A stretch of DNA of 64,000 nucleotides, from NCBI RefSeq assembly GCF_001570805.1, contig NZ_BCSJ01000003.1, positions 186,001 to 250,000 on the forward strand, given 5' to 3'. Positions within the stretch are counted from its first letter, which is position 1, and each line of letters opens with the position of its first letter. This DNA is from Brevibacterium epidermidis NBRC 14811. GTDB lineage: Bacteria > Actinomycetota > Actinomycetes > Actinomycetales > Brevibacteriaceae. This document shows positions 1 to 64,000 of this stretch, piece by piece. Below the pieces are notes generated by a model. It searched no databases. It saw only the letters and a list, made by a program, of their open reading frames with translations, and was not told where the DNA came from. The translations under genes and the position numbers were made by a program.

Positions 1-1
1 T

Positions 2-1204
2 CAGCGACCCTTCACCGGAGACTCGCAGGTGGCCATCGCCATCGCCCAGGTCAATCAGCAGCATCCGCCGTTGCCGGACACGGTCTCCGAACCGCTGCGC
101 CGCTTCGTCGACTGCCTGCTGGAGAAGAAGCCCGAACGTCGACCCTCGGATGCATTCAAGGTCGCCAAAGCCGCCGAGGCGCTCTCGGCCGGGGACATCG
201 CCGGAGCCGAGGAGCTCGTGCCGCAGATGCGTCACGGTGCTGCCGCGTCGGAGGCACTCACCCAGGTCTTCAACAACCCGGAGCCGGCAGCCACGACGAA
301 GACCCTGCCCGTCACTTCCTCGAACGACGCCACTCAGGTGTACCCGAACGGTGCCGCAGCCGGAATCGTCGGCGCCGGTGCAGCAGGTGCGGGTGCCGCA
401 GCTGCGAATACGGGACAGCTCGACCCGAACGATCCGCAGAATCAGGATCTCGAGAAGGACAGGCAGTCGAACAAGGGGCGCGTCCTCATCTGGATCCTCG
501 CGATCATCGCGCTCATCGCCGTGGGCTCCCTGCTGTGGTTCTTCCTCGGCGGGGGCAATGCCGAACCCGAACCGGACCCGTCCACCTCGGCCCCCACCTC
601 GGAGGCGGCGAAGACGATCGAGATCGATAAGAACGATTACATCGGACTCTCGGAATCCTCGGCGACGCAGAACCTCGAGAACAAGGGGCTCGAGGTCGAT
701 ACGACCGATATCAACTCGGATCGGGCAGCCGGGACCGTCGCGGACGTCGGCGAGGGCGAGAACGGATACACCTTCGAAGAAGGCGACACCGTGACCCTCT
801 ACATCTCGGCCGGTCCCGCCGAACAGCCCGAGGAACCTGCTTCTGACTCCGGTTCCGATTCGGGTCTGGGCAACGACTCGGAGTCGAGCTCGGACTCCGG
901 TTCCTCCTCGGATTCGCAGGATCAGGGTTCGGACTCCGGATCTGATTCGGCGAACAGCGACACCGGTTCGGACTCCGAGACTTCGTCGAATTCGTCATCG
1001 GACTCCGAGACGTCGAGCGAATCGGACTCCTCGAGTTCGACGGACACGTCCGGTGAGACGGACTCTTCGGGCTCCGGGGATTCGGCCGACGCCTCGGGCG
1101 GTTCGAACCCGAACAGCGGCAATGACGGGGCAGGCAGCAATTCGGGCTCGGCGAGCAGCTCGGATGCCAGCGGCAACCCGAACGGAAACAACGGCAATGA
1201 ATAG
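2..1204 (+). CDS. PknA-type Ser/Thr kinase, C-terminal part (5' end outside window)
   Basis: The reading frame is already open at the window edge, so the kinase catalytic core lies upstream. What is visible is the last kinase helices (about 50 residues, including EKKPERRPSDA typical of Hanks-type subdomain XI), a cytoplasmic linker, one transmembrane segment (bases 481-549), a single PASTA-like domain (about 600-810) and a roughly 115-residue Ser/Asp-rich tail to the stop. Directly downstream is a second PASTA kinase, the usual pknA-pknB order in actinobacteria, where these kinases control cell-wall growth and division. A PASTA domain and an SD-rich tail on the PknA-position kinase are unusual; M. 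tuberculosis PknA lacks PASTA domains. The tail would lie outside the membrane. Confidence 0.85.
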   Translation, partial: QRPFTGDSQVAIAIAQVNQQHPPLPDTVSEPLRRFVDCLLEKKPERRPSDAFKVAKAAEALSAGDIAGAEELVPQMRHGAAASEALTQVFNNPEPAATTKTLPVTSSNDATQVYPNGAAAGIVGAGAAGAGAAAANTGQLDPNDPQNQDLEKDRQSNKGRVLIWILAIIALIAVGSLLWFFLGGGNAEPEPDPSTSAPTSEAAKTIEIDKNDYIGLSESSATQNLENKGLEVDTTDINSDRAAGTVADVGEGENGYTFEEGDTVTLYISAGPAEQPEEPASDSGSDSGLGNDSESSSDSGSSSDSQDQGSDSGSDSANSDTGSDSETSSNSSSDSETSSESDSSSSTDTSGETDSSGSGDSADASGGSNPNSGNDGAGSNSGSASSSDASGNPNGNNGNE

Positions 1205-1320
1205 ACATTGAGCGATTCAGAGCAGCGGTCAGAAGAAACGAAGAGTTTGAGATACTGGAACTCGACTCGGTTCAGGTGAGAATGAACCCAGAGACCGGGT
1301 GAGACAAGCGGAGGACATAC

Positions 1321-3207
1321 ATGAGTGAACCCAAGGTGCTGTCGGGGCGTTACGAAGTTCGTGCGCTCCTCGGCCGTGGGGGCATGGCAGAAGTGCATGA
1401 GGGCGTCGACAACCGTCTCGGGCGTCGCGTGGCCATCAAACTTCTGCGCTCCGATCTCGCCCGCGATCCCTCGTTCCACACCCGCCTCAAGCGCGAGGCG
1501 CAGTCCGCGGCCGGTCTCAATCACCCCGGAATCGTCTCCGTCTACGATTCGGGTGAAGAGGAATTCGTCGAATCCGGTGGCTCGTCCGTGTCCGTGCCCT
1601 TCATCGTCATGGAATACGTCGAGGGTCAGACGCTGCGCGAAGTCCTCAATGAACACGGCACACTCACCGTCGACGAGGCCCTCAACGTCATCGCCGGAGT
1701 CCTCGCTCCGCTCGAGTACTCCCATCGCAACGGCATCGTCCACCGCGACATCAAGCCTGCGAACGTCATGCTCACCCCCGAGGGTGACATCAAGGTCATG
1801 GACTTCGGGATCGCCCGAGCACTCAAGGACAACTCGGGACTGACGCAGACCCAGTCGGTGGTCGGCACCGCCCAGTACCTCTCCCCCGAACAGGCGCGCG
1901 GTGAGGTCGTCGACGCCCGTTCCGACCTCTATTCCACCGCCTGCCTGCTCTATGAGCTTCTGGCCGGCCGTCCCCCGTTCGTCGGCGACTCCCAGCTGGC
2001 AGTGGCCTATCAGCACGTCGGTGAGACTCCGCAGCCGCCGAGCTTCTACAACCAGAGCATCCCACCGGCCGTCGACAGGCTCCTCCTCCACGCACTGCTG
2101 AAGGACCGCGACGCCCGCTACCAGGACGCCTACACCTTCCGTGAGGACGTGCTCGCCGCCCGCGACGGTCGCCCCATGAGCTTCGAGGACGACGTCGAGG
2201 CCACGCAGGCGTACCCGATGATGGCCCCGCCCATGACCGCTCCGATGGCTCATGCCGCAGAGGCCGAGCCGGCTCCGGAGACCGGCCCCGTCTCGACGAT
2301 CATGTCCAACCAGGAGGAGCGGCAGCCGCAGAAGCGTTCGCGCGCCTGGGTCTGGATTGGTTCGATCTTCGTTCTCCTCGCCCTGGCCGCGGTGGCGCTG
2401 TGGGTGTACGAGATCAACAAACCCGAACCGATCGTCCAGGTCGAGGTCACGGATGTGGCCGATATGGATGCCGACGAGGCCGAGGCAGCGCTCATCCAAC
2501 AGGGCCTGCGAGTCGACCGCGACGAGAAGTACAGCGCAGAGGTCGACGAGGGCAAGGCCATCGAGACCGATCCTCCCGGCGGTCAGCGCGTGGAGAAGGA
2601 CAGCGTGGTCAAGCTGATCATCTCGTCGGGCCCCGAGTCCGTGAAGGTCCCCGATGTCTCCGGCAAGACCGAGGAAGAGGCGCGGAAGGTCATCAACGAC
2701 GCGAAGCTGCAGGCCGGCACCCATATCTCCCAGAATTCGCCAGATGTGGAGAAGGGCGTGGTCATCGAGACCAAGCCCGGTGACGGTCAGGAAGTCGACG
2801 TCGATTCGAATGTCGATCTCGTCGTGTCCTCGGGCATGGTCGAGGTTCCCGATGTCACCGGTCAGACCGCCGAGGAGGCCTGCAAGACCCTCGAGGGTGA
2901 TGAGTACCAGCTCACGTGCAAGACCGAAGAGGTCGAGACCGACGAACACGATGAGAAGAAGGTCTTCGAACAGTCCGCGACTGGCGGCAGCGAGGTCAAG
3001 CAGGGTTCGGAGATCACCGTGAAGGTGGCCAAGAAGCCGCCGGAGCCCTCGCCTTCGATTCCCTCGATCCCGGGTGGCATTCCGACCGCTCCCGGCGATG
3101 ACGGCGGCGGAGACGACGATAAGAAGGACAAAGACAAGGATAAGAAGGACAAGGATTCGATGGGCGGAGGGCTCTTCGACAACTGGTCCGAAGTCATCGG
3201 CAACTGA
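1321..3207 (+). CDS. pknB: PASTA-domain serine/threonine protein kinase PknB
   Basis: A 628-residue membrane kinase. The catalytic domain (about 9-275) has the glycine loop GRGGMAEV (18-25), Lys40, HRDIKPAN (141-148), DFG (161-163) and the SPE motif (188-190). One transmembrane helix lies near 343-363. Three PASTA repeats follow outside the cell (about 370-436, 440-505, 506-573), then a short proline stretch and a Lys/Asp-rich tail. PASTA repeats are known to sense peptidoglycan fragments or lipid II, and PknB phosphorylates division and wall-synthesis proteins. Four PASTA units are usual in mycobacteria; three are seen here. It follows the PknA-type kinase by 116 bp, enough for its own promoter, and ends at a strong hairpin terminator. 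Confidence 0.95.
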   Translation: MSEPKVLSGRYEVRALLGRGGMAEVHEGVDNRLGRRVAIKLLRSDLARDPSFHTRLKREAQSAAGLNHPGIVSVYDSGEEEFVESGGSSVSVPFIVMEYVEGQTLREVLNEHGTLTVDEALNVIAGVLAPLEYSHRNGIVHRDIKPANVMLTPEGDIKVMDFGIARALKDNSGLTQTQSVVGTAQYLSPEQARGEVVDARSDLYSTACLLYELLAGRPPFVGDSQLAVAYQHVGETPQPPSFYNQSIPPAVDRLLLHALLKDRDARYQDAYTFREDVLAARDGRPMSFEDDVEATQAYPMMAPPMTAPMAHAAEAEPAPETGPVSTIMSNQEERQPQKRSRAWVWIGSIFVLLALAAVALWVYEINKPEPIVQVEVTDVADMDADEAEAALIQQGLRVDRDEKYSAEVDEGKAIETDPPGGQRVEKDSVVKLIISSGPESVKVPDVSGKTEEEARKVINDAKLQAGTHISQNSPDVEKGVVIETKPGDGQEVDVDSNVDLVVSSGMVEVPDVTGQTAEEACKTLEGDEYQLTCKTEEVETDEHDEKKVFEQSATGGSEVKQGSEITVKVAKKPPEPSPSIPSIPGGIPTAPGDDGGGDDDKKDKDKDKKDKDSMGGGLFDNWSEVIGN

Positions 3208-3231
3208 GGCCCACAGTCCTCGGACGCACAG

Positions 3232-3262
3232 CGGCCGGGTCAGTCATCGACTGACCCGGCCG
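3232..3262 (+). terminator. intrinsic terminator after pknB
   Basis: A perfect 13-bp stem (3232-3244 with 3250-3262) with a 5-base loop begins 25 bases after the pknB stop. The tail is only weakly T-rich, as is common in high-GC actinobacteria. Confidence 0.8.
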
Positions 3263-3321
3263 TTGCCGTCTCCGGGAATGATCTGTGCGCGTCTGTGACG
3301 ATGTCTCTCTGTCGGTGTCTC

Positions 3322-3834
3322 TCAGTCCAAGGTGAGGAACAGGTCGGTGCGCATATCGGCGGGATCCGCCTGGGGGCTGGGCTCGGTGACATAGAGTTCG
3401 ATGAACGGCAGTCCCGGGCGATGCCCGGCCGCCACCGCGTCCTTGAGCAGCTGCGCCCAGGATTCCCCGAGCCCGTCATATCCGCCGAGGTGGCTGCGCA
3501 CGGCCATGGATCCGCCGGGCAGCTCCGCGGGGATGACGATATGACCGCCGGCGATCGGCTGCGCGTTCGTCAGTCCTGCCGAGGTGGGGATCCCCACCTG
3601 CAGATCCACCGTTTCGCTCGGCTGCCGGGTGTAGAGGGCGAAGGCCGGTCCTGCGGGTTCGATTCCCGCCTCGGAGAGCACGGGGAAGAGCCCGTTGAAC
3701 GTGGAATCGAAGAGTTCCGGCAGGTCCGACATGGGCACTTCGCGGCCTTCGACGACCGCCGCCGGAGTAGCCGGGACCTCGATGACGGTGAGTTCGGTGA
3801 ACGGTTCTTCGCGCAGATAGGTCGGTTCTGACAT
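3322..3834 (-). CDS. GyrI-like / AraC effector-binding-domain protein
   Basis: A soluble protein of about 170 residues whose whole length looks like a stand-alone GyrI-like small-molecule-binding domain: N-terminal strand with LTVIEVPATPAAVVEG, then the LPELFDSTFNGLFPVL helix, PAGPAFALY, and a C-terminal FIELYVTEP strand. Family members bind hydrophobic ligands or act as accessory proteins to regulators. I chose the ATG at 3834 because an AGGAGA box lies about 7 bases upstream; an in-frame ATG 12 codons earlier lacks one. It is transcribed toward the pknB terminator and is not visibly part of an operon. The ligand cannot be inferred. Confidence 0.7.
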   Translation of the reverse strand: MSEPTYLREEPFTELTVIEVPATPAAVVEGREVPMSDLPELFDSTFNGLFPVLSEAGIEPAGPAFALYTRQPSETVDLQVGIPTSAGLTNAQPIAGGHIVIPAELPGGSMAVRSHLGGYDGLGESWAQLLKDAVAAGHRPGLPFIELYVTEPSPQADPADMRTDLFLTLD

Positions 3835-3909
3835 CGTCGCTGTCTCCTGTTCGTCGGTCGTGCACGGCACTGCGGGCGTGCACGGATCCCGGCGCGGATG
3901 CGGATCAAC

Positions 3910-3933
3910 TGAGCACAGGGATCACTGTGCTCA
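3910..3933. repeat. 9-bp-arm palindrome between pabA operon end and GyrI-like gene
   Basis: TGAGCACAG (3910-3918) and CTGTGCTCA (3925-3933) form a perfect inverted repeat with a 6-base spacer. It lies 60 bases beyond the pabA stop and 76 bases upstream of the GyrI-like start, so it could be the terminator of the minus-strand operon or an operator for the GyrI-like gene. The sequence does not decide between these. Confidence 0.6.
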
Positions 3934-3992
3934 CGATCATAACGATCGGCCGCCTCGGCGAGAACCCTGAGAACAGGGATCGGCGGGAATTC

Positions 3993-4637
3993 TCAGGCGA
4001 TCGCGGTCGCCAAAGGCGACATGCCCGCCGCGGCCTGGGCGGCACCCTCGAGGCCGCATACCTCGAGCCAGTTGCCGAGCATGAGGTATCCGCATTCGGT
4101 GAGCACGGATTCGGGGTGGAACTGGACGCCGAACAGGGGCTTCTCGCGGTGTTCGATGGCCATGACGATGCCGTCGTCGGTGCGGGCGGTGACGGTGAAC
4201 TTCTCGAGGTCGAGGGTCTCGTCGACGATCGCCAGCGAATGGTAGCGGGTGACGGTCAGCGGGCTCGGGCAGCCGAAGAAGATGCCTTCGCCGTCGTGGG
4301 TGATGACCGAGGTCTTGCCGTGCATGAGCACGGGTGAGTGGGTCACCTCGGCGCCGAACACCTCGCCGAGGGCCTGATGGCCCAGGCAGACGCCGAACAC
4401 GGGCATTCCGGAGGTCTCCGCCCAGGACAGCAGGGGCGGGCAGACTCCGGATTCGGCGGGCACGCCGGGACCAGGCGACAGGAGGACACCGTCGTAGGCG
4501 GTAACGGTGTCGGCGATCTCGGCGGCGGGGATGTCGTCGTTGCGGACGACATCGACGTCCGCGCCGAGCTCACGCAGATAGGACACGAGCGTGTAGACGA
4601 AGCTGTCGTAGTTGTCGATGACGAGGATTGAGGTCAT
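3993..4637 (-). CDS. pabA: glutamine amidotransferase component (PabA/TrpG)
   Basis: A class I glutamine amidotransferase of 214 residues. The catalytic triad is visible: Cys84 in GVCLGH, with His174 and Glu176 in FHPES. The N-terminus ILVIDNYDSFVYT is typical of aminodeoxychorismate/anthranilate synthase component II, which feeds ammonia to the chorismate-using subunit for folate or tryptophan synthesis. No partner subunit is in the window. Placement between a PASTA kinase and a class E sortase is the conserved actinobacterial context usually annotated pabA. Its ATG overlaps the stop of the upstream 56-codon gene by 4 bp (ATGA), so the two are translationally coupled. Confidence 0.9.
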   Translation of the reverse strand: MTSILVIDNYDSFVYTLVSYLRELGADVDVVRNDDIPAAEIADTVTAYDGVLLSPGPGVPAESGVCPPLLSWAETSGMPVFGVCLGHQALGEVFGAEVTHSPVLMHGKTSVITHDGEGIFFGCPSPLTVTRYHSLAIVDETLDLEKFTVTARTDDGIVMAIEHREKPLFGVQFHPESVLTECGYLMLGNWLEVCGLEGAAQAAAGMSPLATAIA

Positions 4638-4804
4638 GATTGTCCGGTCTCCGTCACGGTGGCGTTGTTGAAGGGCATGTACGGGGCGATCACGGGGAAG
4701 ACGTACTGCATGAGCACCAGCACGACGGCCGCGATGAGGATGAGGGCCAAGATGAGTTTGACGACCCAGTTGCCCGGGAGGATCCGCCAGATGAAAGCGT
4801 ACAT
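4634..4804 (-). CDS. small conserved membrane protein between srtE and pabA
   Basis: A 56-residue protein, MYAFIWRILPGNWVVK followed by one long hydrophobic segment (about 17-40) and a short polar tail ending TETGQS. Its stop overlaps the pabA start (ATGA), and its start lies one base after the srtE stop (TGATATG), so all three are tightly coupled. Small proteins with an IWRxLPG N-terminus and a single helix are, to my knowledge, conserved at this position in many actinobacteria; the function is unknown. The gene is easy to miss because of its size. Spacing, conserved context and membrane topology together make it a real gene. Confidence 0.85.
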   Translation of the reverse strand: MYAFIWRILPGNWVVKLILALILIAAVVLVLMQYVFPVIAPYMPFNNATVTETGQS

Positions 4805-4805
4805 A

Positions 4806-6101
4806 TCAGGCACCGCCGTTCTTGCTGACCTTGTCGTAGGCCTTCGAGTCCTTGATATTGTCCGGCGCTCCGTCGCTGGCCGGCGTCCAGTCCGTGAGTT
4901 CGGCGTAGGCGACGTAGCGTTCCCGTGCGGAGAACATCGGGTTGCAGGCCGTCATCGTCAGGATTCGGTCCTTGCCCTTGAACTCGGGTGCGTCCGGCAC
5001 GGGTGAGAGCACTTCGACGGCATCGGGGAGGATGATGTCGAAGTTGCGGAAGGTGTAGGTGTAGAAGCCGTCCTTCGTCTGGACGATGATCTCATCGCCC
5101 GGGCGCAGGTTCGCGATCTGGTTGAGCGGCTTGCCGTAGGTCACGCGGTGGCCGGCGATGGAGAAGTTCCCGACCTCGCCCGGCATCGCCGAATTCGGGT
5201 AGCGGCCCACGCCCATCCGGTTGAGCACGGGTTCGAGGTCGACCCCCTCGGCCACAGTGCGGTAGTAGTCATCGCCGAAGCGCGGGATGTAGAAGATGCC
5301 GAACGCTTCGTTCTTGCCCACGGGATCGGCGACCACGGGTTCGTCCGGATCGTCGGGCAGTTCGTTCGGGTCCTGGTTCGCCCAGTCCTGAGAGAGTTCG
5401 TCGGCGAGCACTTCGTTGTCGCGGTTGGCCTGGATGTCCGTCCACCACAGCTGCCAGACGACGAAGAGGATGAGGACGAGACCAGCCGTGATGCACAGTT
5501 CGCCGAAGGTGCGCACAGTGCCGCGGATCGGGCCGAGCGGTTCGCGTTCCACGGGCTGACGTCGCCGCTGGCGTCGGGTCTCGCGGCGGCCCTGAGGCTG
5601 ATCCTCGCCGAGGTGGCCGTGCGTTGCTTGTCCATGCGCAGCTTGTCCGCCCGGCTGGGGTGCGGCCGCGTATGCGTTGTTGGCTGCGTATCCGGTCCCG
5701 GCCGCGGCGGGAGCCTGCTGTGCCGCGGCGGGGGCGTTCTGCGGGACCGCGGGCATCGCTTGGGTGGACTGGCCATGCTGCTGGCCAGGTGCGGCCTGTG
5801 GGGGCTGCGGAGGCTGCTGAGGTTGCTGGGGCTGTTGGTAGACGGGCGGGGCATCGGAATAGACGGCGGTCGGTTCACCCTGGGCTGCGGCGGCTTCGGC
5901 TTCCCTGCGCCGCATCTCGCGTCGACTGGGCAGCGGCTGATCGCCCGAGGCAGCGGAAGCGTCTGCAGACCGACCGGCGGCGTGACCGAGCTGTTGGCCG
6001 GCGGAGTCAGATGGAGCCTGCCGTCTCTGAGCAGGCCGGATAGTGGGTCGCGAGGGCGGATTCACGCCCGGTTCGTTACCCGAGGAGGAACTATTCACCA
6101 C
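4806..6101 (-). CDS. srtE: class E sortase
   Basis: A 431-residue membrane transpeptidase. A long cytoplasmic region rich in Pro, Gln and Ala (about 1-195) is followed by one transmembrane helix (about 202-220) and a sortase fold. The active site is visible: His318 in AGHRVTYG, Cys386 in LTMTACNP, and an Arg shortly after (probably Arg395 in RERYVAY). Class E sortases of actinobacteria anchor proteins with LAXTG-type signals to the cell wall. The N-terminal extension is much longer than the catalytic part needs and is low-complexity. It is the first gene of srtE, small membrane protein, pabA, and diverges from crgA across 227 bases that should hold both promoters. Confidence 0.93.
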   Translation of the reverse strand: MVNSSSSGNEPGVNPPSRPTIRPAQRRQAPSDSAGQQLGHAAGRSADASAASGDQPLPSRREMRRREAEAAAAQGEPTAVYSDAPPVYQQPQQPQQPPQPPQAAPGQQHGQSTQAMPAVPQNAPAAAQQAPAAAGTGYAANNAYAAAPQPGGQAAHGQATHGHLGEDQPQGRRETRRQRRRQPVEREPLGPIRGTVRTFGELCITAGLVLILFVVWQLWWTDIQANRDNEVLADELSQDWANQDPNELPDDPDEPVVADPVGKNEAFGIFYIPRFGDDYYRTVAEGVDLEPVLNRMGVGRYPNSAMPGEVGNFSIAGHRVTYGKPLNQIANLRPGDEIIVQTKDGFYTYTFRNFDIILPDAVEVLSPVPDAPEFKGKDRILTMTACNPMFSARERYVAYAELTDWTPASDGAPDNIKDSKAYDKVSKNGGA

Positions 6102-6328
6102 TTCTGCTCCGTGACTGTCACTGCATTGTCGGGGGCCGTCGAAGATGACAGGCGGGGATACCCCTATGCACTTTATCCTATGAGAATCATCGTTCGGGGC
6201 GCGCTCGGGCCGCTTTCAGGGTAGTCGGAGTTTTTCACTGAGACCCCCGCCCCGAGTAGACTGGTCTGCGATCGTCCCCAACCATTCATTCGGCGACCCC
6301 ACGGCGGTCGACCGACAAAGGAGTACTT

Positions 6329-7096
6329 GTGGCCAAGTCCAAAGGACGCCCCCAGCGCACTTCTCGCACTTCGTCGGCGGCCAAGGCGAAGCAGGCCGAG
6401 TCCGCAGAAGCGGTCGAGGCGACCGAAGTCGAGGAACTCGAGACCGAAACGCTCGACACCGATGTCGCCGACGATGCTGACACCGACCTCGCCGAAGCTG
6501 CGAACGACGAATCGGATGCGACCGAGTCTGCTGCGGACGACCTGAAGGACGAATCCGCGGACGAGGACGCCGACGAAGAGGCGTCCGACAAGACTTCTGA
6601 GAAGGACTCAAAGAAGGACTCAGACACCGCGGCTGCCGCGAAGAAGACCAAGGCGTCGAAGGACGAGAAGTCCGACTCGGCCAAGGACGAGAAGTCAACG
6701 AAGGATGCGAAGTCAACGAAGACCTCGGCTTCTAAGGCCTCCGACTCCAAGGCATCGTCCTCCAAGACTTCCGGTTCGAAGGGATCGGCGTCCAAGTCAA
6801 CCAGCTCGAAGGGCTCAGCCGCCAAGCGCACGTCCCGTTCGGGCAATCCGGCCAAACGCCCACAGGGGCGCAAGACTGCGAGCTACACCTCGACCTCAGG
6901 TCAGCAGACGATCAAGCCGAACCCGAGCTGGTTCCTGCCGGTCCTCCTCGGCCTGCTGATCGTGGGTCTGATCTGGCTCGTCACCTTCTACATCACTCAG
7001 GGTGCTTTCCCCGTCGAAGCATGGGGCAACTGGAACATCCTCATCGGCTTCGCCTTCTTCGTGGCGGGTCTGATCATGTCCACTCGCTGGCGATAG
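6329..7096 (+). CDS. crgA: CrgA-type cell division protein with a long charged N-terminal extension
   Basis: The C-terminal 75 or so residues are CrgA: NPSWFLPVLLGLLIVGLIWLV, a short extracellular loop with a WGNWN motif, and a second helix ending in MSTRWR. CrgA is a divisome membrane protein that interacts with FtsZ and septal synthesis proteins. The usual length is about 80-110 residues; here about 165 residues precede the membrane part, first Asp/Glu-rich, then alternating Lys/Ser/Asp/Ala, then Arg/Lys-rich. I used the GTG at 6329 because AAGGAG lies 5 bases upstream. The extension is cytoplasmic and low-complexity, so it is probably disordered. A large hairpin follows the stop. Confidence 0.9.
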   Translation: MAKSKGRPQRTSRTSSAAKAKQAESAEAVEATEVEELETETLDTDVADDADTDLAEAANDESDATESAADDLKDESADEDADEEASDKTSEKDSKKDSDTAAAAKKTKASKDEKSDSAKDEKSTKDAKSTKTSASKASDSKASSSKTSGSKGSASKSTSSKGSAAKRTSRSGNPAKRPQGRKTASYTSTSGQQTIKPNPSWFLPVLLGLLIVGLIWLVTFYITQGAFPVEAWGNWNILIGFAFFVAGLIMSTRWR

Positions 7097-7120
7097 CCGG
7101 CCCAGGCCCCAATCGCTTCG

Positions 7121-7182
7121 ATTGTCTGGTCGAACTGCGGTGATTCTCAAGCTTCAGAATCACTGCGGAGCGACCAGACAAT
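7121..7182. repeat. long hairpin downstream of crgA
   Basis: ATTGTCTGGTCG (7121-7132) is exactly complementary to 7171-7182. The inner part also pairs (TGATTCT with AGAATCA, plus wobble pairs), giving an arm of about 27 bases around a small loop containing AAGCTT. It starts 25 bases after the crgA stop and may terminate crgA, but it is longer than needed for that and borders the DnaA-box cluster. Confidence 0.75.
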
Positions 7183-7234
7183 CTGCATTCACCAGGACCT
7201 TTACTGACCCCAACAGTCGCAGCCCGTCATCAAC

Positions 7235-7372
7235 AATCCACAAGCGTCGAGTTATACCCAAGCCGGGTGCGTCGCTTGTGGATAACTTATTTTATGCTTC
7301 TGACCAGGGTAAATACACGTGTGTAAGTTATCCACGTTGTGGATAGAGCCTGTGGACAAAGAATTTTCCACC
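7235..7372. other. cluster of DnaA-box-like 9-mers in an AT-richer intergenic region
   Basis: Within about 140 bases of the crgA/rhomboid gap there are TGTGGATAA (7277-7285, exact reverse complement of the classic TTATCCACA box), TTATCCACG (7328-7336), TGTGGATAG (7338-7346), TGTGGACAA (7351-7359, reverse complement of the actinobacterial TTGTCCACA box), AATCCACAA (7235-7243) and a weaker TTTTCCACC (7364-7372). An AT-rich patch (about 7286-7330) lies among them. The two best-scoring sites point the same way. This looks like an initiator-binding region. No dnaA or dnaN is present in the window, so it may be a DnaA-titration or regulatory site rather than oriC itself. Confidence 0.6.
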
Positions 7373-7425
7373 GCAGAGTGCACACAAATGGACCTTTTTC
7401 GGGTAAAAGCCTGACAGCGCCGAAC

Positions 7426-8124
7426 TCAGAGGCCGAGGCCGACCATCTTCCACGCTCCGGCGGCCGCCATGAGCACCACCAGACCGACCGAGGTCACTGT
7501 GAACACCAGCGTCCGCGACCGCTGTGGACCCAGCAGCCCCGCACAGCCGAGCACGAAGCCGGTGATCAGACCGCCGAGGTGGGACTCCCAGGACACTCCT
7601 GCCACGAGGAATCCATAGCCGAAGTTGAGCGCGACGAAGACGAGGACCCCGGTGATGTTCCGGTCGAGGCGACGGGTCGGGGCCAAGAGGACGCCGACGA
7701 TCGCGAACACCGCACCTGAAGCGCCGATATGGTTCGTCACCCAGTCGACGTCGAACGGGTCGGCCAGCAGGAGAACCATGGCAGAACCACCGGCGGTGCC
7801 GATGATGTAGACGGCCAGGAACTTCCAGTGCCCCAAGGCCCTTTCGACGAATGATCCGAAGAAGAACAGCCCGATCATGTTCGCCAGCAGGTGGAAAGGG
7901 GAGGGCTCCTCGTGGACGAGGGCGACCGAGAGCACCCGCCACGGCTGTTCGAGCGAGAGAGCGGGAACGAAGCTCAGCCGCCGCAGCAGGTCGAGGCCGG
8001 GAATGAGCTCCGCAAGGAAAGCCACGATGGTAACGATGAGCAGCGTGCGGGTGATCAGCGGCGGGGATGCAGAAAGGGCCCGGCCGGTTTCCCGTGCCGA
8101 GCCCTCCTGAGGTGTGTCCATCAC
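7426..8124 (-). CDS. rhomboid-family intramembrane serine protease
   Basis: About 232 residues with six or more membrane segments. The catalytic dyad is visible: Ser136 in NHIGASGAVFA and His182 in WESHLGGLITG. The N-terminal loop HEEPSPFHLLANM corresponds to the conserved HxxxxHLxxN region. Rhomboids cut transmembrane segments of other membrane proteins; the substrate is unknown. The first codon is GTG at 8124, immediately followed by an in-frame ATG at 8121; neither has a clear ribosome-binding site, so leaderless translation is possible. It diverges from nothing nearby and lies 35 bases downstream of the cyclophilin gene on the same strand, so they may be cotranscribed. Confidence 0.92.
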   Translation of the reverse strand: MMDTPQEGSARETGRALSASPPLITRTLLIVTIVAFLAELIPGLDLLRRLSFVPALSLEQPWRVLSVALVHEEPSPFHLLANMIGLFFFGSFVERALGHWKFLAVYIIGTAGGSAMVLLLADPFDVDWVTNHIGASGAVFAIVGVLLAPTRRLDRNITGVLVFVALNFGYGFLVAGVSWESHLGGLITGFVLGCAGLLGPQRSRTLVFTVTSVGLVVLMAAAGAWKMVGLGL

Positions 8125-8159
8125 ACCATGGTACTCAGTGGTCCTCTATGGACGGTGAC

Positions 8160-8702
8160 TCACTTCGCGGTGATGTCGACCTTCTCGATGACGACCGGCT
8201 CGACCGGCTTGTCCATCGCAGCGGTGCGCACGCCCTCGATCTCGTCGACGACCTTCTGGCTGGCTTCGTCGGCGACCTCACCGAAGATGGTGTGCTTGCC
8301 GTTGAGCCACGGGGTCTCGGCGGTGGTGATGAAGAACTGCGAACCGTTGGTGCCGCGGCCCATCTGCTTGCCGGCGTTGGCCATGGCCAGCAGGTACTTA
8401 CGGTCGAACTGCAGTTCGGGGTGGATCTCGTCGTCGAAGGTGTAGCCGGGTCCGCCGGTGCCGGTGCCCAGCGGGCAGCCGCCCTGGATCATGAAGTTCG
8501 AGATGATGCGGTGGAAGCCGAGTCCGTCGTAGAAGGGACGCTTGGTCGGTTCACCGGTCGAAGGATCGGTGAACTCACGCTCGCCCTGGGCCAGTTCGAC
8601 GAAGTTGGCCACGGTCTTCGGAGCATGGTTGCCGAAGAGGTTGATGGTGATGTCACCGTGGTTGGTGTGCAGGACTGCGGTATGCGTTGAGGCTGTAGTC
8701 AT
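8160..8702 (-). CDS. ppiA: peptidyl-prolyl cis-trans isomerase (cyclophilin type)
   Basis: A 180-residue cytoplasmic cyclophilin. Active-site motifs are present: FHRIISNFMIQGG (His64, Arg65), GSQFFIT (Gln122-Phe124), Trp132 and His137 in the NGKHTIFGEV block. It catalyses isomerisation of Xaa-Pro bonds and assists folding. There is no signal peptide, unlike E. coli PpiA. In mycobacteria and Streptomyces a cyclophilin with a rhomboid neighbour sits in this same region near crgA, which supports the call. An in-family insertion (DPSTGEPTKRPF) before the first motif is normal for actinobacterial members. Confidence 0.95.
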   Translation of the reverse strand: MTTASTHTAVLHTNHGDITINLFGNHAPKTVANFVELAQGEREFTDPSTGEPTKRPFYDGLGFHRIISNFMIQGGCPLGTGTGGPGYTFDDEIHPELQFDRKYLLAMANAGKQMGRGTNGSQFFITTAETPWLNGKHTIFGEVADEASQKVVDEIEGVRTAAMDKPVEPVVIEKVDITAK

Positions 8703-8878
8703 GACTTCATTCTTCCACGCCGAGGCGGCGAATGCAGTTCCGAACCAGGACCATTGCCCAACCTGTCAGGCGATCCGCAGACAATTCGATGACATCCGCT
8801 GTCCACAGGTTTGCCCCTAGGCCGTAGACTAGTCAGTGATCAACTTGACCACCGACATCTAAGGATTGGGAACAGTTT

Positions 8879-9625
8879 ATGTCGAAGAAGCCCACCCGAG
8901 ATCAGCTCACTTCCAAGCTCGATTCCGCGAAGCAGACGTCACTCCGAGTCCTGGCAGATGCCAGTGAGAACGCAGCCCCGAAGCTGCGTGAGGCCGCCGA
9001 CAAGGCTCGCCCGCAGGTCGAGGCACTGGCAGGCAAGGCCGAAGAGTTCGCTGAGAAGGCACGTCCGCAGGTCGAAGCACTGGCCGACAAGGCCAATGGT
9101 CAGGTCCATTCCTGGGCCGACAAGCTCGAGTCCTACCGCCCCGAAGCAACCGAGCGCGCCGGCAAGTTCGCATCGAACGCAGCGTCTTCGCTGTCCGCGG
9201 CCGAGACCCCGAAGCTCATCGACGATCTGGCTGTCCGCCTCACCGGTGACAAGAAGGCCATGAAGAAGGCCCGCAAGGCTCTCGCCAATGCCGGTAAGCG
9301 CATCGAGAAGGATACCGCTCGCAAGTCCGGCGGCGGAAAGACCGCACTCGTGTGGACCCTCGTCATCGGTTCGGCCGCCGGAATCGGCTACTACGTGTGG
9401 AAGAAGGCCCAGCCGGTCGAGGATCCCTGGTCGACCCCGCTGCCGAACAACCGTCCCGCCGACGCTCGTCCGGTCGGCTCGACCCCGGCTTCGCGCCAGG
9501 GCGCTGCCGCTGCCACCCAGGTCTCGCAGACCGCTGTGCCCTCGACCAAGGCAGACGCCGCGGACGAGGTCCCCGCTCCGAAGCCGGCCGTCAAGCCTGC
9601 CGAGGACTCCGACGCCAAGCACTGA
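8879..9625 (+). CDS. single-pass membrane protein with ARPQVEALA repeats, unknown function
   Basis: 248 residues. The N-terminal 95 residues form amphipathic helix repeats built on the unit (K)ARPQVEALA(D/G)KA, seen twice in close succession, apolipoprotein-like in character. A basic stretch follows (about 120-145), then one membrane helix (TALVWTLVIGSAAGIGYYVW, about 156-175) and a Pro/Ala-rich tail. The ATG at 8879 follows AAGGATTGGG. Similar proteins are found beside ppiA/crgA in related actinobacteria as hypothetical proteins; I do not recognise a named family. Orientation of the membrane helix suggests the repeat region is cytoplasmic. It ends at a strong terminator. Confidence 0.75.
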   Translation: MSKKPTRDQLTSKLDSAKQTSLRVLADASENAAPKLREAADKARPQVEALAGKAEEFAEKARPQVEALADKANGQVHSWADKLESYRPEATERAGKFASNAASSLSAAETPKLIDDLAVRLTGDKKAMKKARKALANAGKRIEKDTARKSGGGKTALVWTLVIGSAAGIGYYVWKKAQPVEDPWSTPLPNNRPADARPVGSTPASRQGAAAATQVSQTAVPSTKADAADEVPAPKPAVKPAEDSDAKH

Positions 9626-9694
9626 GTCACTCCGGGCTGATCAGTCACACTGAACAGCCGCGCAGGCGAATCCAAGGATTCGCAAGACCGTCAC

Positions 9695-9727
9695 CGAGGC
9701 GGCCCACCGATGAGGTGGGCCGCCTCG
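9695..9727 (+). terminator. intrinsic terminator
   Basis: A perfect 14-bp GC-rich stem (9695-9708 with 9714-9727), 5-base loop, followed by TTGTT. It lies 69 bases past the stop of the membrane-protein gene. Confidence 0.85.
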
Positions 9728-9752
9728 TTGTTCCCGTGGCTGTAGAACCCTT

Positions 9753-9816
9753 ATTACTACCTGGCGGCGGCCCAGATACCTCGCGCGAGGTTGCTGGGCC
9801 GCCGTCAGGTAGTAAT
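9753..9816. repeat. nested palindrome (23-bp arms) between convergent genes
   Basis: Arms 9753-9775 and 9794-9816 are complementary at 22 of 23 positions (one G/A difference that can pair as G-U). The 18-base centre itself contains a perfect 14-bp palindrome, ACCTCGCGCGAGGT (9778-9791). It may act as the terminator of the minus-strand transporter gene ending at 9831, but its size and nested form are more like a REP or cruciform element. Confidence 0.75.
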
Positions 9817-9830
9817 TGGGGAGGGTGGGC

Positions 9831-11114
9831 TTAGTCGGGGTCGAGGACCTCGCGCCCGCCGCGGGGGAAGCCGCCGGCTCGGCGGGCGGCCAAGAGACCG
9901 GTGATCGTGAACGCGAGGGTAGCGGCGAGGATGAGCAGCAGCGGTGCCGTCCACCCGGCGGTGGCGGTGTTGAGCCAACCGGCGAACGGCGGGGCCAGGG
10001 TCGCTGCGAGGTAGCCGCCGAACTGCACACGCGCCGAAGCGGACGCGGTCTGCGCATCGCTTCCGGCGGTGCGGGCGATTATCGAGAAGATCGCCGTGAA
10101 CCCGCCACCCTGGGCGATGCCGCCGGTGGTCGCCCACAACCAGTAGGCGCCGGGGGCCGCCAACAGTCCCACGGGCAGGGACAGCCAGAGCACGGCGACG
10201 ATCGCCACAGGCACCCAAGGCTTCGTCTTCATCGCCAGCAGCGGCACTCCGAAGGCACCGAGGATCGCAGCGATCTGGAACAGGGACGCCGTGCCTCCGG
10301 CGGCGGTCGGGGCGAGCCCGATCGTGTCGCCGAGGTAGCTCGGCAGCCAGGTAGTCGTCACGTAGTAAGCGGTCGACTGTCCGGAGAACGTGATGATGAG
10401 CAGGGCGATGATCAGCCGGAAGGAAGCGGGAGCCTCGGCCCACGAGGGCTTCACGACGGGGGCGGCCGCCTCGGTGAGGGAAGGATCGTCGGCGGATTCG
10501 GCCGCGGCAGCGCGGGCAGCCTCACCCTCGCGGCGCACGCGCACGCGGATGAGCACCATCCAGAAACCGAGGCCCAAGAAGGCGAGACCGCCCCAGGCGG
10601 CCAGGGCCCAGCGCCAACCGAAGGCCGCGGCCAGGGGGCCGGTGCCGATGAGGGTGGCCATCGACCCGACGTTCATCATCGCCGAATACAGGCCGGTGAC
10701 CAGCGACACCTGTTCCCACGGCACCTCCCGGCGGATGATGACGGGGACGACGATATTGCCCAAGGTGATCGCCAGGCCGATGATGCCGGTGCCCGCGAGC
10801 ACCAGCCAGGACGGGCCGACCGAACGCAGAACGGTACCCAGCAGGACACCCGACAGGCACGCGAGAACCGTGGCTTCGGCCCCGAGGCGGGTGATGAACT
10901 TCCCCGCCAGCGGCGTGGCCAGAGCGAACAGCAGGACCGGCAGGCCGGTGAGCAGACCGAGTCCGGCCGCGCTGAACCCCGTGCCCTCCTGGATGTCGGG
11001 CAGGATCGCGGTCGGCCCGATGATCGGGGTGCGCAGATTGAGGGCGAGAATGACGATGCCCAGAACGATCCAGGGCAGCATCCTCTTTGCGGTCGGCCGC
11101 TGAGGCGAACTCAC
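9831..11114 (-). CDS. CynX/NimT-family MFS transporter
   Basis: 427 residues, 12 predicted membrane helices with a charged central loop (about 185-225). The N-terminal ALNLRTPIIGPTAILPDI motif is the hallmark of the CynX/NimT/YeaN branch, whose members carry cyanate, 2-nitroimidazole or similar small molecules; the substrate here cannot be told. The start is GTG at 11114, which overlaps the argS stop by 4 bp (GTGA), so it is translationally coupled to arginyl-tRNA synthetase. That coupling is odd functionally and probably reflects operon convenience. Confidence 0.88.
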   Translation of the reverse strand: MSSPQRPTAKRMLPWIVLGIVILALNLRTPIIGPTAILPDIQEGTGFSAAGLGLLTGLPVLLFALATPLAGKFITRLGAEATVLACLSGVLLGTVLRSVGPSWLVLAGTGIIGLAITLGNIVVPVIIRREVPWEQVSLVTGLYSAMMNVGSMATLIGTGPLAAAFGWRWALAAWGGLAFLGLGFWMVLIRVRVRREGEAARAAAAESADDPSLTEAAAPVVKPSWAEAPASFRLIIALLIITFSGQSTAYYVTTTWLPSYLGDTIGLAPTAAGGTASLFQIAAILGAFGVPLLAMKTKPWVPVAIVAVLWLSLPVGLLAAPGAYWLWATTGGIAQGGGFTAIFSIIARTAGSDAQTASASARVQFGGYLAATLAPPFAGWLNTATAGWTAPLLLILAATLAFTITGLLAARRAGGFPRGGREVLDPD

Positions 11115-12850
11115 ATCCGCTCGGGCACGCGGATACCGAGCACCCCGAGACCGGCCTGGAGGACCTCGAGCACGATCGCCGAGAGCCGCAGGCGGGAGTC
11201 GCGCAGCTCAGGGGTCTCGGCGATGAGCACCGGGCACTGCTCGTAGAACGAGGTGAATGCCTGGGCGAGATCGAACAGGTAGGTGCACAGTCGGTGGGGC
11301 ATCGACCCGGCGGCCACCTCGGTGACCACATCGGCGAAGCCGAGGATCGACAGCGCGAGCTCACGTTCGGCAGCCTCGCCGAGGCTGATCGCGGCGTTCG
11401 CGACCTGGGAGGCGTCGACGCCTTCGGCTTCGGCTTTGCGGCCGATGGAGCGGATGCGGGCGCCGGCGTACTGGAGGTACGGGGCGGTGTTGCCGATGGG
11501 GGCGAGCATCCGGTCGAGGTCGAAGGTGTAGGAGGTGTCGTGCGCGACGGACAGATCGGCGTACTTCACCGCACCGATGCCGACGATGCGGGCGACCTCG
11601 TCGGCTTCCGCAGGCTCGAAGTCCACACTCGACTCCGCCAGTGTCGCCTTCGCCCGGGTCACGGCCTCTTCGAGGAGCTCGGCCAGGCGCAGCGGGGCGC
11701 CGGAGCGGGTGCGCAGGATCTTGCCGTCGGAACCGAGCACATTGCCGATCTTCACGTGTTCGGGACTGAAGGTCTCCGGCAGCCAGCCGGCCGCGCGGGC
11801 GACGGTGAAGACCATGTCGAAGTGCATGGCCTGCGGGGTGCCGACGACGTAGAGGGCACGGTTCACACCGAGGTTGACCGCCCGGTTGCGCACGGCGGCG
11901 AGGTCCGTCGTGGCGTAGCCGTAGCCGCCGTCGGATTTGCGGATGATGAGCGGCAGGGGTTCGCCCTCACGGCCGGTGAAGCCTTCGGGGAACACGCACA
12001 GCGCACCATCGGAGATCGTCGCCAGGCCTTTGGCTTCGAGCTCGTCGCAGACCTCGGCCAGCACGTCGTTGTAAGTGGACTCGCCGGCGAGGTCGTCGTC
12101 GGTGAGGGTGACGTCGAGGAGCGAGTAGATGCGGTTGAAGTATTCGCGGGAGTAGCCGACGAGCGTCGTCCACAGACCCAGGGTCTCTTCATCGCCGCCC
12201 TGGAGCTTGACGACGCGGGCCCGCGAACGCGTGGCGAAGGCCTCGTCGGAGTCGAACTTCGCCCGGGCAGCCTGGTAGAAGGCGTTCGGGTTCTCGGACA
12301 CCTCGGAGGCCTCGGCCGAGTCGACGCCGACGTCGAGGAGGTGCTCGATGAGCATGCCGAACGGTGTGCCCCAGTCGCCGATGTGGTTCTGGCGGATGAC
12401 CGTGTTGCCGAGGAATTCGTGGGTGCGGGCCAGAGCGTCACCGACGACGGTGGTGCGCAGGTGGCCGACGTGCATCTCCTTGGCCACATTCGGGGCCGAA
12501 TAGTCGATGGCGATGGTCTGCGGATCGGTGTTCTCCGGAGCCGCAGAGACTCCGCCTGCGGTCAGGGTGGAGGCGAGGAATTCGGGGGTGAACGTGAGGT
12601 TGATGAACCCGGGTCCCGAGATCTCCGGGGTCTCGCAGACGCCCTCGAGGTCGAGGTTCTCGACGATCTGCGCGGCGATATCGCGCGGCTTCGACTTCAG
12701 TTCCTTGGCCAGCGGCAGGGCCACATTCGCCTGGAAGTCTGCGAACTGGCTGCTGCGGATGACGGGATCGCGCCTGGCGAAGTCCTCACCGAAGGCCTGG
12801 GTGAGGGCGGCGGCGAAACGGTCCGTGAGCACAGAAGTCAGTGATGGCAT
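11111..12850 (-). CDS. argS: arginyl-tRNA synthetase
   Basis: 579 residues, class Ia synthetase that charges tRNA-Arg in the cytoplasm. The N-terminal Add-1 domain is followed by SAPNVAKEMHVGHLRTT, with HVGH (127-130) as the HIGH signature, and the C-terminal DALR anticodon-binding domain (from about 455). The KMSKS loop is replaced by a SDGKILRTRSG-type sequence, as is usual in many ArgRS. Full length and no lesions. Its start codon is divergent from the tricorn gene, 88 bases apart, so the two promoters share a short region. Confidence 0.97.
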   Translation of the reverse strand: MPSLTSVLTDRFAAALTQAFGEDFARRDPVIRSSQFADFQANVALPLAKELKSKPRDIAAQIVENLDLEGVCETPEISGPGFINLTFTPEFLASTLTAGGVSAAPENTDPQTIAIDYSAPNVAKEMHVGHLRTTVVGDALARTHEFLGNTVIRQNHIGDWGTPFGMLIEHLLDVGVDSAEASEVSENPNAFYQAARAKFDSDEAFATRSRARVVKLQGGDEETLGLWTTLVGYSREYFNRIYSLLDVTLTDDDLAGESTYNDVLAEVCDELEAKGLATISDGALCVFPEGFTGREGEPLPLIIRKSDGGYGYATTDLAAVRNRAVNLGVNRALYVVGTPQAMHFDMVFTVARAAGWLPETFSPEHVKIGNVLGSDGKILRTRSGAPLRLAELLEEAVTRAKATLAESSVDFEPAEADEVARIVGIGAVKYADLSVAHDTSYTFDLDRMLAPIGNTAPYLQYAGARIRSIGRKAEAEGVDASQVANAAISLGEAAERELALSILGFADVVTEVAAGSMPHRLCTYLFDLAQAFTSFYEQCPVLIAETPELRDSRLRLSAIVLEVLQAGLGVLGIRVPERM

Positions 12851-12937
12851 ATGCCCATTCTATTGCCGGGTGCAAGTTGCCTGGGCATCGGTTCCGGCCC
12901 GCGGCCGCCCCACAGTCGAGCTTGTAATGTGGGTCAC

Positions 12938-15900
12938 GTGACTTATCTTCGCTATCCCCATATTCAGTCCGATCTCATCACCTTCGCCGCCGACGACGAT
13001 GTCTGGCTGGTCCCCTCCGCCGGCGGCCGCGCCTGGCGCCTGACCTCCGATCATGCGCCGGTCCGATCACCGAGGATCTCGCCCGACGGAGCGCATGTCG
13101 CGTTCGTGTCCTTCCGCACCGGCCAGCCGGAGCTCATGGTCGCCGAGGTGGCCACCGGGGCCCTGCGCCGGCTCACCTGGATGGGTTCGACGGCGATGAC
13201 GATGCTCGGCTGGGCCGATCCGACCCATGTCCTCGTCGGTGCGAACGCCGGGGAGTTCGAGGTCCGCAACCATGTCGTGAAGTCCGTGAGCCTGAACGGT
13301 GAGATCGATCGGCTGTCGTTCGGTCGCGCCTCGGGTCTGGCCAGGCACCATACGGGAGTGACGGCTCTGTCGACCCCGTTCTCCCGTCCGCCCGCGCACT
13401 GGAAGCGCTACCGGGGAGGCACCGCGCCGAGGCTGTGGCTCGATCGGGTCGGCAACGCGAATTCTGCCGGCATCGGCGATGGGTCCGGGGCCCGGTGGCA
13501 GCGCCTGCTGGGCGAGGACGAGGCCTCGCTGACGGATCCGCTGTGGGTCGGCGATTCGCTCGTCTTCACCTCGGACCGAGCCGCGACCTTCCCTCACCAT
13601 GCCGATGAACAGGCGAACCTGTGGATCATCGACGGTCTGGCCACCTCGGCGAATGTGGGTGGGGCCGCCTCGACGAACCCGGACGCCGCGATCGAACCGC
13701 GCCAGCTCACTCACCAGACCGAGGCCGACGGCTACGTCCGTGACGCCACGACCGACGGCACCCGCATCGTCTGGCACTCCCGTGGGCAGATCAAGATCCT
13801 CGATAGCCTCGATGCGGCCGTCCGCACCCTCGCAGTGACTCTGCCGGGCACTCAGGTGCAGCCGCTGAGCCTCGATCCGAAGACCGGGCTCAACAGCATC
13901 AGCCCTGACCAGGCAGGCAATACCTCGGTCGTGGAATGGCGCGGCAAGACCTTCTGGCTCGCCCACCGCGAAGGTCCGGCCCGGGCACTGTGCGCGGATT
14001 CGTCGATCCGCACCCGCGAACCCCTCGTCCTCGGGGACACGGGTTACGCCGCATACATCACGGATGTCGAAGGGGAGGACGCGATCGAGGTCGCGTCCGT
14101 GACCGGGGACAAGCCGCCTCGGCGAATCGGGGCCGGAGCCCTGGGACGGGTCCTTCACCTGCAGGCGGATCCGGCGGGGAAGATGCTCGCCACGATCTCC
14201 CACGACGGATCGATTCGGACCGTCGAGGTGGGCAACGGGCGGACGCGGCTGGTCGGACATTCGGGCCATGGCGAGGCGCGGGATCCGCGGTTCTCACCCG
14301 ATGGGAAGTACCTTATTTGGTCGCAGCCGACGCAGGGTGAGGAGCTGCTCGCGCAGCTGATGATCGCCGAGGTGAAGTCGGATCGTCAGGCCCAGCCGCT
14401 GACGACGGGCAAGTTCAACGACTTCTCACCGACCTTCACCCGCGATGGAAAGTTCGTCGCGTTCCTCTCCGATCGCACCTTCGATCCCTCGTACAACCAG
14501 CATTCCTTCGACCTGTCGTTCAACGGCGTCACCCGACCGTGGCTGCTGCCCTTGGCCGCCGATGAGCCCGCACCGTTCGGACCGAGCGCCGGCGGGTGGG
14601 CGATCAGCGAGGTCACCGAGGAGGCCAAATCCGAGCGTGGACGCGGGGACAAGACCGTCGCCACCGTCGAGGTCGAACTCGAGGGCGCGGAGGAACGCAT
14701 CGTGCCGTTCCCCGTCGCCTCGGGGGTCTTCCGTGATCTCGACTCCGCCGAGGGCGGCCTCGTCTGGCTGCGCACCGGCGACGTCGAGGCCGGTGAGCTC
14801 GGCACACAGAGGGCCGGAGATACCGGTGACAAACCCGCCGAGGTGGTCCAGTACTTCGACTTCGCCAAGCGGAAGGTCACCACCGTCGTCGACAAGGCCG
14901 ACGAGTACGAGATCTCAGGAGACGGCAAGCTGCTCGTCGTGCGCAGCGACGATGCGATCAGCGTGGTGCCTGCGAACCGGAAGGTCGAGGCCGACGATGA
15001 TGAGTTCGTCTCCGTCGACCTGTCGCGTCTGCGGTTCGAACTCGACCGTCGGGCCGAGTGGCTGCAGATGTTCGAGGAGAACTCGCGGATCATGCGCGAC
15101 CACTATTGGCGCGAAGACATGAACGGGGTCGATTGGGAGTCGGTCACGCTGCGCTGGCGTGCCGTGGCCGCGAAGGCCCTGACTCACGACGATCTCGTGG
15201 ACGTGCTGTGGGAGACCGTGGGTGAGCTCAACACCTCGCATGCTTATGTCACGCCGCCGTCGGGGCTCGGCGATGGGTCGAAGAAGCTCGGCTTCCTCGG
15301 TGCGGATCTCGCCAAGACGGCGGATGGATGGACGATTGAGCGCATCCTTCCCGGTGAGAGCAGTGAACCGGATGCCAGGTCGCCGCTTCGGCAGGCCGGC
15401 GTCGGGGCCCAGCCCGGCGATGTCATCGTCGCCGTGAATGGTCAGCCCGTCGACGAGGCGGCCGGTCCCGCCGCTCATCTGCAGGGCGCCGCGGACACGA
15501 TCGTCGAGCTCACTCTGCGCCGCGGTCGCAAGGACCGCACGGTCGCGGTCATTCCGCTGGCCAGTGAGGAGAAGCTGCGCTACCAGGATTGGGTGCGTTC
15601 GCGCCGGGAGTATGTGGCCGAGAAGTCCGCCGGCCGCATCGGCTACGTCCATGTCCCGGACATGACCTCCTACGGTTGGGCGCAGCTGCACCGGGATCTG
15701 CGACAGGCCATGGGCTGCGAGGGTGTCATCGCCGATGTGCGTTTCAACCGCGGCGGGCACACGAGCGCGCTCGTGGCCGAACGCTTCGCCGACCAAGTGG
15801 TTGCCTGGGGTGCGGCTCGCAGCTATGACCAGATGGACCGGGACCCCGAGGATGCTCCGCGCGGCCCCGTCGTCTTCGTGGCCAATGAGTTCTCCGGATC

Positions 15901-16285
15901 CGACGGCGACATCATCAACGCGCGGGTGCAGGCCAGGGGCATCGGCCCGGTCGTCGGTGTGCGCACGTGGGGCGGAGTCGTCGGCATCGACGGTCGCTAC
16001 GACCTCGTCGACGGCACCGGTGTGACCCAGCCGCGCTACTCCTTCTGGATCGAGGGCAAGGGCTGGGACGTGGAGAACTACGGCGTCGAACCCGATATCG
16101 AGGTCGAGCACGATCCCGGTCAGCTCTTCGCCGCCGACGATCCGCAGCTCGATCGCGCCATCGCCGAGGTGTTCGCCGGCCTGGAGGACCGTCCCGCCGC
16201 TCAGGCACCGGAGTTCCCACCCCCGCGCGTGCAGCCGCTGAAGAAGGACGGATCCGGCGTCCCCGAAGCCCCCGCCGAGGACTGA
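12938..16285 (+). CDS. tricorn protease homologue (S41 family, PDZ)
   Basis: About 1115 residues. The N-terminal two-thirds are beta-propeller repeats (SPDG motifs throughout), followed by the C1 helical domain, a PDZ domain (about 795-885) and the C2 protease domain. Catalytic residues by family comparison: His768 in ELNTSHAYV and the nucleophile in NEFSGSDGD (Ser988 most likely), with VENYGVEPDIEVE near the end. Tricorn degrades oligopeptides downstream of the proteasome. I prefer GTG at 12938 (VTYLRYPHIQSDL is the family N-terminus) over the ATG at 12851. A TGTAAT box at 12923-12928 lies about 10 bases upstream, so the mRNA may be leaderless. Confidence 0.92.
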   Translation: MTYLRYPHIQSDLITFAADDDVWLVPSAGGRAWRLTSDHAPVRSPRISPDGAHVAFVSFRTGQPELMVAEVATGALRRLTWMGSTAMTMLGWADPTHVLVGANAGEFEVRNHVVKSVSLNGEIDRLSFGRASGLARHHTGVTALSTPFSRPPAHWKRYRGGTAPRLWLDRVGNANSAGIGDGSGARWQRLLGEDEASLTDPLWVGDSLVFTSDRAATFPHHADEQANLWIIDGLATSANVGGAASTNPDAAIEPRQLTHQTEADGYVRDATTDGTRIVWHSRGQIKILDSLDAAVRTLAVTLPGTQVQPLSLDPKTGLNSISPDQAGNTSVVEWRGKTFWLAHREGPARALCADSSIRTREPLVLGDTGYAAYITDVEGEDAIEVASVTGDKPPRRIGAGALGRVLHLQADPAGKMLATISHDGSIRTVEVGNGRTRLVGHSGHGEARDPRFSPDGKYLIWSQPTQGEELLAQLMIAEVKSDRQAQPLTTGKFNDFSPTFTRDGKFVAFLSDRTFDPSYNQHSFDLSFNGVTRPWLLPLAADEPAPFGPSAGGWAISEVTEEAKSERGRGDKTVATVEVELEGAEERIVPFPVASGVFRDLDSAEGGLVWLRTGDVEAGELGTQRAGDTGDKPAEVVQYFDFAKRKVTTVVDKADEYEISGDGKLLVVRSDDAISVVPANRKVEADDDEFVSVDLSRLRFELDRRAEWLQMFEENSRIMRDHYWREDMNGVDWESVTLRWRAVAAKALTHDDLVDVLWETVGELNTSHAYVTPPSGLGDGSKKLGFLGADLAKTADGWTIERILPGESSEPDARSPLRQAGVGAQPGDVIVAVNGQPVDEAAGPAAHLQGAADTIVELTLRRGRKDRTVAVIPLASEEKLRYQDWVRSRREYVAEKSAGRIGYVHVPDMTSYGWAQLHRDLRQAMGCEGVIADVRFNRGGHTSALVAERFADQVVAWGAARSYDQMDRDPEDAPRGPVVFVANEFSGSDGDIINARVQARGIGPVVGVRTWGGVVGIDGRYDLVDGTGVTQPRYSFWIEGKGWDVENYGVEPDIEVEHDPGQLFAADDPQLDRAIAEVFAGLEDRPAAQAPEFPPPRVQPLKKDGSGVPEAPAED

Positions 16286-16336
16286 CCCACCAACCCCTCC
16301 ACCTGCCGGTAGGGCTTGGCCCCGCCACCTGCCGAC

Positions 16337-16394
16337 GACCACACGGCGTTCCAGCCATCAGTTCGCGTCCTGATGGCTGGAACGCAGTGTGGTC
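16337..16394. repeat. long hairpin downstream of the tricorn gene
   Basis: GACCACAC (16337-16344) plus GCGTTCCAGCCATCA (16346-16360) pair with 16371-16385 and 16387-16394, one mismatch in 24 bp, 10-base loop. It lies 51 bases after the tricorn stop between convergent genes and probably terminates one or both. Confidence 0.8.
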
Positions 16395-16403
16395 ACGGGC
16401 CCA

Positions 16404-16500
16404 GCCACCTCGTGGGGAGTCATCGGGTTCTGATCCAGTCATCGAGTTTTCTCCCGATGACTGGATCAGAACTCGATGTGCAACCGTACAAAACCCGATG
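16404..16500. repeat. 97-bp dispersed palindromic repeat, copy 1
   Basis: Contains perfect 17-bp arms TTCTGATCCAGTCATCG (16428-16444) and 16455-16471, nested in outer arms CATCGGGTT (16421-16429) and AACCCGATG (16492-16500). A second copy of identical length lies at 22677-22773, matching at about 84 of 97 positions, with most differences in the 10-base loop. Loop variation with conserved stems indicates selection or templating on the structure. Confidence 0.8.
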
Positions 16501-16511
16501 CGTTCCGGGCT

Positions 16512-17192
16512 CTACCGTTCGGCCGGGATAAGGGCCCACATGGCGAAGGCGAGCAGCACGAAGCCCGAGATGACGCCGCTGATGACGGGGATGAACGCCG
16601 GAGCCGCCGCGAAGAAGGCGATGAACCCGCCGATTCCGCAGAGGGTGACGACGGTGGCGAGCACATGGAAGCGGTCGAGCCCGAACACGCGGCCGAGCGC
16701 GTAGAAATGAGTGCCGACGACCACGGCCACCCATGCCACTCCGAGTTCCGAGTGGCCGAGGCTCGCCAGCAGCCGGGTTCCCGCGAACAGGAGGACCAAC
16801 TCGATGAGCACGATGATCCAGTAGGCGCGACCGAACGGCGGTTCCCGACGGTCACGTTTCCCTGATTCGCCGAGGCGGCCGCCACCGACTCGAGCACTGA
16901 CCGAATCATTGTCGCCGCCATCGTCGTCGGTGAAGGCCCCCGAACCATCCCTCCCCGTATGACGGCTCCGCATGAGTCCGCGGATCGCGAAGATCGCGAT
17001 GCCTGCGAACGCCAGGACCCCGACTGTGATGACAAGTGTGCGTCCCAGGGTGGAGAACTGGCCAGTGTTGATGATGAGGAAAAGCAGACCGAAGCCGGCG
17101 CCGATGAGCGCCCCGATCTCCGCACCGTCGGCCGGCCGCCTGCCGTTCGGCATTGTCGGTCTGTTCGAGTCGGGTGTTTCTGCGGTCATCAT
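16512..17192 (-). CDS. multi-pass membrane protein, unknown function
   Basis: 226 residues from the first ATG of the MMTAETP start (17192), chosen because a GAGACGG purine box lies just upstream; longer in-frame starts run into the divergent promoter. Two membrane helices (about 24-70), a charged cytoplasmic linker rich in Arg, Gly and Asp (about 75-120), then four more helices (about 122-225). No family motif that I recognise. It converges on the tricorn gene and diverges from the badI-like operon, whose regulatory region it shares. A possible link to that operon is only positional. Confidence 0.7.
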   Translation of the reverse strand: MMTAETPDSNRPTMPNGRRPADGAEIGALIGAGFGLLFLIINTGQFSTLGRTLVITVGVLAFAGIAIFAIRGLMRSRHTGRDGSGAFTDDDGGDNDSVSARVGGGRLGESGKRDRREPPFGRAYWIIVLIELVLLFAGTRLLASLGHSELGVAWVAVVVGTHFYALGRVFGLDRFHVLATVVTLCGIGGFIAFFAAAPAFIPVISGVISGFVLLAFAMWALIPAER

Positions 17193-17312
17193 CGTCCGTC
17201 TCTTATTCTGTCGGCACCCTTGCCGGCAACATTCTTCCACCCGCGCACCGCCGCTTCGATGCAGTTGGATGAAACTCGGCGAATTCACAAGAATCTTCCG
17301 GCGCTGCAACTC

Positions 17313-17353
17313 TTGACCTGGCTTGTGAACTCATGTTCACTAGTGGTGAACAT
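17313..17353 (+). promoter_or_regulatory. promoter/operator of the cyclohexanecarboxylate-type operon
   Basis: A TTGACC -35-like box (17313-17318) precedes three spaced GTGAAC half-sites: ATGTTCAC (17333-17340), N5, GTGAACAT (17346-17353) is a perfect inverted repeat, and an extra GTGAAC (17325-17330) makes a second one with 17335-17340. The array sits where the -10 should be and is the natural binding site for the TetR protein encoded at the operon's end. Confidence 0.6.
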
Positions 17354-17382
17354 AGATTCATTTTCCGTTCGAGGAGGCAAGG

Positions 17383-18216
17383 ATGCCCACAGCCACACCC
17401 ACGAGTCAGCAGGCCGCAACCACGGAATTCGACGACATCCTCTATGACGTCGAAAAGACCTTCGCGGTCATCACGATCAATCGGCCCGAGGCCTTCAACT
17501 CCTTCCGTTCGCAGACCGTCGACGAACTCATCGAAGCCTTCACCCTCGCGTGGGGCGACAATCGCGTCCGCTCGATCATCCTCACCGGTTCCGGACAGAA
17601 GTCCTTCTGCGCCGGCGGCGACGTCAAGCAGAAGGCCCAGACCGGCGACTACGGCCCCAGCCGCTACGGCATGTTCCGCATCTCCGAACTCCACAAGGTC
17701 ATCCGGTCGGTGCCGAAACCCGTGATCTCCGCGGTCAACGGCGTCGCGATCGGCGGCGGAAACGTCCTCACCACCCTCTGCGACATCACGATCGCGGCCT
17801 CCCACGCACGCTTCGGCCAAGCCGGCCCCAAGGTCGGATCCTTCGACGCCGGCTACGGTTCGGCCTTCCTCGCCCGCGTCATCGGCGAGAAGCGCGCTCG
17901 TGAGATGTGGTACTTCTGCGAACTCATCGACGCACAGAAGGCCGAATCCTGGGGGCTGGCCAACGAGGTCGTCGACGCCGAAGAGCTGATGCCCCGCGCC
18001 AAGGAACGCGCCCGGGCCCTCGGTCTCAAGGCACCGACAGCGCTGCGATTCCTCAAGCAGTCCTTCAACGCTGATTCCGAGATGCAGACCGGCTTCACGA
18101 ACCTCGCCATGAGCGCCCTCGACCTCTACGCGCACTCGCCGGAATCGCACGAAGGTGCAACCGCCTTCGCCGAGAAGCGCGATCCGGACTTCAGCCAATT
18201 CGACGGCGCGTACTGA
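17383..18216 (+). CDS. badI: BadI-like 2-ketocyclohexanecarboxyl-CoA hydrolase (crotonase fold)
   Basis: 277 residues, crotonase superfamily. Oxyanion-hole segments FCAGGD and AIGGGN, then GQAGPKVGSFDAGYGSAFLA, shared by MenB and BadI. The C-terminus (LDLYAHSPESHEGATAFAEKRDPDF) and the partners in the operon favour BadI, which hydrolytically opens the 2-ketocyclohexane ring to pimelyl-CoA, over MenB naphthoate synthase. No other menaquinone gene is near. A GAGGAGG box precedes the ATG. It is the first gene of five on the same strand. The alternative, a MenB paralogue or another ring-opening hydrolase, is not excluded. Confidence 0.75.
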   Translation: MPTATPTSQQAATTEFDDILYDVEKTFAVITINRPEAFNSFRSQTVDELIEAFTLAWGDNRVRSIILTGSGQKSFCAGGDVKQKAQTGDYGPSRYGMFRISELHKVIRSVPKPVISAVNGVAIGGGNVLTTLCDITIAASHARFGQAGPKVGSFDAGYGSAFLARVIGEKRAREMWYFCELIDAQKAESWGLANEVVDAEELMPRAKERARALGLKAPTALRFLKQSFNADSEMQTGFTNLAMSALDLYAHSPESHEGATAFAEKRDPDFSQFDGAY

Positions 18217-18279
18217 CAACCGGCATTCCCACCGGCACAGACCCTTCCCGCACAAACCCTGCCAGCACAGAGGATTCCC

Positions 18280-19425
18280 GTGGACACGACTCTCACCCCC
18301 GATACCCAGACCCTGCTCGATGCGGCGGCCGGATTCGAGGAGCGGCTCATCAATGAAGCCCGCGAACGCGAAGCCGCCGGCCGCATCGGCGCCGACATCA
18401 CCCGGGAGATGGGCCGCGCCGGGCTCATCGCCCCGGAACTGCCCACCCACCTCGGCGGGGCAGGCCTGACCAAGGTCACCGCGGGACTCGTCACCGAGGC
18501 CATCGCCCGCGGAGACCTCACCGTCGCCTACATCCAGGTCGTCGGCTCCCTCATCGGACAGGTCATCGCCCGCAATGCCAGCGCCGAAGTGGCCGCCCAC
18601 TACTGCCGCCTGATCACCTCCGGTGACGCAACGGTAGCCATCGGACTCTCCGAACCCGACGCCGGTTCGGACGCCGGCAATCCCTCGACCACGGCCCGAC
18701 GCGACGGAGACGACTGGATCATCAACGGCACGAAGTCGATGTCGCTGGCCATGACCTCGACCGCCACGGTGATCTTCGCCCGCACCGATCCCGACGCCGG
18801 GCGAGGAAAGGGCATCTCGGCATTCCTCGTCGACCTCGACGCCCCGGGAGTGACACGGAACCCCATCATCGACATGGGCCAGGCGGCCGTCGCCCGCGGC
18901 AGCGTGGACTTCACCGATGTCCGTGTGCCCGCCGACCACCTCCTCGGCGAAGTCGGCGGAGCATTCACCCAGGTCATGCAGGGGTTCGATTTCTCCCGCG
19001 CCCTCATCGGACTGCAGTGTACGGGCACAGCGACCCGCGCGATCGAGGACGCCTGGGCTTACGTCAAGGGACGTGAGGCCTTCGACCAGCCGCTGTCGAA
19101 GTTCCAAGGCGTCTCATTCCCTCTGGCCGAGGCGGAGACGAAGATGGCGGCGGCACGTCTGCTTTGCCTGGACACCCTGCGCCTCGGCGACGAAGGCCTC
19201 CCGCACACCTCACAGGCGGCCATGTGCAAGTGGTGGGCTCCGCTCGAGGCTTATCACGCGGTCCACCAATGCCTGCTTCTGCACGGGCAGAACGGCTACA
19301 TGAAGAATCGCGACGTGGAGAAACGGCTGCGCGACGTGCTCGGCATGCAGATCGGCGACGGCACTGCCCAGATCATGAAGCTCATCATCGCCCGCAGCTC
19401 CGCCGGGCGGAAATTCGCCCCCTGA
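18280..19425 (+). CDS. aliB: acyl-CoA dehydrogenase, AliB-like
   Basis: 381 residues with a GTG start after AGAGGA. Acyl-CoA dehydrogenase signatures: GLSEPDAGSD (first FAD/substrate signature) and IGDGTAQIMKLIIAR near the C-terminus, which binds FAD. Such enzymes introduce an alpha,beta double bond into acyl-CoA. In this operon the expected substrate is cyclohexanecarboxyl-CoA, giving cyclohex-1-ene-carboxyl-CoA; this is inferred from the neighbours only. Electron transfer would need ETF, not in the window. The gene is complete, 63 bases after the hydrolase. Confidence 0.8.
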   Translation: MDTTLTPDTQTLLDAAAGFEERLINEAREREAAGRIGADITREMGRAGLIAPELPTHLGGAGLTKVTAGLVTEAIARGDLTVAYIQVVGSLIGQVIARNASAEVAAHYCRLITSGDATVAIGLSEPDAGSDAGNPSTTARRDGDDWIINGTKSMSLAMTSTATVIFARTDPDAGRGKGISAFLVDLDAPGVTRNPIIDMGQAAVARGSVDFTDVRVPADHLLGEVGGAFTQVMQGFDFSRALIGLQCTGTATRAIEDAWAYVKGREAFDQPLSKFQGVSFPLAEAETKMAAARLLCLDTLRLGDEGLPHTSQAAMCKWWAPLEAYHAVHQCLLLHGQNGYMKNRDVEKRLRDVLGMQIGDGTAQIMKLIIARSSAGRKFAP

Positions 19426-19505
19426 CCGGGAAGAACACCGGCTCACCCGTAAGAACACATCCACCGGACGACGCACCATCAGACACATATAAGAAGGGAC
19501 ACACC

Positions 19506-20270
19506 ATGTCAGCACCCACTCAGACCGCACCACTGACCGACCGCGTCATCATCGTCACCGGAGCCGCCTCCGGAATCGGCAAGGGCATCGCGAACCGTCT
19601 CGCCGCCGACGGCGCCACCGTCGTCGTCGCCGACCTCGACGCGCAGAAGGCCGCGGACACCGCCTCGGCGCTGGGAAATGATTCGATCGGGCTCGCCACC
19701 GATGTCACCGACCGTGCGGCCGTGGACGCCATGGTCGCCGAGGTGGTCGAGCGCTTCGGACGCATCGACGTGCTCGTCAACAACGCCGGTTGGGACAAGG
19801 TCGAACCATTCATGGAATCGACGCCTGCGACGTGGCAGCAGATCATCGCGATCAACCTCCTCGGCACACTCAACTGCACACAGTCCGCGGCCGAGCACAT
19901 GATCGCGGCCGGATCCGGTGCCGTCATCAGCATCGGCTCGGATGCCGGCAGGGTCGGGTCGAGCGGCGAGGCCGTGTATTCGGCGGCCAAGGGCGGAATC
20001 ATCTCGTTCACGAAGACCTTCGCCCGCGAGGTCGCCCGCCACGGAATCTCCGCGAACTGCGTATGCCCCGGACCGGCCGACACCCCGCTGTTCGCCGAGA
20101 TCTCCGCGGACAATCCGAAACTGCGCACCGCACTGGAGAAGTCGATTCCGATGCGCCGGCTCGCCCAGCCCGACGACCTCGCGAACGCCGTGGCCTTCTT
20201 CGCCCGCCCCGATTCCTCCTATGTCACCGGCCAGACCCTGTCCGTCTCGGGCGGACTGACCATGGCCTGA
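19506..20270 (+). CDS. badH: short-chain dehydrogenase, BadH-like
   Basis: 254 residues, classical SDR: TGAASGIG cofactor loop (18-25), NNAG (92-95), catalytic Ser144, Tyr158 and Lys162 (YSAAK). Asp43 after the second strand favours NAD. The NNAGWDKVEPF segment is characteristic of BadH, 2-hydroxycyclohexanecarboxyl-CoA dehydrogenase, which yields the keto ester for BadI. The start at 19506 has AGAAGGGA upstream. 80 bases separate it from the dehydrogenase gene. Confidence 0.8.
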   Translation: MSAPTQTAPLTDRVIIVTGAASGIGKGIANRLAADGATVVVADLDAQKAADTASALGNDSIGLATDVTDRAAVDAMVAEVVERFGRIDVLVNNAGWDKVEPFMESTPATWQQIIAINLLGTLNCTQSAAEHMIAAGSGAVISIGSDAGRVGSSGEAVYSAAKGGIISFTKTFAREVARHGISANCVCPGPADTPLFAEISADNPKLRTALEKSIPMRRLAQPDDLANAVAFFARPDSSYVTGQTLSVSGGLTMA

Positions 20271-20356
20271 TCCACAGCACGACGACCTCGCTCGTCCCAG
20301 CAATCACCGGCACCACCCGAGTCACAGGTACGACACCAGAGCAAAGGAGCCCTGTT

Positions 20357-22051
20357 ATGCCCACCCGATTCGACACCATCCTGACCGACTCCCTCATCGA
20401 GAAATTCACTTCGTCCGGGGACTGGAAGAACCAGACCCTGCTCGACCACCTCGAGCACTGGAGCGCACAGCGGCCCGACGCGATCGTCACCCGCGATCCC
20501 TACGGTGCGCACACCTATGCCGAGCTCAGCTCGGATGTCGAGACCTGTGCCCGGGCGCTCGTCGACCTCGGAGTCGAACCCGGCGACGTGGTGGGCATCC
20601 AACTGCCGAACTGGTACGAATGGCTGGTCATCCACCTCGGCGCGATCAAGGCCGGGGCCGTGACCAACGGGCTCATCCCGATCTACCGGGACCGCGAGAT
20701 CGGGTACATGGCGAAGAAGGCCTCAGTGTCCGTGCTCTTCGTGCCCAACCGCTTCCGGAAGTTCGACTATCCGGACATGGTCGATCGGCTGCGGCCGAAC
20801 CTGCCGGAGCTGCAGCACACGATCGTCCTCGACGCCCCGGGCGACGAGGCCTTCGCCGGTCGGGACGGCTTCGAGAAGTGGGCCGATTTCCTCAGCCGAG
20901 GCGAACGCGACTCAGCGTCCGACGGTTCGCGGTCGGCCGCCTCGGCGATCGAATCCATCGATTGGGACGAACGACGTCCGGACCCCAACGATGTCGGACT
21001 CATCCTCTTCACCTCGGGCACGACGGGTAATCCCAAGGGCGTGATGCACACGCACAACAACGTGCTCGCGGCCTCGCTGCCGTGGCCCGATCACCTGGGC
21101 CTGGACGAGGAATCGGTCATCCACATGGCCTCGACCTTCGGCCATCTCACCGGCTACATGTACGGAGTGTGCCTGCCCCTGCTCATCGGCGGCTCGGGCG
21201 TGTTCCAGGACGTGTGGAACGGTGAGGAGTTCGCCCGACTCGTTGCCGACCACGGCATCCAACACACATCGGGGGCGACTCCGTTCCTCCACGATCTGCT
21301 CGAGGTGGCGAAAACGACGCAGCACGACCTGTCCTCCCTCAAGCACTTCTGCTGCATGGGCGCCCCGATTCCACGCGTGATGGTCAATGAGGCGCGCACG
21401 CTGCTGCCGGAGCTCAACGTCTTCGGCGGCTGGGGCCAGACGGAGTGCGGACTGGTGACGATGACGGCACCGGGCGACTCGGAAGAGAAGGTCACCAGCA
21501 CCGACGGGCGCGCCCTGGGCTCGATGAAGGTCCGCGTCGTCGATCCCCTCGGGGAACCCGTGGCCGCAGGTGTCGAAGGAAAGGTCCAGGTGACAGGCCC
21601 ATTCCTGTTCGTCGGCTACCTCGATGAGCCGGAACAGACGGCAGACGCCTTCGAAGGTGAGTGGCTCGATACGGGAGACCTCGCCGAGAAGGACGAGGAG
21701 GGCTTCATCCGGATCGCGGGACGGTCGAAAGACATCATCATCCGCGGCGGCGAGAACATCCCCGTGGCCTATATCGAGAACGTCCTCTACGAGCATCCCG
21801 CGGTCTCCCAGGTCGCCGTCGTCGCGGTGCCGCATCCGCGGCTGCAGGAGATCGCGTGCGCGGTCGTCACCCTCAACGAGGGCCACAGCTTGTCGATGGA
21901 CGAGCTGCGCGAGTTCTTCGATACGAAGGGCGTGGCCAAGAACTACTGGCCCGAGGCACTGCAATGCCTCGACGAGTTCCCGCGCACGCCAAGCGGTAAG
22001 ATTCAGAAGTTCAAGCTCAGAGAGGAAGTCGCCACCGAGCATGTCAGCTGA
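20357..22051 (+). CDS. aliA: acyl-CoA synthetase, AliA-like cyclohexanecarboxylate:CoA ligase
   Basis: 564 residues of the ANL superfamily. AMP-binding motif LFTSGTTGNPKG, GWGQTECGL, the TGDLAEKDEEGFIRIAGRSKD hinge region and the C-terminal RTPSGKIQKF catalytic lysine are all present. It activates a carboxylate with ATP and CoA. Substrate assignment to cyclohexanecarboxylate rests on the badI/badH-like neighbours; a cinnamate or fatty-acid ligase would look similar. An AAAGGAGC box precedes the ATG. Its 3' end overlaps the TetR gene by 11 bp. Confidence 0.8.
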   Translation: MPTRFDTILTDSLIEKFTSSGDWKNQTLLDHLEHWSAQRPDAIVTRDPYGAHTYAELSSDVETCARALVDLGVEPGDVVGIQLPNWYEWLVIHLGAIKAGAVTNGLIPIYRDREIGYMAKKASVSVLFVPNRFRKFDYPDMVDRLRPNLPELQHTIVLDAPGDEAFAGRDGFEKWADFLSRGERDSASDGSRSAASAIESIDWDERRPDPNDVGLILFTSGTTGNPKGVMHTHNNVLAASLPWPDHLGLDEESVIHMASTFGHLTGYMYGVCLPLLIGGSGVFQDVWNGEEFARLVADHGIQHTSGATPFLHDLLEVAKTTQHDLSSLKHFCCMGAPIPRVMVNEARTLLPELNVFGGWGQTECGLVTMTAPGDSEEKVTSTDGRALGSMKVRVVDPLGEPVAAGVEGKVQVTGPFLFVGYLDEPEQTADAFEGEWLDTGDLAEKDEEGFIRIAGRSKDIIIRGGENIPVAYIENVLYEHPAVSQVAVVAVPHPRLQEIACAVVTLNEGHSLSMDELREFFDTKGVAKNYWPEALQCLDEFPRTPSGKIQKFKLREEVATEHVS

Positions 22052-22676
22052 ATCCGAAGACCTCAACGCGATCGTCCGGGGCGCCCGTGCGGAGTTCCGG
22101 GAGCGGCAGATCGTCGATGCCGCCGTGCGCCTGATGCAGGAGAAAGGCACCCATTCGGTGTCCATGCAGGCGATTGCGAAGTCCTGTGGGGTCAGTGTCG
22201 GACTGCTGTACAAGTACTTCTCCGACAAGGAGCAGATCGTGCTCGCCGCGATCACCCGCGTCCTCGAGGAGTTCCGGCTGCGGGTCCCCTCCGCCATCGC
22301 CGAGGCGGGTGGCCCCGTGGACAAGGTCATCGCTGCGTTCTCCGAGTTCTGCCGCGTCGTCGACGAGCAGAGGCACGCGGTCGTGCTCACCTATCAGGTT
22401 TCCAGGGCACTGTCGAAGCACGGGCTGAAATCGATCCAGGACCAGGAGCTCGAGACCCTGCAGCCGCTCGTCGACGTCGTCACCGCGGCCGTCGAAGCGG
22501 GAGACCTGCGTGATGTCAATGCGCAGACCTTGGGCCACGACCTTATGGCGACGGCGCACATGTGGGCGCTCAAGCACTGGTACTTCCAGCGGATCGGGCT
22601 CGACCTCGACACCTACATCGACCGGCAGGTGCGCACCCTCGTGCTGAGCAACCTCAGCGAGGCGGCCCGCCGGTAG
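22041..22676 (+). CDS. TetR-family regulator of the upstream operon
   Basis: 211 residues. The N-terminal helix-turn-helix (about 20-66; MQAIAKSCGVSVGLLYKYF) is typical TetR, followed by an all-helical ligand domain. The ATG lies inside the end of the ligase gene (11-bp overlap), so it is cotranscribed and probably autoregulates the operon through the GTGAAC sites at 17325-17353. The likely inducer is a CoA thioester intermediate, as for other TetR repressors of acyl-CoA pathways. A 97-bp palindromic repeat begins immediately after the stop. Confidence 0.85.
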   Translation: MSAESEDLNAIVRGARAEFRERQIVDAAVRLMQEKGTHSVSMQAIAKSCGVSVGLLYKYFSDKEQIVLAAITRVLEEFRLRVPSAIAEAGGPVDKVIAAFSEFCRVVDEQRHAVVLTYQVSRALSKHGLKSIQDQELETLQPLVDVVTAAVEAGDLRDVNAQTLGHDLMATAHMWALKHWYFQRIGLDLDTYIDRQVRTLVLSNLSEAARR

Positions 22677-22773
22677 GCCACCTCGTGGGGAGTCATCGAC
22701 TTCTGATCCAGTGATCGCAATATGACTCGATGACTGGATCAGAACCCGATGTGCATCCGTACAGAACCCGATG
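22677..22773. repeat. 97-bp dispersed palindromic repeat, copy 2
   Basis: Same length and plan as 16404-16500: stem TTCTGATCCAGTGATCG (22701-22717) with 22728-22744, one mismatch, a diverged 10-base loop, and a conserved flank at both sides. It starts one base after the TetR stop and separates convergent genes, like copy 1. Confidence 0.8.
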
Positions 22774-22835
22774 ATTCAGCGAACACAACGATGCCTAGGC
22801 AACTACAGCCCTCTGCTGTGCAGCGCGACCTGGGG

Positions 22836-22862
22836 GCTGCGCCGCGACTCCGCGGGCGCAGC
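22836..22862 (-). terminator. probable terminator of the encapsulin operon
   Basis: GCTGCGCC (22836-22843) and GGCGCAGC (22855-22862) are 8-bp arms with an 11-base centre that can pair further. It lies 32 bases past the encapsulin stop. Confidence 0.55.
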
Positions 22863-22893
22863 AGTTCACCGCACCCCGCTCAGGGGTGCAGGC

Positions 22894-23694
22894 TCAGGGG
22901 TGCAGGGGAACGCTGGATTCGTCGGTGAGTGCGAGGAAGCCGAAGGTCTCCTGCAGGTACAGGTCGACGGTCTCACCGTCGTGGCCTCTGTAGCCGATCG
23001 ACAGATCCTGGCCCAGGTGGAGTTCGTAGTCGCCGCCGCGGGTGGACACGAGCAGGGCACCCTCGAGCGCCGGCGCCCAGACGATCTCCCCAGCGCCGAG
23101 CTGACGGGAGAGGTGATCGCGGACCGGGAAGCCATGGTCGGTCGATTCGGAGACCTTCGTGTACTCGGCCTCAGACAGCAGAAGGCTGTAGGGCCCGTCG
23201 ACTCCGGCCGTGCGCAGGCTCGACAGCGCCTGCGCCACCGCGTCCGCATAGTCCTCGACCGAATCGGGCAGGGTGACGGCGACGTTCGACGAGTTCGGGA
23301 CGATGCCGCCGATGCCCGCGGAGTCGAGTCCGTGGAGGATGACCCGGTCCTCGGCCAGGGCCATCGTCGTCGCGGCATCCTTGACCGGCTGCCAGTCCGA
23401 ATCGCCGGAGCCGCGCGCAACATCGTCGATGGCCTCACGTGTGACCGTGAACGGGGCGCGCAGTTCGACAAATTCCTGCACGATGCGCTGCCGAATGTGC
23501 AGACCCGAGGAATACGACTGCACGTGACGGATATGTCCCGTGGTCACCGAGGAGGTCTCGAAGCCGCTCGGTCCCTCGACGTCGACGATGCGCCGACCGG
23601 CGATATTGCGCTTGAAGGTGCGCCTGGCCTCCTCCTCGATCTCCGCCCAGGCCGGGCCGGTGATGGGAGCTAGTTCGCGATAGAGGTTGTTCAC
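22894..23694 (-). CDS. encapsulin shell protein (linocin M18 family)
   Basis: 266 residues with an HK97-like fold: N-terminal MNNLYRELAPITGPAWAEIEEEA, the central DLDSAGIGG-type A-domain segment and the C-terminal GYRGHDGETVDLYLQETFGFLAL block. Encapsulins assemble into 24-42 nm cages that enclose a cargo enzyme. This is the family first described as the bacteriocin linocin M18 of B. linens. The start is GTG at 23694 with AGGAGA upstream, overlapping the stop of the peroxidase gene by 4 bp (GTGA). The coupled peroxidase carries a targeting peptide, so the cage's cargo is known from sequence. Confidence 0.95.
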   Translation of the reverse strand: MNNLYRELAPITGPAWAEIEEEARRTFKRNIAGRRIVDVEGPSGFETSSVTTGHIRHVQSYSSGLHIRQRIVQEFVELRAPFTVTREAIDDVARGSGDSDWQPVKDAATTMALAEDRVILHGLDSAGIGGIVPNSSNVAVTLPDSVEDYADAVAQALSSLRTAGVDGPYSLLLSEAEYTKVSESTDHGFPVRDHLSRQLGAGEIVWAPALEGALLVSTRGGDYELHLGQDLSIGYRGHDGETVDLYLQETFGFLALTDESSVPLHP

Positions 23695-24914
23695 TGTCGT
23701 CTCCTGTTCAGGCTGCCGATTCCCAGGCTGCCGTCCGTGGGTGCTGAGGGGTCTGCGTCTGCTGAGTCATCGCCGCCGGCCGGATCGACGTCGGATCCGT
23801 TATCGATGTCCGGACCATCGACCTTCGCCGAGGCGGCTCCACCGATCCCGAGTCCCGCCTCGGTGAGTTCCCCGTCGGGATCGTCGAGGAAGTCCTGGGA
23901 GGGGACGAAGAACAGTCCGCCGGTGACCGCAGTGGAGAAGTCGAGGATCCGGTCGTAGGTGCCCACCGGGTCGCCGATGAACATGTTCTCAAGCATCTGC
24001 TCGGTCGTCGTCACGTCGGCGGCGTAGGCGATGAAGTAGGTGCCGTACTCCTCGGCGCCGACGGATCCGAAGACCATATTGTCACGCACGATCTCACGGT
24101 CGTTGCCGTCCTCGTCCTCGATCGAATTGAGCACGAGGTGCGAGTTCGGGGCCTTGTCCTCCTCGGCGAATTCGACGTCGGAGAGTTTGTGCCGCCCGAA
24201 GGCCGCCTCCTGCTCTTCGACGCTGAGCTCGTCCCAGCCGGACATGTCATGCGTGTATTTCTGAACGATGACGTAGGTGCTGCCCGGATAGCCGGGGGCG
24301 CCATTGCCCGGAACGGCTCCTGCTCCAGCAGCGGCGGCAGCGACATCGGGTCCCGCCTCGGCAGAGTCGAGAGCGGAATCCTCGGCCACATCATCAGGAT
24401 GGAGGAACACTGCATCGACGGCGCCCTGATCCTCGGGGTTCTCCGTGCCGTCGACGAAGCCGAGAATGTCGCGTTCGTCGAAGTAGCGGAAGCCGTGGAC
24501 TTCGTCGGCGACGTCGACCGCCCCATCCAGCGCGTCGCCGATGAGTCGGGCGAGTTCGAAGCACATGTCCATGCGGCGAGCGCGGATGTGGAACAGCAGG
24601 TCACCCGGGGTGGACGGTGCTGTGTGGACGTCTCCGCGCTGTTCGATGAAGGGGTGGAGGTCCGAGGGGCGGGGCGCGGTGAACATGCGGTCCCAGAGAT
24701 CGGCGCCGATGCCCGTGACACAGCTGAGATCGTCTTCGCGGGAGCGGAAGCCGACTGTTCGGGTGAGTCCTGCGATTTCGGACAGGAAGTCCTTGGCCGT
24801 GCTCTCGAAGCCGGGGCGGACGGTGAGGACGAGGAAGATCGCATACGGAGATGGCGGAACCAGCACCCTCTGCGGACTCTTCCCATCGGGGAAGGCCCGT
24901 TGCCAGACGGTCAC
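23691..24914 (-). CDS. DyP-type haem peroxidase with encapsulin targeting peptide
   Basis: About 407 residues from the GTG at 24914, which has a GGAGGAG box 8 bases upstream; an earlier in-frame GTG at 24953 lacks one. Distal motif GFVDGTENP (Asp155), proximal haem His in KAPNSHLV, and Arg in EIVRDNM are present. The last 12 residues, DGSLGIGSLNRR and neighbours, match the encapsulation signal that docks cargo on the inner shell wall. An Ala/Gly/Pro-rich loop (around 183-210) is an insertion relative to compact DyPs, and an Asp-rich linker of about 40 residues precedes the tag. It oxidises dyes or phenolics with peroxide inside the nanocompartment. Confidence 0.94.
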   Translation of the reverse strand: MTVWQRAFPDGKSPQRVLVPPSPYAIFLVLTVRPGFESTAKDFLSEIAGLTRTVGFRSREDDLSCVTGIGADLWDRMFTAPRPSDLHPFIEQRGDVHTAPSTPGDLLFHIRARRMDMCFELARLIGDALDGAVDVADEVHGFRYFDERDILGFVDGTENPEDQGAVDAVFLHPDDVAEDSALDSAEAGPDVAAAAAGAGAVPGNGAPGYPGSTYVIVQKYTHDMSGWDELSVEEQEAAFGRHKLSDVEFAEEDKAPNSHLVLNSIEDEDGNDREIVRDNMVFGSVGAEEYGTYFIAYAADVTTTEQMLENMFIGDPVGTYDRILDFSTAVTGGLFFVPSQDFLDDPDGELTEAGLGIGGAASAKVDGPDIDNGSDVDPAGGDDSADADPSAPTDGSLGIGSLNRRRQ

Positions 24915-25111
24915 TGCATCATCTCCTCCGCTCGCGGATTCGGCGCGGTGCACCTCGGGATGCCAAGGTCACCTACGTCTTGGAGTCTACGCTTCACCAG
25001 GCACGATTGGCCATGGTGTGCGTACCGCTGCCTCCGCCGGTGGTCGAAAGGCACAGCAGATGTGTTCGCGTCGTAGACTCGAAGAGAAGCGAGCGAAAGG
25101 AGCATCAGCCG

Positions 25112-25567
25112 ATGTCCGAGAAGAAGAGCTCCGCCAAGAGCAGCGCACACACAGTCCAGGTCCGCCGCATCTACGACGAAGCACAGAAGTCCGATGGGGC
25201 CCGAGTCCTCGTCGATCGGGTCTGGCCGCGCGGAGTGAGCAAGGACAAAGCCGAACTCGACGAATGGGTCAAGGACGTCGCGCCCTCGACCGAGCTGCGC
25301 AAGTGGTATTCCCACGACCCGGAGAAATTCGACGAGTTCGCCCGCCGCTTCCGCGAGGAACTCAAGGGCGATGACGCCGCCAAAGCCCTCGACGACCTGC
25401 GCGAACTCGCGCAGAAGGGGACTCTGACCCTGCTCACCGCGGCCAAGCGCGATGACATCAGCCAGGCCACGGTGCTCGCCGAGATCCTCAATGACGGCAA
25501 AAAGTCGGGCGGCAAGAAGACCAGCACCAAGTCAAGCAGCAAGACGAGCAGCAAGGACAGCAAATGA
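25112..25567 (+). CDS. DUF488 family protein
   Basis: 151 residues. VRRIYDEAQKSDGARVLVDRVWPRGVSKDKAELDEW is the DUF488 signature region (key motif VDRVWPRG), with LRKWYSHDPEKFDEF following. The biochemical role is unknown. The C-terminal 25 residues are a Ser/Lys tract (KKTSTKSSSKTSSKDSK) not part of the domain. AAAGGAG precedes the ATG at 25112; longer readings in this frame overlap the DyP gene. The stop overlaps the next start (ATGA), so it is coupled to the DinB-like gene. Confidence 0.88.
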   Translation: MSEKKSSAKSSAHTVQVRRIYDEAQKSDGARVLVDRVWPRGVSKDKAELDEWVKDVAPSTELRKWYSHDPEKFDEFARRFREELKGDDAAKALDDLRELAQKGTLTLLTAAKRDDISQATVLAEILNDGKKSGGKKTSTKSSSKTSSKDSK

Positions 25568-26082
25568 GCGAGATCGCCCCGGATACGCGTGACTGGACCG
25601 ATGTCCTCGCCGGAGGCTGCTCCGAATGCGGGTTCACCGGCACCGAGGACCCGACCGTAGTCCCCGCCACCCTCGCCGAGGCGGCCGCTACCTGGCAGAC
25701 GGTTCTGACCAGGGATGACGCCACCGAACGGCGCAGTCCGGACCGGTGGTCTGACGTCGAATACGCCTCCCATATGCGCGATGTCCTCGACGAGTTCCGC
25801 CGCCGCACCGAGCGCATGCTTGCCGAGACCGAACCGACCTTGGACAACTTCGACGGCGATGCGGTCGCTGTCGAATCCGATTACGCTCACGCCGATCCCG
25901 CCGAGGTGGCCCCCGCCCTGCGTGCGGCCGCCGAGTCCTATGCCGGCCTCCTGTCCAAGCTCAGCGGGGAGGAATGGGATCGTCGCGGTTTCCGCTCCGA
26001 CGGTCACGCCTTCACCGTCGCCTCTCTCACCCTCTACGGACTCCACGAAGTCCGGCACCACCTCGGCGACGTCGGAGCCTGA
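25564..26082 (+). CDS. DinB-superfamily protein
   Basis: 172 residues. Four-helix DinB/YfiT-like fold: SPDRWSDVEYASHMRDVLDEFRRR, then a long second half ending TLYGLHEVRHHLGDVGA. The three expected metal-binding histidines are seen as His70 (in ASHMRD) and the pair in HEVRHHLGD. Many such proteins are thiol transferases using mycothiol or bacillithiol; in actinobacteria mycothiol is the plausible partner. Starts within the stop of the DUF488 gene. Confidence 0.82.
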   Translation: MSEIAPDTRDWTDVLAGGCSECGFTGTEDPTVVPATLAEAAATWQTVLTRDDATERRSPDRWSDVEYASHMRDVLDEFRRRTERMLAETEPTLDNFDGDAVAVESDYAHADPAEVAPALRAAAESYAGLLSKLSGEEWDRRGFRSDGHAFTVASLTLYGLHEVRHHLGDVGA

Positions 26083-26108
26083 CGACCCTCCCGTCGAAAA
26101 GTGAGGCC

Positions 26109-26324
26109 ATGTCATTGGAATGGGAGCAGATCGTCATCGACCGGGAAGAGAAGGTCGTGAAGAACAGACTCCACCTCGACTTCCGGCCCGATGATCAGGA
26201 CGCCGAGGTGGCCCGCCTCCTCGCTCTCGGAGCACGCCGTGTCGATGTGGGTCAGACCGGGGACGAACCCTGGGTCGTCCTCGCCGACCCCGAGGGCAAT
26301 GAGTTCTGCATCCTCAGCTCCTGA
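26109..26324 (+). pseudogene. VOC/glyoxalase-like gene with internal in-frame deletion
   Basis: 71 codons. The first 11-12 residues (MSLEWEQIVID) match the usual N-terminus of glyoxalase-like VOC proteins of about 120-130 residues, and residues from EKVVKNRLHLDF to DPEGNEFCIL match the second half, but the middle (about 50-60 residues, including one beta-alpha-beta unit) is missing. The join is in frame. It follows the DinB gene by 26 bases and could still be translated. A half-VOC could dimerise, so a functional short form cannot be fully excluded, but the exact join of the two ends points to deletion. Confidence 0.7.
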
Positions 26325-26413
26325 TCTGTTACTCCTGATCTGACGGAATAAGGCGGGAGACCGGACCGTTCCGTCTACGCTCTCGGTCCCCACATGGAAG
26401 GCAGCACTGCCCG

Positions 26414-27703
26414 ATGACCCAGTCAGCCACCTCGGCGGCTCCCAAACCCCGCGTCCCCGGTCAGGTCTACCTGCTGGCCGCCGTGATCTTCTGCCTCGGC
26501 ACCAGCGAGTTCATGATCGCCGGAATCCTCGAGCCCCTGAGCGCCGATCTGGACGTGACGATCCCGCAGGCAGGCCTGCTCATCACCGGTTTCGCCGTCG
26601 GCATGATCGTCGGGGCACCGGCCATGACGCTGCTGACGCTGACCCTGCCCAGGCGGGCGACGATGATCGTCATGATCATCGGCTTCTCCGCCCTCCACAT
26701 CCTTGCAGCACTGTCACCGAGCTACGGGCTGCTCATGGCCTCCCGGGTGCTGTCGGCCTTCGCCTGCGGCGGATTCTGGGCCGTCGCCGCCGTCCACACC
26801 TCGGCCATCTCTCCCGCAGCCGTGCAGGGCCGAGCACTCGCGAGCCTCGTCGGCGGACTCACCGTGGCCAACCTCGTCGGGGTGCCGATGGGAACGTGGA
26901 TCGGCACCCAGTTCGGGTGGCGTTCGACCTTCTGGGCGGTTGCCCTCGTCACCGCACTGGCCGCCGTCCTCATCGCCGTGACGACACGGTCGGACGCGAA
27001 GCCCACCGACCCGGACGAAACCGGCCCTGGCGAAGCAGGATCGCACACCTCCACCGAGGCGGCTCCCCGACTGCGAACCCTACTGCGTGCCGAGGTCGCC
27101 GCGTTCAAGGGTCCCCGAATCTGGTTGGCCCTCGGCACGACGGCGTTGTTCCAGGCATCAGTGTTTGCGTCCTTCTCCTATTTCTCACCCCTGCTCACGC
27201 AGGTCGCAGGTCTGTCCGCGGACCTCGTTCCCGCGGTGCTCGCGGCATTCGGCGTGGGTGCATTCGTCGGTGTCATCATCGGCGGGCGCTTGGCCGATCG
27301 GAACATCTTCGGCAATATCGTCGGCAGCCTCACGGCCCTGGCACTCAGCCTCGGTGCCCTCTGGCTGGTCGCCGACCATGCGATCCTCGCAGGCGTCATG
27401 ATCGTCCTCGTCGGCGCCAGCGGCTTCTCCATCGCCGGGGCACTCAATGCCCGCGTCTTCCAGATCGCGACTCAGGCGCCGACCCTGGCCGCGAGCGTCA
27501 ACACCTCGGCCTTCAACGTCGGCAATGCACTCGGCCCGGCCGTCGGTGCCTGGGTCATCGCCGCCGGCTTCGGCTTCCCCGCCACGGTTGTCGCCGCCAT
27601 CGTCCTCGCACTCGCTGCGCTCGTCGTGGTGGCCGTGGCGATCCGCGTCGAACGCTCGTGGACACCGCAATCAGTATCCATCCTCGCCGAGGCGGCCTGC
27701 TAG
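26414..27703 (+). CDS. Cmx/CmrA-type MFS drug exporter
   Basis: 429 residues, 12 membrane helices. The first helix carries LGTSEFMIAGILEPLSADL and the motif-C region is LVGGLTVANLVGVPMGTWIG, both characteristic of the chloramphenicol/Cmx branch of DHA1 exporters. Substrate range cannot be set from sequence; sugar efflux and chloramphenicol are known for relatives. The 3' end overlaps the convergent HxlR gene by 4 bp. No leader peptide is obvious in the 89 bases upstream. Confidence 0.85.
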   Translation: MTQSATSAAPKPRVPGQVYLLAAVIFCLGTSEFMIAGILEPLSADLDVTIPQAGLLITGFAVGMIVGAPAMTLLTLTLPRRATMIVMIIGFSALHILAALSPSYGLLMASRVLSAFACGGFWAVAAVHTSAISPAAVQGRALASLVGGLTVANLVGVPMGTWIGTQFGWRSTFWAVALVTALAAVLIAVTTRSDAKPTDPDETGPGEAGSHTSTEAAPRLRTLLRAEVAAFKGPRIWLALGTTALFQASVFASFSYFSPLLTQVAGLSADLVPAVLAAFGVGAFVGVIIGGRLADRNIFGNIVGSLTALALSLGALWLVADHAILAGVMIVLVGASGFSIAGALNARVFQIATQAPTLAASVNTSAFNVGNALGPAVGAWVIAAGFGFPATVVAAIVLALAALVVVAVAIRVERSWTPQSVSILAEAAC

Positions 27704-28269
27704 TCCCAGCGGCCCGTACAGTCCCAGCAGAACGTCCGCTTCACCCAGTCCGGGCAGGGGTCAGTTGAGAGTCCCTTCAGCCGCTCCCTTCTGTCGATCC
27801 ACGGTTTGACCCAGGTCATCTGTTCGGGGACCAGAGGCTCACCGCAGGCGCTGCACACTTCACCCTGAGTCGTTTCGTGTCCGCAGGCTTCGTGGATGAG
27901 GCTCATGTGACCGCCGCCGTCGGAAAGGTCCGTGTGCTTCTCGGCCCACAGCGACAGCTGCTGGAGGATCGGAAGCAGATCCGCGGCGGCCTCGGTGGCC
28001 GCATAGCCTTGGCGGATCCGGGCCCCATCGGCGTAGTCGACCTTCGTCAAGAGCCCGGCTTCGAGCATTCCTGACAGCCGACGGCTGAGGACGGCTTCGG
28101 AGATTCCGAGATTCTCACGCAGCTGATCGAATCGTCCCTTTCCGTGGAGGACGTCGCGGGCGATGAGCAGCACCCACGGATCGCCGAGCACATCGAGCGA
28201 CCGCTTCACTGGGCAGCGGAGACACCGCCGGATCCACCCCGCCTGGTGGGTCGCTGCCGTCGCCTTCAT
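27700..28269 (-). CDS. HxlR-family regulator, N-terminus disturbed
   Basis: A winged-helix HxlR domain (CPVKRSLDVLGDPWVLLIARDVL, then LSRRLSGMLEAGLLTKVDY) with a C-terminal zinc-ribbon-like part (CGHETTQGEVCSACG and a CWDC end). The domain core begins almost at once after a sequence that, on the other strand, encodes the first helix of an MFS protein. The natural start seems to have been lost and reading could begin at the ATG at 28269 or farther upstream in antisense DNA, with no good ribosome-binding site. May be expressed, but I would treat its 5' end as damaged. Confidence 0.6.
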   Translation of the reverse strand: MKATAATHQAGWIRRCLRCPVKRSLDVLGDPWVLLIARDVLHGKGRFDQLRENLGISEAVLSRRLSGMLEAGLLTKVDYADGARIRQGYAATEAAADLLPILQQLSLWAEKHTDLSDGGGHMSLIHEACGHETTQGEVCSACGEPLVPEQMTWVKPWIDRRERLKGLSTDPCPDWVKRTFCWDCTGRWD

Positions 28270-29050
28270 CGCCCTGCTCGCCGCCGCCGGGTTCCGTGCC
28301 GCTCCCGGTGCCCTCATGGTCCCGCTCCATGCGGACTTCGGGTGGTCGATGAGCAGCATGTCCCTGGCTGTGAGCGTGAACCTGCTGCTCTACGGGCTCA
28401 CCGCACCTTTCGCCGCGGCGCTCATGGACCGCTTCGGCATCCGCCAGGTCGTCGCTGCAGCGCTGGCGCTGGTCGCCCTCGGCGCGGGCGGGAGCGTGCT
28501 CATGACCGCGTCCTGGCAGCTGCTCATCTTCTGGGGAGTGCTCATCGGGCTGGGCACCGGTTCGATGGCCCTCGTCTTCGCTGCCACGATCGCCGATCGC
28601 TGGTTCCTCGCCCACCGTGGGCTGGTCATGGGCATCCTCACGGCAGGATCGGCCACTGGCCAGCTGATCTTCCTGCCTCCGGTCGCCACGATCGCGGAGT
28701 CGGCCTGCTGCTCCTGCCCTGGCTGCTCTCGGACACCGTGCACCCGAGTATGATCCTCTTCATCGTCGTCCACGGGCTCGACTGGGTGGCGACGGTCCCG
28801 CCGACGGCCGCGCTGTGTCGGGAGATCTTCGGGGACAACGGCACCATCGTCTTCGGGTGGGTCTTCGCCGCCCATCAGATCGGGGCCGCCGGCGCAGCCT
28901 TCGCCGCGGGTGTCGTCCGTGACGCCTTCGGTGAGTACACCTATGCCTGGTGGGGCGGGGCGGCCATGTGCGTCATCGCCGCGGTCTTGTCGTTCGCGGT
29001 CACGCGCCGGCTCGTCGGTGATCGCCGGGAACCCGCCACCGCCGAGGCGG
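28205..29050 (+). pseudogene. MFS transporter, decayed (5' truncation, internal deletion and frameshift)
   Basis: The first frame encodes RIHPAWWVAAVAFIALLAAA and on to GQLIFLPPVATIAE, the N-terminal half of an oxalate/formate-antiporter-like MFS protein. At about 28697 the frame changes and sequence jumps to the last four helices (LLLLPWLLSDTVHPSMI, then GWVFAAHQIGAAGAAFAAGV, to FAVTRRLVGD), so roughly 150 residues are missing as well. The start is fused head to head to the HxlR gene and no proper stop is found at the expected end. Not a functional transporter. Confidence 0.8.
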
Positions 29051-29122
29051 CCGCCCAACCCAGCCCATCCGACGTCCACGCCACCCCAGTTCAATCCGTC
29101 CACGGACGGGCTCACCCGATGG

Positions 29123-29500
29123 TCACCCCTGTTCTTCCGGCTCCCACAGCTCGATCCGATTCCCTTCGGGATCGGTCACCCAGCCGAAGCGTCCGATTCC
29201 GTCCATCTGCTGGGTCTGGTCATCCACCTCGGCGCCGGCAACGCGGAGCTGCGCGATCATCGCGTCGAGGTCGGCGACACGGAAATTCAGCATCGTCTGC
29301 TGCCGATCCTGGCCTTCCGGCCGCGTCCCGAAGTAGTCGGTGTCGGCTTCGAAGAGCCCGATCACGGTCGGTCCCGCCGGCTGCTGCCACAGTCCGTGAT
29401 CGCCGAAGTCGACCCCGAGTACGTCTCGGTACCACGTCGTCATCGCCTCGGGGTCGGCCGCCCGCAGGAAGTATCCGCCGATTCCAGTCACTCTCTCCAT
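29123..29500 (-). CDS. VOC family (glyoxalase/bleomycin-resistance-like) protein
   Basis: 125 residues with two beta-alpha-beta-beta-beta modules: YFLRAADPEAMTTWYRDVLG in the first and LNFRVADLDAMIAQLRVAGAEV in the second, ending TDPEGNRIELWEP. Expected metal ligands His or Gln early and Glu near the end are present in part. Enzyme or drug-binding function is not specified. ATG at 29500. Convergent with the MFS pseudogene. Confidence 0.85.
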   Translation of the reverse strand: MERVTGIGGYFLRAADPEAMTTWYRDVLGVDFGDHGLWQQPAGPTVIGLFEADTDYFGTRPEGQDRQQTMLNFRVADLDAMIAQLRVAGAEVDDQTQQMDGIGRFGWVTDPEGNRIELWEPEEQG

Positions 29501-29614
29501 GCCCGAATCCTATTCCCGATTCCCAATCCCAGGGATGGACTCAAGTGTCGCGGAATGTCGGGAGACTGTAGTTTGTTACAGGGCACAGATCGTCAACCCG
29601 TGAAAGGACGTTCC

Positions 29615-30988
29615 ATGAGCAAGTTCGCTGTCACCAATGCCAACACCGGCGAGGTCGAAGAAGAGTTCGCCTCGGTTCCGAAAGAAGAGATCCCCGCGTA
29701 CATCGATCGTGCCCATGAGGCACATCTGGCGTGGAAGGAGACCCCGCTTCGCGAACGCGCGGCGATCCTGCGCAAGTTCGCCGATCTCGTCGATGAGAAC
29801 GGCGAAGAGATGACCGACATCATCGGTCGTGAGATGGGCAAGATCAAGAAGCAGGGACTCGGCGAGGTCGACAAGGTCGCCCGCACCGCCCGCTGGATGG
29901 CCGACAACGCCGCCACCCACCTGGCTCCCACCCACCTGGCCGCCGCCGGTGCGGCTTCCAGCTATGTCGAGCACCAGCCGCTGGGCGTGCTGCTGGGCAT
30001 CATGCCCTGGAACTTCCCCTACAACCAGATCGCCCGCTTTGTGTTGCCGAACCTCATGGTCGGCAACTCGATCATCATGAAGCAGGCCTCGATCTGCCCG
30101 AAGTCCTCGCAGTACTTCGAGGATCTCCTCACCGAAGCGGGACTGCCGAAGGGCGTCTACCAGAACATCTACCTCGACTCTTCGCACGCCGAAGAGGTCC
30201 TCAAGGACTTCCGCGTCAAGGGCTTCTCGCTCACCGGCTCCGAGGGTGCCGGCGCCTCCGTGGCCGCGATCGCCGCGAAGTACTACAAGCGCGCCGTGCT
30301 CGAGCTCGGCGGCAACGACCCGGCCGTCGTCCTCGACTCGAAGGATGTAGCGTCCGTGGCGCAGAAGCTCGTCGGCCTGCGCCTGGCGAATGCGGGACAG
30401 GTCTGCACCTCGCCCAAGCGCATGATCGTCGTCGATGAGCTCTACGACGAATTCGTCGCCGAGGCCGTCAAGGCCACCGAAGCCATCAAGGTCTCGGACT
30501 TCGACGACCCCGAGGTCGGCATGGGGCCCGTATCCTCCGAAGGCGCTCGCGACGAGATCGTCGAGATGATCGACAAGGCCGTCGCCGATGGCGCGACCCT
30601 GCTCACCGGCGGCAAGAAACTCGACCGTCCGGGCTGGTTCATGTCCCCGGCCGTGCTCACCGACATCGACCCGCGTTCGGACCTCGGCTGCAACGAGCTC
30701 TTCGGACCGGCCGTGATGATCTACCGCGCCAAGGACGAAGAGGACGCGCTGCGTCTGGCCAATGACACCGAATACGGTCTCATGTCCTCGGTGTGGACCG
30801 ACGACCTCGAGAAGGGTCAGGAGTTCGGCAAGAAGATCAACGCCGGCATGACGCTCATCAACGCCCACATGGAGTCCGGACCGGAATACCCCTTCGGCGG
30901 CATCAACCGCTCCGGCTACGGCCGCGAGAACGCTCAGTGGGCGTTCCAGGCCTTCACCAACGAGCACCTCATCCGCGTGCACAACTGA
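29615..30988 (+). CDS. gabD: succinate-semialdehyde dehydrogenase (NAD(P)+)
   Basis: 457 residues of the aldehyde dehydrogenase superfamily, SSADH branch by overall similarity (IMPWNFPYNQIARFVLPNLM, GSEGAG). Catalytic Glu230 in LELGGNDP and Cys264 in GQVCTSPKR are present. It oxidises succinate semialdehyde to succinate in GABA and polyamine breakdown. GAAAGGA precedes the ATG at 29615. It is complete and ends at a strong terminator. A decayed duplicate of its last 215 bases lies at 58546-58679, at the far side of the accessory region. Confidence 0.93.
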   Translation: MSKFAVTNANTGEVEEEFASVPKEEIPAYIDRAHEAHLAWKETPLRERAAILRKFADLVDENGEEMTDIIGREMGKIKKQGLGEVDKVARTARWMADNAATHLAPTHLAAAGAASSYVEHQPLGVLLGIMPWNFPYNQIARFVLPNLMVGNSIIMKQASICPKSSQYFEDLLTEAGLPKGVYQNIYLDSSHAEEVLKDFRVKGFSLTGSEGAGASVAAIAAKYYKRAVLELGGNDPAVVLDSKDVASVAQKLVGLRLANAGQVCTSPKRMIVVDELYDEFVAEAVKATEAIKVSDFDDPEVGMGPVSSEGARDEIVEMIDKAVADGATLLTGGKKLDRPGWFMSPAVLTDIDPRSDLGCNELFGPAVMIYRAKDEEDALRLANDTEYGLMSSVWTDDLEKGQEFGKKINAGMTLINAHMESGPEYPFGGINRSGYGRENAQWAFQAFTNEHLIRVHN

Positions 30989-31017
30989 GAGAGTTCCTCA
31001 GCCCACGAATAGGCATT

Positions 31018-31051
31018 GATCGGGCCGGCAACTTATGTTGCCGGCCCGATC
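31018..31051 (+). terminator. intrinsic terminator after gabD
   Basis: Perfect 15-bp stem (31018-31032 with 31037-31051), loop TTAT, 30 bases after the gabD stop. It marks the left edge of the lower-GC region. Confidence 0.85.
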
Positions 31052-31414
31052 GACGTTTCGGTGTTGGTTCCAGCTGCAGAGCTGTACACGCAGCTGCGGC
31101 CAATCACCAGTCCCGTGGTCCCAAACTTGGCGAGACTCCACTTGTCGCAGATCTACGAATTCCCGCTCTGCATAGACTTGCGCTCTACTGATTCAGAAAA
31201 GTTGGAGTTCCCACGCGTACGATCGACGCGTTGAGTGCGTGGAAGTAAGTCGAGTCTTTCACAGAAACTGAACGTGCCGCACAAGCTCTGAAAGAGAAGG
31301 TTTCAAGGCTCCCAGGAAGCGGCGACAACTCCGTCTGGGATATCAACCGCTGACCACTTATCTCAGAGCTATTGCACAGCCAGAGTCTCACCTGAGTTGA
31401 GTAAACCCGCACAA
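31052..31414. other. non-coding stretch at left edge of accessory region
   Basis: No supportable gene on either strand. Base composition falls visibly compared with gabD. A short CGCGT-N7-ACGCG inverted repeat lies around 31214-31232. No integrase, tRNA or inverted terminal repeat is recognisable. Confidence 0.5.
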
Positions 31415-31807
31415 CTAAGCGGGATGTGAGGCGAACCGCGCACCACGAAAGAACACCATGGCGACAATCGGCGATGCAACCAGCTGATAACCAAACCATA
31501 GTGTCCAGCCTGGTACGCCGAATCTGAGTGCCAATAGAAGTGCGCCGATGGTCACGAGGATCCAGCCGGCGTCGTACGCCAGAAGGTGTTTTGTGAGCCT
31601 TCCTGCCCCGTTTCTGACGGCATACGCGATCTCGGCCACCGCACTGCTCACCACCGCCACCACTGTCAAAAGAAAGAGCCACCCAGGAACACCTTGGTTT
31701 TCTGTCAACGGCTCATATAGCACTAGCATTGCAAGGGCAACTATCGCTTTGAATACCCCGTCCGCAAAGAAGCCTACGCGCAGTATTTGTCGGCGTTTGG
31801 TTTCCAT
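31415..31807 (-). CDS. four-helix membrane protein, unknown function
   Basis: 130 residues, four hydrophobic segments (about 12-30, 41-60, 76-95, 98-118), short basic N-terminus METKRRQ, and a C-terminus FFRGARFASHPA. I do not recognise a family. It is the last gene of a minus-strand series (FMN reductase, MFS pump, TetR, then this), 201 bases after the TetR gene, so it may have its own promoter. Confidence 0.6.
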   Translation of the reverse strand: METKRRQILRVGFFADGVFKAIVALAMLVLYEPLTENQGVPGWLFLLTVVAVVSSAVAEIAYAVRNGAGRLTKHLLAYDAGWILVTIGALLLALRFGVPGWTLWFGYQLVASPIVAMVFFRGARFASHPA

Positions 31808-32008
31808 GTATCACGTCACCTCTCTACTTTTCCCGAAGACGCCGAACAACACCGGAGAAGTAGAGTTATTCGTCTGGGCCACGGTGCCATGCGTCTGGCC
31901 TAAGTTGGCATCACTGGTTCCATATCGATACGGTCCCCAACGGCAAGCCATGGAAGCCGCTAATTGCCGTGCCTATGTTGCTGCCGCCCCTAGCGGCGAA
32001 CGAGAATC

Positions 32009-32671
32009 CTATGCGCGATACGCCCGAAGGAACACTTCGACGCCAGCACTGACCCAGGTTGTCCGCTCTCGTGCACTGATTTTCGAACTGGCGACAATGT
32101 TGGGGCGCGCGGACACGAGCTGAGCAAAGTGCGCTGCAGCAATGTCGGATCGCTGGACGAGAAGAAGTCCACGCTCGCCCCAGGTAGTGAATGCCGCAGC
32201 CAAAGTATCGAGGACCAACCCGGGTCCTGCGCGGTACCACGTTTCGACGAGGGCAGGCTCCTCATGGAACGCTATACCATGCATCTGATCCATAAGTATG
32301 CGGTGATCTTCTGATGGTGCGTCCGATAGAAGCCACGCCGTTGCGAAGTTGGTCAATGCCGATTCTCGGTCATCAGCACTGGTTACACCCAATAAGTACT
32401 TCTCAATGAGTCCAGTAATATCCTCGGCCACGCGAGCTGCAGATTCGGCAATGATTTCTGTGCACAGCGTCGATTTATCCGTGAAATGCTTGTAGATCGT
32501 TCTCGTGGACACCTTGGACGCAGCGGCGATAGCGTCGATACTTGCTCGTTCGATCCCATGCTGGGCCAGCACTTTCCGACCGCCTTCCATAATTGCAGCG
32601 CGCTTCTCAGGGCGCAGGCGGCTCGTTGATTTTCCGGCCGGGCCTGACGTGCTCGATGTCGAAATCATCAA
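32009..32671 (-). CDS. TetR-family regulator
   Basis: 220 residues. HTH at about 38-66 (IDAIAAASKVSTRTIYKHFTDK) preceded by a Ser/Thr-rich N-terminus, then a TetR_C-type helical domain. Begins with two consecutive ATG codons. It lies 44 bases downstream of the DHA2 MFS gene on the same strand, so it is a likely local regulator of the pump. The gap contains TGATGCACTTGATGCA, a direct repeat that could be an operator. Confidence 0.85.
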   Translation of the reverse strand: MMISTSSTSGPAGKSTSRLRPEKRAAIMEGGRKVLAQHGIERASIDAIAAASKVSTRTIYKHFTDKSTLCTEIIAESAARVAEDITGLIEKYLLGVTSADDRESALTNFATAWLLSDAPSEDHRILMDQMHGIAFHEEPALVETWYRAGPGLVLDTLAAAFTTWGERGLLLVQRSDIAAAHFAQLVSARPNIVASSKISARERTTWVSAGVEVFLRAYRA

Positions 32672-32715
32672 TTACCTCTCATTGCTAGTGATGCACTTGA
32701 TGCAGTGTAAAGCAC

Positions 32716-34185
32716 CTATTTTACCTCGCTCCATTCAGACACGCTCTTATAGCCGCTGCGTTCTGGCCGCCTGAGAAGGAGCATGACCATGATTGCGCCC
32801 ATTGCGCAGACAACCGCGAGACCCCACTGAGCAAAAGTCCAGCCGAAGCTTATTGCACCCGCGAGTACCGTATCGCCGCCGATGTCGGCACCCGTCGCGA
32901 GCCTGCCCGCAAGTTGCGGATCGCCGGTACTCAGCCCGATGAGCCCCACGATCGCAGACCCGAACAGGGCCATAATGAGAGTTGTCGAAGCTCCTCGAAC
33001 TGTGTTAATCAAGCCGGCTGCTTGCCCGTGCTTCTCCGGCTCAGCGTGGTTCATGGCTTGCGCGTCCACGATGCCTGTGGCCGTCCCCAGGCCGAGACCG
33101 ATGAGCACCAGAGGAAGGATCAGGTCTGATGCGGAGGAATCGAGAGACACCGCAAACCCGAGCCATGCATTACCGGCAGCGATGGCGAACAGGGCCGGTC
33201 CGATCATCAGTCTCGCCGGCACCTTGGTGCTCAGCTGCCCCACCAGCATCGGCAGCAGCACCATAGGGACGACTGGAGTCAACAACATCAGCCCCGACTG
33301 TGACGGAGAGTATGCGAAGACACTTTGCAGGTAGCTGGGCAAGTGGGCGAGCAGCCCGGCGTAGCCGAACGACACTGTCGCCAACGCGATCAACCAGCCC
33401 AAAAAGTTCGGGTCGCGCAGAAGCGAGAAATCGATGATGGGAGAAGGGACTTTGCGAACATGAAAACGAAGTAATGCGAAGGACACAAGCGCAAGCATGC
33501 CGGCTCCAAGAGTGATCGGATTCGCCCAGCCGCGACTCGGAGCCCCCGCTATCGCGAGCATAAAGGAGCAGAGGCCGGCAACGACCAACGCGGCACCGAT
33601 CCAATCAATCCGTACCGATTCGTCCCCGTGAGATTCGGGCAAGGCGAATGATCCGCCGAACACGACCAGCCCCGCCAGAGCGAACGCCATGAATGCGCCC
33701 CGCCATCCGAGGGCTTCGACCAGTCCTCCCGATACGACGGGACCCGCCGCAAGTCCGATTGCGGCCGCTGTCCCGATCGCGGCGAACATTCGACTTCTTG
33801 CAGGACCGTTGAATGCCGCTGCAGCAGTTGCCGCTCCACCAGCCATCACTGCCGCGGCCCCCATTCCACTCAGCACTCTCCCCACGAGGAGAATAGAGAT
33901 GGTCGGTGCAAAAGCGGCAATTGCCCCGCCGAGAACGTAGATGACAACGCCCAAGCGATAAGTTCGTCGCCGCCCGAGGTTGTCCCCCAGGGAACCTGTG
34001 ACCAGCATGAGCGATGAAGCTGCGAGAAAGTACCCGGTGACTACCCATGACGCCGCAGAACCTGCGGATTCCAGGTCATCACCGATGGCCGGCACTGCAA
34101 CACTGGCCCCGGACATCGCCAACGGCAGGAGCACTCCGCCGAGGAGAATAACAGGCACGGCCCAAGATGATGTTCGCGTGTTCAT
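32716..34185 (-). CDS. DHA2-family (14-helix) MFS drug efflux pump
   Basis: 489 residues. N-terminal helix 1 SGASVAVPAIGDDL, motif A GSLGDNLGRRRTYRLG, motif C GPVVSGGLVEALGWRGAF: typical 14-TMS drug:H+ antiporter of the EmrB/QacA type. The ATG overlaps the stop of the FMN-reductase gene by 4 bp (ATGA), so reductase and pump are made together. A similar coupling of a flavodoxin-type reductase with another DHA2 pump is seen at 54128-56208. This suggests export of a reduced or redox-active toxic compound; the substrate is not known. Confidence 0.88.
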   Translation of the reverse strand: MNTRTSSWAVPVILLGGVLLPLAMSGASVAVPAIGDDLESAGSAASWVVTGYFLAASSLMLVTGSLGDNLGRRRTYRLGVVIYVLGGAIAAFAPTISILLVGRVLSGMGAAAVMAGGAATAAAAFNGPARSRMFAAIGTAAAIGLAAGPVVSGGLVEALGWRGAFMAFALAGLVVFGGSFALPESHGDESVRIDWIGAALVVAGLCSFMLAIAGAPSRGWANPITLGAGMLALVSFALLRFHVRKVPSPIIDFSLLRDPNFLGWLIALATVSFGYAGLLAHLPSYLQSVFAYSPSQSGLMLLTPVVPMVLLPMLVGQLSTKVPARLMIGPALFAIAAGNAWLGFAVSLDSSASDLILPLVLIGLGLGTATGIVDAQAMNHAEPEKHGQAAGLINTVRGASTTLIMALFGSAIVGLIGLSTGDPQLAGRLATGADIGGDTVLAGAISFGWTFAQWGLAVVCAMGAIMVMLLLRRPERSGYKSVSEWSEVK

Positions 34186-34790
34186 GCCGCTAGCAGTTTC
34201 TGCCGCACGGTGATCATCGCTTCAGCCCAGGTCACCACCGCATGCAACGTGGCAGTCAGGTCGGCCAGCTGTCGTTGCGCCGGGGCGAATGCTCCTGTCG
34301 TCGCAGGGTCGGACTCGTCCCAGCCTGTGTAGTCGAAGTCCGTAGACGTCGACAGCACGACCTGTTCGCCAACATCGGCAAGTCCCAGCTCGGCGGCGAT
34401 CATACGCATTTGTTCAACTGCGCGCACGCCACCTTGCATTCCGTAGCTGACGAATCCGGCCGATTTGTTGATCCATTCGTTGTACAGATAGTCGATGGCA
34501 TTCTTCAACGGACCCGGTACCCCGTGGTTGTACTCGGAAAGAACGAAGACGTACCCATCGTATGAATCGATGGTCTCAGCCCACTGCCGCGAATAGGAAT
34601 GTTCGTACACACCCCACGCTGCGGGTGCAGGCTCGTCTAGGACCGGGAGGGCGAAGTCGACCAGATCGACGATGTCGAAGTGCACTCCGTCCGGCGCTTT
34701 CGCTCGTCCGTGCTCGTATACCCAGTCGGCCACCATTCGGCCACGACGGTGTACGCGGGTGCTGCCGACGATGATTGCGATGCGAGTCAT
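34182..34790 (-). CDS. NADPH-dependent FMN reductase family protein, paralogue 1
   Basis: 202 residues, flavodoxin-like fold. GSTRVHRRGRMVADW binds the FMN phosphate and SEYNHGVPGPLKNAIDYL is the family signature. Members reduce FMN, quinones, azo dyes or chromate. I start at the ATG at 34790 because MTRIAIIVGSTR is the family N-terminus. A perfect palindrome (34810-34832) sits 20 bases upstream, in the promoter. The second paralogue (46544-47149) is clearly homologous over its whole length and has the same upstream palindrome. This gene begins the reductase-pump-TetR series. Confidence 0.9.
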   Translation of the reverse strand: MTRIAIIVGSTRVHRRGRMVADWVYEHGRAKAPDGVHFDIVDLVDFALPVLDEPAPAAWGVYEHSYSRQWAETIDSYDGYVFVLSEYNHGVPGPLKNAIDYLYNEWINKSAGFVSYGMQGGVRAVEQMRMIAAELGLADVGEQVVLSTSTDFDYTGWDESDPATTGAFAPAQRQLADLTATLHAVVTWAEAMITVRQKLLAA

Positions 34791-34809
34791 GATTGTCAAA
34801 CCTTCAGTT

Positions 34810-34832
34810 GTAAAGTACTTCTTGTACTTTAC
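34810..34832 (-). promoter_or_regulatory. operator palindrome GTAAAGTAC-N5-GTACTTTAC (FMN reductase 1)
   Basis: A perfect 9-bp inverted repeat, spacer TTCTT, 20 bases upstream of the reductase start. The same arms with spacer TTCTG lie before the second reductase gene at 47168-47190. AGTAC...GTACT-type sites are known for MarR/DUF24 (HxlR) redox-sensing repressors controlling azoreductases and nitroreductases, so such a regulator is a reasonable guess. Confidence 0.75.
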
Positions 34833-34939
34833 ATACGATAGCGACTGACTCCTTCCGGCACAAGACCCCTCGGTTACATTCGCGAAAACAGTGAGCATCT
34901 ACGCGAAAGTTTGATTTCACCTTCAATCGCGCTTCTCCG

Positions 34940-35970
34940 CCTCGAGCAGCGATCGTCACGTCGAACGGTCACTGAATACTCGTCGATCCCGCGCTCATCC
35001 CTGCCCGGGTCGCGTCGAAGGCACAGCTTGAGCGCCACGGTTCGCGAGGCCAGGTTCACTGGTCGCGTCCGAGCTACAACCGACCCGTCCCCTGAGTGAG
35101 TGCCGGCACATATCAGCGCCGCCATGACCGCTTCGGTCACATACTCCAACCCCCACACGTCCGGATGGAACCGAGCTATCAGGCTGCGTGCCGGCCAGCC
35201 ATTGATATGCATTCTATTCATCCCGCAGTAGCCCATGATCCGCCCCGTCCGCGTCTCCCGCACGCACCAGTACCCGTAATCGTGAGCCACCCAGCGGTGA
35301 AGCCACATCTAGATGAGCTTGTTCGCCTCCTGAAGGCCACTGACGAAGTCCGTAGGGTTGTACGTGACAGCGCGGTGGTCTCCGACGACGGCGAATACTT
35401 CCGCGGCATCTCTACACTCAGGTACCTCGAGAACCAGGCGTGATGTGTGGAGACAGCGGGGACCCGCTCACAAGGGACGAATCGCTTGTAAGCTCTCCTG
35501 CTCCGTGGCCATCTTGATCCGCAGCAGAGTCTGGACCATCCGGTTCCTCATGCTGCGCGTGAACGCGGCGGTTCCGTCCTTGTACTTTTCGGTCATTACA
35601 TATGCCCGGTCCGAGATTCCTTCTGGAGAATCGCGGCGGTGGACCACCCGGGCCTTCTCCCCGTCCACCGACTTCAGAGTGAATGACTACACCAGCCAGT
35701 TTTCGTCGACCTGAAATGTCATTTCGCAGCAGGGCACGAACCGCACGATCTTCGCAGATGTTGACTATGTCATTCCGTAGTCGTGGTTGCTGTCGACGAG
35801 GCGGACGCCAAGTGATGCGGCCTCCGCATCGTCGCAAAATTCCGTCGAAACGATCTGTGGGCTCCAGTCCGCAACTCGACGAGGCTCGCCGACCAGGTCC
35901 CAGAACTTTGCAAGTAGGGCATCGACGGTTGCTTCGGTTCCAATTCCTCGAGCACTGACCCACGATCTCT
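34940..35970 (-). pseudogene. SRPBCC-GNAT fusion protein, decayed paralogue of 53116-54135
   Basis: Reading one minus-strand frame throughout gives a protein alignable to the intact gene at 53116-54135: VADWSPQIVST against the same motif, SFTLKSVDGEKARVVHRRDSPEGISD, MVQTLLRIKM, then the acetyltransferase part (YGYWCVRE, GYCGMNRM, RFHPDVWG). Four in-frame stops interrupt it: TAG at two positions where the intact copy has Trp, one TGA and one TAG, all explainable by single transitions. No frameshift is needed between them. The start codon is lost, and the C-terminus is diverged. Confidence 0.85.
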
Positions 35971-36099
35971 ATTCCGCTCGACGCCGCCGTGTCAACTGCT
36001 GCCCAGTCGGCCCTTCAACGCGGATTCACTGCCCATGCACGGCGGTGACAGTACCGGAGGACGGCAACATCGACGACGACGCTGTCGAACTCTCTTTTG

Positions 36100-36122
36100 G
36101 TAAAGTACAGTTTTTACTATAC
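36100..36122 (+). promoter_or_regulatory. imperfect operator-like palindrome before the alpha/beta hydrolase pseudogene
   Basis: GTAAAGTA (36100-36107) and TACTATAC (36115-36122) are 7/8 complementary with a 7-base spacer. The left arm matches the palindromes before the two FMN-reductase genes, so it may be a decayed or variant site for the same regulator, 98 bases upstream of the hydrolase start. Confidence 0.45.
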
Positions 36123-36220
36123 TTTTGTTTTGCCATCGACTCGCGGTGTGGGCAATTCGATGAAGGTACCGGTAAGCGATTTCGGGTCAACGACGACGCC
36201 GATTCAGATGAGGATTACAT

Positions 36221-37019
36221 ATGACAATCACGAACCATGACTTCAAATCAGCACTCATCGAGCGCGAAAACATACAACTGCACGCCCTATGGCAACAGGG
36301 GTCCGGGCCTCCGGAAATGGTCGCGCCTGGGGCCATGGCCGACTCGCACGATTTCGCTGCGGTAGCGCAGGCGATGAACTACGCAGGCCCCGGCGTGGAT
36401 CATCGTCCGTCGAGGCCGTGGCCACAGCGACGCGCAGGGTGCCGACTACAGCCTGCACACCGAGATCGGTGATCTGCGAGCTTGGATCGATCATCTTGAA
36501 CAGCCGGTGCACCTCGTGGGGTGGAGCCACGGGGAGGGACGATCTCACTCGAAAATGCCGCCCAGGACGCGCGTTGGATCAGTGGTTACCTACGACCCTG
36601 TGCTTCCTCCGTTCGCTAAGGGTGCCGTGTCGATGCTGGAAGAAGCCGATCTCAATGAACGGGTTGTCGTCATCAACCGCGACATCAGCGGGCTAGAACC
36701 CGAGATTGTGGAAGCAATGAAGGATCAGTCCGAGTGGTCACACCTGCGAAAACTGGCCATTCCCCTCGCTGCGGAACTCGCCGCGCTCAACAATTTCACG
36801 CCCAGTAAGAAATGGGAGAGCGTGGCTGCGGCGCTGATCGTCGGCGAACGTTCACATGCGGTCGAACCTTATGGTCCTGTCTTCGACCGTGTATCGGAGC
36901 GCATCCCACAGGCATCGGTCACGGTTTTACCCGGGCAGGGACACCTGGCTCACGTCGAAGACCCCACTCTTCTGGGCACCGCCATCGGAACTATCCTGAC
37001 GAAAGGAGTGTCGACATGA
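36221..37019 (+). pseudogene. alpha/beta hydrolase, frameshifted paralogue of 56367-57137
   Basis: The start (IQLHALWQQGSGPPEMVAPGAMAD) and the end (VTYDPVLPP, INRDISGLEPEI, GQGHLAHVEDP) match the intact hydrolase gene at 56367, but the frame shifts near 36390 (the expected continuation AWIIVRRGRGHSD is one base out) and again around the nucleophile elbow GWSHG (about 36530-36590, where 15-20 codons read out of frame). The 3' part still ends in an ATGA overlap with the peptidase gene, so the operon structure survives although the enzyme does not. Confidence 0.85.
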
Positions 37020-37930
37020 CGAGCGTCAACAACAGCCCCCAGTCTTCTGTGACCGCACTACGGGACTGGATGTTCAGAGTCCGAATCGTACTCGCCTACG
37101 CCGTGGTCGCCATTATGTTGATCACAGCCGCGGCAGCATTTCTCCCGACCCCGCAACCATTGCTGTCCGTACTGACCGATGCGTCGTATGCCGCACTGAC
37201 GCTAGCAGCGATCTTTCTGGCTGTTTGCGCCTTCGGCCGGCCCCGCCATCCAACCCAGCTACGCATTCTGCACCCACCTGTCAGAGGCCGATGGCTGGCG
37301 GCGAACAGCCCCGCAACGAAGGTTCCCAGCCATGGACTGCGCATGTTCGGACAGTCTCACGCCATCGACCTCGTCGCGTGGCCCGAGGAGAGCCAGGTCG
37401 CCGTAGACTACCCCACGACGACCGGCATGCTCCCAGCCCATCAGTTCCCGGGTCATGGGCTACCCGTACTCGCCATGGTCGATGGGGTAGTCGCCAATGC
37501 GACCGATTGGCAGAGAGACCACCGGAGCCGGACAAGTCCGCTCTCCCATATCTACCTCGCCATCGAGCAGAGCGTGAGAACAATCGGTGGCCCCCACTGG
37601 ATCTTCGGCAACCACGTCACGATCCGTGCAGACGACGGGACGTTCGCCGTCGTAGCCCACGTACGCAGAGGGTCTCTTCGAATACAGGTGGGCGATCGAG
37701 TCAAGGCTGGAGATCACATCGCCGACTGCGGCAACTCGGGGAACAGCACAGAACCTCATGTTCATGCCCAACTCATGGACCGTCAATCCCTCTGGTTGGC
37801 CCACGGACTTCCCATGGGATTCCAGCACGCCGAATTCTTACCTACAGATGGGGAGACCGACCTGATTGAAACGCACACACATGACCTACCAGCCAACGGC
37901 CAGCTCATGATCACAACCGATCCGTCGTGA
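37016..37930 (+). CDS. membrane-anchored M23 (LytM-like) peptidase domain protein
   Basis: 304 residues. Two N-terminal membrane helices (about 20-45 and 51-70), then a LytM fold with His115 and Asp118 (QSHAIDLV) and His248/His250 (EPHVHAQL) as zinc ligands; GNHVTI and GNSGNSTEPH are typical M23 motifs. M23 enzymes cut glycine-containing or cross-bridge peptides in the wall. The ATG overlaps the hydrolase pseudogene stop and has GAAAGGAG upstream, so translation was coupled to a gene that is now broken. Metal ligands appear intact, so activity is plausible. Confidence 0.82.
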   Translation: MTSVNNSPQSSVTALRDWMFRVRIVLAYAVVAIMLITAAAAFLPTPQPLLSVLTDASYAALTLAAIFLAVCAFGRPRHPTQLRILHPPVRGRWLAANSPATKVPSHGLRMFGQSHAIDLVAWPEESQVAVDYPTTTGMLPAHQFPGHGLPVLAMVDGVVANATDWQRDHRSRTSPLSHIYLAIEQSVRTIGGPHWIFGNHVTIRADDGTFAVVAHVRRGSLRIQVGDRVKAGDHIADCGNSGNSTEPHVHAQLMDRQSLWLAHGLPMGFQHAEFLPTDGETDLIETHTHDLPANGQLMITTDPS

Positions 37931-38109
37931 CTCGCAATGAAAACGAGTGAGTACCGGATTCTTGCACTTTGCCATCGTCTGGGGCTTCTCATTGACGGCC
38001 GGGCTCAACGAGACGAACCTGCTGCGTTGTCTACTGTCATGCCTCTGCAGACCGCAGCCGCCGCTTGATGCATTGCGGGCTACTCAAGGCACACGCCATC
38101 GATGAAGAT

Positions 38110-39243
38110 TCAGGCGTTGACCGTGTCACCATACGAAGGCTCCAACTCGGAGACCAGATTGCTGCCGGCCACCTCGTGCCGAATCGCCTCCCCCAGCATA
38201 CGGGCTGCCTTCGAGTATCCCGGCAATTTCAGCGCCTCAACCACAGCGTGGGTGATCTGCCCGGCGGGTGCATCTCGTGGAAGCGTGATCCCTGCTCCAC
38301 GTAAGGACACAAGAACCGCGTTGTCTGCCTGGTCACGCCCCTGCGGGAGGATCACCATCGGCAGCCCAGCAGTCAGGGATTTCATGACAGTGCCGTGCCC
38401 GCCGTGGGTGATGACCAAACCGGTGTGCGTCATCAAGTCGTGGTGCGGGGCGGCCCGAACGATCTCCACACGGGCGCCACCGCTCAGATCGCAGAGGTCG
38501 ATGCTGAGCCCGGTCGTCACGACGGCGCAAACGGGCAGAATGGACAACGTTTCGATGACGTTCTGCAGAACCCCCAACTGCCCCTGCTCTGCCGACGACA
38601 TCGCGACCAGGATCAGAGGACCCTCGCCCCGAGGTTCGACAGAGTGGTGCGAATGTGCCCAGCCCGGGTCATCAAGCATCGGATCCACGTACCGCACAGT
38701 AGAATCACAGTTGTTCGCAATGTCGAATGCATGGGAACTCAGAACCAGCTCACGCCGAGCTCCGTGGACCTGCTGCCACGCATTGCGCAATTGCGGCAGG
38801 TCAAGATCCCGGCGCAGGGCATTCAACCGAGGCATCACATAGTGCGCAAGCATCCGAGTGCCGATCTCGCCCAGTAGGCGGTCCCTTCCCCGTCCGACGA
38901 AGGTCTGCGAAGGCGACAACACCATTCCCATCGGTGGCTGGCTTGGCGTGGGCATGGGATAGATATTTGGAATAAGGACACCAAAAGACACCCCGACGGA
39001 CTGGGCCGCAACCATCGCACCGAAAACGGTGAAGGAATACACGACACGGTCAAGGCGCGCAGACCGCAAGTGCGGCAGTAGATCCTCGGCCCATCGGCGC
39101 GCCGGCCCAGCGATCATATGGTCCGCCATTCCTCCTGCAAGGCTGAACGGACATCCCAGCTCCCAGTCGCGGTACGAACTGTGGGAGGGCTGGCCATGGT
39201 GATCCGCCCCTGCTCGCGCGGGCGTCAGAAGCTCGGGGGCCAA
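38110..39243 (-). CDS. GT1 (UGT/MGT-type) glycosyltransferase, probably 5'-truncated
   Basis: 377 codons. The C-terminal donor-binding domain is intact: GLVITHGGHGTVMKSL and GLPMVILPQGRDQADNA, the motif of macrolide or flavonoid glycosyltransferases. The N-terminal Rossmann half starts abnormally: the usual first strand and glycine-rich loop (about 30-40 residues) are absent, and the only start is TTG at 39243, 44 bases from the divergent LysR start. The gene probably lost its 5' end when the LysR segment was joined. Acceptor unknown; relatives inactivate macrolides. Confidence 0.7.
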   Translation of the reverse strand: MAPELLTPARAGADHHGQPSHSSYRDWELGCPFSLAGGMADHMIAGPARRWAEDLLPHLRSARLDRVVYSFTVFGAMVAAQSVGVSFGVLIPNIYPMPTPSQPPMGMVLSPSQTFVGRGRDRLLGEIGTRMLAHYVMPRLNALRRDLDLPQLRNAWQQVHGARRELVLSSHAFDIANNCDSTVRYVDPMLDDPGWAHSHHSVEPRGEGPLILVAMSSAEQGQLGVLQNVIETLSILPVCAVVTTGLSIDLCDLSGGARVEIVRAAPHHDLMTHTGLVITHGGHGTVMKSLTAGLPMVILPQGRDQADNAVLVSLRGAGITLPRDAPAGQITHAVVEALKLPGYSKAARMLGEAIRHEVAGSNLVSELEPSYGDTVNA

Positions 39244-39287
39244 GTTGCATCACAAAGTCACCTTCATTTCACGAAAGGTACGTTCAC

Positions 39288-40157
39288 ATGGACATGTCCA
39301 AGCTCGAAGCATTCATCCTCGTCGCTGAGGAGGAATCGTTCAGCGCCGCCGCCGATAGAATCGGTACGGCCCAATCGACTATCAGTTCGCGCATCAAGGA
39401 ACTCGAGACAGCGCTGGGCCATCGTCTTCTCCTGCGCAGCACGCGGAGGGTGAGCCTGTCTCCGGTGGGAGCTGCCGTCCTACCTGCAGCTCGGACCGCT
39501 CTGTCGTCATTAGACGCGATACGCCAGGTCGTCGACGACTTGGCAGGAGTCCGCCATGGACGGATACGGCTCGGCATCATCGCCGAGGCCACAGTTCCTG
39601 GGCTGAGCAGAATCCTGGCAGACTTCGCCAGTGACTTCCCCGGCATTGATCTCGTCATCACTTCGCAGTCAAGCGATGCCCTCGAACGCGCCATCGCTGA
39701 CGGCTCTTTGGACATTGCCCTGGTGGTCCGGTTCGGCACCACATCCCTGCGATGGGAACGGCTGCTCCATGATTCACTTATCGTGGTCGGTGACTCGCCA
39801 CCGCAGAATGGGGAGTCCGCGATCTCCTTTTCAAAGCTGCATGAAGCCCGCCTGATCGTCCTCGATGGCGGGGTCGGTGTTCGACAAGCACTGGAGACGG
39901 AGGCTCGGCGGGCTGGAATCTCACTGAACATCGTCGCCCAGGTCGCGACCCCTGCCATCGCCGAGGAGCTGTACGCTCGAAGCATTGGTTGGCTTGTACT
40001 ACCTGACTCGTTCGCACAAGGTCGGGGCGTACCACTCGTGGGTGAGCACGGCATTGAACCCCAGGTCGACGTCGGTCTCGTCACCGGTCCCGACCTCCAC
40101 GCCCCGGCTACAGAAATCCTCGTCACCCGTCTCATCGAGGGGATTGGAAACCATTGA
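39288..40157 (+). CDS. LysR-family transcriptional regulator
   Basis: 289 residues. N-terminal wHTH (about 1-60: LEAFILVAEEESFSAAADRIGTAQSTISSRIKELE) and a substrate-binding domain from about 90. AAAGG precedes the ATG. Diverges from the truncated glycosyltransferase gene with a 44-base gap, the usual arrangement of a LysR protein with its target, but the original target may have been replaced. Complete. Confidence 0.88.
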   Translation: MDMSKLEAFILVAEEESFSAAADRIGTAQSTISSRIKELETALGHRLLLRSTRRVSLSPVGAAVLPAARTALSSLDAIRQVVDDLAGVRHGRIRLGIIAEATVPGLSRILADFASDFPGIDLVITSQSSDALERAIADGSLDIALVVRFGTTSLRWERLLHDSLIVVGDSPPQNGESAISFSKLHEARLIVLDGGVGVRQALETEARRAGISLNIVAQVATPAIAEELYARSIGWLVLPDSFAQGRGVPLVGEHGIEPQVDVGLVTGPDLHAPATEILVTRLIEGIGNH

Positions 40158-40176
40158 GCCGAGTCGGGACTCCTGC

Positions 40177-40893
40177 TCATCTCGGGGTCACCCGGCTCCT
40201 GATCCGAGCAGCCGGAGTGCCCGCCCAGACACTCGCACCCGGCACCGCTGCGATAGACGAAAGGGGGCCGGACAGTACACGCCAGAACGGAACGGGCATA
40301 CGAGTCCGCCGCAACACAGAAGGGCTCCAATCGACTCCATCGCATATCCAGGCGAGGAACCGTAGCGCTTCGAGGGGTGTATAACCTGCAGCCCATGCAC
40401 GCTGTTCGAACTCCTTCCATTCTTGATGGTTGAGCACACGGGTCACAATGTCCATCCCGTCGGCTTCCTCGTGCTCGAGGTGCGTCCGCAACGGACCTTC
40501 CAGCACATCGAGGGCGGCAAGAACCTGCTGTGGCCCATTGCGTGCGGCGACAAGACCGCGGGCAGCAACCTCAAGTTCCGCAAGCGGTTCATCGATTGCC
40601 AGGTGCTCATTTTCCATAGCATTGAGCAGTTCAGAGCTTTCCGGTGAGCGCTCGAGCAGCAGGGGCCACAGATAGTGGTCTTCTCCCTCATGGTGCCGGC
40701 GCAACTCACCCATATCCCACAACAGCATCCGACCGAGCCTGCGTGCACGCCGCGGACTCAACCAATGCGGGTTCTCTAGCAGGAATCGGGCTCGTTCGAG
40801 ATCTCGGCGCAGTGCCGCATGGAAGAGAGTCATCGTCAAAGTGTCTGCGGGTCTGGTTGCATCCGGCGACCGCTTCACGGGCATTTCACTCAT
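40177..40893 (-). CDS. hemerythrin-domain (HHE) protein
   Basis: 238 residues. Two HHE cation-binding repeats with His25 (LFHAALRRDL), His67-His68/Glu69 and His73 (RRHHEGEDHYLWP), His97 (NEHLAID) and His138/His141 (RTHLEHEEADGM), enough to bind a di-iron centre. Such proteins sense or store oxygen or NO, or act in redox defence. The C-terminal 60 residues are unassigned. Convergent with the LysR gene, 19 bases apart. Confidence 0.85.
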   Translation of the reverse strand: MSEMPVKRSPDATRPADTLTMTLFHAALRRDLERARFLLENPHWLSPRRARRLGRMLLWDMGELRRHHEGEDHYLWPLLLERSPESSELLNAMENEHLAIDEPLAELEVAARGLVAARNGPQQVLAALDVLEGPLRTHLEHEEADGMDIVTRVLNHQEWKEFEQRAWAAGYTPLEALRFLAWICDGVDWSPSVLRRTRMPVPFWRVLSGPLSSIAAVPGASVWAGTPAARIRSRVTPR

Positions 40894-41513
40894 AGCTGGC
40901 TCCTTGCATGGTCAAATAGACTGCAGTCGTCACGTTGTCAGCTGGGCCACGGGCCGCTGGCCTCCGGTTTCGCTGCGATTCATCGGCCGATACCCACACT
41001 TGCGCTCTTATAGCGCGAACTTCATATGTGCTCATACTCTGACCTTTCTTGGCGCATTGAAATTCAATTCTGTCGCCCGTAAACCATGCCGTCCAACCGA
41101 TTTCTTCGGGTATATTGATCGTCTATATCGATAAGTCGGAGAACAGAACTCCTCTTATGCATGTGCCATAAAGACAAAATCCGCTAAAAACCAGGACGTG
41201 CCCGTGAAGAAACCCCAGCGGCCCAGCGTCTTCGCCCCAGTCAATCTGGGTCTTTATCGGAGATTGCATCTTTCAGGGGTTCATCAATAGTTGCAGACGC
41301 GATTCTACGAGTACTCGTCTCGGGAACTTGAGGGCCGCAAATGATGGGTGGGCTTCGTATTCGTTCTCGGGTTTACGACACAAAATGTCGATAGCCGCAA
41401 CTTTACGAACTAGACTGAAATCATTTCCTGTCAGTCCAGTACCGTAAAGAACGTGGCCAGTCGAATCTGGCAAGGCCAGTAACAAAAGACCGCACAGCAG
41501 AGGAGCGACAAGG
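40894..41513. other. non-coding, AT-richer stretch
   Basis: No supportable gene. Contains AT-rich segments (for example 41105-41135 with TATATTGATCGTCTATATCG) that could hold promoters for the hemerythrin gene (leftward) and the DUF1707 gene (rightward). Confidence 0.5.
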
Positions 41514-42164
41514 ATGTCGGCCGAAAATGACCAGTCTGATGACCCATCCCGTACCGTTCTAATCGGGGACAATGAACGCGATCACGCAATAGAGACCCTC
41601 CGGGCTGCTGCTGGTGACGGCCGTATCACGATCGTCGAACTCGAAGAACGCATGGAACTGGTCGAAGCCGCTCGATTCCCTATCGATCTCGATCGCCCGC
41701 TAGCGGGGCTTGGCACCGAGTTGCCCTCGACCCAAATACTGACTGGCGCCACAGGAACCCAGAGATCGGCGGGTTCTGGCTACGGCTGGTCTCCTGACAA
41801 CAGAGAGGTCCTCCGCGCACCGTGGAACGGCCTTATCCGACGAGGGAGATGGCTGGTGTCACCGTACCTGCATTGCAAGCCGGCTGGCAGACTGCTTGAA
41901 CTCAACTTCCTCGATGTCATCACTGGCCTAACAAGCATCGACATCCGCGTCTCCGCACGCACTGGCACACTGAAGATCGTTGTACCTGACAGCTGGGGTG
42001 TCGACATTTCCGAGCTCGATCGCAGCCGGATCGCAGTCATCACCTTCAAAGCCAACGCTGCCCCGATAGACAAGCATCCCGTCGTCCGCGTCAGAGGGAA
42101 CATCGGATCTGGAGTGCTCCAAGCCCTCGGTCCCAATCGCCGGGAACGACGACTAACGCCGTGA
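41514..42164 (+). CDS. DUF1707 domain protein
   Basis: 216 residues. DUF1707 (about 15-62): VLIGDNERDHAIETLRAAAGDGRITIVELEERMELVEAA with the conserved GDNERD start. The C-terminal half lacks a clear family but has beta-rich DUF2154-like character (IDIRVSARTGTLKIVVPDSWGVDI), often seen in sensors of envelope stress. No membrane helix. GAGGAG lies upstream of the ATG. Stands alone; the next 270 bases (to 42437) hold nothing recognisable. Confidence 0.8.
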   Translation: MSAENDQSDDPSRTVLIGDNERDHAIETLRAAAGDGRITIVELEERMELVEAARFPIDLDRPLAGLGTELPSTQILTGATGTQRSAGSGYGWSPDNREVLRAPWNGLIRRGRWLVSPYLHCKPAGRLLELNFLDVITGLTSIDIRVSARTGTLKIVVPDSWGVDISELDRSRIAVITFKANAAPIDKHPVVRVRGNIGSGVLQALGPNRRERRLTP

Positions 42165-42437
42165 CCTGACCCGAACCACCACACTGCACCTGGCCCTCGA
42201 ATGCAACGAGCGCCCCGGGTGATCATCGTCCGAGAGCGACAACTTCAACCTGGCCAATCGGCTTCGGTCGAGGTCAAGGATTATTGTCAAAACCCGGGTT
42301 TCGTACGGGCTCCTTACCTCGGTTTCTTAAGCAGACGTAACCTCATCCACGGACTGGTTGATCCACTCCGAACGGACCTCGGACGGCGGGCGGCGGCTCA
42401 GCGCTGAATACAATCGTGGCTGGTTGTATCAAGCCAC

Positions 42438-43536
42438 CTATTTCGGCGTTTCAGCTATCGTCTCGATCAACCTCCACTGCACTTTCCGGTCGACGAACTC
42501 GGCTTTGTAGGCCGAGATCAGAGCTTCGGCCATAGCGTTATCGTACGAGTCCCCGCGCGACCCCACCGACGCGACGATCTCTGATTCCGCCAGGGTCTCT
42601 ACGTAGCGAGTCGATCGGATTTGAATGCCACGATCGCGATGGTGGACTAGCCCGGACACAGCTTCGCCAGCCCGATACTTCGCCACTAGCGCCATTGGCG
42701 GAGCGTCCCTGGCCAGCGACTCCCGCATATGGTTCGTCACCTGCCAACCGACGATCTCGCGATGGAAAACATCAAGGATGAACGTCGTGTGCACTTACCC
42801 AGCCTGCGTTGGCACATACGTGATGTCAGCGACCCACAAGCAGTTCGGTGCCGGTGCCGCGAACTGATGTTCGACGCGATCATCCGGGCACTCCTCAGTC
42901 CTAGCTGAGACCGTCTTCGGACGCTCCCGCTGGAACCCGTCGATGCCCGACTGTCGCATCAACCGCTTCGCCGTGCAGCCAGCAACATGCCTGTACTGGT
43001 CAGTGTACTCCCGGTTGATCGCCTTCCATATCAACTGCTGCCCGTAGCCGTAGTAGGAATAGTTCGCCTCATAGGCATCCTCGATCATCACCATCAGAGC
43101 CTGATCCCGTCGAGCTCTGGCTGCTGATTGATGCTCTTGAACGCATACACGAGCTCACAGCAATCCGTGCCACAGTCCCGGACAGGGCGCGCACTATTGG
43201 TGTGATGCCGAACTCGTCGCGATTGTCGTCGCTGAAGCCGAGACTCCCTTCAGAATCTCGTTCGCTTTCTTTGCTTAGGTCAACTCAACCTGCAGCCGCC
43301 GGTTCTTCGCTTCCAGGTCGACCGACTCGGCCGGCGGGGGTGGCTTTACCGATGTCCCTGTGCTTACGCACCCAGACTCGCAGAGTCTGTTTACTCAGAC
43401 CGAGCTGGTTCGCGACGCGGATGATCGCCCCGTTCGCCGTCTCGGGATCAGCTTGAGCGTAGATGACGAGATCGACGGCACGCGCCCCGAGGTCATCGGT
43501 GTATTTCACTGGCAAGAGAGTATCTCCATCTCCCAA
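42438..43536 (-). mobile_element. IS3-family insertion sequence remnant
   Basis: OrfA (about 43536-43250) has an HTH typical of IS3 (LGLSKQTLRVWVRKH) and runs on, after a frameshift, into DLEAKNRRLQVELT and AKKANEILKGVSA. OrfB (43094-42438) contains the integrase core: WVADITYVPTQAG, HHRDRGIQI and NAMAEALISAYKAE give the D, D and E positions. It is broken by an in-frame TAA at 42795-42797, and ends early (WRLIETIAETPK) before the usual C-terminus. Terminal inverted repeats are not identifiable. Inactive. Confidence 0.85.
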
Positions 43537-43590
43537 TCACCCCGCCTCTATTATCCCCGGGGCGATTCGCGTCTAGTCGTCCAGGTCTAG

Positions 43591-45189
43591 TCATCCAGAC
43601 TTTATTGAGGCCATCAGCTTTGGTCCGGTGATGACCAGTCGTTCGACTGTCAGCGGCCCGGCTACTGCAATGCTGATCCCCCCAGTGGTGAGCCCAAAAA
43701 TGAGGTGGAAAACCCAGAGGTCTCCAAGTTGCAAAACGGCCGCCAGTATTGCCGGAAGAAACGAAGCAAATAGCACGAGGGCGAACGACATCATCTGTCC
43801 GCCCGCCGGGTTTCCAGCATTTTGTCCAGTCGATATTCGTTCACGGGCATCGCGGCCGACCGCTGGCATGAGTGCGCTTATCAGTGGTGCGCAGCCGCAG
43901 GCTACCCCGACCGCAGCGAGAGTGGCTCCCAACGCAACGTGTGCCAACGACGATTCAACAACAAGGCTGAGAGTTGTGCTGGCTACTAATATCGGAAGCC
44001 CGAACATCAGCATCCAGGCAAGTTGCCGCCCACGAACGTCAGCGCGGATCGCACCTGGGGTCGTCAGCAACTGCCAGAGTGCTGTGCCATCAAGTGCATA
44101 GGTGTTGATGGCCACCATTGCCGCGAAAACAGCGGCAGCAACACCAACAAACGGGACGCTCCAATACCACGCAGTCGGAATCACAAGCAGCACCATGAGC
44201 AGTGGTGTCATCCAAGCGTGGCGCAGTTCAAGCGCCCTTTGCGGATCGCGTAACCAAGTTTTCAATTCACGCTTGGCAACAGCGGTCACCGGGTCTGTGC
44301 GCAGTGGGCTTGCATACCTCCGAGCTGATAGTGCCCGCCTAGTTCGCACCTTTAGCCGGCTGCTGGCCCGCGTTGGAGGCTGTCTCAGTGTCGCCGCAGT
44401 GAGCACCACCCACACCATCCAAAGCAATACCCCGAGCGACAGGAGACCGACTAATGGCAGCAGCACCACGACTGGCGCAGCCGAAACCGAGGCGGCATTG
44501 ATTGCTGCCATTCCCCAACCCGTCGGCGCAGCAAGAAGAACTTGTTCCAGTGGACCCGGCAGCTCGGTCCAGAATTCGCCAGTATAAGCGTCTGCGCGAC
44601 CACTACCCAGGTCTGGCACGAGGAATGCGGCGACCGGAATCCACCCGGCAAAGGATATTGCCAGCAGTGCAGACATCTGGAACGCGGCAAACCACCCACC
44701 AACACGAGACCGCAGCATGAATACGACCAGAGCGCCAACGCTACGGCCCAACCACACGAAGAAGAACAGTTGCGTCATGACTGCCACAAGCGCCGCAACG
44801 ATAGTAATCCCGTCGTGGACCGACGCGAGTACGACGAATCCGCTCAAGGACGCGACGGTGATGACTGTACCCACACTCAACATCTCGCTGGGTGCCAGTG
44901 CCGCAGCGATCCGAAACGGTGGCTTCGGCAACGTCCGGAACCACTGCGGGTTGAGTACCGGGACTGCTCCAGGAAGCAGAATCGGCCCGAGAAACCAAGC
45001 GACTCCAAGAATGCTTATAGCTGCGGTAAGCCAGCTGTCGTCGAGCGTGCCAGATCTGGTGAGAGCCGCTAGTGTCACAACGCCAGAAGCAACAACCAAA
45101 CCAGTGATGAGCCCGAAAACTCGATCGCCATGCGGGCCATGCCGAAGTATGCGGAGTTTAAGCGAAACAAACCCACGCCACATGCTCAT
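43591..45189 (-). CDS. ABC-type transporter permease (large, 12 or so helices)
   Basis: 532 residues, two halves of about six membrane helices separated by a basic cytoplasmic stretch (about 270-300: RQPPTRASSRLKVRTRRALSARR). No solute-binding or ATPase motifs. The ATG overlaps the stop of the ATPase gene (ATGA), so it is the membrane partner of that ATPase. The arrangement resembles ABC-2-type exporters for peptides or antibiotics. The substrate is unknown. Confidence 0.82.
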   Translation of the reverse strand: MSMWRGFVSLKLRILRHGPHGDRVFGLITGLVVASGVVTLAALTRSGTLDDSWLTAAISILGVAWFLGPILLPGAVPVLNPQWFRTLPKPPFRIAAALAPSEMLSVGTVITVASLSGFVVLASVHDGITIVAALVAVMTQLFFFVWLGRSVGALVVFMLRSRVGGWFAAFQMSALLAISFAGWIPVAAFLVPDLGSGRADAYTGEFWTELPGPLEQVLLAAPTGWGMAAINAASVSAAPVVVLLPLVGLLSLGVLLWMVWVVLTAATLRQPPTRASSRLKVRTRRALSARRYASPLRTDPVTAVAKRELKTWLRDPQRALELRHAWMTPLLMVLLVIPTAWYWSVPFVGVAAAVFAAMVAINTYALDGTALWQLLTTPGAIRADVRGRQLAWMLMFGLPILVASTTLSLVVESSLAHVALGATLAAVGVACGCAPLISALMPAVGRDARERISTGQNAGNPAGGQMMSFALVLFASFLPAILAAVLQLGDLWVFHLIFGLTTGGISIAVAGPLTVERLVITGPKLMASIKSG

Positions 45190-45941
45190 GACAACCAGTC
45201 CAACTCGCGCTGAGGAGCCACACCAATGAATTCAACGAAAGCCGCGTTGAGCGTCCTTCCAGCTGCAACCTCAGCAATCGTGCCATCGGACAGAATTCGC
45301 CCGCGGCTCATGAGAGCGACGCGCGTGCATGTGCGCTCAATGACATCCATATTATGACTGGATAACAACACTGTGCCGCCCCCGGTGACGTACTGCCGGA
45401 GGAGCGCTTCGATCGAATGTGCAGAAATCGGGTCTATCGCTTCGAACGGCTCATCGAGTACAAGTACCTTGGGTCGATGCAGAAGTGCGACTGCGAGACC
45501 GATCTTCTTCCGCATACCGGTGGAGTAGTCGACGATGAGCGTATTCGGTGCGCTGTCAAGTTCAAGAATAGTCAGCAGATCATCCGACCGTTCTTGCCAA
45601 CGCGTATCCATGCCGCGCAACCCGGCCGTATACTCCAACAGTTCTGCGCCTGTCAGGCGCTCGGGCAGCGACAGCCCTTCCAACATGATGCCGAGGGTAC
45701 CAAGAGCCTGCTCTCGCTCTCGGACGATGTCGAATCCAGCGAGGCTGACGGTACCTGCGGTTGGAGCCAACAAACCGGCGATCATCGACAGGGTAGTGGA
45801 CTTCCCAGCCCCATTCGGCCCGACGATGCCATAGAAGCTTCCGGCCTCTACGCTCAGGTCAATGGCATCGACTGCTGTGAAATCTCCGAAATCTTTTGTG
45901 AGTTCTCGAAGTCGAACTGCGGATTCAGTAGATGTATTCAT
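45186..45941 (-). CDS. ABC transporter ATPase (CcmA/drug-export type)
   Basis: 251 residues. Walker A GPNGAGKST (41-49), signature STGMRKK (140-146, unusual but typical of this subgroup), Walker B VLVLDEP (159-165), H-loop His in SSHNMD. I start at the ATG at 45941 after AGGATGAAATC; an upstream in-frame ATG gives an unlikely Cys/Asn-rich extension. Couples to the permease by 4-bp overlap. Sits 600 bases downstream of an FMN reductase on the same strand, too far to assume one transcript. Confidence 0.92.
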   Translation of the reverse strand: MNTSTESAVRLRELTKDFGDFTAVDAIDLSVEAGSFYGIVGPNGAGKSTTLSMIAGLLAPTAGTVSLAGFDIVREREQALGTLGIMLEGLSLPERLTGAELLEYTAGLRGMDTRWQERSDDLLTILELDSAPNTLIVDYSTGMRKKIGLAVALLHRPKVLVLDEPFEAIDPISAHSIEALLRQYVTGGGTVLLSSHNMDVIERTCTRVALMSRGRILSDGTIAEVAAGRTLNAAFVEFIGVAPQRELDWLS

Positions 45942-46543
45942 GATTTCATCCTGAGGATTACAGTTGTATCGGTTCTGCACACAGCGTTGGCAGGGCATCT
46001 GATGGTCCCGGAACCAGGACGGTGGTGAGCGGTGCTGACCGTAAGCTCACCCGACCGATGGCCGCAGGCGAACACGGTCCCCCACCGGGGTTCAGCCCAC
46101 ATCGGCTCCTATCAACGGTGATCTCTCCGTGGCCTGGGAAGCCAACCTCGGCCCCGGCCTGCCGAGCACGGTGCAATTCTGCGACCGGTAGATCCCTGGC
46201 TCGCGACAATCCCTTCTGCTTCTTAGCCTGAAAATGGCGGCGAGAGCTCCGAAAGTCTGCCCCGAGGCGGCTCGTCACCAGATTTTGACGCAAGGGGGTC
46301 CAGCCATGACGCTGCCCCGCGCAACTGGCTCACGAGAACCCGATGCTCCGCCGGTGGCGCCGAAGGAGCAATCCGAATGGACCCGAGTCTTTGAAGGCTG
46401 GTTCGATGCACCCCAAGTTGAGATTCGAAAAGTGGAGGGTGGGCCGCACTCGCGCCCTTCACCATCAGAAAGAACATGGGATCTTGGACTGACATACCGA
46501 CACCTCCTCACGGCTCAGTTCCGTGCACTGCCCGCAGGGATGC
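45942..46543. other. unassigned 600-base stretch, GC-richer than its surroundings
   Basis: Open frames exist on both strands but none has a recognisable domain or start. The composition looks more like the flanking core DNA than like the island, and it contains the only CCGAGGCGGC motif I found in the island (46262-46271). Possibly a fragment of another locus. Confidence 0.4.
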
Positions 46544-47149
46544 TCATACTGAAATAGAAACACGAACCGAGGCCATGGCTTCAGCCCACACAACAACCGA
46601 ATGCAGAGTTGCAGAGAGATCGTCCACATGCCGAGCTTCTGGGGCAAAGTCGCCCGCTGTTGCGGGATGAGCAAGGTCAGATTCTGTATAGTCGAAGTCG
46701 GTGAAAGTTGAAAGAACAACCTGCTCGCGAACATCTGCCAGTCCAAGTTCGGCCGAGATTGTACGCATCTGTTCGACCGCTCGAACTCCACCATCTGCGC
46801 CGTAGCTGACAAACCCTGCGGATTTGTTCGTCCATTCGTCGTACAGGTAGTCGATCGCATTCTTCAGCGCACCAGGTACGCCGTGGTTGTATTCCGCGAT
46901 GACGAAGACGTAACCGTCGTAAGCGGCGATCGACTCTGCCCATCTACGGGTGTGATCATTCTGGTAGATCCCCCACGCAGCTGGATAGGGCTCATCGAGA
47001 ACCGGAAGGGAATAATCTGCCAGGTCAATCAAATCGAAATCGACTTCGACCGGCGAGTGGGTGCGACCATACTCATAGACCCATTCAGCTACTTGACGTC
47101 CACGACGATGTTGACGGGTACTACCGACGATGACGGCAATCTTTGTCAT
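46544..47149 (-). CDS. NADPH-dependent FMN reductase family protein, paralogue 2
   Basis: 201 residues, alignable end to end with the product of 34182-34790 (identical runs include YDGYVFV and EYNHGVPG). GSTRQHRRGRQVAEW is the phosphate loop. Start at 47149 has GGAGG upstream. A perfect palindrome with the same arms as before paralogue 1 lies at 47168-47190. Unlike paralogue 1 it has no MFS pump attached. The two copies must descend from one duplication or two arrivals. Confidence 0.9.
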   Translation of the reverse strand: MTKIAVIVGSTRQHRRGRQVAEWVYEYGRTHSPVEVDFDLIDLADYSLPVLDEPYPAAWGIYQNDHTRRWAESIAAYDGYVFVIAEYNHGVPGALKNAIDYLYDEWTNKSAGFVSYGADGGVRAVEQMRTISAELGLADVREQVVLSTFTDFDYTESDLAHPATAGDFAPEARHVDDLSATLHSVVVWAEAMASVRVSISV

Positions 47150-47167
47150 GCTAACCTCCATTGGTTT

Positions 47168-47190
47168 GTAAAGTACTTCTGGTACTTTAC
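47168..47190 (-). promoter_or_regulatory. operator palindrome GTAAAGTAC-N5-GTACTTTAC (FMN reductase 2)
   Basis: Arms identical to those at 34810-34832, spacer TTCTG instead of TTCTT, and almost the same distance (19 bases) from the start codon. Two paralogues keeping arms and distance, while the surroundings differ, indicates a functional operator. Confidence 0.75.
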
Positions 47191-47741
47191 AGAATATGCA
47201 ATACCAGATCATCGCGCAAGAGCTCACCGGAACTCACGCACCGCACGGATCTTCTCCGCTTGAGACGCACAGCGACCTCAGCACCGCCCCGAGGTCGCCG
47301 TGCTGAGTGCACTCTGATGGCAAATGTGGTTGTAATCGGCATCAGAATTATGACAACCTAGTTGTCAGAGTACGTGTAAATCTTTGCAATAGCCACCCCG
47401 AAAACAGGACATTCAAAATTCGAATCCTGCAAGAACGGTCCTCTCCGTAAAAACTGTCGACAACGCGCACAGTCTGACGTGGTGAATCCAAATGGATAGC
47501 ACCGACATGAACTGGACCAGTAGGCGCCCCAGTCCCCCCGACGCTCCTACCCTGGGTGCGGCTCCTGCTCGTCGGATTAGCCTCCGGCACTCTTGATCGA
47601 ATCTTTGACGACATGAACGTTGGAACGACGTACGGCATCATGGATTCGCTCACCATCAGTGCACTCTGGATCTATATTCGGTCGTATGCCCGGGATAAAT
47701 TCGCCGGGTCCCGAGATTGTCGCGGAAAGTAGCTCGACACT
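47191..47741. other. non-coding stretch
   Basis: No supportable gene; short frames only. It holds the divergent promoters of the reductase (left) and the GNAT gene (right). Confidence 0.5.
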
Positions 47742-48203
47742 ATGAACATCCCATGTGATGGCGTGAACATTGCGCGTCTTGAGCCCCAAGAGGTCGTAAA
47801 CGCATCCAGTCAGCTGATCGTTCTGCAACGGCAGGCTTACCTCGTTGAAGCCGCGCTCATCGGCGACTACCGCATCCCCCAGCTCAGTGAGTCAGAAGCA
47901 AGGCTTGTAGCTGCTGGCCTTCAGTGGCACGTCGCGATCGCGAGTTCTGCAATCGTCGCGGCAATCGCCTATTCCAAACCTGCTCTCTCACTCGAAGTGG
48001 ATCGTCTGTTTGTTGAACCGCGCTGGCATCGCTTGGGTTTGGCCCGCCAACTGATACTCTCTCTTGGCTCAGAGCCGATAGACGTCTCAACTGGCCGCGA
48101 AAACACTCCAGCGCGTCGGCTGTATGAAGCACTCAGCTTCTCGCATGTCGGCGACACGGAAGCACTACCTGGATTGTGGGTCAGTCGATACAAACGAGCG
48201 TGA
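47742..48203 (+). CDS. GNAT-family N-acetyltransferase
   Basis: 153 residues. The core strand-helix with SLEVDRLFVEPRWHRLGLARQLILSL supplies the acetyl-CoA pyrophosphate loop, and ENTPARRLYEALSFSHVGD is the C-terminal signature (NxxARRLYExxGF). The loop is RWHRLGLA rather than R/QxxGxG/A, a slight departure. Substrate unknown. Stand-alone. Confidence 0.8.
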   Translation: MNIPCDGVNIARLEPQEVVNASSQLIVLQRQAYLVEAALIGDYRIPQLSESEARLVAAGLQWHVAIASSAIVAAIAYSKPALSLEVDRLFVEPRWHRLGLARQLILSLGSEPIDVSTGRENTPARRLYEALSFSHVGDTEALPGLWVSRYKRA

Positions 48204-49696
48204 TATGCACAGCGTATTTGGAATTGCCCGATGAGTTATGTCGGCGACAGGCCCGATCGGCACTTTGGCACTCGATCGCCGGCCGAGTATCTCGTTGAAC
48301 TGTAAATCCGTTCAGAATACGGTCGCACGGTTTAGGACACCGCACGGGGAAACTGCGAGGCAGCGGCGTCGTTCTTCTTGTAGTCCGAAGTCGGCTCCTG
48401 GTCGGCCCCGCAGCCGCATCCAGAACAAGGTTCTAGGTGATTCTTGCATGATGAATGGGGACTGCACACCACCGAGAGAAGAGCTCCGCCAGACGTCGGA
48501 CCAAAGAGATCTACAGTCGACGAACTACTGCTAATTCCCATAGCCCTGCTGCAGGCTCTCGCTGACCCGACACGAGTCCAGCTCCAAGAGATCAACTCTG
48601 AAGCACGGCGTCTTGGGAACCACGCTTGGAAGCACATCGCGCCAATCGCCGTGGCCTGAAGTTCTAGACAACTCGGCCGTCTCAAGACCGTCGTTCGGGA
48701 ACTTACTCATCGCAGATCTGAAGAACACGTGCACGGCATCCTGTCAGCCGCCATCGACAACGGTCGCCGAGGCGACTCGTACCCCGTGCTTCACCTTCGG
48801 CGGCACCCGCAACACTAGCCACTCGAACTCTTCCCGAACAGGCAAGTGCATGTATGGACCAGTTCGATCTGCGAGTCAGACACAGGGCAGACGGGACGGC
48901 TGCACATCCAAGCGCTAAGTCACCGCTGAGTTGTTCGCGTTAAGAAATACTGTCACGAGATTCCAGATCGAGGAGGCCTCGCTTTCAGTCGCAGTCCGCC
49001 TGGAATCTTCTCAGTGACGCGTGGGTCCCATCAGGTCTTTCGCCGCTCAGATCGACTGGATACAACCGCATCTGCTGCAATTGAGTCGATAATATTTGCT
49101 CCTGCGAGGGCTGCGTTGCATCGTCCAGCACGGGGGTGTTGTCCCCTTGGAAAAGTTTGAGTTAGACGCAAGCCGGGGACCGGTACTCTGCAAATCTCTA
49201 AGGCTCACCCCGGCACAAGCAGTCTGCATGTAATCCTGCATTCGGCGGGCGCTGCGGTTGATGCCCGAGTCCATCACTTGAACTATCAACGGGTCGCTCA
49301 GACGCCGAGAAAGCCACAAACGCAACTGTCTACCTCGCACCTTCGAACCACCTAATCACTCAGCACTGAGTCAATGACTGTGCTGGCGACTTTGAACTAC
49401 CAGACGCTGACATTGCACGCCTTCATGGAGAACTCGGAGGTAGACAAAGCGATCGATTTTGCTGATCGCCTCTGACTAGGCTGTCTGGGGCACATCAGGG
49501 GTGCCAAAGTGTGCCAGCACGTTGATCATTTGCTGAGGTGACGATTAGCTCCAAATTTCGGCCTCAAGAGTTTACGCCGCCTTGAAAGCTTCACGAAGCT
49601 GCTTACATTTCCCCGCCGACGGTCGTAGGAAATTACACAGCTTGTTCTGCCTGTTGGACGACCGACACCGTGTGTCCAAGCATTGCACGATCCACC
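48204..49696. other. gene-poor, probably decayed DNA
   Basis: About 1.5 kb with only short frames. A segment near 48531-48659 (LLQALADPTRVQL) resembles the start of an ArsR-type HTH but is not continued, and about 49380-49472 reads as a helical C-terminal fragment (LHAFMENSEVDKAIDFADRL, stop). I regard these as remnants; no intact gene, RNA or repeat can be supported. Confidence 0.45.
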
Positions 49697-50044
49697 TCAG
49701 CATGACTTTCTCATTCGTAGACCAGTCCGGTAAAGCTCGATCAGCAGCGGACGAATTTCCCATCCGGTCGCGGTCAATCGATAAAGAGTCCGGTTTGGAA
49801 ATCCCCGGAACACCGTTCGGCTGACCACGCCACACTTGCGCAGATGTGTCAGAACATCAGTGAGGACTTTGTCGCTCAATTTTGGCAAGCTCTGCGATAG
49901 TGCCCCATACGACTTGTCTCCATGCATCAGTTCTCGCAGAACGAGGGTTGTCCATCGACCCTTGAGAGCTTCAAGTGCCACTTCGACCGGGCAGTCGTGA
50001 TGAGGCTCAAGTGTGCGCCCATCCATCCCGGGAACGAGAGTCAT
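49697..50044 (-). CDS. HxlR-family regulator
   Basis: About 115 residues from the ATG at 50044: DCPVEVALEALKGRWTTLVLRELMHG, LSDKVLTDVLTHLRKCGVVSRTVF and a C-terminal helix to RMRKSC. The cysteine before PVEVAL is the conserved redox-reactive Cys of DUF24/HxlR proteins such as YodB and QorR. An upstream ATG at 50119 (with GGAGG) would overlap the divergent gene's start, so I prefer the shorter form. It is a candidate to bind the GTAAAGTAC palindromes of the reductase genes, because YodB-type repressors control such reductases; this is inference. Confidence 0.82.
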   Translation of the reverse strand: MTLVPGMDGRTLEPHHDCPVEVALEALKGRWTTLVLRELMHGDKSYGALSQSLPKLSDKVLTDVLTHLRKCGVVSRTVFRGFPNRTLYRLTATGWEIRPLLIELYRTGLRMRKSC

Positions 50045-50104
50045 GTCCCATCCGCTGTAACTCTCCGTTTGGTTAGTCACATTGCGATCATCTTGACTAG
50101 ATTT

Positions 50105-50542
50105 ATGACTGAAAGCCATTTCACTGACACCTCCAACGTCTCTCTTACAACCACAGCAGCAGATCATCCCTCGGCATTCGCCCGCGCCTTCAATAGCGGT
50201 GACCCCCAGGCGGTTGAACTCTTGTACGAGGAATCCAGTACGTTCGTCTCTTCTCCTGGCACTCCACATTCTGGCCAGGACCGAATCGCGGCGAACACAT
50301 CATTTCAGGCGCTAGGATTGCCTCTTGCCGTACAGCTTCGCCATGTGTACGAAACGAACGATATAGCACTCCTCATTGTCGACTGGACAATCTCGGGGAC
50401 CACGCCAGAAGGGCAGTTGATCAACATCCGCGGCACAGCAACCGACGTCGCTCGCCGCGGAGACGACGGATTTTGGCGGTACCTCATCGACAACCCTTTC
50501 GGTACGGCGCGAGCCCACGATACCCACCACAACCACGGCTAG
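50105..50542 (+). CDS. SnoaL-like / DUF4440-type NTF2-fold protein
   Basis: 145 residues. PSAFARAFNSGDPQAVELLYEE, then a beta-rich second half with GTATDVARRGDDGFWRYLIDNPF, the usual ketosteroid-isomerase-like plan. Function is not defined. Diverges from the HxlR gene with about 60 bases between starts; HxlR regulators commonly control the divergent neighbour, so this is its first target candidate. Confidence 0.8.
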   Translation: MTESHFTDTSNVSLTTTAADHPSAFARAFNSGDPQAVELLYEESSTFVSSPGTPHSGQDRIAANTSFQALGLPLAVQLRHVYETNDIALLIVDWTISGTTPEGQLINIRGTATDVARRGDDGFWRYLIDNPFGTARAHDTHHNHG

Positions 50543-51121
50543 AACGTACGTGCAGGAATCTCTCCGATGTGATCTACAAATCTCATGCATCAGTCTGTAA
50601 GCATGTCCAGGCATGAGCCCAGATGTCGGAATCCTCAACCATCGCGACGAAGCGCAGATAGCTCTGCAGCACCTGCAATCACTTTCATCCCACCGGCAAC
50701 ACTGGCCGTGACCGGAACAAGACGGCACATTCGCCGATCATCCGCCACACATAGCAAAGGATGGTGCCACTTGAGCGTCTTACGGAAAGAACATCTTCAA
50801 CCCATTCATTCACGAGCAAACTGATCGGCAGGAGTCCGCTGGGTCACTTCACGAGGCAAGAGCAGCCATCCTCCACCACACACGTTGTGGTGGGTTATGT
50901 CGATAGGTAAAGCCAATTTCGCCATCGCACAACGGTTCCTGGCATCACCTGCGACCGTAGCCCAAGCCCAGTCCCCCTTCACTAGTCTGGTTTGAGTCCA
51001 CTCGTAGTTCTAGCTTCGCCAGGAGGTCCTGGCGCCACGTCCGATCCCTCTCCTCCGTGAATTCCGAACTCTTTTCTAGAATTCTACTGTGTTAAAAGTT
51101 TTTTCGTACTATCGTGAATGT
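50543..51121. other. non-coding stretch
   Basis: No supportable gene. At its end a TACTAT -10-like box (51108-51113) lies 8 bases before the ATG at 51122, so the acetyltransferase mRNA may be leaderless. Confidence 0.5.
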
Positions 51122-51865
51122 ATGAAGTTGAGATTCAGCACACTCCAGACTCGCCCGGAGTTGCTTCGCGAACTCCTTAATATGGAGAACACCTGGCCGG
51201 AGTTCATCCGGCAGGACCCGATAGGCGAGCTGTATTACAACGCCGACATTCTCCTCCAACTCGCCGAATACACGCTGCTGGCATTGGATGACCATGACGC
51301 GATCATCGCCAAAGTTCACTCGATTCCCTTTCAAACACCGCCAAACGGAGAGCTCCCAGCAGACGGATGGGATGGTGCGATTCGTCGTGGATTGATCCGC
51401 CTGTTGACCGGGAGCACACCGAACGCCATATCTGCGCTGGAAATCGCCGTAAGATCGGATGCTCGAGGTCAGGGAGTTTCTGCCCAAGCCCTGGAGGCAG
51501 CGCGCGTCAATGCCCGACGACTCGGATTCTCCCAACTCCTTGCCCCTGTCCGACCCAACGGAAAAGTGGATCCTTTTCAGGACATGCAGGCATATGTCCA
51601 TCGCACCCGCGAGGATGGCCTGCCTCTTGATCCGTGGCTACGCACACACGTGCGCGCCGGCGGTACCGTTGAATCTATAGCGCAGCGATCCATGGTCGTC
51701 ACGGGAACGCTCAGCGAATGGAGAGCATGGACAGGTCTGCCGTTCGACACCTCAGGCCCGGTCCACGTGCCGGATGCTTTGGCTCCGGTACATTGCGATG
51801 CCGAGCTCGGTATCGCGACGTATGTCGAACCCAATATCTGGGTCAGTCACAGCACAGAAGGTTAA
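51122..51865 (+). CDS. GNAT-family acetyltransferase, 247 residues
   Basis: Start at 51122 (MKLRFSTLQTRPELLRELL) rather than 33 bases earlier. Central EIAVRSDARGQGVSAQALEAARVNARRLGF contains the acetyl-CoA loop RGQGVS; the C-terminal WVSH region is extra relative to small GNATs. Substrate unknown. It is followed 41 bases later by an SGNH hydrolase on the same strand, and the pair may add and remove an acyl group on one molecule, which is speculative. Confidence 0.8.
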   Translation: MKLRFSTLQTRPELLRELLNMENTWPEFIRQDPIGELYYNADILLQLAEYTLLALDDHDAIIAKVHSIPFQTPPNGELPADGWDGAIRRGLIRLLTGSTPNAISALEIAVRSDARGQGVSAQALEAARVNARRLGFSQLLAPVRPNGKVDPFQDMQAYVHRTREDGLPLDPWLRTHVRAGGTVESIAQRSMVVTGTLSEWRAWTGLPFDTSGPVHVPDALAPVHCDAELGIATYVEPNIWVSHSTEG

Positions 51866-51906
51866 GTTGCACTCACCAGCGATCCGCTACTGGAGGTTCC
51901 CTCGAA

Positions 51907-52527
51907 ATGAAAGAACTCGACCTCACTTCACGAGCCACCTGGGTATTCACCGGCGACAGCATCACCCAGGGGGTCTTCCACACATATGGCTCTCGCTCTT
52001 GGGTTGAACTGGTCAGTGAGCAGGTTCGCTGGGAGCTCCGTCGGGTGCAGGACATTGTGATCAACTCAGGCGTTTCCGCTTGGACGGCTCTCGAAATAAA
52101 CGCTGACTTCGAGTATCTCGTCGGCCGCTTCAATCCCCAGGTGCTCAACGTTTCGCTCGGCACAAACGACGCCTTAGATGGTGAGTCCGGACTCACCAAC
52201 TTCCAAAGGCGACTCGCCGAGATCGTGCAACAGGGACACGGAATTCGTGCGACTGTCGTCCTCCATACCCCAGTCCTTGTGATGCCAGACGCACCAGTAC
52301 CTCGACGCAAGTGGATGACCGCATATGCCGAAGCAATACGCAACGTTGCCGAAGCAGAAGATGCCCTCCTTGTCGACCACGAGCAACACTGGCGTCAGCA
52401 CTTCGGCGCCGAAGCCCCAACTGCTTGGATGGACGACAGCACCCACCCTAACGCAGTCGGCCATCGCCATATAGCCGAAATCACGTTGCAGGCTCTCAGG
52501 CTGGGATCCCTTCGAGAACCATTCTGA
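51907..52527 (+). CDS. SGNH/GDSL-family hydrolase
   Basis: 206 residues. Block I FTGDSITQG with nucleophile Ser18, Gly in NSGVSAW, Asn in SLGTNDA, and block V DSTHPNAVGH with Asp177 and His180: all four SGNH residues are present. No signal peptide, so probably cytoplasmic, deacylating a soluble metabolite or sugar. GGAGG precedes the ATG. Confidence 0.9.
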   Translation: MKELDLTSRATWVFTGDSITQGVFHTYGSRSWVELVSEQVRWELRRVQDIVINSGVSAWTALEINADFEYLVGRFNPQVLNVSLGTNDALDGESGLTNFQRRLAEIVQQGHGIRATVVLHTPVLVMPDAPVPRRKWMTAYAEAIRNVAEAEDALLVDHEQHWRQHFGAEAPTAWMDDSTHPNAVGHRHIAEITLQALRLGSLREPF

Positions 52528-52611
52528 GATTGATCCCGATCAGCAGGCAGCACCACCGTCCTGGCATCGCTGCCAGGAGAATCGCCAAGTGCTCAGGAGC
52601 ATTGAGAATCT

Positions 52612-53085
52612 ATGGACACCCGCAGATACCGCCAGTCTGAAACCTTGAGCACCGGTTCAGCCCAGCTTAAACGTTGGGTATTTGCTCGGCACTCGAATCC
52701 ACTCAGCGCGTGGTCACGCTGGGCATCTACCCCGCTCATTGTTCTGCCCATCTGGAAACGTAGCACGTGGTCAGGCGCAGCAGTCACCGCGTGGATGTTG
52801 CTGAATCCAATTGTTTTCCGGAGTCCCCGCAATGAAAACGCATGGTCGACACGAGCCATGTTGGGTGAAGAACTCTGGAGCGAACGTCTCCGCTGTGACA
52901 AGGCTTCGGCTATCAACGTTTTGTCTACTGCGGCAATGGTGGTGTCGATCGTTGGCGCCCGGAGAAGGTCGGCATACCAAGCTCTTCCGGCTACTGCCAT
53001 TCAAATGACACTGACTCTTGTATTCTGGAAACTAATGGCAGATTTCTACGCTAAAGCTCAGTACGCTGGCCATTCGACCCGATAA
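52612..53085 (+). CDS. DUF6653-like membrane protein
   Basis: 157 residues. FARHSNPLSAWSRWASTPLIVLPIW, then LNPIVFRSPRNENAWSTRAMLGE and a final helix, which I associate with the DUF6653 family; the family assignment is from memory of the pattern. Three or four membrane helices. Function unknown. Convergent with the SRPBCC-GNAT gene, 30 bases apart. Confidence 0.65.
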   Translation: MDTRRYRQSETLSTGSAQLKRWVFARHSNPLSAWSRWASTPLIVLPIWKRSTWSGAAVTAWMLLNPIVFRSPRNENAWSTRAMLGEELWSERLRCDKASAINVLSTAAMVVSIVGARRRSAYQALPATAIQMTLTLVFWKLMADFYAKAQYAGHSTR

Positions 53086-53115
53086 TACTTGGCTAGCAAC
53101 GGTCTGCTGCAGAGA

Positions 53116-54135
53116 TCACGCGTAGGTGCTTCCGCTCGAGTTTCGCCGAGTACTGAAGCTCAGGTCGAGTCCGTCTTCTCCATCCTCGTCAAGAATTGGG
53201 TCACGCATAAGCCCAGCCTTGAGAGCAACTTTGCGAGAGGCGCTGTTCTTTGGGCGAATACGAGCGAGAAGCGTCCTGTTGGGATGAGTTCGCTGCGCCC
53301 AGTCAAGAACGGTTTGTGTCGCCTCAGTCCCATACCCGCGGCCCCACACCTCAGGGCGAAGGCGACAGATAAGATTCAGTACACTGTGCCCTTGGACAGT
53401 CATGTTCTTGACCCCGCAATACCCCACAATTCGTGACTGGTCTTTCTCGCGCACACACCAATAGCCGTAGCCATAGAACTCCCAATGTCGGATCCAGCGA
53501 TTGACGAGCGCTTCGGCATCAGGAATACCAGTCAGAAGATCCGAAGGGTTATGTTCCACAGTGCGCGGGTTACCTGCAATTTCCAGGATCTGTACGGAGT
53601 CCTCCGTTTTGGGAAGATCGAGACACAATCGCTCAGTACGTAGTTCGGGAATGCTGGTCTTCTCAATTCCGCTTTCGCAGGCCTCTTTCATCCTCAGCAA
53701 TGTCTGGCTCATACCCTCGAACATTGTCTGGTTAAATGCAATGGTTCCGCCCATGTATTTCTCTGTCAGCCCGTGTGCGTAATCAGAGATTCCCTCAGGA
53801 GCCTCTCGACGCTGGATGACCCGCGTTTTCCCTGCGCCATCAGCTTTGAGCGTGAACGACCAGATGAGCCAGTTCTCATCAACGCGGAAAGCTAGCTCGG
53901 TGCCGGGCAAATATCGTACGACCTCGCAATGCGTTGTCCAAGACAGTCCACTTTGGGCATTATCGTTCACAAATCTGACACCAACAGCGATCTCCTCGGC
54001 ACCATCGAGAAGAGTCGTCGAGCGCACTTGAGGACTCCACTCAGGTAATCGCCGAGGATCGTGCATCAACGCCCAAACCCGTGCTGAGGGTGCGTGGATG
54101 AGAACATCTGTTTCAAGAACGTGAATTTCAGGCAT
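53116..54135 (-). CDS. SRPBCC domain fused to GNAT acetyltransferase
   Basis: 339 residues. Residues 1-150 are an SRPBCC/polyketide-cyclase-like domain (VLIHAPSARVWALMHDPRRLPEWSP, typical N-terminus), and residues about 160-330 are a RimJ-type GNAT (ELRTERLCLDL, GYCGVKN, RPEVWGRGYGTEA, SRKVALKAGL). A lipid- or polyketide-binding cup joined to an acetyltransferase suggests recognition of a hydrophobic substrate that is then acetylated. The start overlaps the stop of the DHA2 pump gene by 8 bases, so it belongs to the flavodoxin-pump operon. A decayed paralogue is at 34940-35970. Confidence 0.85.
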   Translation of the reverse strand: MPEIHVLETDVLIHAPSARVWALMHDPRRLPEWSPQVRSTTLLDGAEEIAVGVRFVNDNAQSGLSWTTHCEVVRYLPGTELAFRVDENWLIWSFTLKADGAGKTRVIQRREAPEGISDYAHGLTEKYMGGTIAFNQTMFEGMSQTLLRMKEACESGIEKTSIPELRTERLCLDLPKTEDSVQILEIAGNPRTVEHNPSDLLTGIPDAEALVNRWIRHWEFYGYGYWCVREKDQSRIVGYCGVKNMTVQGHSVLNLICRLRPEVWGRGYGTEATQTVLDWAQRTHPNRTLLARIRPKNSASRKVALKAGLMRDPILDEDGEDGLDLSFSTRRNSSGSTYA

Positions 54136-55597
54136 GATTCTTTCTTCTTCCGTCACGGCGCTGTGAAAGGCGCCAGTTTCGAATGACAAAGACTGCGATC
54201 GCAGCTGCGGCCACAATGGCGGCACCCAGAAGTCCGCCTTGGGCATAACCAGCTACCGTAGCAACAGTTACTTCGGAGTCGCCGACTTCTGACCCCTTCG
54301 TTACCGAATGGATCACAGCTCCGACCGTCGCGGTTCCGAGTGCTGCACCTATCTGTTGACTTGAATTCACGAGAGCGCCCGCGATGCCGGAGTCGTCTCC
54401 CGCCCCAGCAGTTGCAACGTCCCCGGCAGTGATCATTACGACGGTCCCGCCAGCTCCCAACAACAACATAGCGGGCAGAACTCCTCCGATATAACCCGAT
54501 GTGGGAGTGAGAGATCCCAGACTGGCCAAACCGCCGGCGGCGATCAGCAGACCTCCCGCCAGTACAGGTCGGGCCCCAATATACGAACGGATACGAGGCA
54601 AAGTTGCTGTCACGATGACCGCACCGGCCGCAAACGGCAGGAACGCAAGCCCCATCCGCACTGAAGAAACGTCCCAAGCGCTCTGCATGAATGAAGTCAG
54701 GACGAACATTCCCGCGAACATCGCTATTCCTGCAAAGAAGGCAGCAACGTAGCCAGCTGCTCGCACCCCGTTATGTACGAGGTGTGTCGGTATCAGTTGC
54801 TGTTCTGCGAAACGAAGTGAAACGACGAAAAGCGCAATACCTACGACGCCCCCGGCCAGCAGCGCCTGAGTGCCGAGATGTTGCCAGCCCAAAATGCTCG
54901 CTCGGTCCAGGGCGAAAACCAGCATTCCAAGCGATACGCTCACGAGAACAGCTCCCAAGAGATCGAAACGCACGTTCGATTTGCTCTTGTCTTTCGGGAT
55001 CATCATGAAGATCCCGGCGGTAGTGAGGAGGGCCAGCGGTACATTGATGAGTAAACTCCACCGCCAAGTCAGCAGGTCGGCCATCACGCCACCGAATACG
55101 AATGACCCCGCCGTGCCAATGCCCATAACGATCCCTAGCGTGCCGAAGGCAATGTTACGACCCCGACCGACCGGGAAGAGCACCGACATCAGTGGAATCG
55201 CCGTTGCAGCGATGAAGGCAGCAGCTCCGCCCTGCAGCGTGCGTGACACCAAAAGGATCGCCGGTTGTGCTGCTAATCCACCTAACAGCGAGAACAGCGC
55301 GAACGCGACCAGTCCACCAATGAGACACCTGCGGAGACCCAAAGCATCAGCAATCCGTCCGCCGACCAGGATTAGCGTACCGAAAGTCAAAGAATAGACG
55401 GTGACGACAGCTTGAGCAGAACCAGCGGTCATCCCCAGTTGAGTTTGGGTTTGCGGAAGTGCCACGTTCATTATGGTGACAGCTGAGAAGGCCTGCAGGT
55501 TCGCACCGGTGAGAAGACCGAGAGCCCACCAACGACGCTTGTTGGCTGGCCTACTCGACTCGGACTCCGTGGGCAAAGTACCCGTCACGGCACTCAT
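54128..55597 (-). CDS. DHA2-family (14-helix) MFS drug efflux pump
   Basis: 489 residues. NVALPQTQTQLGMT in helix 1, GGRIADALGLRRCLIGG (motif A) and GIGTAGSFVFGGVMADLLTWRWSLLINVPLA (motif C region). Same size and class as the pump at 32716-34185 but not closely similar in the sequence I compared. Its ATG overlaps the stop of the flavodoxin-type gene by 4 bp. Substrate unknown; the company of a quinone reductase and an acetyltransferase suggests a xenobiotic-detoxification operon. Confidence 0.9.
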   Translation of the reverse strand: MSAVTGTLPTESESSRPANKRRWWALGLLTGANLQAFSAVTIMNVALPQTQTQLGMTAGSAQAVVTVYSLTFGTLILVGGRIADALGLRRCLIGGLVAFALFSLLGGLAAQPAILLVSRTLQGGAAAFIAATAIPLMSVLFPVGRGRNIAFGTLGIVMGIGTAGSFVFGGVMADLLTWRWSLLINVPLALLTTAGIFMMIPKDKSKSNVRFDLLGAVLVSVSLGMLVFALDRASILGWQHLGTQALLAGGVVGIALFVVSLRFAEQQLIPTHLVHNGVRAAGYVAAFFAGIAMFAGMFVLTSFMQSAWDVSSVRMGLAFLPFAAGAVIVTATLPRIRSYIGARPVLAGGLLIAAGGLASLGSLTPTSGYIGGVLPAMLLLGAGGTVVMITAGDVATAGAGDDSGIAGALVNSSQQIGAALGTATVGAVIHSVTKGSEVGDSEVTVATVAGYAQGGLLGAAIVAAAAIAVFVIRNWRLSQRRDGRRKNHA

Positions 55598-56208
55598 GCT
55601 GCCTCGACTCTGGAATCTTTCATCGTACGGGCCAACATTGCAAGCCGGTGACCCTGATACCGAGCCTGCTCGAGCACCGCCAATCCGGGAGCTCCCTCAC
55701 TGCCAATACTGCTGACACCGTAAGGGTTACCGCCGGCAGCGTGCGCAACGTCGTAGTTCTCATAACCTGTCGGCACGATAATCGACCCCCAGTGACAAAA
55801 CGTGTGGTACAGGGCCAGCAGTGTCGCCTCGTGCCCACCGTGGCGTTCGTGGGCACTCGTGAATCCCGAAGCTGGTTTGCCCGCGAGATGCCCAGCGCTC
55901 CACGCGGCGCTCGCGGAATCAATGAATTGCTTGAGCTGTGACGCTGGCTGACCGAACCGGGTCGGAGTCCCGAGCGCGAAGCCATCCGCCCAGATCAGAT
56001 CCTTGATGTCGGCGGTCGGAATATCCGCGGTTACTTCAAGGTGGTCCCGCCACGCTTCGTTGGCTTCGACTATCTCATGTGGGACGAGCTCAGCCACTCG
56101 CCGAAGTCGAACTTCAGCTCCAGCTTCCTCTGCACCAGCAGCATATGCCTCAGCCAAATCGTGCACTGAACCTGTCGACGAATAGTAGATGACTGCGAAT
56201 CGTGTCAT
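55594..56208 (-). CDS. WrbA-type flavodoxin / NAD(P)H:quinone oxidoreductase family protein
   Basis: 204 residues. IYYSSTGSVHDLAEAYAAG is the FMN phosphate loop; GTPTRFGQPASQLKQFID and SAHERHGGHEATL are WrbA-family motifs. These reduce quinones by two electrons and avoid semiquinones. ATG at 56208 chosen for the MTRFAVIYYSS start; the upstream spacing of a ribosome-binding site is poor. First gene of a three-gene minus-strand operon. Its divergent neighbour is the alpha/beta hydrolase, 158 bases away. Confidence 0.9.
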   Translation of the reverse strand: MTRFAVIYYSSTGSVHDLAEAYAAGAEEAGAEVRLRRVAELVPHEIVEANEAWRDHLEVTADIPTADIKDLIWADGFALGTPTRFGQPASQLKQFIDSASAAWSAGHLAGKPASGFTSAHERHGGHEATLLALYHTFCHWGSIIVPTGYENYDVAHAAGGNPYGVSSIGSEGAPGLAVLEQARYQGHRLAMLARTMKDSRVEAA

Positions 56209-56366
56209 TATTAATCCAATCATTTTCTGGAATTTCGTTCTATCAAAGTAACTCGAACGTCTCGCGAGGTCAACAGGAGAATTCACTTGAGTGCACTTCT
56301 GGCATTGATTTCATGTACTATGATTCTAGAAAATAGTTCAGAGGCCTAGGAAGGCATGTGTGAGAA

Positions 56367-57137
56367 ATGGAGTCACGGTTCATCTGCTCGGGCGGCGTGC
56401 AGTTGCACGCGCTCTGGCGCTTCGGCAACGGACCTGGAATCATCATCGTTCCCGGGGCAATGGCCGACGCAGCCGATTTCGTCCCGGTTGCAGAAGCGAT
56501 GGACGACCGTAGTCCCCTGCTGATCGTCAACCGTCGCGGCCGCGGGGATAGCGGACCTCAGGGGACAGATTACGACCTCCCCACCGAAGTCGACGACTTG
56601 CGTGCATGGATCGACGAAGTCCAGGGAGAGGTCATTCTGGTGGGTTGGAGCCTGGGCGGCACAATTGCCTTAGAAGCCGCCGCTCAAGATAGTCGCGTCA
56701 CTTCCGTTATCGCCTACGATCCGGTCCTACCGCCCTTCGCCGGAGAGGCAGTTCCAGCACTTGCCGCTGCCAACCTAGACGAACGAGTCACCATCGTCAA
56801 TCGGGACATCTCAAACGTACCGGCAAACGAAGTTGCTGCGATGCGTGATACCCCGGCTTGGGCTCATCTTCGCGACCTGGCTGGACCACTGGCGTCAGAA
56901 CTGGAGGCGCTGAACAGCTTCTCACCGACGGTAGGCTGGAGTGCGATCGACGCGTCCCTCCTTGTCGGAGAACATTCTCAGGGAGTTCTGCCATACGGTC
57001 CTGCTTTCGAACGTGTCTCCGCAGCCATCCCGTCTGCTGAAGTCACCGTGCTCAAGGGTCACGGACACCTCGCCCATGTCGAGGACCCCAAATTCCTCGG
57101 AACTGAGGTCCAGCGCCTGCTGAGGTCAAAACAGTGA
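56367..57137 (+). CDS. alpha/beta hydrolase
   Basis: 256 residues. Nucleophile elbow GWSLGG (Ser95), oxyanion region PGAMADAADF, and catalytic His in GHGHLAHVED. A compact hydrolase without lid insertion; substrate unknown. The intact paralogue of the pseudogene at 36221-37019. ATG at 56367 after AGGAAGG. Overlaps the TetR start by 4 bp (GTGA). It diverges from the flavodoxin-pump-SRPBCC/GNAT operon, so both are probably controlled by that TetR. Confidence 0.88.
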   Translation: MESRFICSGGVQLHALWRFGNGPGIIIVPGAMADAADFVPVAEAMDDRSPLLIVNRRGRGDSGPQGTDYDLPTEVDDLRAWIDEVQGEVILVGWSLGGTIALEAAAQDSRVTSVIAYDPVLPPFAGEAVPALAAANLDERVTIVNRDISNVPANEVAAMRDTPAWAHLRDLAGPLASELEALNSFSPTVGWSAIDASLLVGEHSQGVLPYGPAFERVSAAIPSAEVTVLKGHGHLAHVEDPKFLGTEVQRLLRSKQ

Positions 57138-57745
57138 GGGGACGAGGGAGGCCGCGAGATGAACAGGCTCGGCGACGCATTGCTGCAGCTGCATGCACGT
57201 TATTCGTCAATGAGGGGTATGTCGCAACTACGATCACGAATATCGCGTCTCAGGCGGACGTCAGCGTGCAGACGATCTACTCCGCGTATACGTCGAAAGT
57301 CGGAGTCCTCAAAGCTGCTCATGATTTTGCAATTGGCGGTGGTGACGTGCGTCCCCTCCTCGACCGGGAATGGGCACGGAACATTGAACAGATGTCGTCA
57401 GTCGAAGAGGCGTGGCGAATGGCTTCCAGCCACGTCGCAGAGGCAACTGAGAAGGTTTCTTCAATCTATTTCGTTATACAATCAGCAGCGGCAGATCCCG
57501 ACGTGGCGTTGCTGTTGAAAGAATTGCACGAGCAACGCAGTCGATTCAGCCTAACCCTTGCTGAACGATTGTTGAAGCTGCCCGGAGCTAGGGCCGAGGC
57601 TCATCCGCAACGCGTCGCCGACCTGCTCTACGCATGTGCAAGCGTCGCCTCGTTCGGCCCACTCGTCATTGAATGCGGCTGGTCTCTCGACGAATGGCGA
57701 ACTTGGTTCTTCACGCTCGGGTCACGCGAACTCATTGCCAGCTAG
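57134..57745 (+). CDS. TetR-family regulator
   Basis: 203 residues. GRPRDEQARRRIAAAACTLFVNEGY and the HTH IASQADVSVQTIYSAYTSK. GTG start at 57134 overlapping the hydrolase stop. C-terminal ligand domain WSLDEWRTWFF. Most likely regulator of the divergent operons at 53116-57137. The 3' end overlaps the convergent MarR gene by 24 bp. Confidence 0.85.
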   Translation: MRGRGRPRDEQARRRIAAAACTLFVNEGYVATTITNIASQADVSVQTIYSAYTSKVGVLKAAHDFAIGGGDVRPLLDREWARNIEQMSSVEEAWRMASSHVAEATEKVSSIYFVIQSAAADPDVALLLKELHEQRSRFSLTLAERLLKLPGARAEAHPQRVADLLYACASVASFGPLVIECGWSLDEWRTWFFTLGSRELIAS

Positions 57746-58201
57746 TCCTCCGCCTTCGGTCGCAGGACGCCAGTCTGTCTGGTCCCGAATGATGTTGAGT
57801 ACATGCAGACAGGTCGAGATCTCGTCCTCGGTCAACTGGTCTCTGGCGTCAGCAAAGTGCTCCTGTTCACGACGCAATACGCCCTCAATTGTGGTCCGCC
57901 CTTCAACGGTGACGGAAACCAATCTCGACCGGCGATGAGCCGGATTTTCCTGAAACTCTAGGAATCCTTGATCGACGCCATAGTCGACACTACGTTGCAC
58001 GAATTGGCGACTGAGCAACAACGTCTTTGCGATGCGGGGGACCGTCTGTGGAGCCGTGAGGGCAAGCAGCTCAAGCACTGAGCGGGTGCCGACTGGCAAG
58101 CTGCTTTGGTCCTGGTCAAACGTGCGCGTCGCGCGGCGATACAGTATACCAACTGCTCGCATAACATCGGAAAGGTTTGCGTCTCTTCGGGAATCGTGCA
58201 C
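57722..58201 (-). CDS. MarR-family regulator
   Basis: 159 residues. wHTH in RIAKTLLLSRQFVQRSVDYGVDQGFLEFQENPAHRRSRLVSVT. GTG start at 58201, 13 bases after an AGGAGG box, a long but acceptable spacing; no better start is in frame. Its own target is not clear; there is no gene upstream within 340 bases. Confidence 0.8.
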   Translation of the reverse strand: MHDSRRDANLSDVMRAVGILYRRATRTFDQDQSSLPVGTRSVLELLALTAPQTVPRIAKTLLLSRQFVQRSVDYGVDQGFLEFQENPAHRRSRLVSVTVEGRTTIEGVLRREQEHFADARDQLTEDEISTCLHVLNIIRDQTDWRPATEGGGLAGNEFA

Positions 58202-58545
58202 AAGGTCATTATCCTCCTAAACTTCGATATCTCGTGTCACGCGGATCCTGAAGCCTTCTGAAGCTGGGAGGAAGACATTTGAGCAGTAGCCGTTGAGCAT
58301 TGATACTTCGCACAAGCTCGATGTTCAGCAGACGGGGCGCGGCCCTCGATTGCCCCGTCGACCGACCGGAGTTCGTCTGGTCGTAGAGTCCAAGCTCGTC
58401 GTAACAATTTCTGATCTGTTCCCCATTGCTCGACTTCATGCCCGGTTGTTCGAGGATTCCAGTGCCACCTTCGAGGAGCTTTGACTTGCCGGAAACCTCA
58501 GGTCTTCTGCGATCAGTTCACTTCACCGGAACGGTTCATTAGTCG
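58202..58545. other. non-coding stretch before the gabD remnant
   Basis: No supportable gene. Composition rises toward core values at its right end. No integrase or att-like core is visible. Confidence 0.5.
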
Positions 58546-58679
58546 ACGGTCTCATGTCCTCGGTGTGGACCGATAGCCTCGAGAAGGGCAGGAGTTCGGG
58601 AAGAAGGTCACCACCGCGAGAACGCTCAGTGGGCGTTCCAGGCCTTCACCAACGAGCACCTCATCCGCATGCACAACTG
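58546..58679 (+). pseudogene. decayed duplicate of the gabD 3' end
   Basis: 58546-58610 matches gabD 30774-30838 with a few changes and a one-base deletion, and 58614-58679 matches gabD 30922-30987 with a single difference (66 bp). About 80 bases of gabD between these parts are missing. The fragment ends at gabD's last sense codon, where the sequence goes straight into the binding-protein gene. It is a truncated direct copy on the same strand, 27.7 kb from the intact gene. Confidence 0.9.
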
Positions 58680-59426
58680 GCCCTGACAGCCGGGCTCTCG
58701 GCCTGTTCCTCCGTCGGCGGCGACGAGGACGCAGCGCTCGAAAACTCGTATACCTACGCCACAGACACCTCCTTCGTTCCCTTCGAATTCAAGGAAGACG
58801 GCAAGTACGTCGGCTTCGACATCGACCTCATCACGGCCGTCGCCGACGAAGCCGGGTTCGAACTCAAACAGGAAGTGACGAACTTCGACGGCATCATCCC
58901 CGGCCTGCAGACCGGTTCCTTCGACCTCGCCGTCGCCGGCATCAGCATCACCGACGAGCGCAAGCAGACGATCGACTTCTCCGACCCCTACTACAAATCC
59001 GGTCTGATCCTCGGCGTGCCCACCGACAATGAGGACATCAAGAGCATCGACGACCTCGACGGCAAGACTGTGGCCACCCGCCTCGGATCGACGAGTGCCG
59101 CCTACATCGAAGACAATATCGAGGGCGCGGAGGCGAAGACCTACGAACAGCTCGACCAGGCCTACCTCGCAGTCGAATCCGGCAGCGCCGACGCGGTCCT
59201 CTACGATCAGCCGAACGTCGCCTACTACATCCGCACCGAAGGTGAGGACAAGCTCAAGATGGTCGGCGACCTGCTCGAGGCTCAGGACTACGGCATCGCG
59301 ATCTCGAAGGACAACCCGAACCTCGTCAAAGCCGTCAACGAAGCCCTGGCCACCATCAAGGAGAACGGCACGTACGCGGAGATGTACAAGGAGTGGTTCG
59401 GCGAAGAGCCGCCGGCCGAAGACTGA
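58680..59426 (+). pseudogene. polar amino-acid ABC transporter binding protein, start and signal peptide lost
   Basis: From LTAGLSAC, the tail of a lipoprotein signal (Cys as the lipidation site), the sequence is a complete family 3 solute-binding protein: YTYATDTSFVPFEFKEDGKYVGFDIDL, FDLAVAGISITDERK, DFSDPYY, and a C-terminal YKEWFGEEPP. The positively charged start and most of the hydrophobic core of the signal are missing: upstream is the gabD remnant, and the only readable N-terminus is a nonsense fusion across it. Without export the protein could not serve the permease 75 bases downstream. The domain itself is undamaged, so the event is recent. Confidence 0.8.
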
Positions 59427-59501
59427 CACCTCAGTTGTGAGAGCACAGCGGACTGCGGGCAGGGGAGCCATCCCGTGCCCGCAGTCCTGTGGAAGGAAGA
59501 T

Positions 59502-60167
59502 ATGTCCCGCTTAGCCCAATTCAACTGGCTCGGAGTCATCGACTACATCCCCGCACTGCTGCAGGGGCTTTACTACACGCTGCTCGTCTCCGTCGTCGGG
59601 CTCGTCATCGGCTTCGTCCTCGGAGCGATCTTCGGCCTCGGCCGCATCTCCCGCAGCAAGATCGTCTACGGGATCTCGACGGCCTATATCGAGCTGCTAC
59701 GCGGCACTCCGGTGCTGGTGCAGGCGATCTGGATCTACTTCGCCCTGCCGCTCATCATCGGCTTCAACATCCCATCGCTGACCGCCGGCATCGTCGTCAT
59801 CGGCCTGAACTCCGGTGCCTACATCGCCGAGATCGTCCGCGGTGCGGTGCAGTCGGTGGAGAAGGGGCAGATGGAGGCCGGCCGGTCTCTGGGGCTCTCT
59901 CAGCACCTGACGATGCGCTATGTCATCTGGCCGCAGGCGTTCAAGCGGATGATTCCGCCGTTGGGCAACCAGTTCATCATCAGCATCAAGGACACCTCGC
60001 TGCTGTCGGTCATCCTCGTCCCCGAGCTCATCTTCCAGGGCCGCCTCGTCGCATCCAACCACTTCAACGCCGTCGAGATCTATACGACGGTAGCGATCTT
60101 CTACTTGGTCATCACTCTGACACTGTCAAAGGTCCTCAACATCATGGAGAAGAGGCTGACTCACTGA
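59502..60167 (+). CDS. amino-acid ABC transporter permease (HisM/GlnP type)
   Basis: 221 residues, four to five helices; the ATPase-contact EAA loop is EAGRSLGLSQHLTMRYVIWPQAFK. ELLRGTPVLVQ in the first cytoplasmic region is typical of polar amino-acid permeases. I start at 59502, after GGAAGGA; an upstream GTG gives an unlikely extension. Intact, but both partners are damaged (binding protein start lost, ATPase with a stop), so the transporter is probably non-functional. Stop overlaps the ATPase start by one base. Confidence 0.93.
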   Translation: MSRLAQFNWLGVIDYIPALLQGLYYTLLVSVVGLVIGFVLGAIFGLGRISRSKIVYGISTAYIELLRGTPVLVQAIWIYFALPLIIGFNIPSLTAGIVVIGLNSGAYIAEIVRGAVQSVEKGQMEAGRSLGLSQHLTMRYVIWPQAFKRMIPPLGNQFIISIKDTSLLSVILVPELIFQGRLVASNHFNAVEIYTTVAIFYLVITLTLSKVLNIMEKRLTH

Positions 60168-60892
60168 TGATCATCCGCGTATCCGATCTGCACAAATCCT
60201 TCGGCGACAACGAGGTGCTCAAGGGCATCGACTGCGAGGTCGAACCTCAGGAGGTCGTCTGCGTCATCGGGCCCAGAGGCTCCGGCAAATCGACGTTCCT
60301 GCGATGTCTCAACATGCTTGAGGAGATCACGAGCGGTGAGGTCGTCATCGACGGCAAGAGCCTGACCGACAAGAATACGAAAATCAATGATGTGCGCACG
60401 GAGATCGGCATGGTCTTTCAGCAGTTCAATCTGTTTCCCCACATGAGCGTGCTCGAGAACATCTCCTTGGCACCTCGGAAAGTGCGTGGCCTCAGCGAGC
60501 AGGCGGTGCGCGAGCGGGGCCTGAAGCTGCTGGACAAGGTCGGTCTCGGAGAAAAGGCTGAAGCCTATCCGGCGCAGCTCTCCGGAGGACAGCAGTAGCG
60601 CGTGGCGATCGCTCGAGCGCTGGCGATGGAACCGAAGATGATGCTCTTCGACGAACCGACTAGTGCGCTCGACCCCGAACTCGTCGGAGAAGTCCTCGCT
60701 GTGATGAAGCAGCTCGCCGAGGAGGGGATGACAATGGTCGTCGTCACCCATGAGATGGGCTTCGCGAGCGAGGTAGCAGATCGCGTGCTGTTCATGGACG
60801 ACGGGCTCATCGTCGAAGAGGGAACGCCGGATCAGATCTTCCGCGCCCCGCAGTCAGAGCGCACGAAGTCGTTCCTCAACAAGGTGCTGTGA
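60167..60892 (+). pseudogene. amino-acid ABC transporter ATPase with in-frame TAG
   Basis: Full-length GlnQ-type ATPase (about 241 codons) with Walker A GPRGSGKST (35-43), signature LSGGQQ (138-143) and, after the break, [27 protein letters not shown]. Codon 144 (60596-60598) is TAG where family members have CAG (LSGGQQQR). A single C-to-T change explains it. The reading frame is otherwise open to 60892. A truncated protein would lack Walker B. Readthrough or reinitiation at a GTG in RVAIARA is conceivable but unlikely to give a working ATPase. Confidence 0.88.
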
Positions 60893-60903
60893 AAGGCGGA
60901 TGG

Positions 60904-60976
60904 TGGAGGTAAGGGGACTCGAACCCCTAACCCTCTGCTTGCAAAGCAGATGCGCTACCAATTGCGCCATACCCCC
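60904..60976 (-). tRNA. tRNA-Ala (TGC)
   Basis: On the minus strand 73 bases fold as a cloverleaf: acceptor stem GGGGGTA/TACCTCC with A73, D-loop AATTGGTA, anticodon loop TTTGCAA in a CTGC-type stem, and a T-arm with GGTTCGAGTCC. The anticodon TGC reads alanine codons. CCA is not encoded. Confidence 0.95.
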
Positions 60977-61057
60977 GAAGTGTATGCGCCGATTTTACTC
61001 GCATCGGCCCCCGCACGGCAATGCTTCGGCTCGAGCCGACGAACCGCCCCCTGAACC

Positions 61058-61741
61058 TCAGCCGACGACGGGTTCGACGCGGATCGCCTCGGCGGCGTCG
61101 AGGGCGAGCTCGATGCCCTCGCCGTCGATGTTCACGGTGATCGATGAAGCCGCTGAGCTGATCGCCGTGACCGTCAGCCGGGTGCCGATGATGATCCCAC
61201 GGTCGGTGAGGTAGCGCAGCAGCTCCGGGGAACGGTCGGATACTCGGGCCACCGCGACCTCGACGCCCGGAGAGGCCTCCTGCAGCCGGAGACTCGGAAC
61301 AGACACCGTGTGGCCGTGCACATCGGGGATCGGGTCGCCGTGCGGATCCCGATCCGGATGACCGAGAGCGGCATTCATCGCCTCGAGCACGAGATCGGAC
61401 ACTGCATGTTCGAGCTGGTCGGCCTCATCGTGGACCTGGTCCCAGGTCAGTCCCAAGGCGTCGACGAGGTAGGTCTCGAGGATACGGTGGCGCCTGACGG
61501 TCTCCACGGCGATCTGCCGACCCGCATCGGTCAGGGTGATCTGTCCGTAGGGCTCATAGTCGATGTACCCGTCACGGGCGAGCTTCTTGAGGTTCGCCGA
61601 CACCGTCGAGGCGGTCACACCCAACTGTTCGGCGATGTCGGTCGTGCCGGGGCGACCGCCCGGCCATTCGTAGGCCTTCCAGATGAGGGTGACATAGTCC
61701 TCGACCATCCGGGTCACTGCAGGGCGCGGCATGATCGTCAT
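61058..61741 (-). CDS. DtxR/MntR-family metal-dependent regulator
   Basis: About 227 residues. HTH (EDYVTLIWKAYEWPGGRPGTTDIAEQLGVTASTVSANLKKL), dimerisation/metal domain with HDEADQLEHAVSD and GHPDRDPHGDPIP, and an SH3-like C-terminus (GTRLTVTAISSAASSITVNIDGEG). The three-domain layout fits IdeR/MntR. Start ATG at 61741, one base past the TAG of the exchanger gene, so they form an operon. The metal sensed, Mn or Fe, is not decided by sequence; the exchanger partner favours Mn or Ca control. Confidence 0.88.
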   Translation of the reverse strand: MTIMPRPAVTRMVEDYVTLIWKAYEWPGGRPGTTDIAEQLGVTASTVSANLKKLARDGYIDYEPYGQITLTDAGRQIAVETVRRHRILETYLVDALGLTWDQVHDEADQLEHAVSDLVLEAMNAALGHPDRDPHGDPIPDVHGHTVSVPSLRLQEASPGVEVAVARVSDRSPELLRYLTDRGIIIGTRLTVTAISSAASSITVNIDGEGIELALDAAEAIRVEPVVG

Positions 61742-61742
61742 T

Positions 61743-63140
61743 CTACGCGCGGGTCTCCGCGCGATCGGCGGTGGCAGGGGCAGTGGCGACACCGGTGCCA
61801 GCGTCAGTGGGGTCAGTGGTCGCGGGGTCGGTGGGGGCCGCCTCGGCGGGCTGGGGATCATCCGTGTCCGGATCGGATCGGCGGAAGGGAGCGGCGAGGG
61901 TGGGCAGGATGTCGCGGCGATGGAGGATGAGGAAGACGATCGCCAGTCCCGCCTGGGTCGCGGAGAGCACATAGCGTCCGGACGTATCAGTGACGAAGAA
62001 CTGCACCCCGAACAGAGCCGCCAGCCCGAGCGCCGGTGCCCAGTGGAAGCGGAGGGCAAGGATGATCGCGACGCCGAGGATGGTCTGCGTGGCCGTGAGC
62101 GTGAACTCCTCGATCTGCCGTCCGTCCAAGGGCAGCCCCAGACCACCGCCACCGGCGAGGTGAGCGATCGGCAGGGATCCGACGAGCAGACTCCATTGGT
62201 TGACCTTCGAGGCGATGAGCGTGCCGATCGCGGCCGCCCCCATCCCGCGGAGGGCGAACATCGCGGCGATGATGAACTCGGGCGCCTCGGAGGCCAACGG
62301 GGCGAGCCACTGGACGAGGAAGTAGCTGTCGATGCCGAGGCTCTGCCCCGAGGCGACGAGCGCCTCGGCGAAGGGTTCGGCACTGAGCAGAATGATCGCG
62401 GCGGAGACGACGAACAGCGAGATGACGGTGATTCGTCGGGCCGACTTCGGCATTTCCGCGATGAGCGCGGCCGCTCCGACGAACTCCTCTTCCTCGTCAC
62501 CGGCCGACTGTCCTGCCCGCCACAGATAGGCGGCGAAGATGAGGATGAGGCCGATCCCGAACCAGACGGGGATGGCGCCCATGAGGGGGATCGCGAACGC
62601 GAGCGCGCCGAGGATGACGAGGAACCCGATGTCCATCCGCGCTCCCGAGTCGAGGCGCAGCGAACGCGGTGAGCGCGGCCGGGGAGCCTTTCCCTCGACC
62701 TGTGTGCCGGTGGTGCGCTCGGCCGTGCCGGTGGTGCCCTTCGTCCGGCGCTTCGTAGTCCGTCGGGCGACGAGGAGGGCGATGATGACAACGAGCGGCC
62801 ACCCGAAGCCGAGCAGCAGTCGGTTCGACCCGGTCATGTTCGCGGCCGCGAAATGCAGGTAGTCGGGATCGGATCCGGATCGGAACGCATAGTAGAGGTC
62901 CACAGCGTATTCGGGGAGGACGGCGATGAGTGCCAGGAGGGCGATCGCCAGGGCTCCCGAGATGTCCTTCTGCGCCGCCTCGGCGGCCCATGCCAGCAGG
63001 AAGGCGGCAGCGACGATCGCGGCTCCGAAGGCGATCAGATCGAGGACCGGGGCCACCTCGGTGCCGGTGATGCGCAGCACCACGGCGAGTGCGGCGATGA
63101 ACAGGCAGAGCACGATGCGGCGAAGGATTGCGGTGGGCAT
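61743..63140 (-). CDS. CaCA-family sodium/calcium (or Mn) exchanger
   Basis: 465 residues, two inverted blocks of five helices. Alpha-repeat motifs IAVLPEYAVDLYYA and PLASEAPEFIIAAMFALRGMGAAAIGTLIASK, each with the ion-binding acidic residue (PEY/SEAPE). An acidic loop with DEEEE (about 215) and a basic Pro-rich loop precede the second half; the C-terminal 45 residues are Thr/Ala/Asp-rich and unordered. Start ATG at 63140. Cotranscribed with a DtxR-type regulator immediately downstream. A direct link between the two in metal homeostasis is inferred from position. Confidence 0.85.
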   Translation of the reverse strand: MPTAILRRIVLCLFIAALAVVLRITGTEVAPVLDLIAFGAAIVAAAFLLAWAAEAAQKDISGALAIALLALIAVLPEYAVDLYYAFRSGSDPDYLHFAAANMTGSNRLLLGFGWPLVVIIALLVARRTTKRRTKGTTGTAERTTGTQVEGKAPRPRSPRSLRLDSGARMDIGFLVILGALAFAIPLMGAIPVWFGIGLILIFAAYLWRAGQSAGDEEEEFVGAAALIAEMPKSARRITVISLFVVSAAIILLSAEPFAEALVASGQSLGIDSYFLVQWLAPLASEAPEFIIAAMFALRGMGAAAIGTLIASKVNQWSLLVGSLPIAHLAGGGGLGLPLDGRQIEEFTLTATQTILGVAIILALRFHWAPALGLAALFGVQFFVTDTSGRYVLSATQAGLAIVFLILHRRDILPTLAAPFRRSDPDTDDPQPAEAAPTDPATTDPTDAGTGVATAPATADRAETRA

Positions 63141-63298
63141 GTCTTCCAGACTTCACCCCGCAAATCGGGTGTGTCTACGGACAACTGAGACTTAGATGCC
63201 TCCAACAATCGCAGCGGCCCGCGCGATCCGCGTGAGTCCGCCGATCGGACGGCCTACCGGGATGAGGACGTGTGCCGCAGATCACCGGCTTCGCGACA

Positions 63299-64000
63299 TC
63301 ATTGCTGCACTGCTGCGGCGAGATATTTCGCCGAGGGGCCCCGACCGGCGGCGGCGACATCAGACGGTGAGCCTGTGGCCACGACCTGTCCGCCGGCGCT
63401 GCCGGCACCGGGACCGAGTTCGATGACATGATCGGCGACTGCCACGACGCGCATATCGAGTTCGACCATGATGACGGTGTTGCCGGCATCGACGAGTGAC
63501 TGCAGGTGAGCGACGAGGCGGTCGGCATCAGCACAGTGCAGCCCCGAGGTCGGTTCGTCGAGGACGTAGAGGGTGTCGCCGCGCTGGGAGCGTTGGAGTT
63601 CGCTGGCGAGTTTGACCCGCTGTGCCTCACCTCCGGAGAGTTCGGTGGCGGGCTGGCCGAGCCGCAGATAGCCGAGGCCCACGTCGATGAGCGCGGTGAG
63701 CGAGCGAACGATGTCGAACTCTCCGGTGAAGAACTCGTGGGCCTCTTCGACGCTCATCCCTAAGATCTCGGCGATGTTGCGTCCGCGCCACAGGATCTCG
63801 AGCGTGCTCGACTGGAAGCGGGTGCCGTGGCAGTCCGGGCATTCGGTGTAGACCGAGGGCAGGAAGAGCAGCTCGACCATGACGGAGCCTTCTCCTTCGC
63901 AGGTCGGGCAGCGTCCGCCGGCGACGTTGAAGGAGAACCTGCCGGGCTTGTACCCGCGCTCCCTGGCTTCGGGGGTCTCGGCGAAGCGTCGGCGCACATG
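63299..64000 (-). CDS. UvrA-like ABC protein, C-terminal part (N-terminus outside window)
   Basis: Frame still open at 64000. About 234 residues: the second zinc finger (CPTCEGEGSVMVELLFLPSVYTECPDC), signature LSGGEAQRVKLASEL and Walker B TLYVLDEPTSGLH. Actinobacteria often carry a UvrA2 paralogue linked to drug resistance, and this may be one (FHVRRRFAETPEARERGYKPGRF region). In the H-loop, MVELDM replaces the usual VEHDM, so the His that contacts ATP is Leu. Convergent with nothing within the window; 158 bases lie between it and the exchanger start. Confidence 0.85.
   Translation of the reverse strand, partial: HVRRRFAETPEARERGYKPGRFSFNVAGGRCPTCEGEGSVMVELLFLPSVYTECPDCHGTRFQSSTLEILWRGRNIAEILGMSVEEAHEFFTGEFDIVRSLTALIDVGLGYLRLGQPATELSGGEAQRVKLASELQRSQRGDTLYVLDEPTSGLHCADADRLVAHLQSLVDAGNTVIMVELDMRVVAVADHVIELGPGAGSAGGQVVATGSPSDVAAAGRGPSAKYLAAAVQQ

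Follow-up and report, generated by a model that had tools for sequence, protein, structure and literature searches.

A palindrome shared by two FMN reductase operons of Brevibacterium epidermidis, the probable operator of a TetR-type regulator

The stretch of Brevibacterium epidermidis NBRC 14811 DNA that was analysed (64,000 nucleotides, hereafter the window) contains an island in which two paralogous FMN reductase genes, red1 and red2, are preceded by the same palindrome. This arrangement raises the question of which protein, if any, recognizes the palindrome, and of which genes would be controlled through it. The features involved are collected in Table 1.

Table 1. Features of the window that bear on the palindrome and its candidate regulators. 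Strand is indicated by "+" or "-", and by "." for the palindromic sites.
Feature	Position	Strand	Remarks
TetR1, proposed cognate repressor	32009..32671	-	last gene of the red1-MFS-TetR operon, 220 aa; Pfam TetR_N E=3e-13, TetR_C_7 E=3e-11
MFS exporter, DHA2/EmrB type	32716..34185	-	489 aa; Pfam MFS_1 E=3e-48; overlaps the red1 stop
red1, NADPH-dependent FMN reductase	34182..34790	-	202 aa, heads the operon; Pfam PF03358 E=5e-35
Perfect site (putative operator) upstream of red1-MFS-TetR	34810..34832	.	GTAAAGTACTTCTTGTACTTTAC; also kept in S111 and S22
SRPBCC-acetyltransferase fusion pseudogene	34982..35938	-	interrupted by in-frame stops; faces away from the hydrolase pseudogene, with the third site in between; S22 copy intact
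Third site, decayed	36100..36122	.	GTAAAGTACAGTTTTTACTATAC; flanked by two broken genes
Alpha/beta hydrolase pseudogene	36212..37019	+	with a frameshift; intact relatives in the window (56367-57137) and in S22
Probable ABC exporter membrane protein	43591..45189	-	overlaps the ATPase gene; 73% identical to the B. antiquum operon protein
ABC exporter ATPase, DrrA-like	45186..45998	-	downstream of red2; B. antiquum counterpart directly after TetR
red2, second FMN reductase	46544..47149	-	71% amino-acid identity to red1; Pfam PF03358
Perfect site (putative operator) upstream of red2	47168..47190	.	GTAAAGTACTTCTGGTACTTTAC
HxlR-type regulator, the candidate first proposed	49697..50044	-	Pfam HxlR PF01638 E=2e-18, 66.7 bits

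The palindrome and its surroundings

The palindrome, GTAAAGTAC-N5-GTACTTTAC, spans 23 bases, and two perfect copies with identical arms (9-5-9) are present in the window, as the initial annotation had reported. Their closeness to the reductase starts is also borne out: the distance from the ATG is 19 bases for red1 and 18 for red2, where 20 and 19 had been given, a one-base difference in counting. The two sites are identical at 22 of 23 positions, against 22 of 60 in the upstream and 7 of 18 in the downstream flanks (ungapped comparison); because the site is so similar while its surroundings are poorly conserved, the palindrome appears to be maintained, in line with the selection originally proposed for it. 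A weaker site, already noticed as related, is found between two broken genes, with two mismatches over the 18 arm bases and one over the 16-base core.

These sites are few and specific to the island. When up to three mismatches are allowed, the window yields three matches, compared to a mean of 0.01 in shuffled sequences, and none of 100 shuffles reached three. At the same threshold, they are the sole matches in the whole host genome (3,703,261 bases). Many copies at unrelated positions had been named beforehand as an outcome speaking against an operator: it did not occur, because the genome-wide search returns only three places.

For the third site, a more complete version is available in Brevibacterium sp. 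S22, where a site with one mismatch is flanked by SRPBCC-acetyltransferase and hydrolase genes that are both intact. The association of this site with the hydrolase, first suggested by the pseudogene of the window, is therefore found also where the gene is whole.

Both reductases match the PF03358 model well above its cut-off of 24 bits (120.7 for red1 and 131.6 for red2). For the MFS exporter encoded after red1, the best NCBIfam model is TIGR00711 EmrB, with a score under its cut-off. TetR1 features a DNA-binding domain (PF00440 TetR_N, 49.6 bits against a cut-off of 24) and a C-terminal domain of the AefR-like type (PF14246 TetR_C_7, 43.9 bits against a cut-off of 22). Relatives of TetR1 found on plasmids are all below 40% identity, and the 15 kb region as a whole has no match among the plasmids searched.

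The regulator that accompanies the palindrome

As judged by sequence comparison, the 23-base palindrome is very probably the operator of TetR1. It lies near the promoter of the regulator's own operon or of a neighboring gene and is conserved along with the regulator, as looked for in the TetR family. Of 57 Brevibacterium genomes, four contain the operator, and TetR1 orthologues (54% identity or above) are found in exactly these four; a chance coincidence would have a probability of about 2.5e-6 if genomes were independent, a figure whose significance is overstated by their kinship. The four genomes represent three Brevibacterium lineages, because S111 is near-identical to the window.

For wider scans, an exact match to the core, GTAAAGTA-N7-TACTTTAC, was required. 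In an even sample of 395 genomes of the class, the core is present only in the genome of the window and in G273, a complete, single-contig genome from a third genus (after Brevibacterium and Salinispora) of the same order. In this sample, the TetR of G273 is the strongest TetR1 relative outside Brevibacterium (44% identity, E=1e-39), and the site lies between its gene and a divergent gene, coding for a reductase (59% identity). Further relatives were sought in the genus of G273, and none was found there. Among named genomes, Salinispora vitiensis was located from its TetR alone (45%): a perfect site is again found between the TetR gene and a divergent reductase gene (62% identity), and it is the sole site of that genome when up to two mismatches are allowed. 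In Salinispora oceanensis, a TetR at 44% is kept, and neither an adjacent reductase nor the operator is present. When the exact core was sought in 396 genomes from the order, none carrying the operator was without this TetR. Since three differently designed searches agree, the same protein appears to be joined to the same site.

Co-occurrence as such is weaker evidence than the fixed position of the site, relative to TetR and reductase genes whose products are 44–45% identical, because horizontal transfer may move the whole arrangement as a unit. The case for TetR1 thus lies mainly in the separate lineages (Brevibacterium, G273 and Salinispora) in which a matching site adjoins the gene. All operator-bearing TetRs have the same recognition-helix region, VSTRTIYKHF. 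It is also kept in some relatives with different upstream palindromes (Nocardia, Thermoactinospora), and is therefore, by itself, no proof of specificity. More distant TetR-reductase pairs of the class feature other palindromes in the shared gap, such as TACACCGATCGGTGTA (L062 6930-6985, L088 2130-2225), as a joint divergence of operator and regulator would predict; they may provide a series for the study of operator change.

The initial annotation had singled out the HxlR protein as the first regulator to test, on a model in which HxlR or MarR proteins act as redox sensors. HxlR/DUF24 redox repressors bind palindromic sites upstream of azo- and nitroreductase genes, and the palindromes described here likewise precede reductase genes. 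The HxlR domain of the island protein is confirmed, and its nearest NCBIfam models, although below cut-off, are those of the redox regulators RrpB and RrpA. The gene is present, among 19 genomes examined, in the same four operator-bearing Brevibacterium genomes, so that within the genus its occurrence cannot be told apart from that of TetR1. The agreement does not extend further. In B. antiquum the HxlR gene contains an in-frame TAG, yet two perfect core operators remain; in G273 no HxlR match exceeds 39% identity, and the best one is distant from the site. An intact orthologue is accordingly missing from both these operator-keeping genomes. In Salinispora vitiensis a relative (50%) is found about 1.9 Mb from the operator, and in the window itself the gene adjoins no perfect site. 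It is the TetR of the reductase operon, instead, which the initial annotation had named just as one of several regulators, that tracks the operator through Brevibacterium, Salinispora and G273, and it is very unlikely that the HxlR protein binds the 9-5-9 sites as a thiol-based sensor of quinone or electrophile stress. A palindrome of the HxlR gene's own was considered and dropped, as the sequence lies within its probable coding start. A literature search for HxlR/DUF24 operators gave a marginal match only.

Slightly less probable still is the binding of the sites by one of the other regulators of the island, TetR2 (57134-57745) or the MarR protein (57722-58201). Relatives of both occur in B. 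antiquum and S22, but over 9 kb separates either gene from the closest site, and neither is detected near the operator of G273, where the operator locus was examined. The TetR2 gene, moreover, follows a hydrolase gene, and its recognition region reads VSVQTIYSAY, compared to VSTRTIYKHF in TetR1.

The least credible reading is that the palindrome is no operator at all, being either a relic of a common ancestral red1/red2 operon or a leader RNA hairpin: the paralogues are indeed similar over a 623 bp block (69%) in which the site is contained, but the flanks of the site diverge as described above, its arms stay constant while the spacer varies in five lineages, and it is also found before an unrelated MFS gene in B. 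antiquum and between divergent genes in two lineages. The constant arms and drifting surroundings favor the interpretation originally proposed, in which a regulon of the island, flavin reductases included, shares this palindrome as its conserved operator.

The second operon and a probable join of two islands

The operator-bearing loci of two relatives help in reading the organization of the window. S22 (G041) contains a red1-MFS-TetR operon with the operator. It also contains a red2 pseudogene (L106 8637-9045; G041:C25), before which a perfect core site is kept, and after which the ABC genes are intact. In B. antiquum the order of the operon is reductase-MFS-TetR-ABC-ABC, with the site GTAAAGTAA-N5-TTACTTTAC in front. 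A second perfect site of this species precedes an MFS exporter of a different type (L014 8113-9617), to which nothing in the window was found to correspond.

The red2 operon of the window (red2-ABC-ABC) has no TetR gene of its own, while its B. antiquum counterpart has one. The gap between red2 and the ABC genes, about 550 bases long, contains no recognizable remnant of MFS or TetR genes. No NCBIfam model matched the probable membrane protein of the exporter. Judging solely from the identical operator arms, the operon is probably controlled in trans by TetR1, on which red2 and the ABC exporter would depend because a TetR gene is missing from the operon itself.

Most simply, the window may be read as two related islands joined together: the first is similar to the red1 cluster of S22, the second to the island of B. 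antiquum. The latter, as found in the window, is devoid of MFS and TetR genes: these were either lost here or inserted in B. antiquum.

Transposase-like reading frames are found between the two sub-islands (42438-43094). The 3' end of an aldehyde dehydrogenase gene, at 30922-30987, is found again on the other side of the island at 58614-58679, with 66 bp matching at 98.5% and a further 84 bp at 86%, a pattern reminiscent of the two ends of an inserted segment.

A broader reading, held with fair confidence and less firmly than the assignment of the operator to TetR1, is that two related resistance islands adjoin, and that the repressor of one, through the identical operator, controls the repressor-less operon of the other. 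The result would be a merged regulon, with two reductases and two exporters, and the repressor-operator pair would define an uncharacterized TetR subfamily, extending over at least three actinobacterial genera.

The proposed switch and its relation to known systems

TetR1 is most likely a ligand-responsive repressor of a small reductase/efflux regulon, as far as comparison of genes and sites can indicate. A dimer of TetR1 would bind the core in the promoter region and repress its own operon. It would also repress red2-ABC-ABC in trans and may formerly have repressed the hydrolase/SRPBCC pair, whose copies are broken in the window. A small toxic compound would release TetR1 and thereby switch on reductase and exporter, the former reducing the compound chemically, the latter exporting it. 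Repression, and release by a small molecule, are expected by analogy with characterized TetR proteins and with a survey of Streptomyces, where TetR regulators that have a divergent gene within 200 bp mostly repress that gene (PMC3511530). The gene products point to a toxic compound that undergoes reduction and export, and the regulon may serve efflux-linked resistance to drugs or xenobiotics just as well as detoxification of quinones or flavin-related compounds.

Several characterized TetR repressors with an adjacent target (TetR/tetA, QacR, EthR, ActR; PMC3511530) share with TetR1 a palindrome near the start of the target gene, a regulator encoded next to or inside the controlled operon, and exporters or enzymes as targets. 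Unlike theirs, the proposed targets of TetR1 include FMN reductases and a second operon lacking a regulator. AtsR of Corynebacterium glutamicum, involved in a multidrug response, is another TetR-type repressor encoded in an efflux operon, which it autoregulates through a palindrome in the upstream region, TGCAA-N2-TTGCA (PMC9210681). AtsR senses peroxide through cysteines (PMC9210681). TetR1 has a single cysteine, and outside Brevibacterium its operator-bearing relatives (Salinispora, G273) do not conserve it; a similar redox switch is, for this reason, not common to the TetR1 group. AefR-like regulators have only the C-terminal domain, matched above the curated cut-off, in common with TetR1, and for AefR itself (PDB 3cdl) the similarity is limited to the DNA-binding end. 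The HxlR/DUF24 repressors are similar in the placement of a palindrome before reductase genes, but beyond the genus the HxlR gene of the island ceases to follow the operator, and its copy in B. antiquum is interrupted.

Among the literature matches listed, none reports the putative TetR1 operator sequence for any regulator, and searches with either operator half returned, among the matches listed, only chance occurrences in unrelated work. A search for a precedent linking TetR and FMN reductase gave no direct match.

The analysis moves the candidate regulator from the HxlR to the TetR family, and would provide an uncharacterized TetR subfamily with a regulator, a 23-base operator and a set of targets, linking flavin reductases with exporters. 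The switch is of an ordinary kind, whose repressor, site and target genes may now be named together. With its repressor-less second operon, the window would offer an uncomplicated example of how, once two islands have joined, a regulator comes to control further genes in trans.
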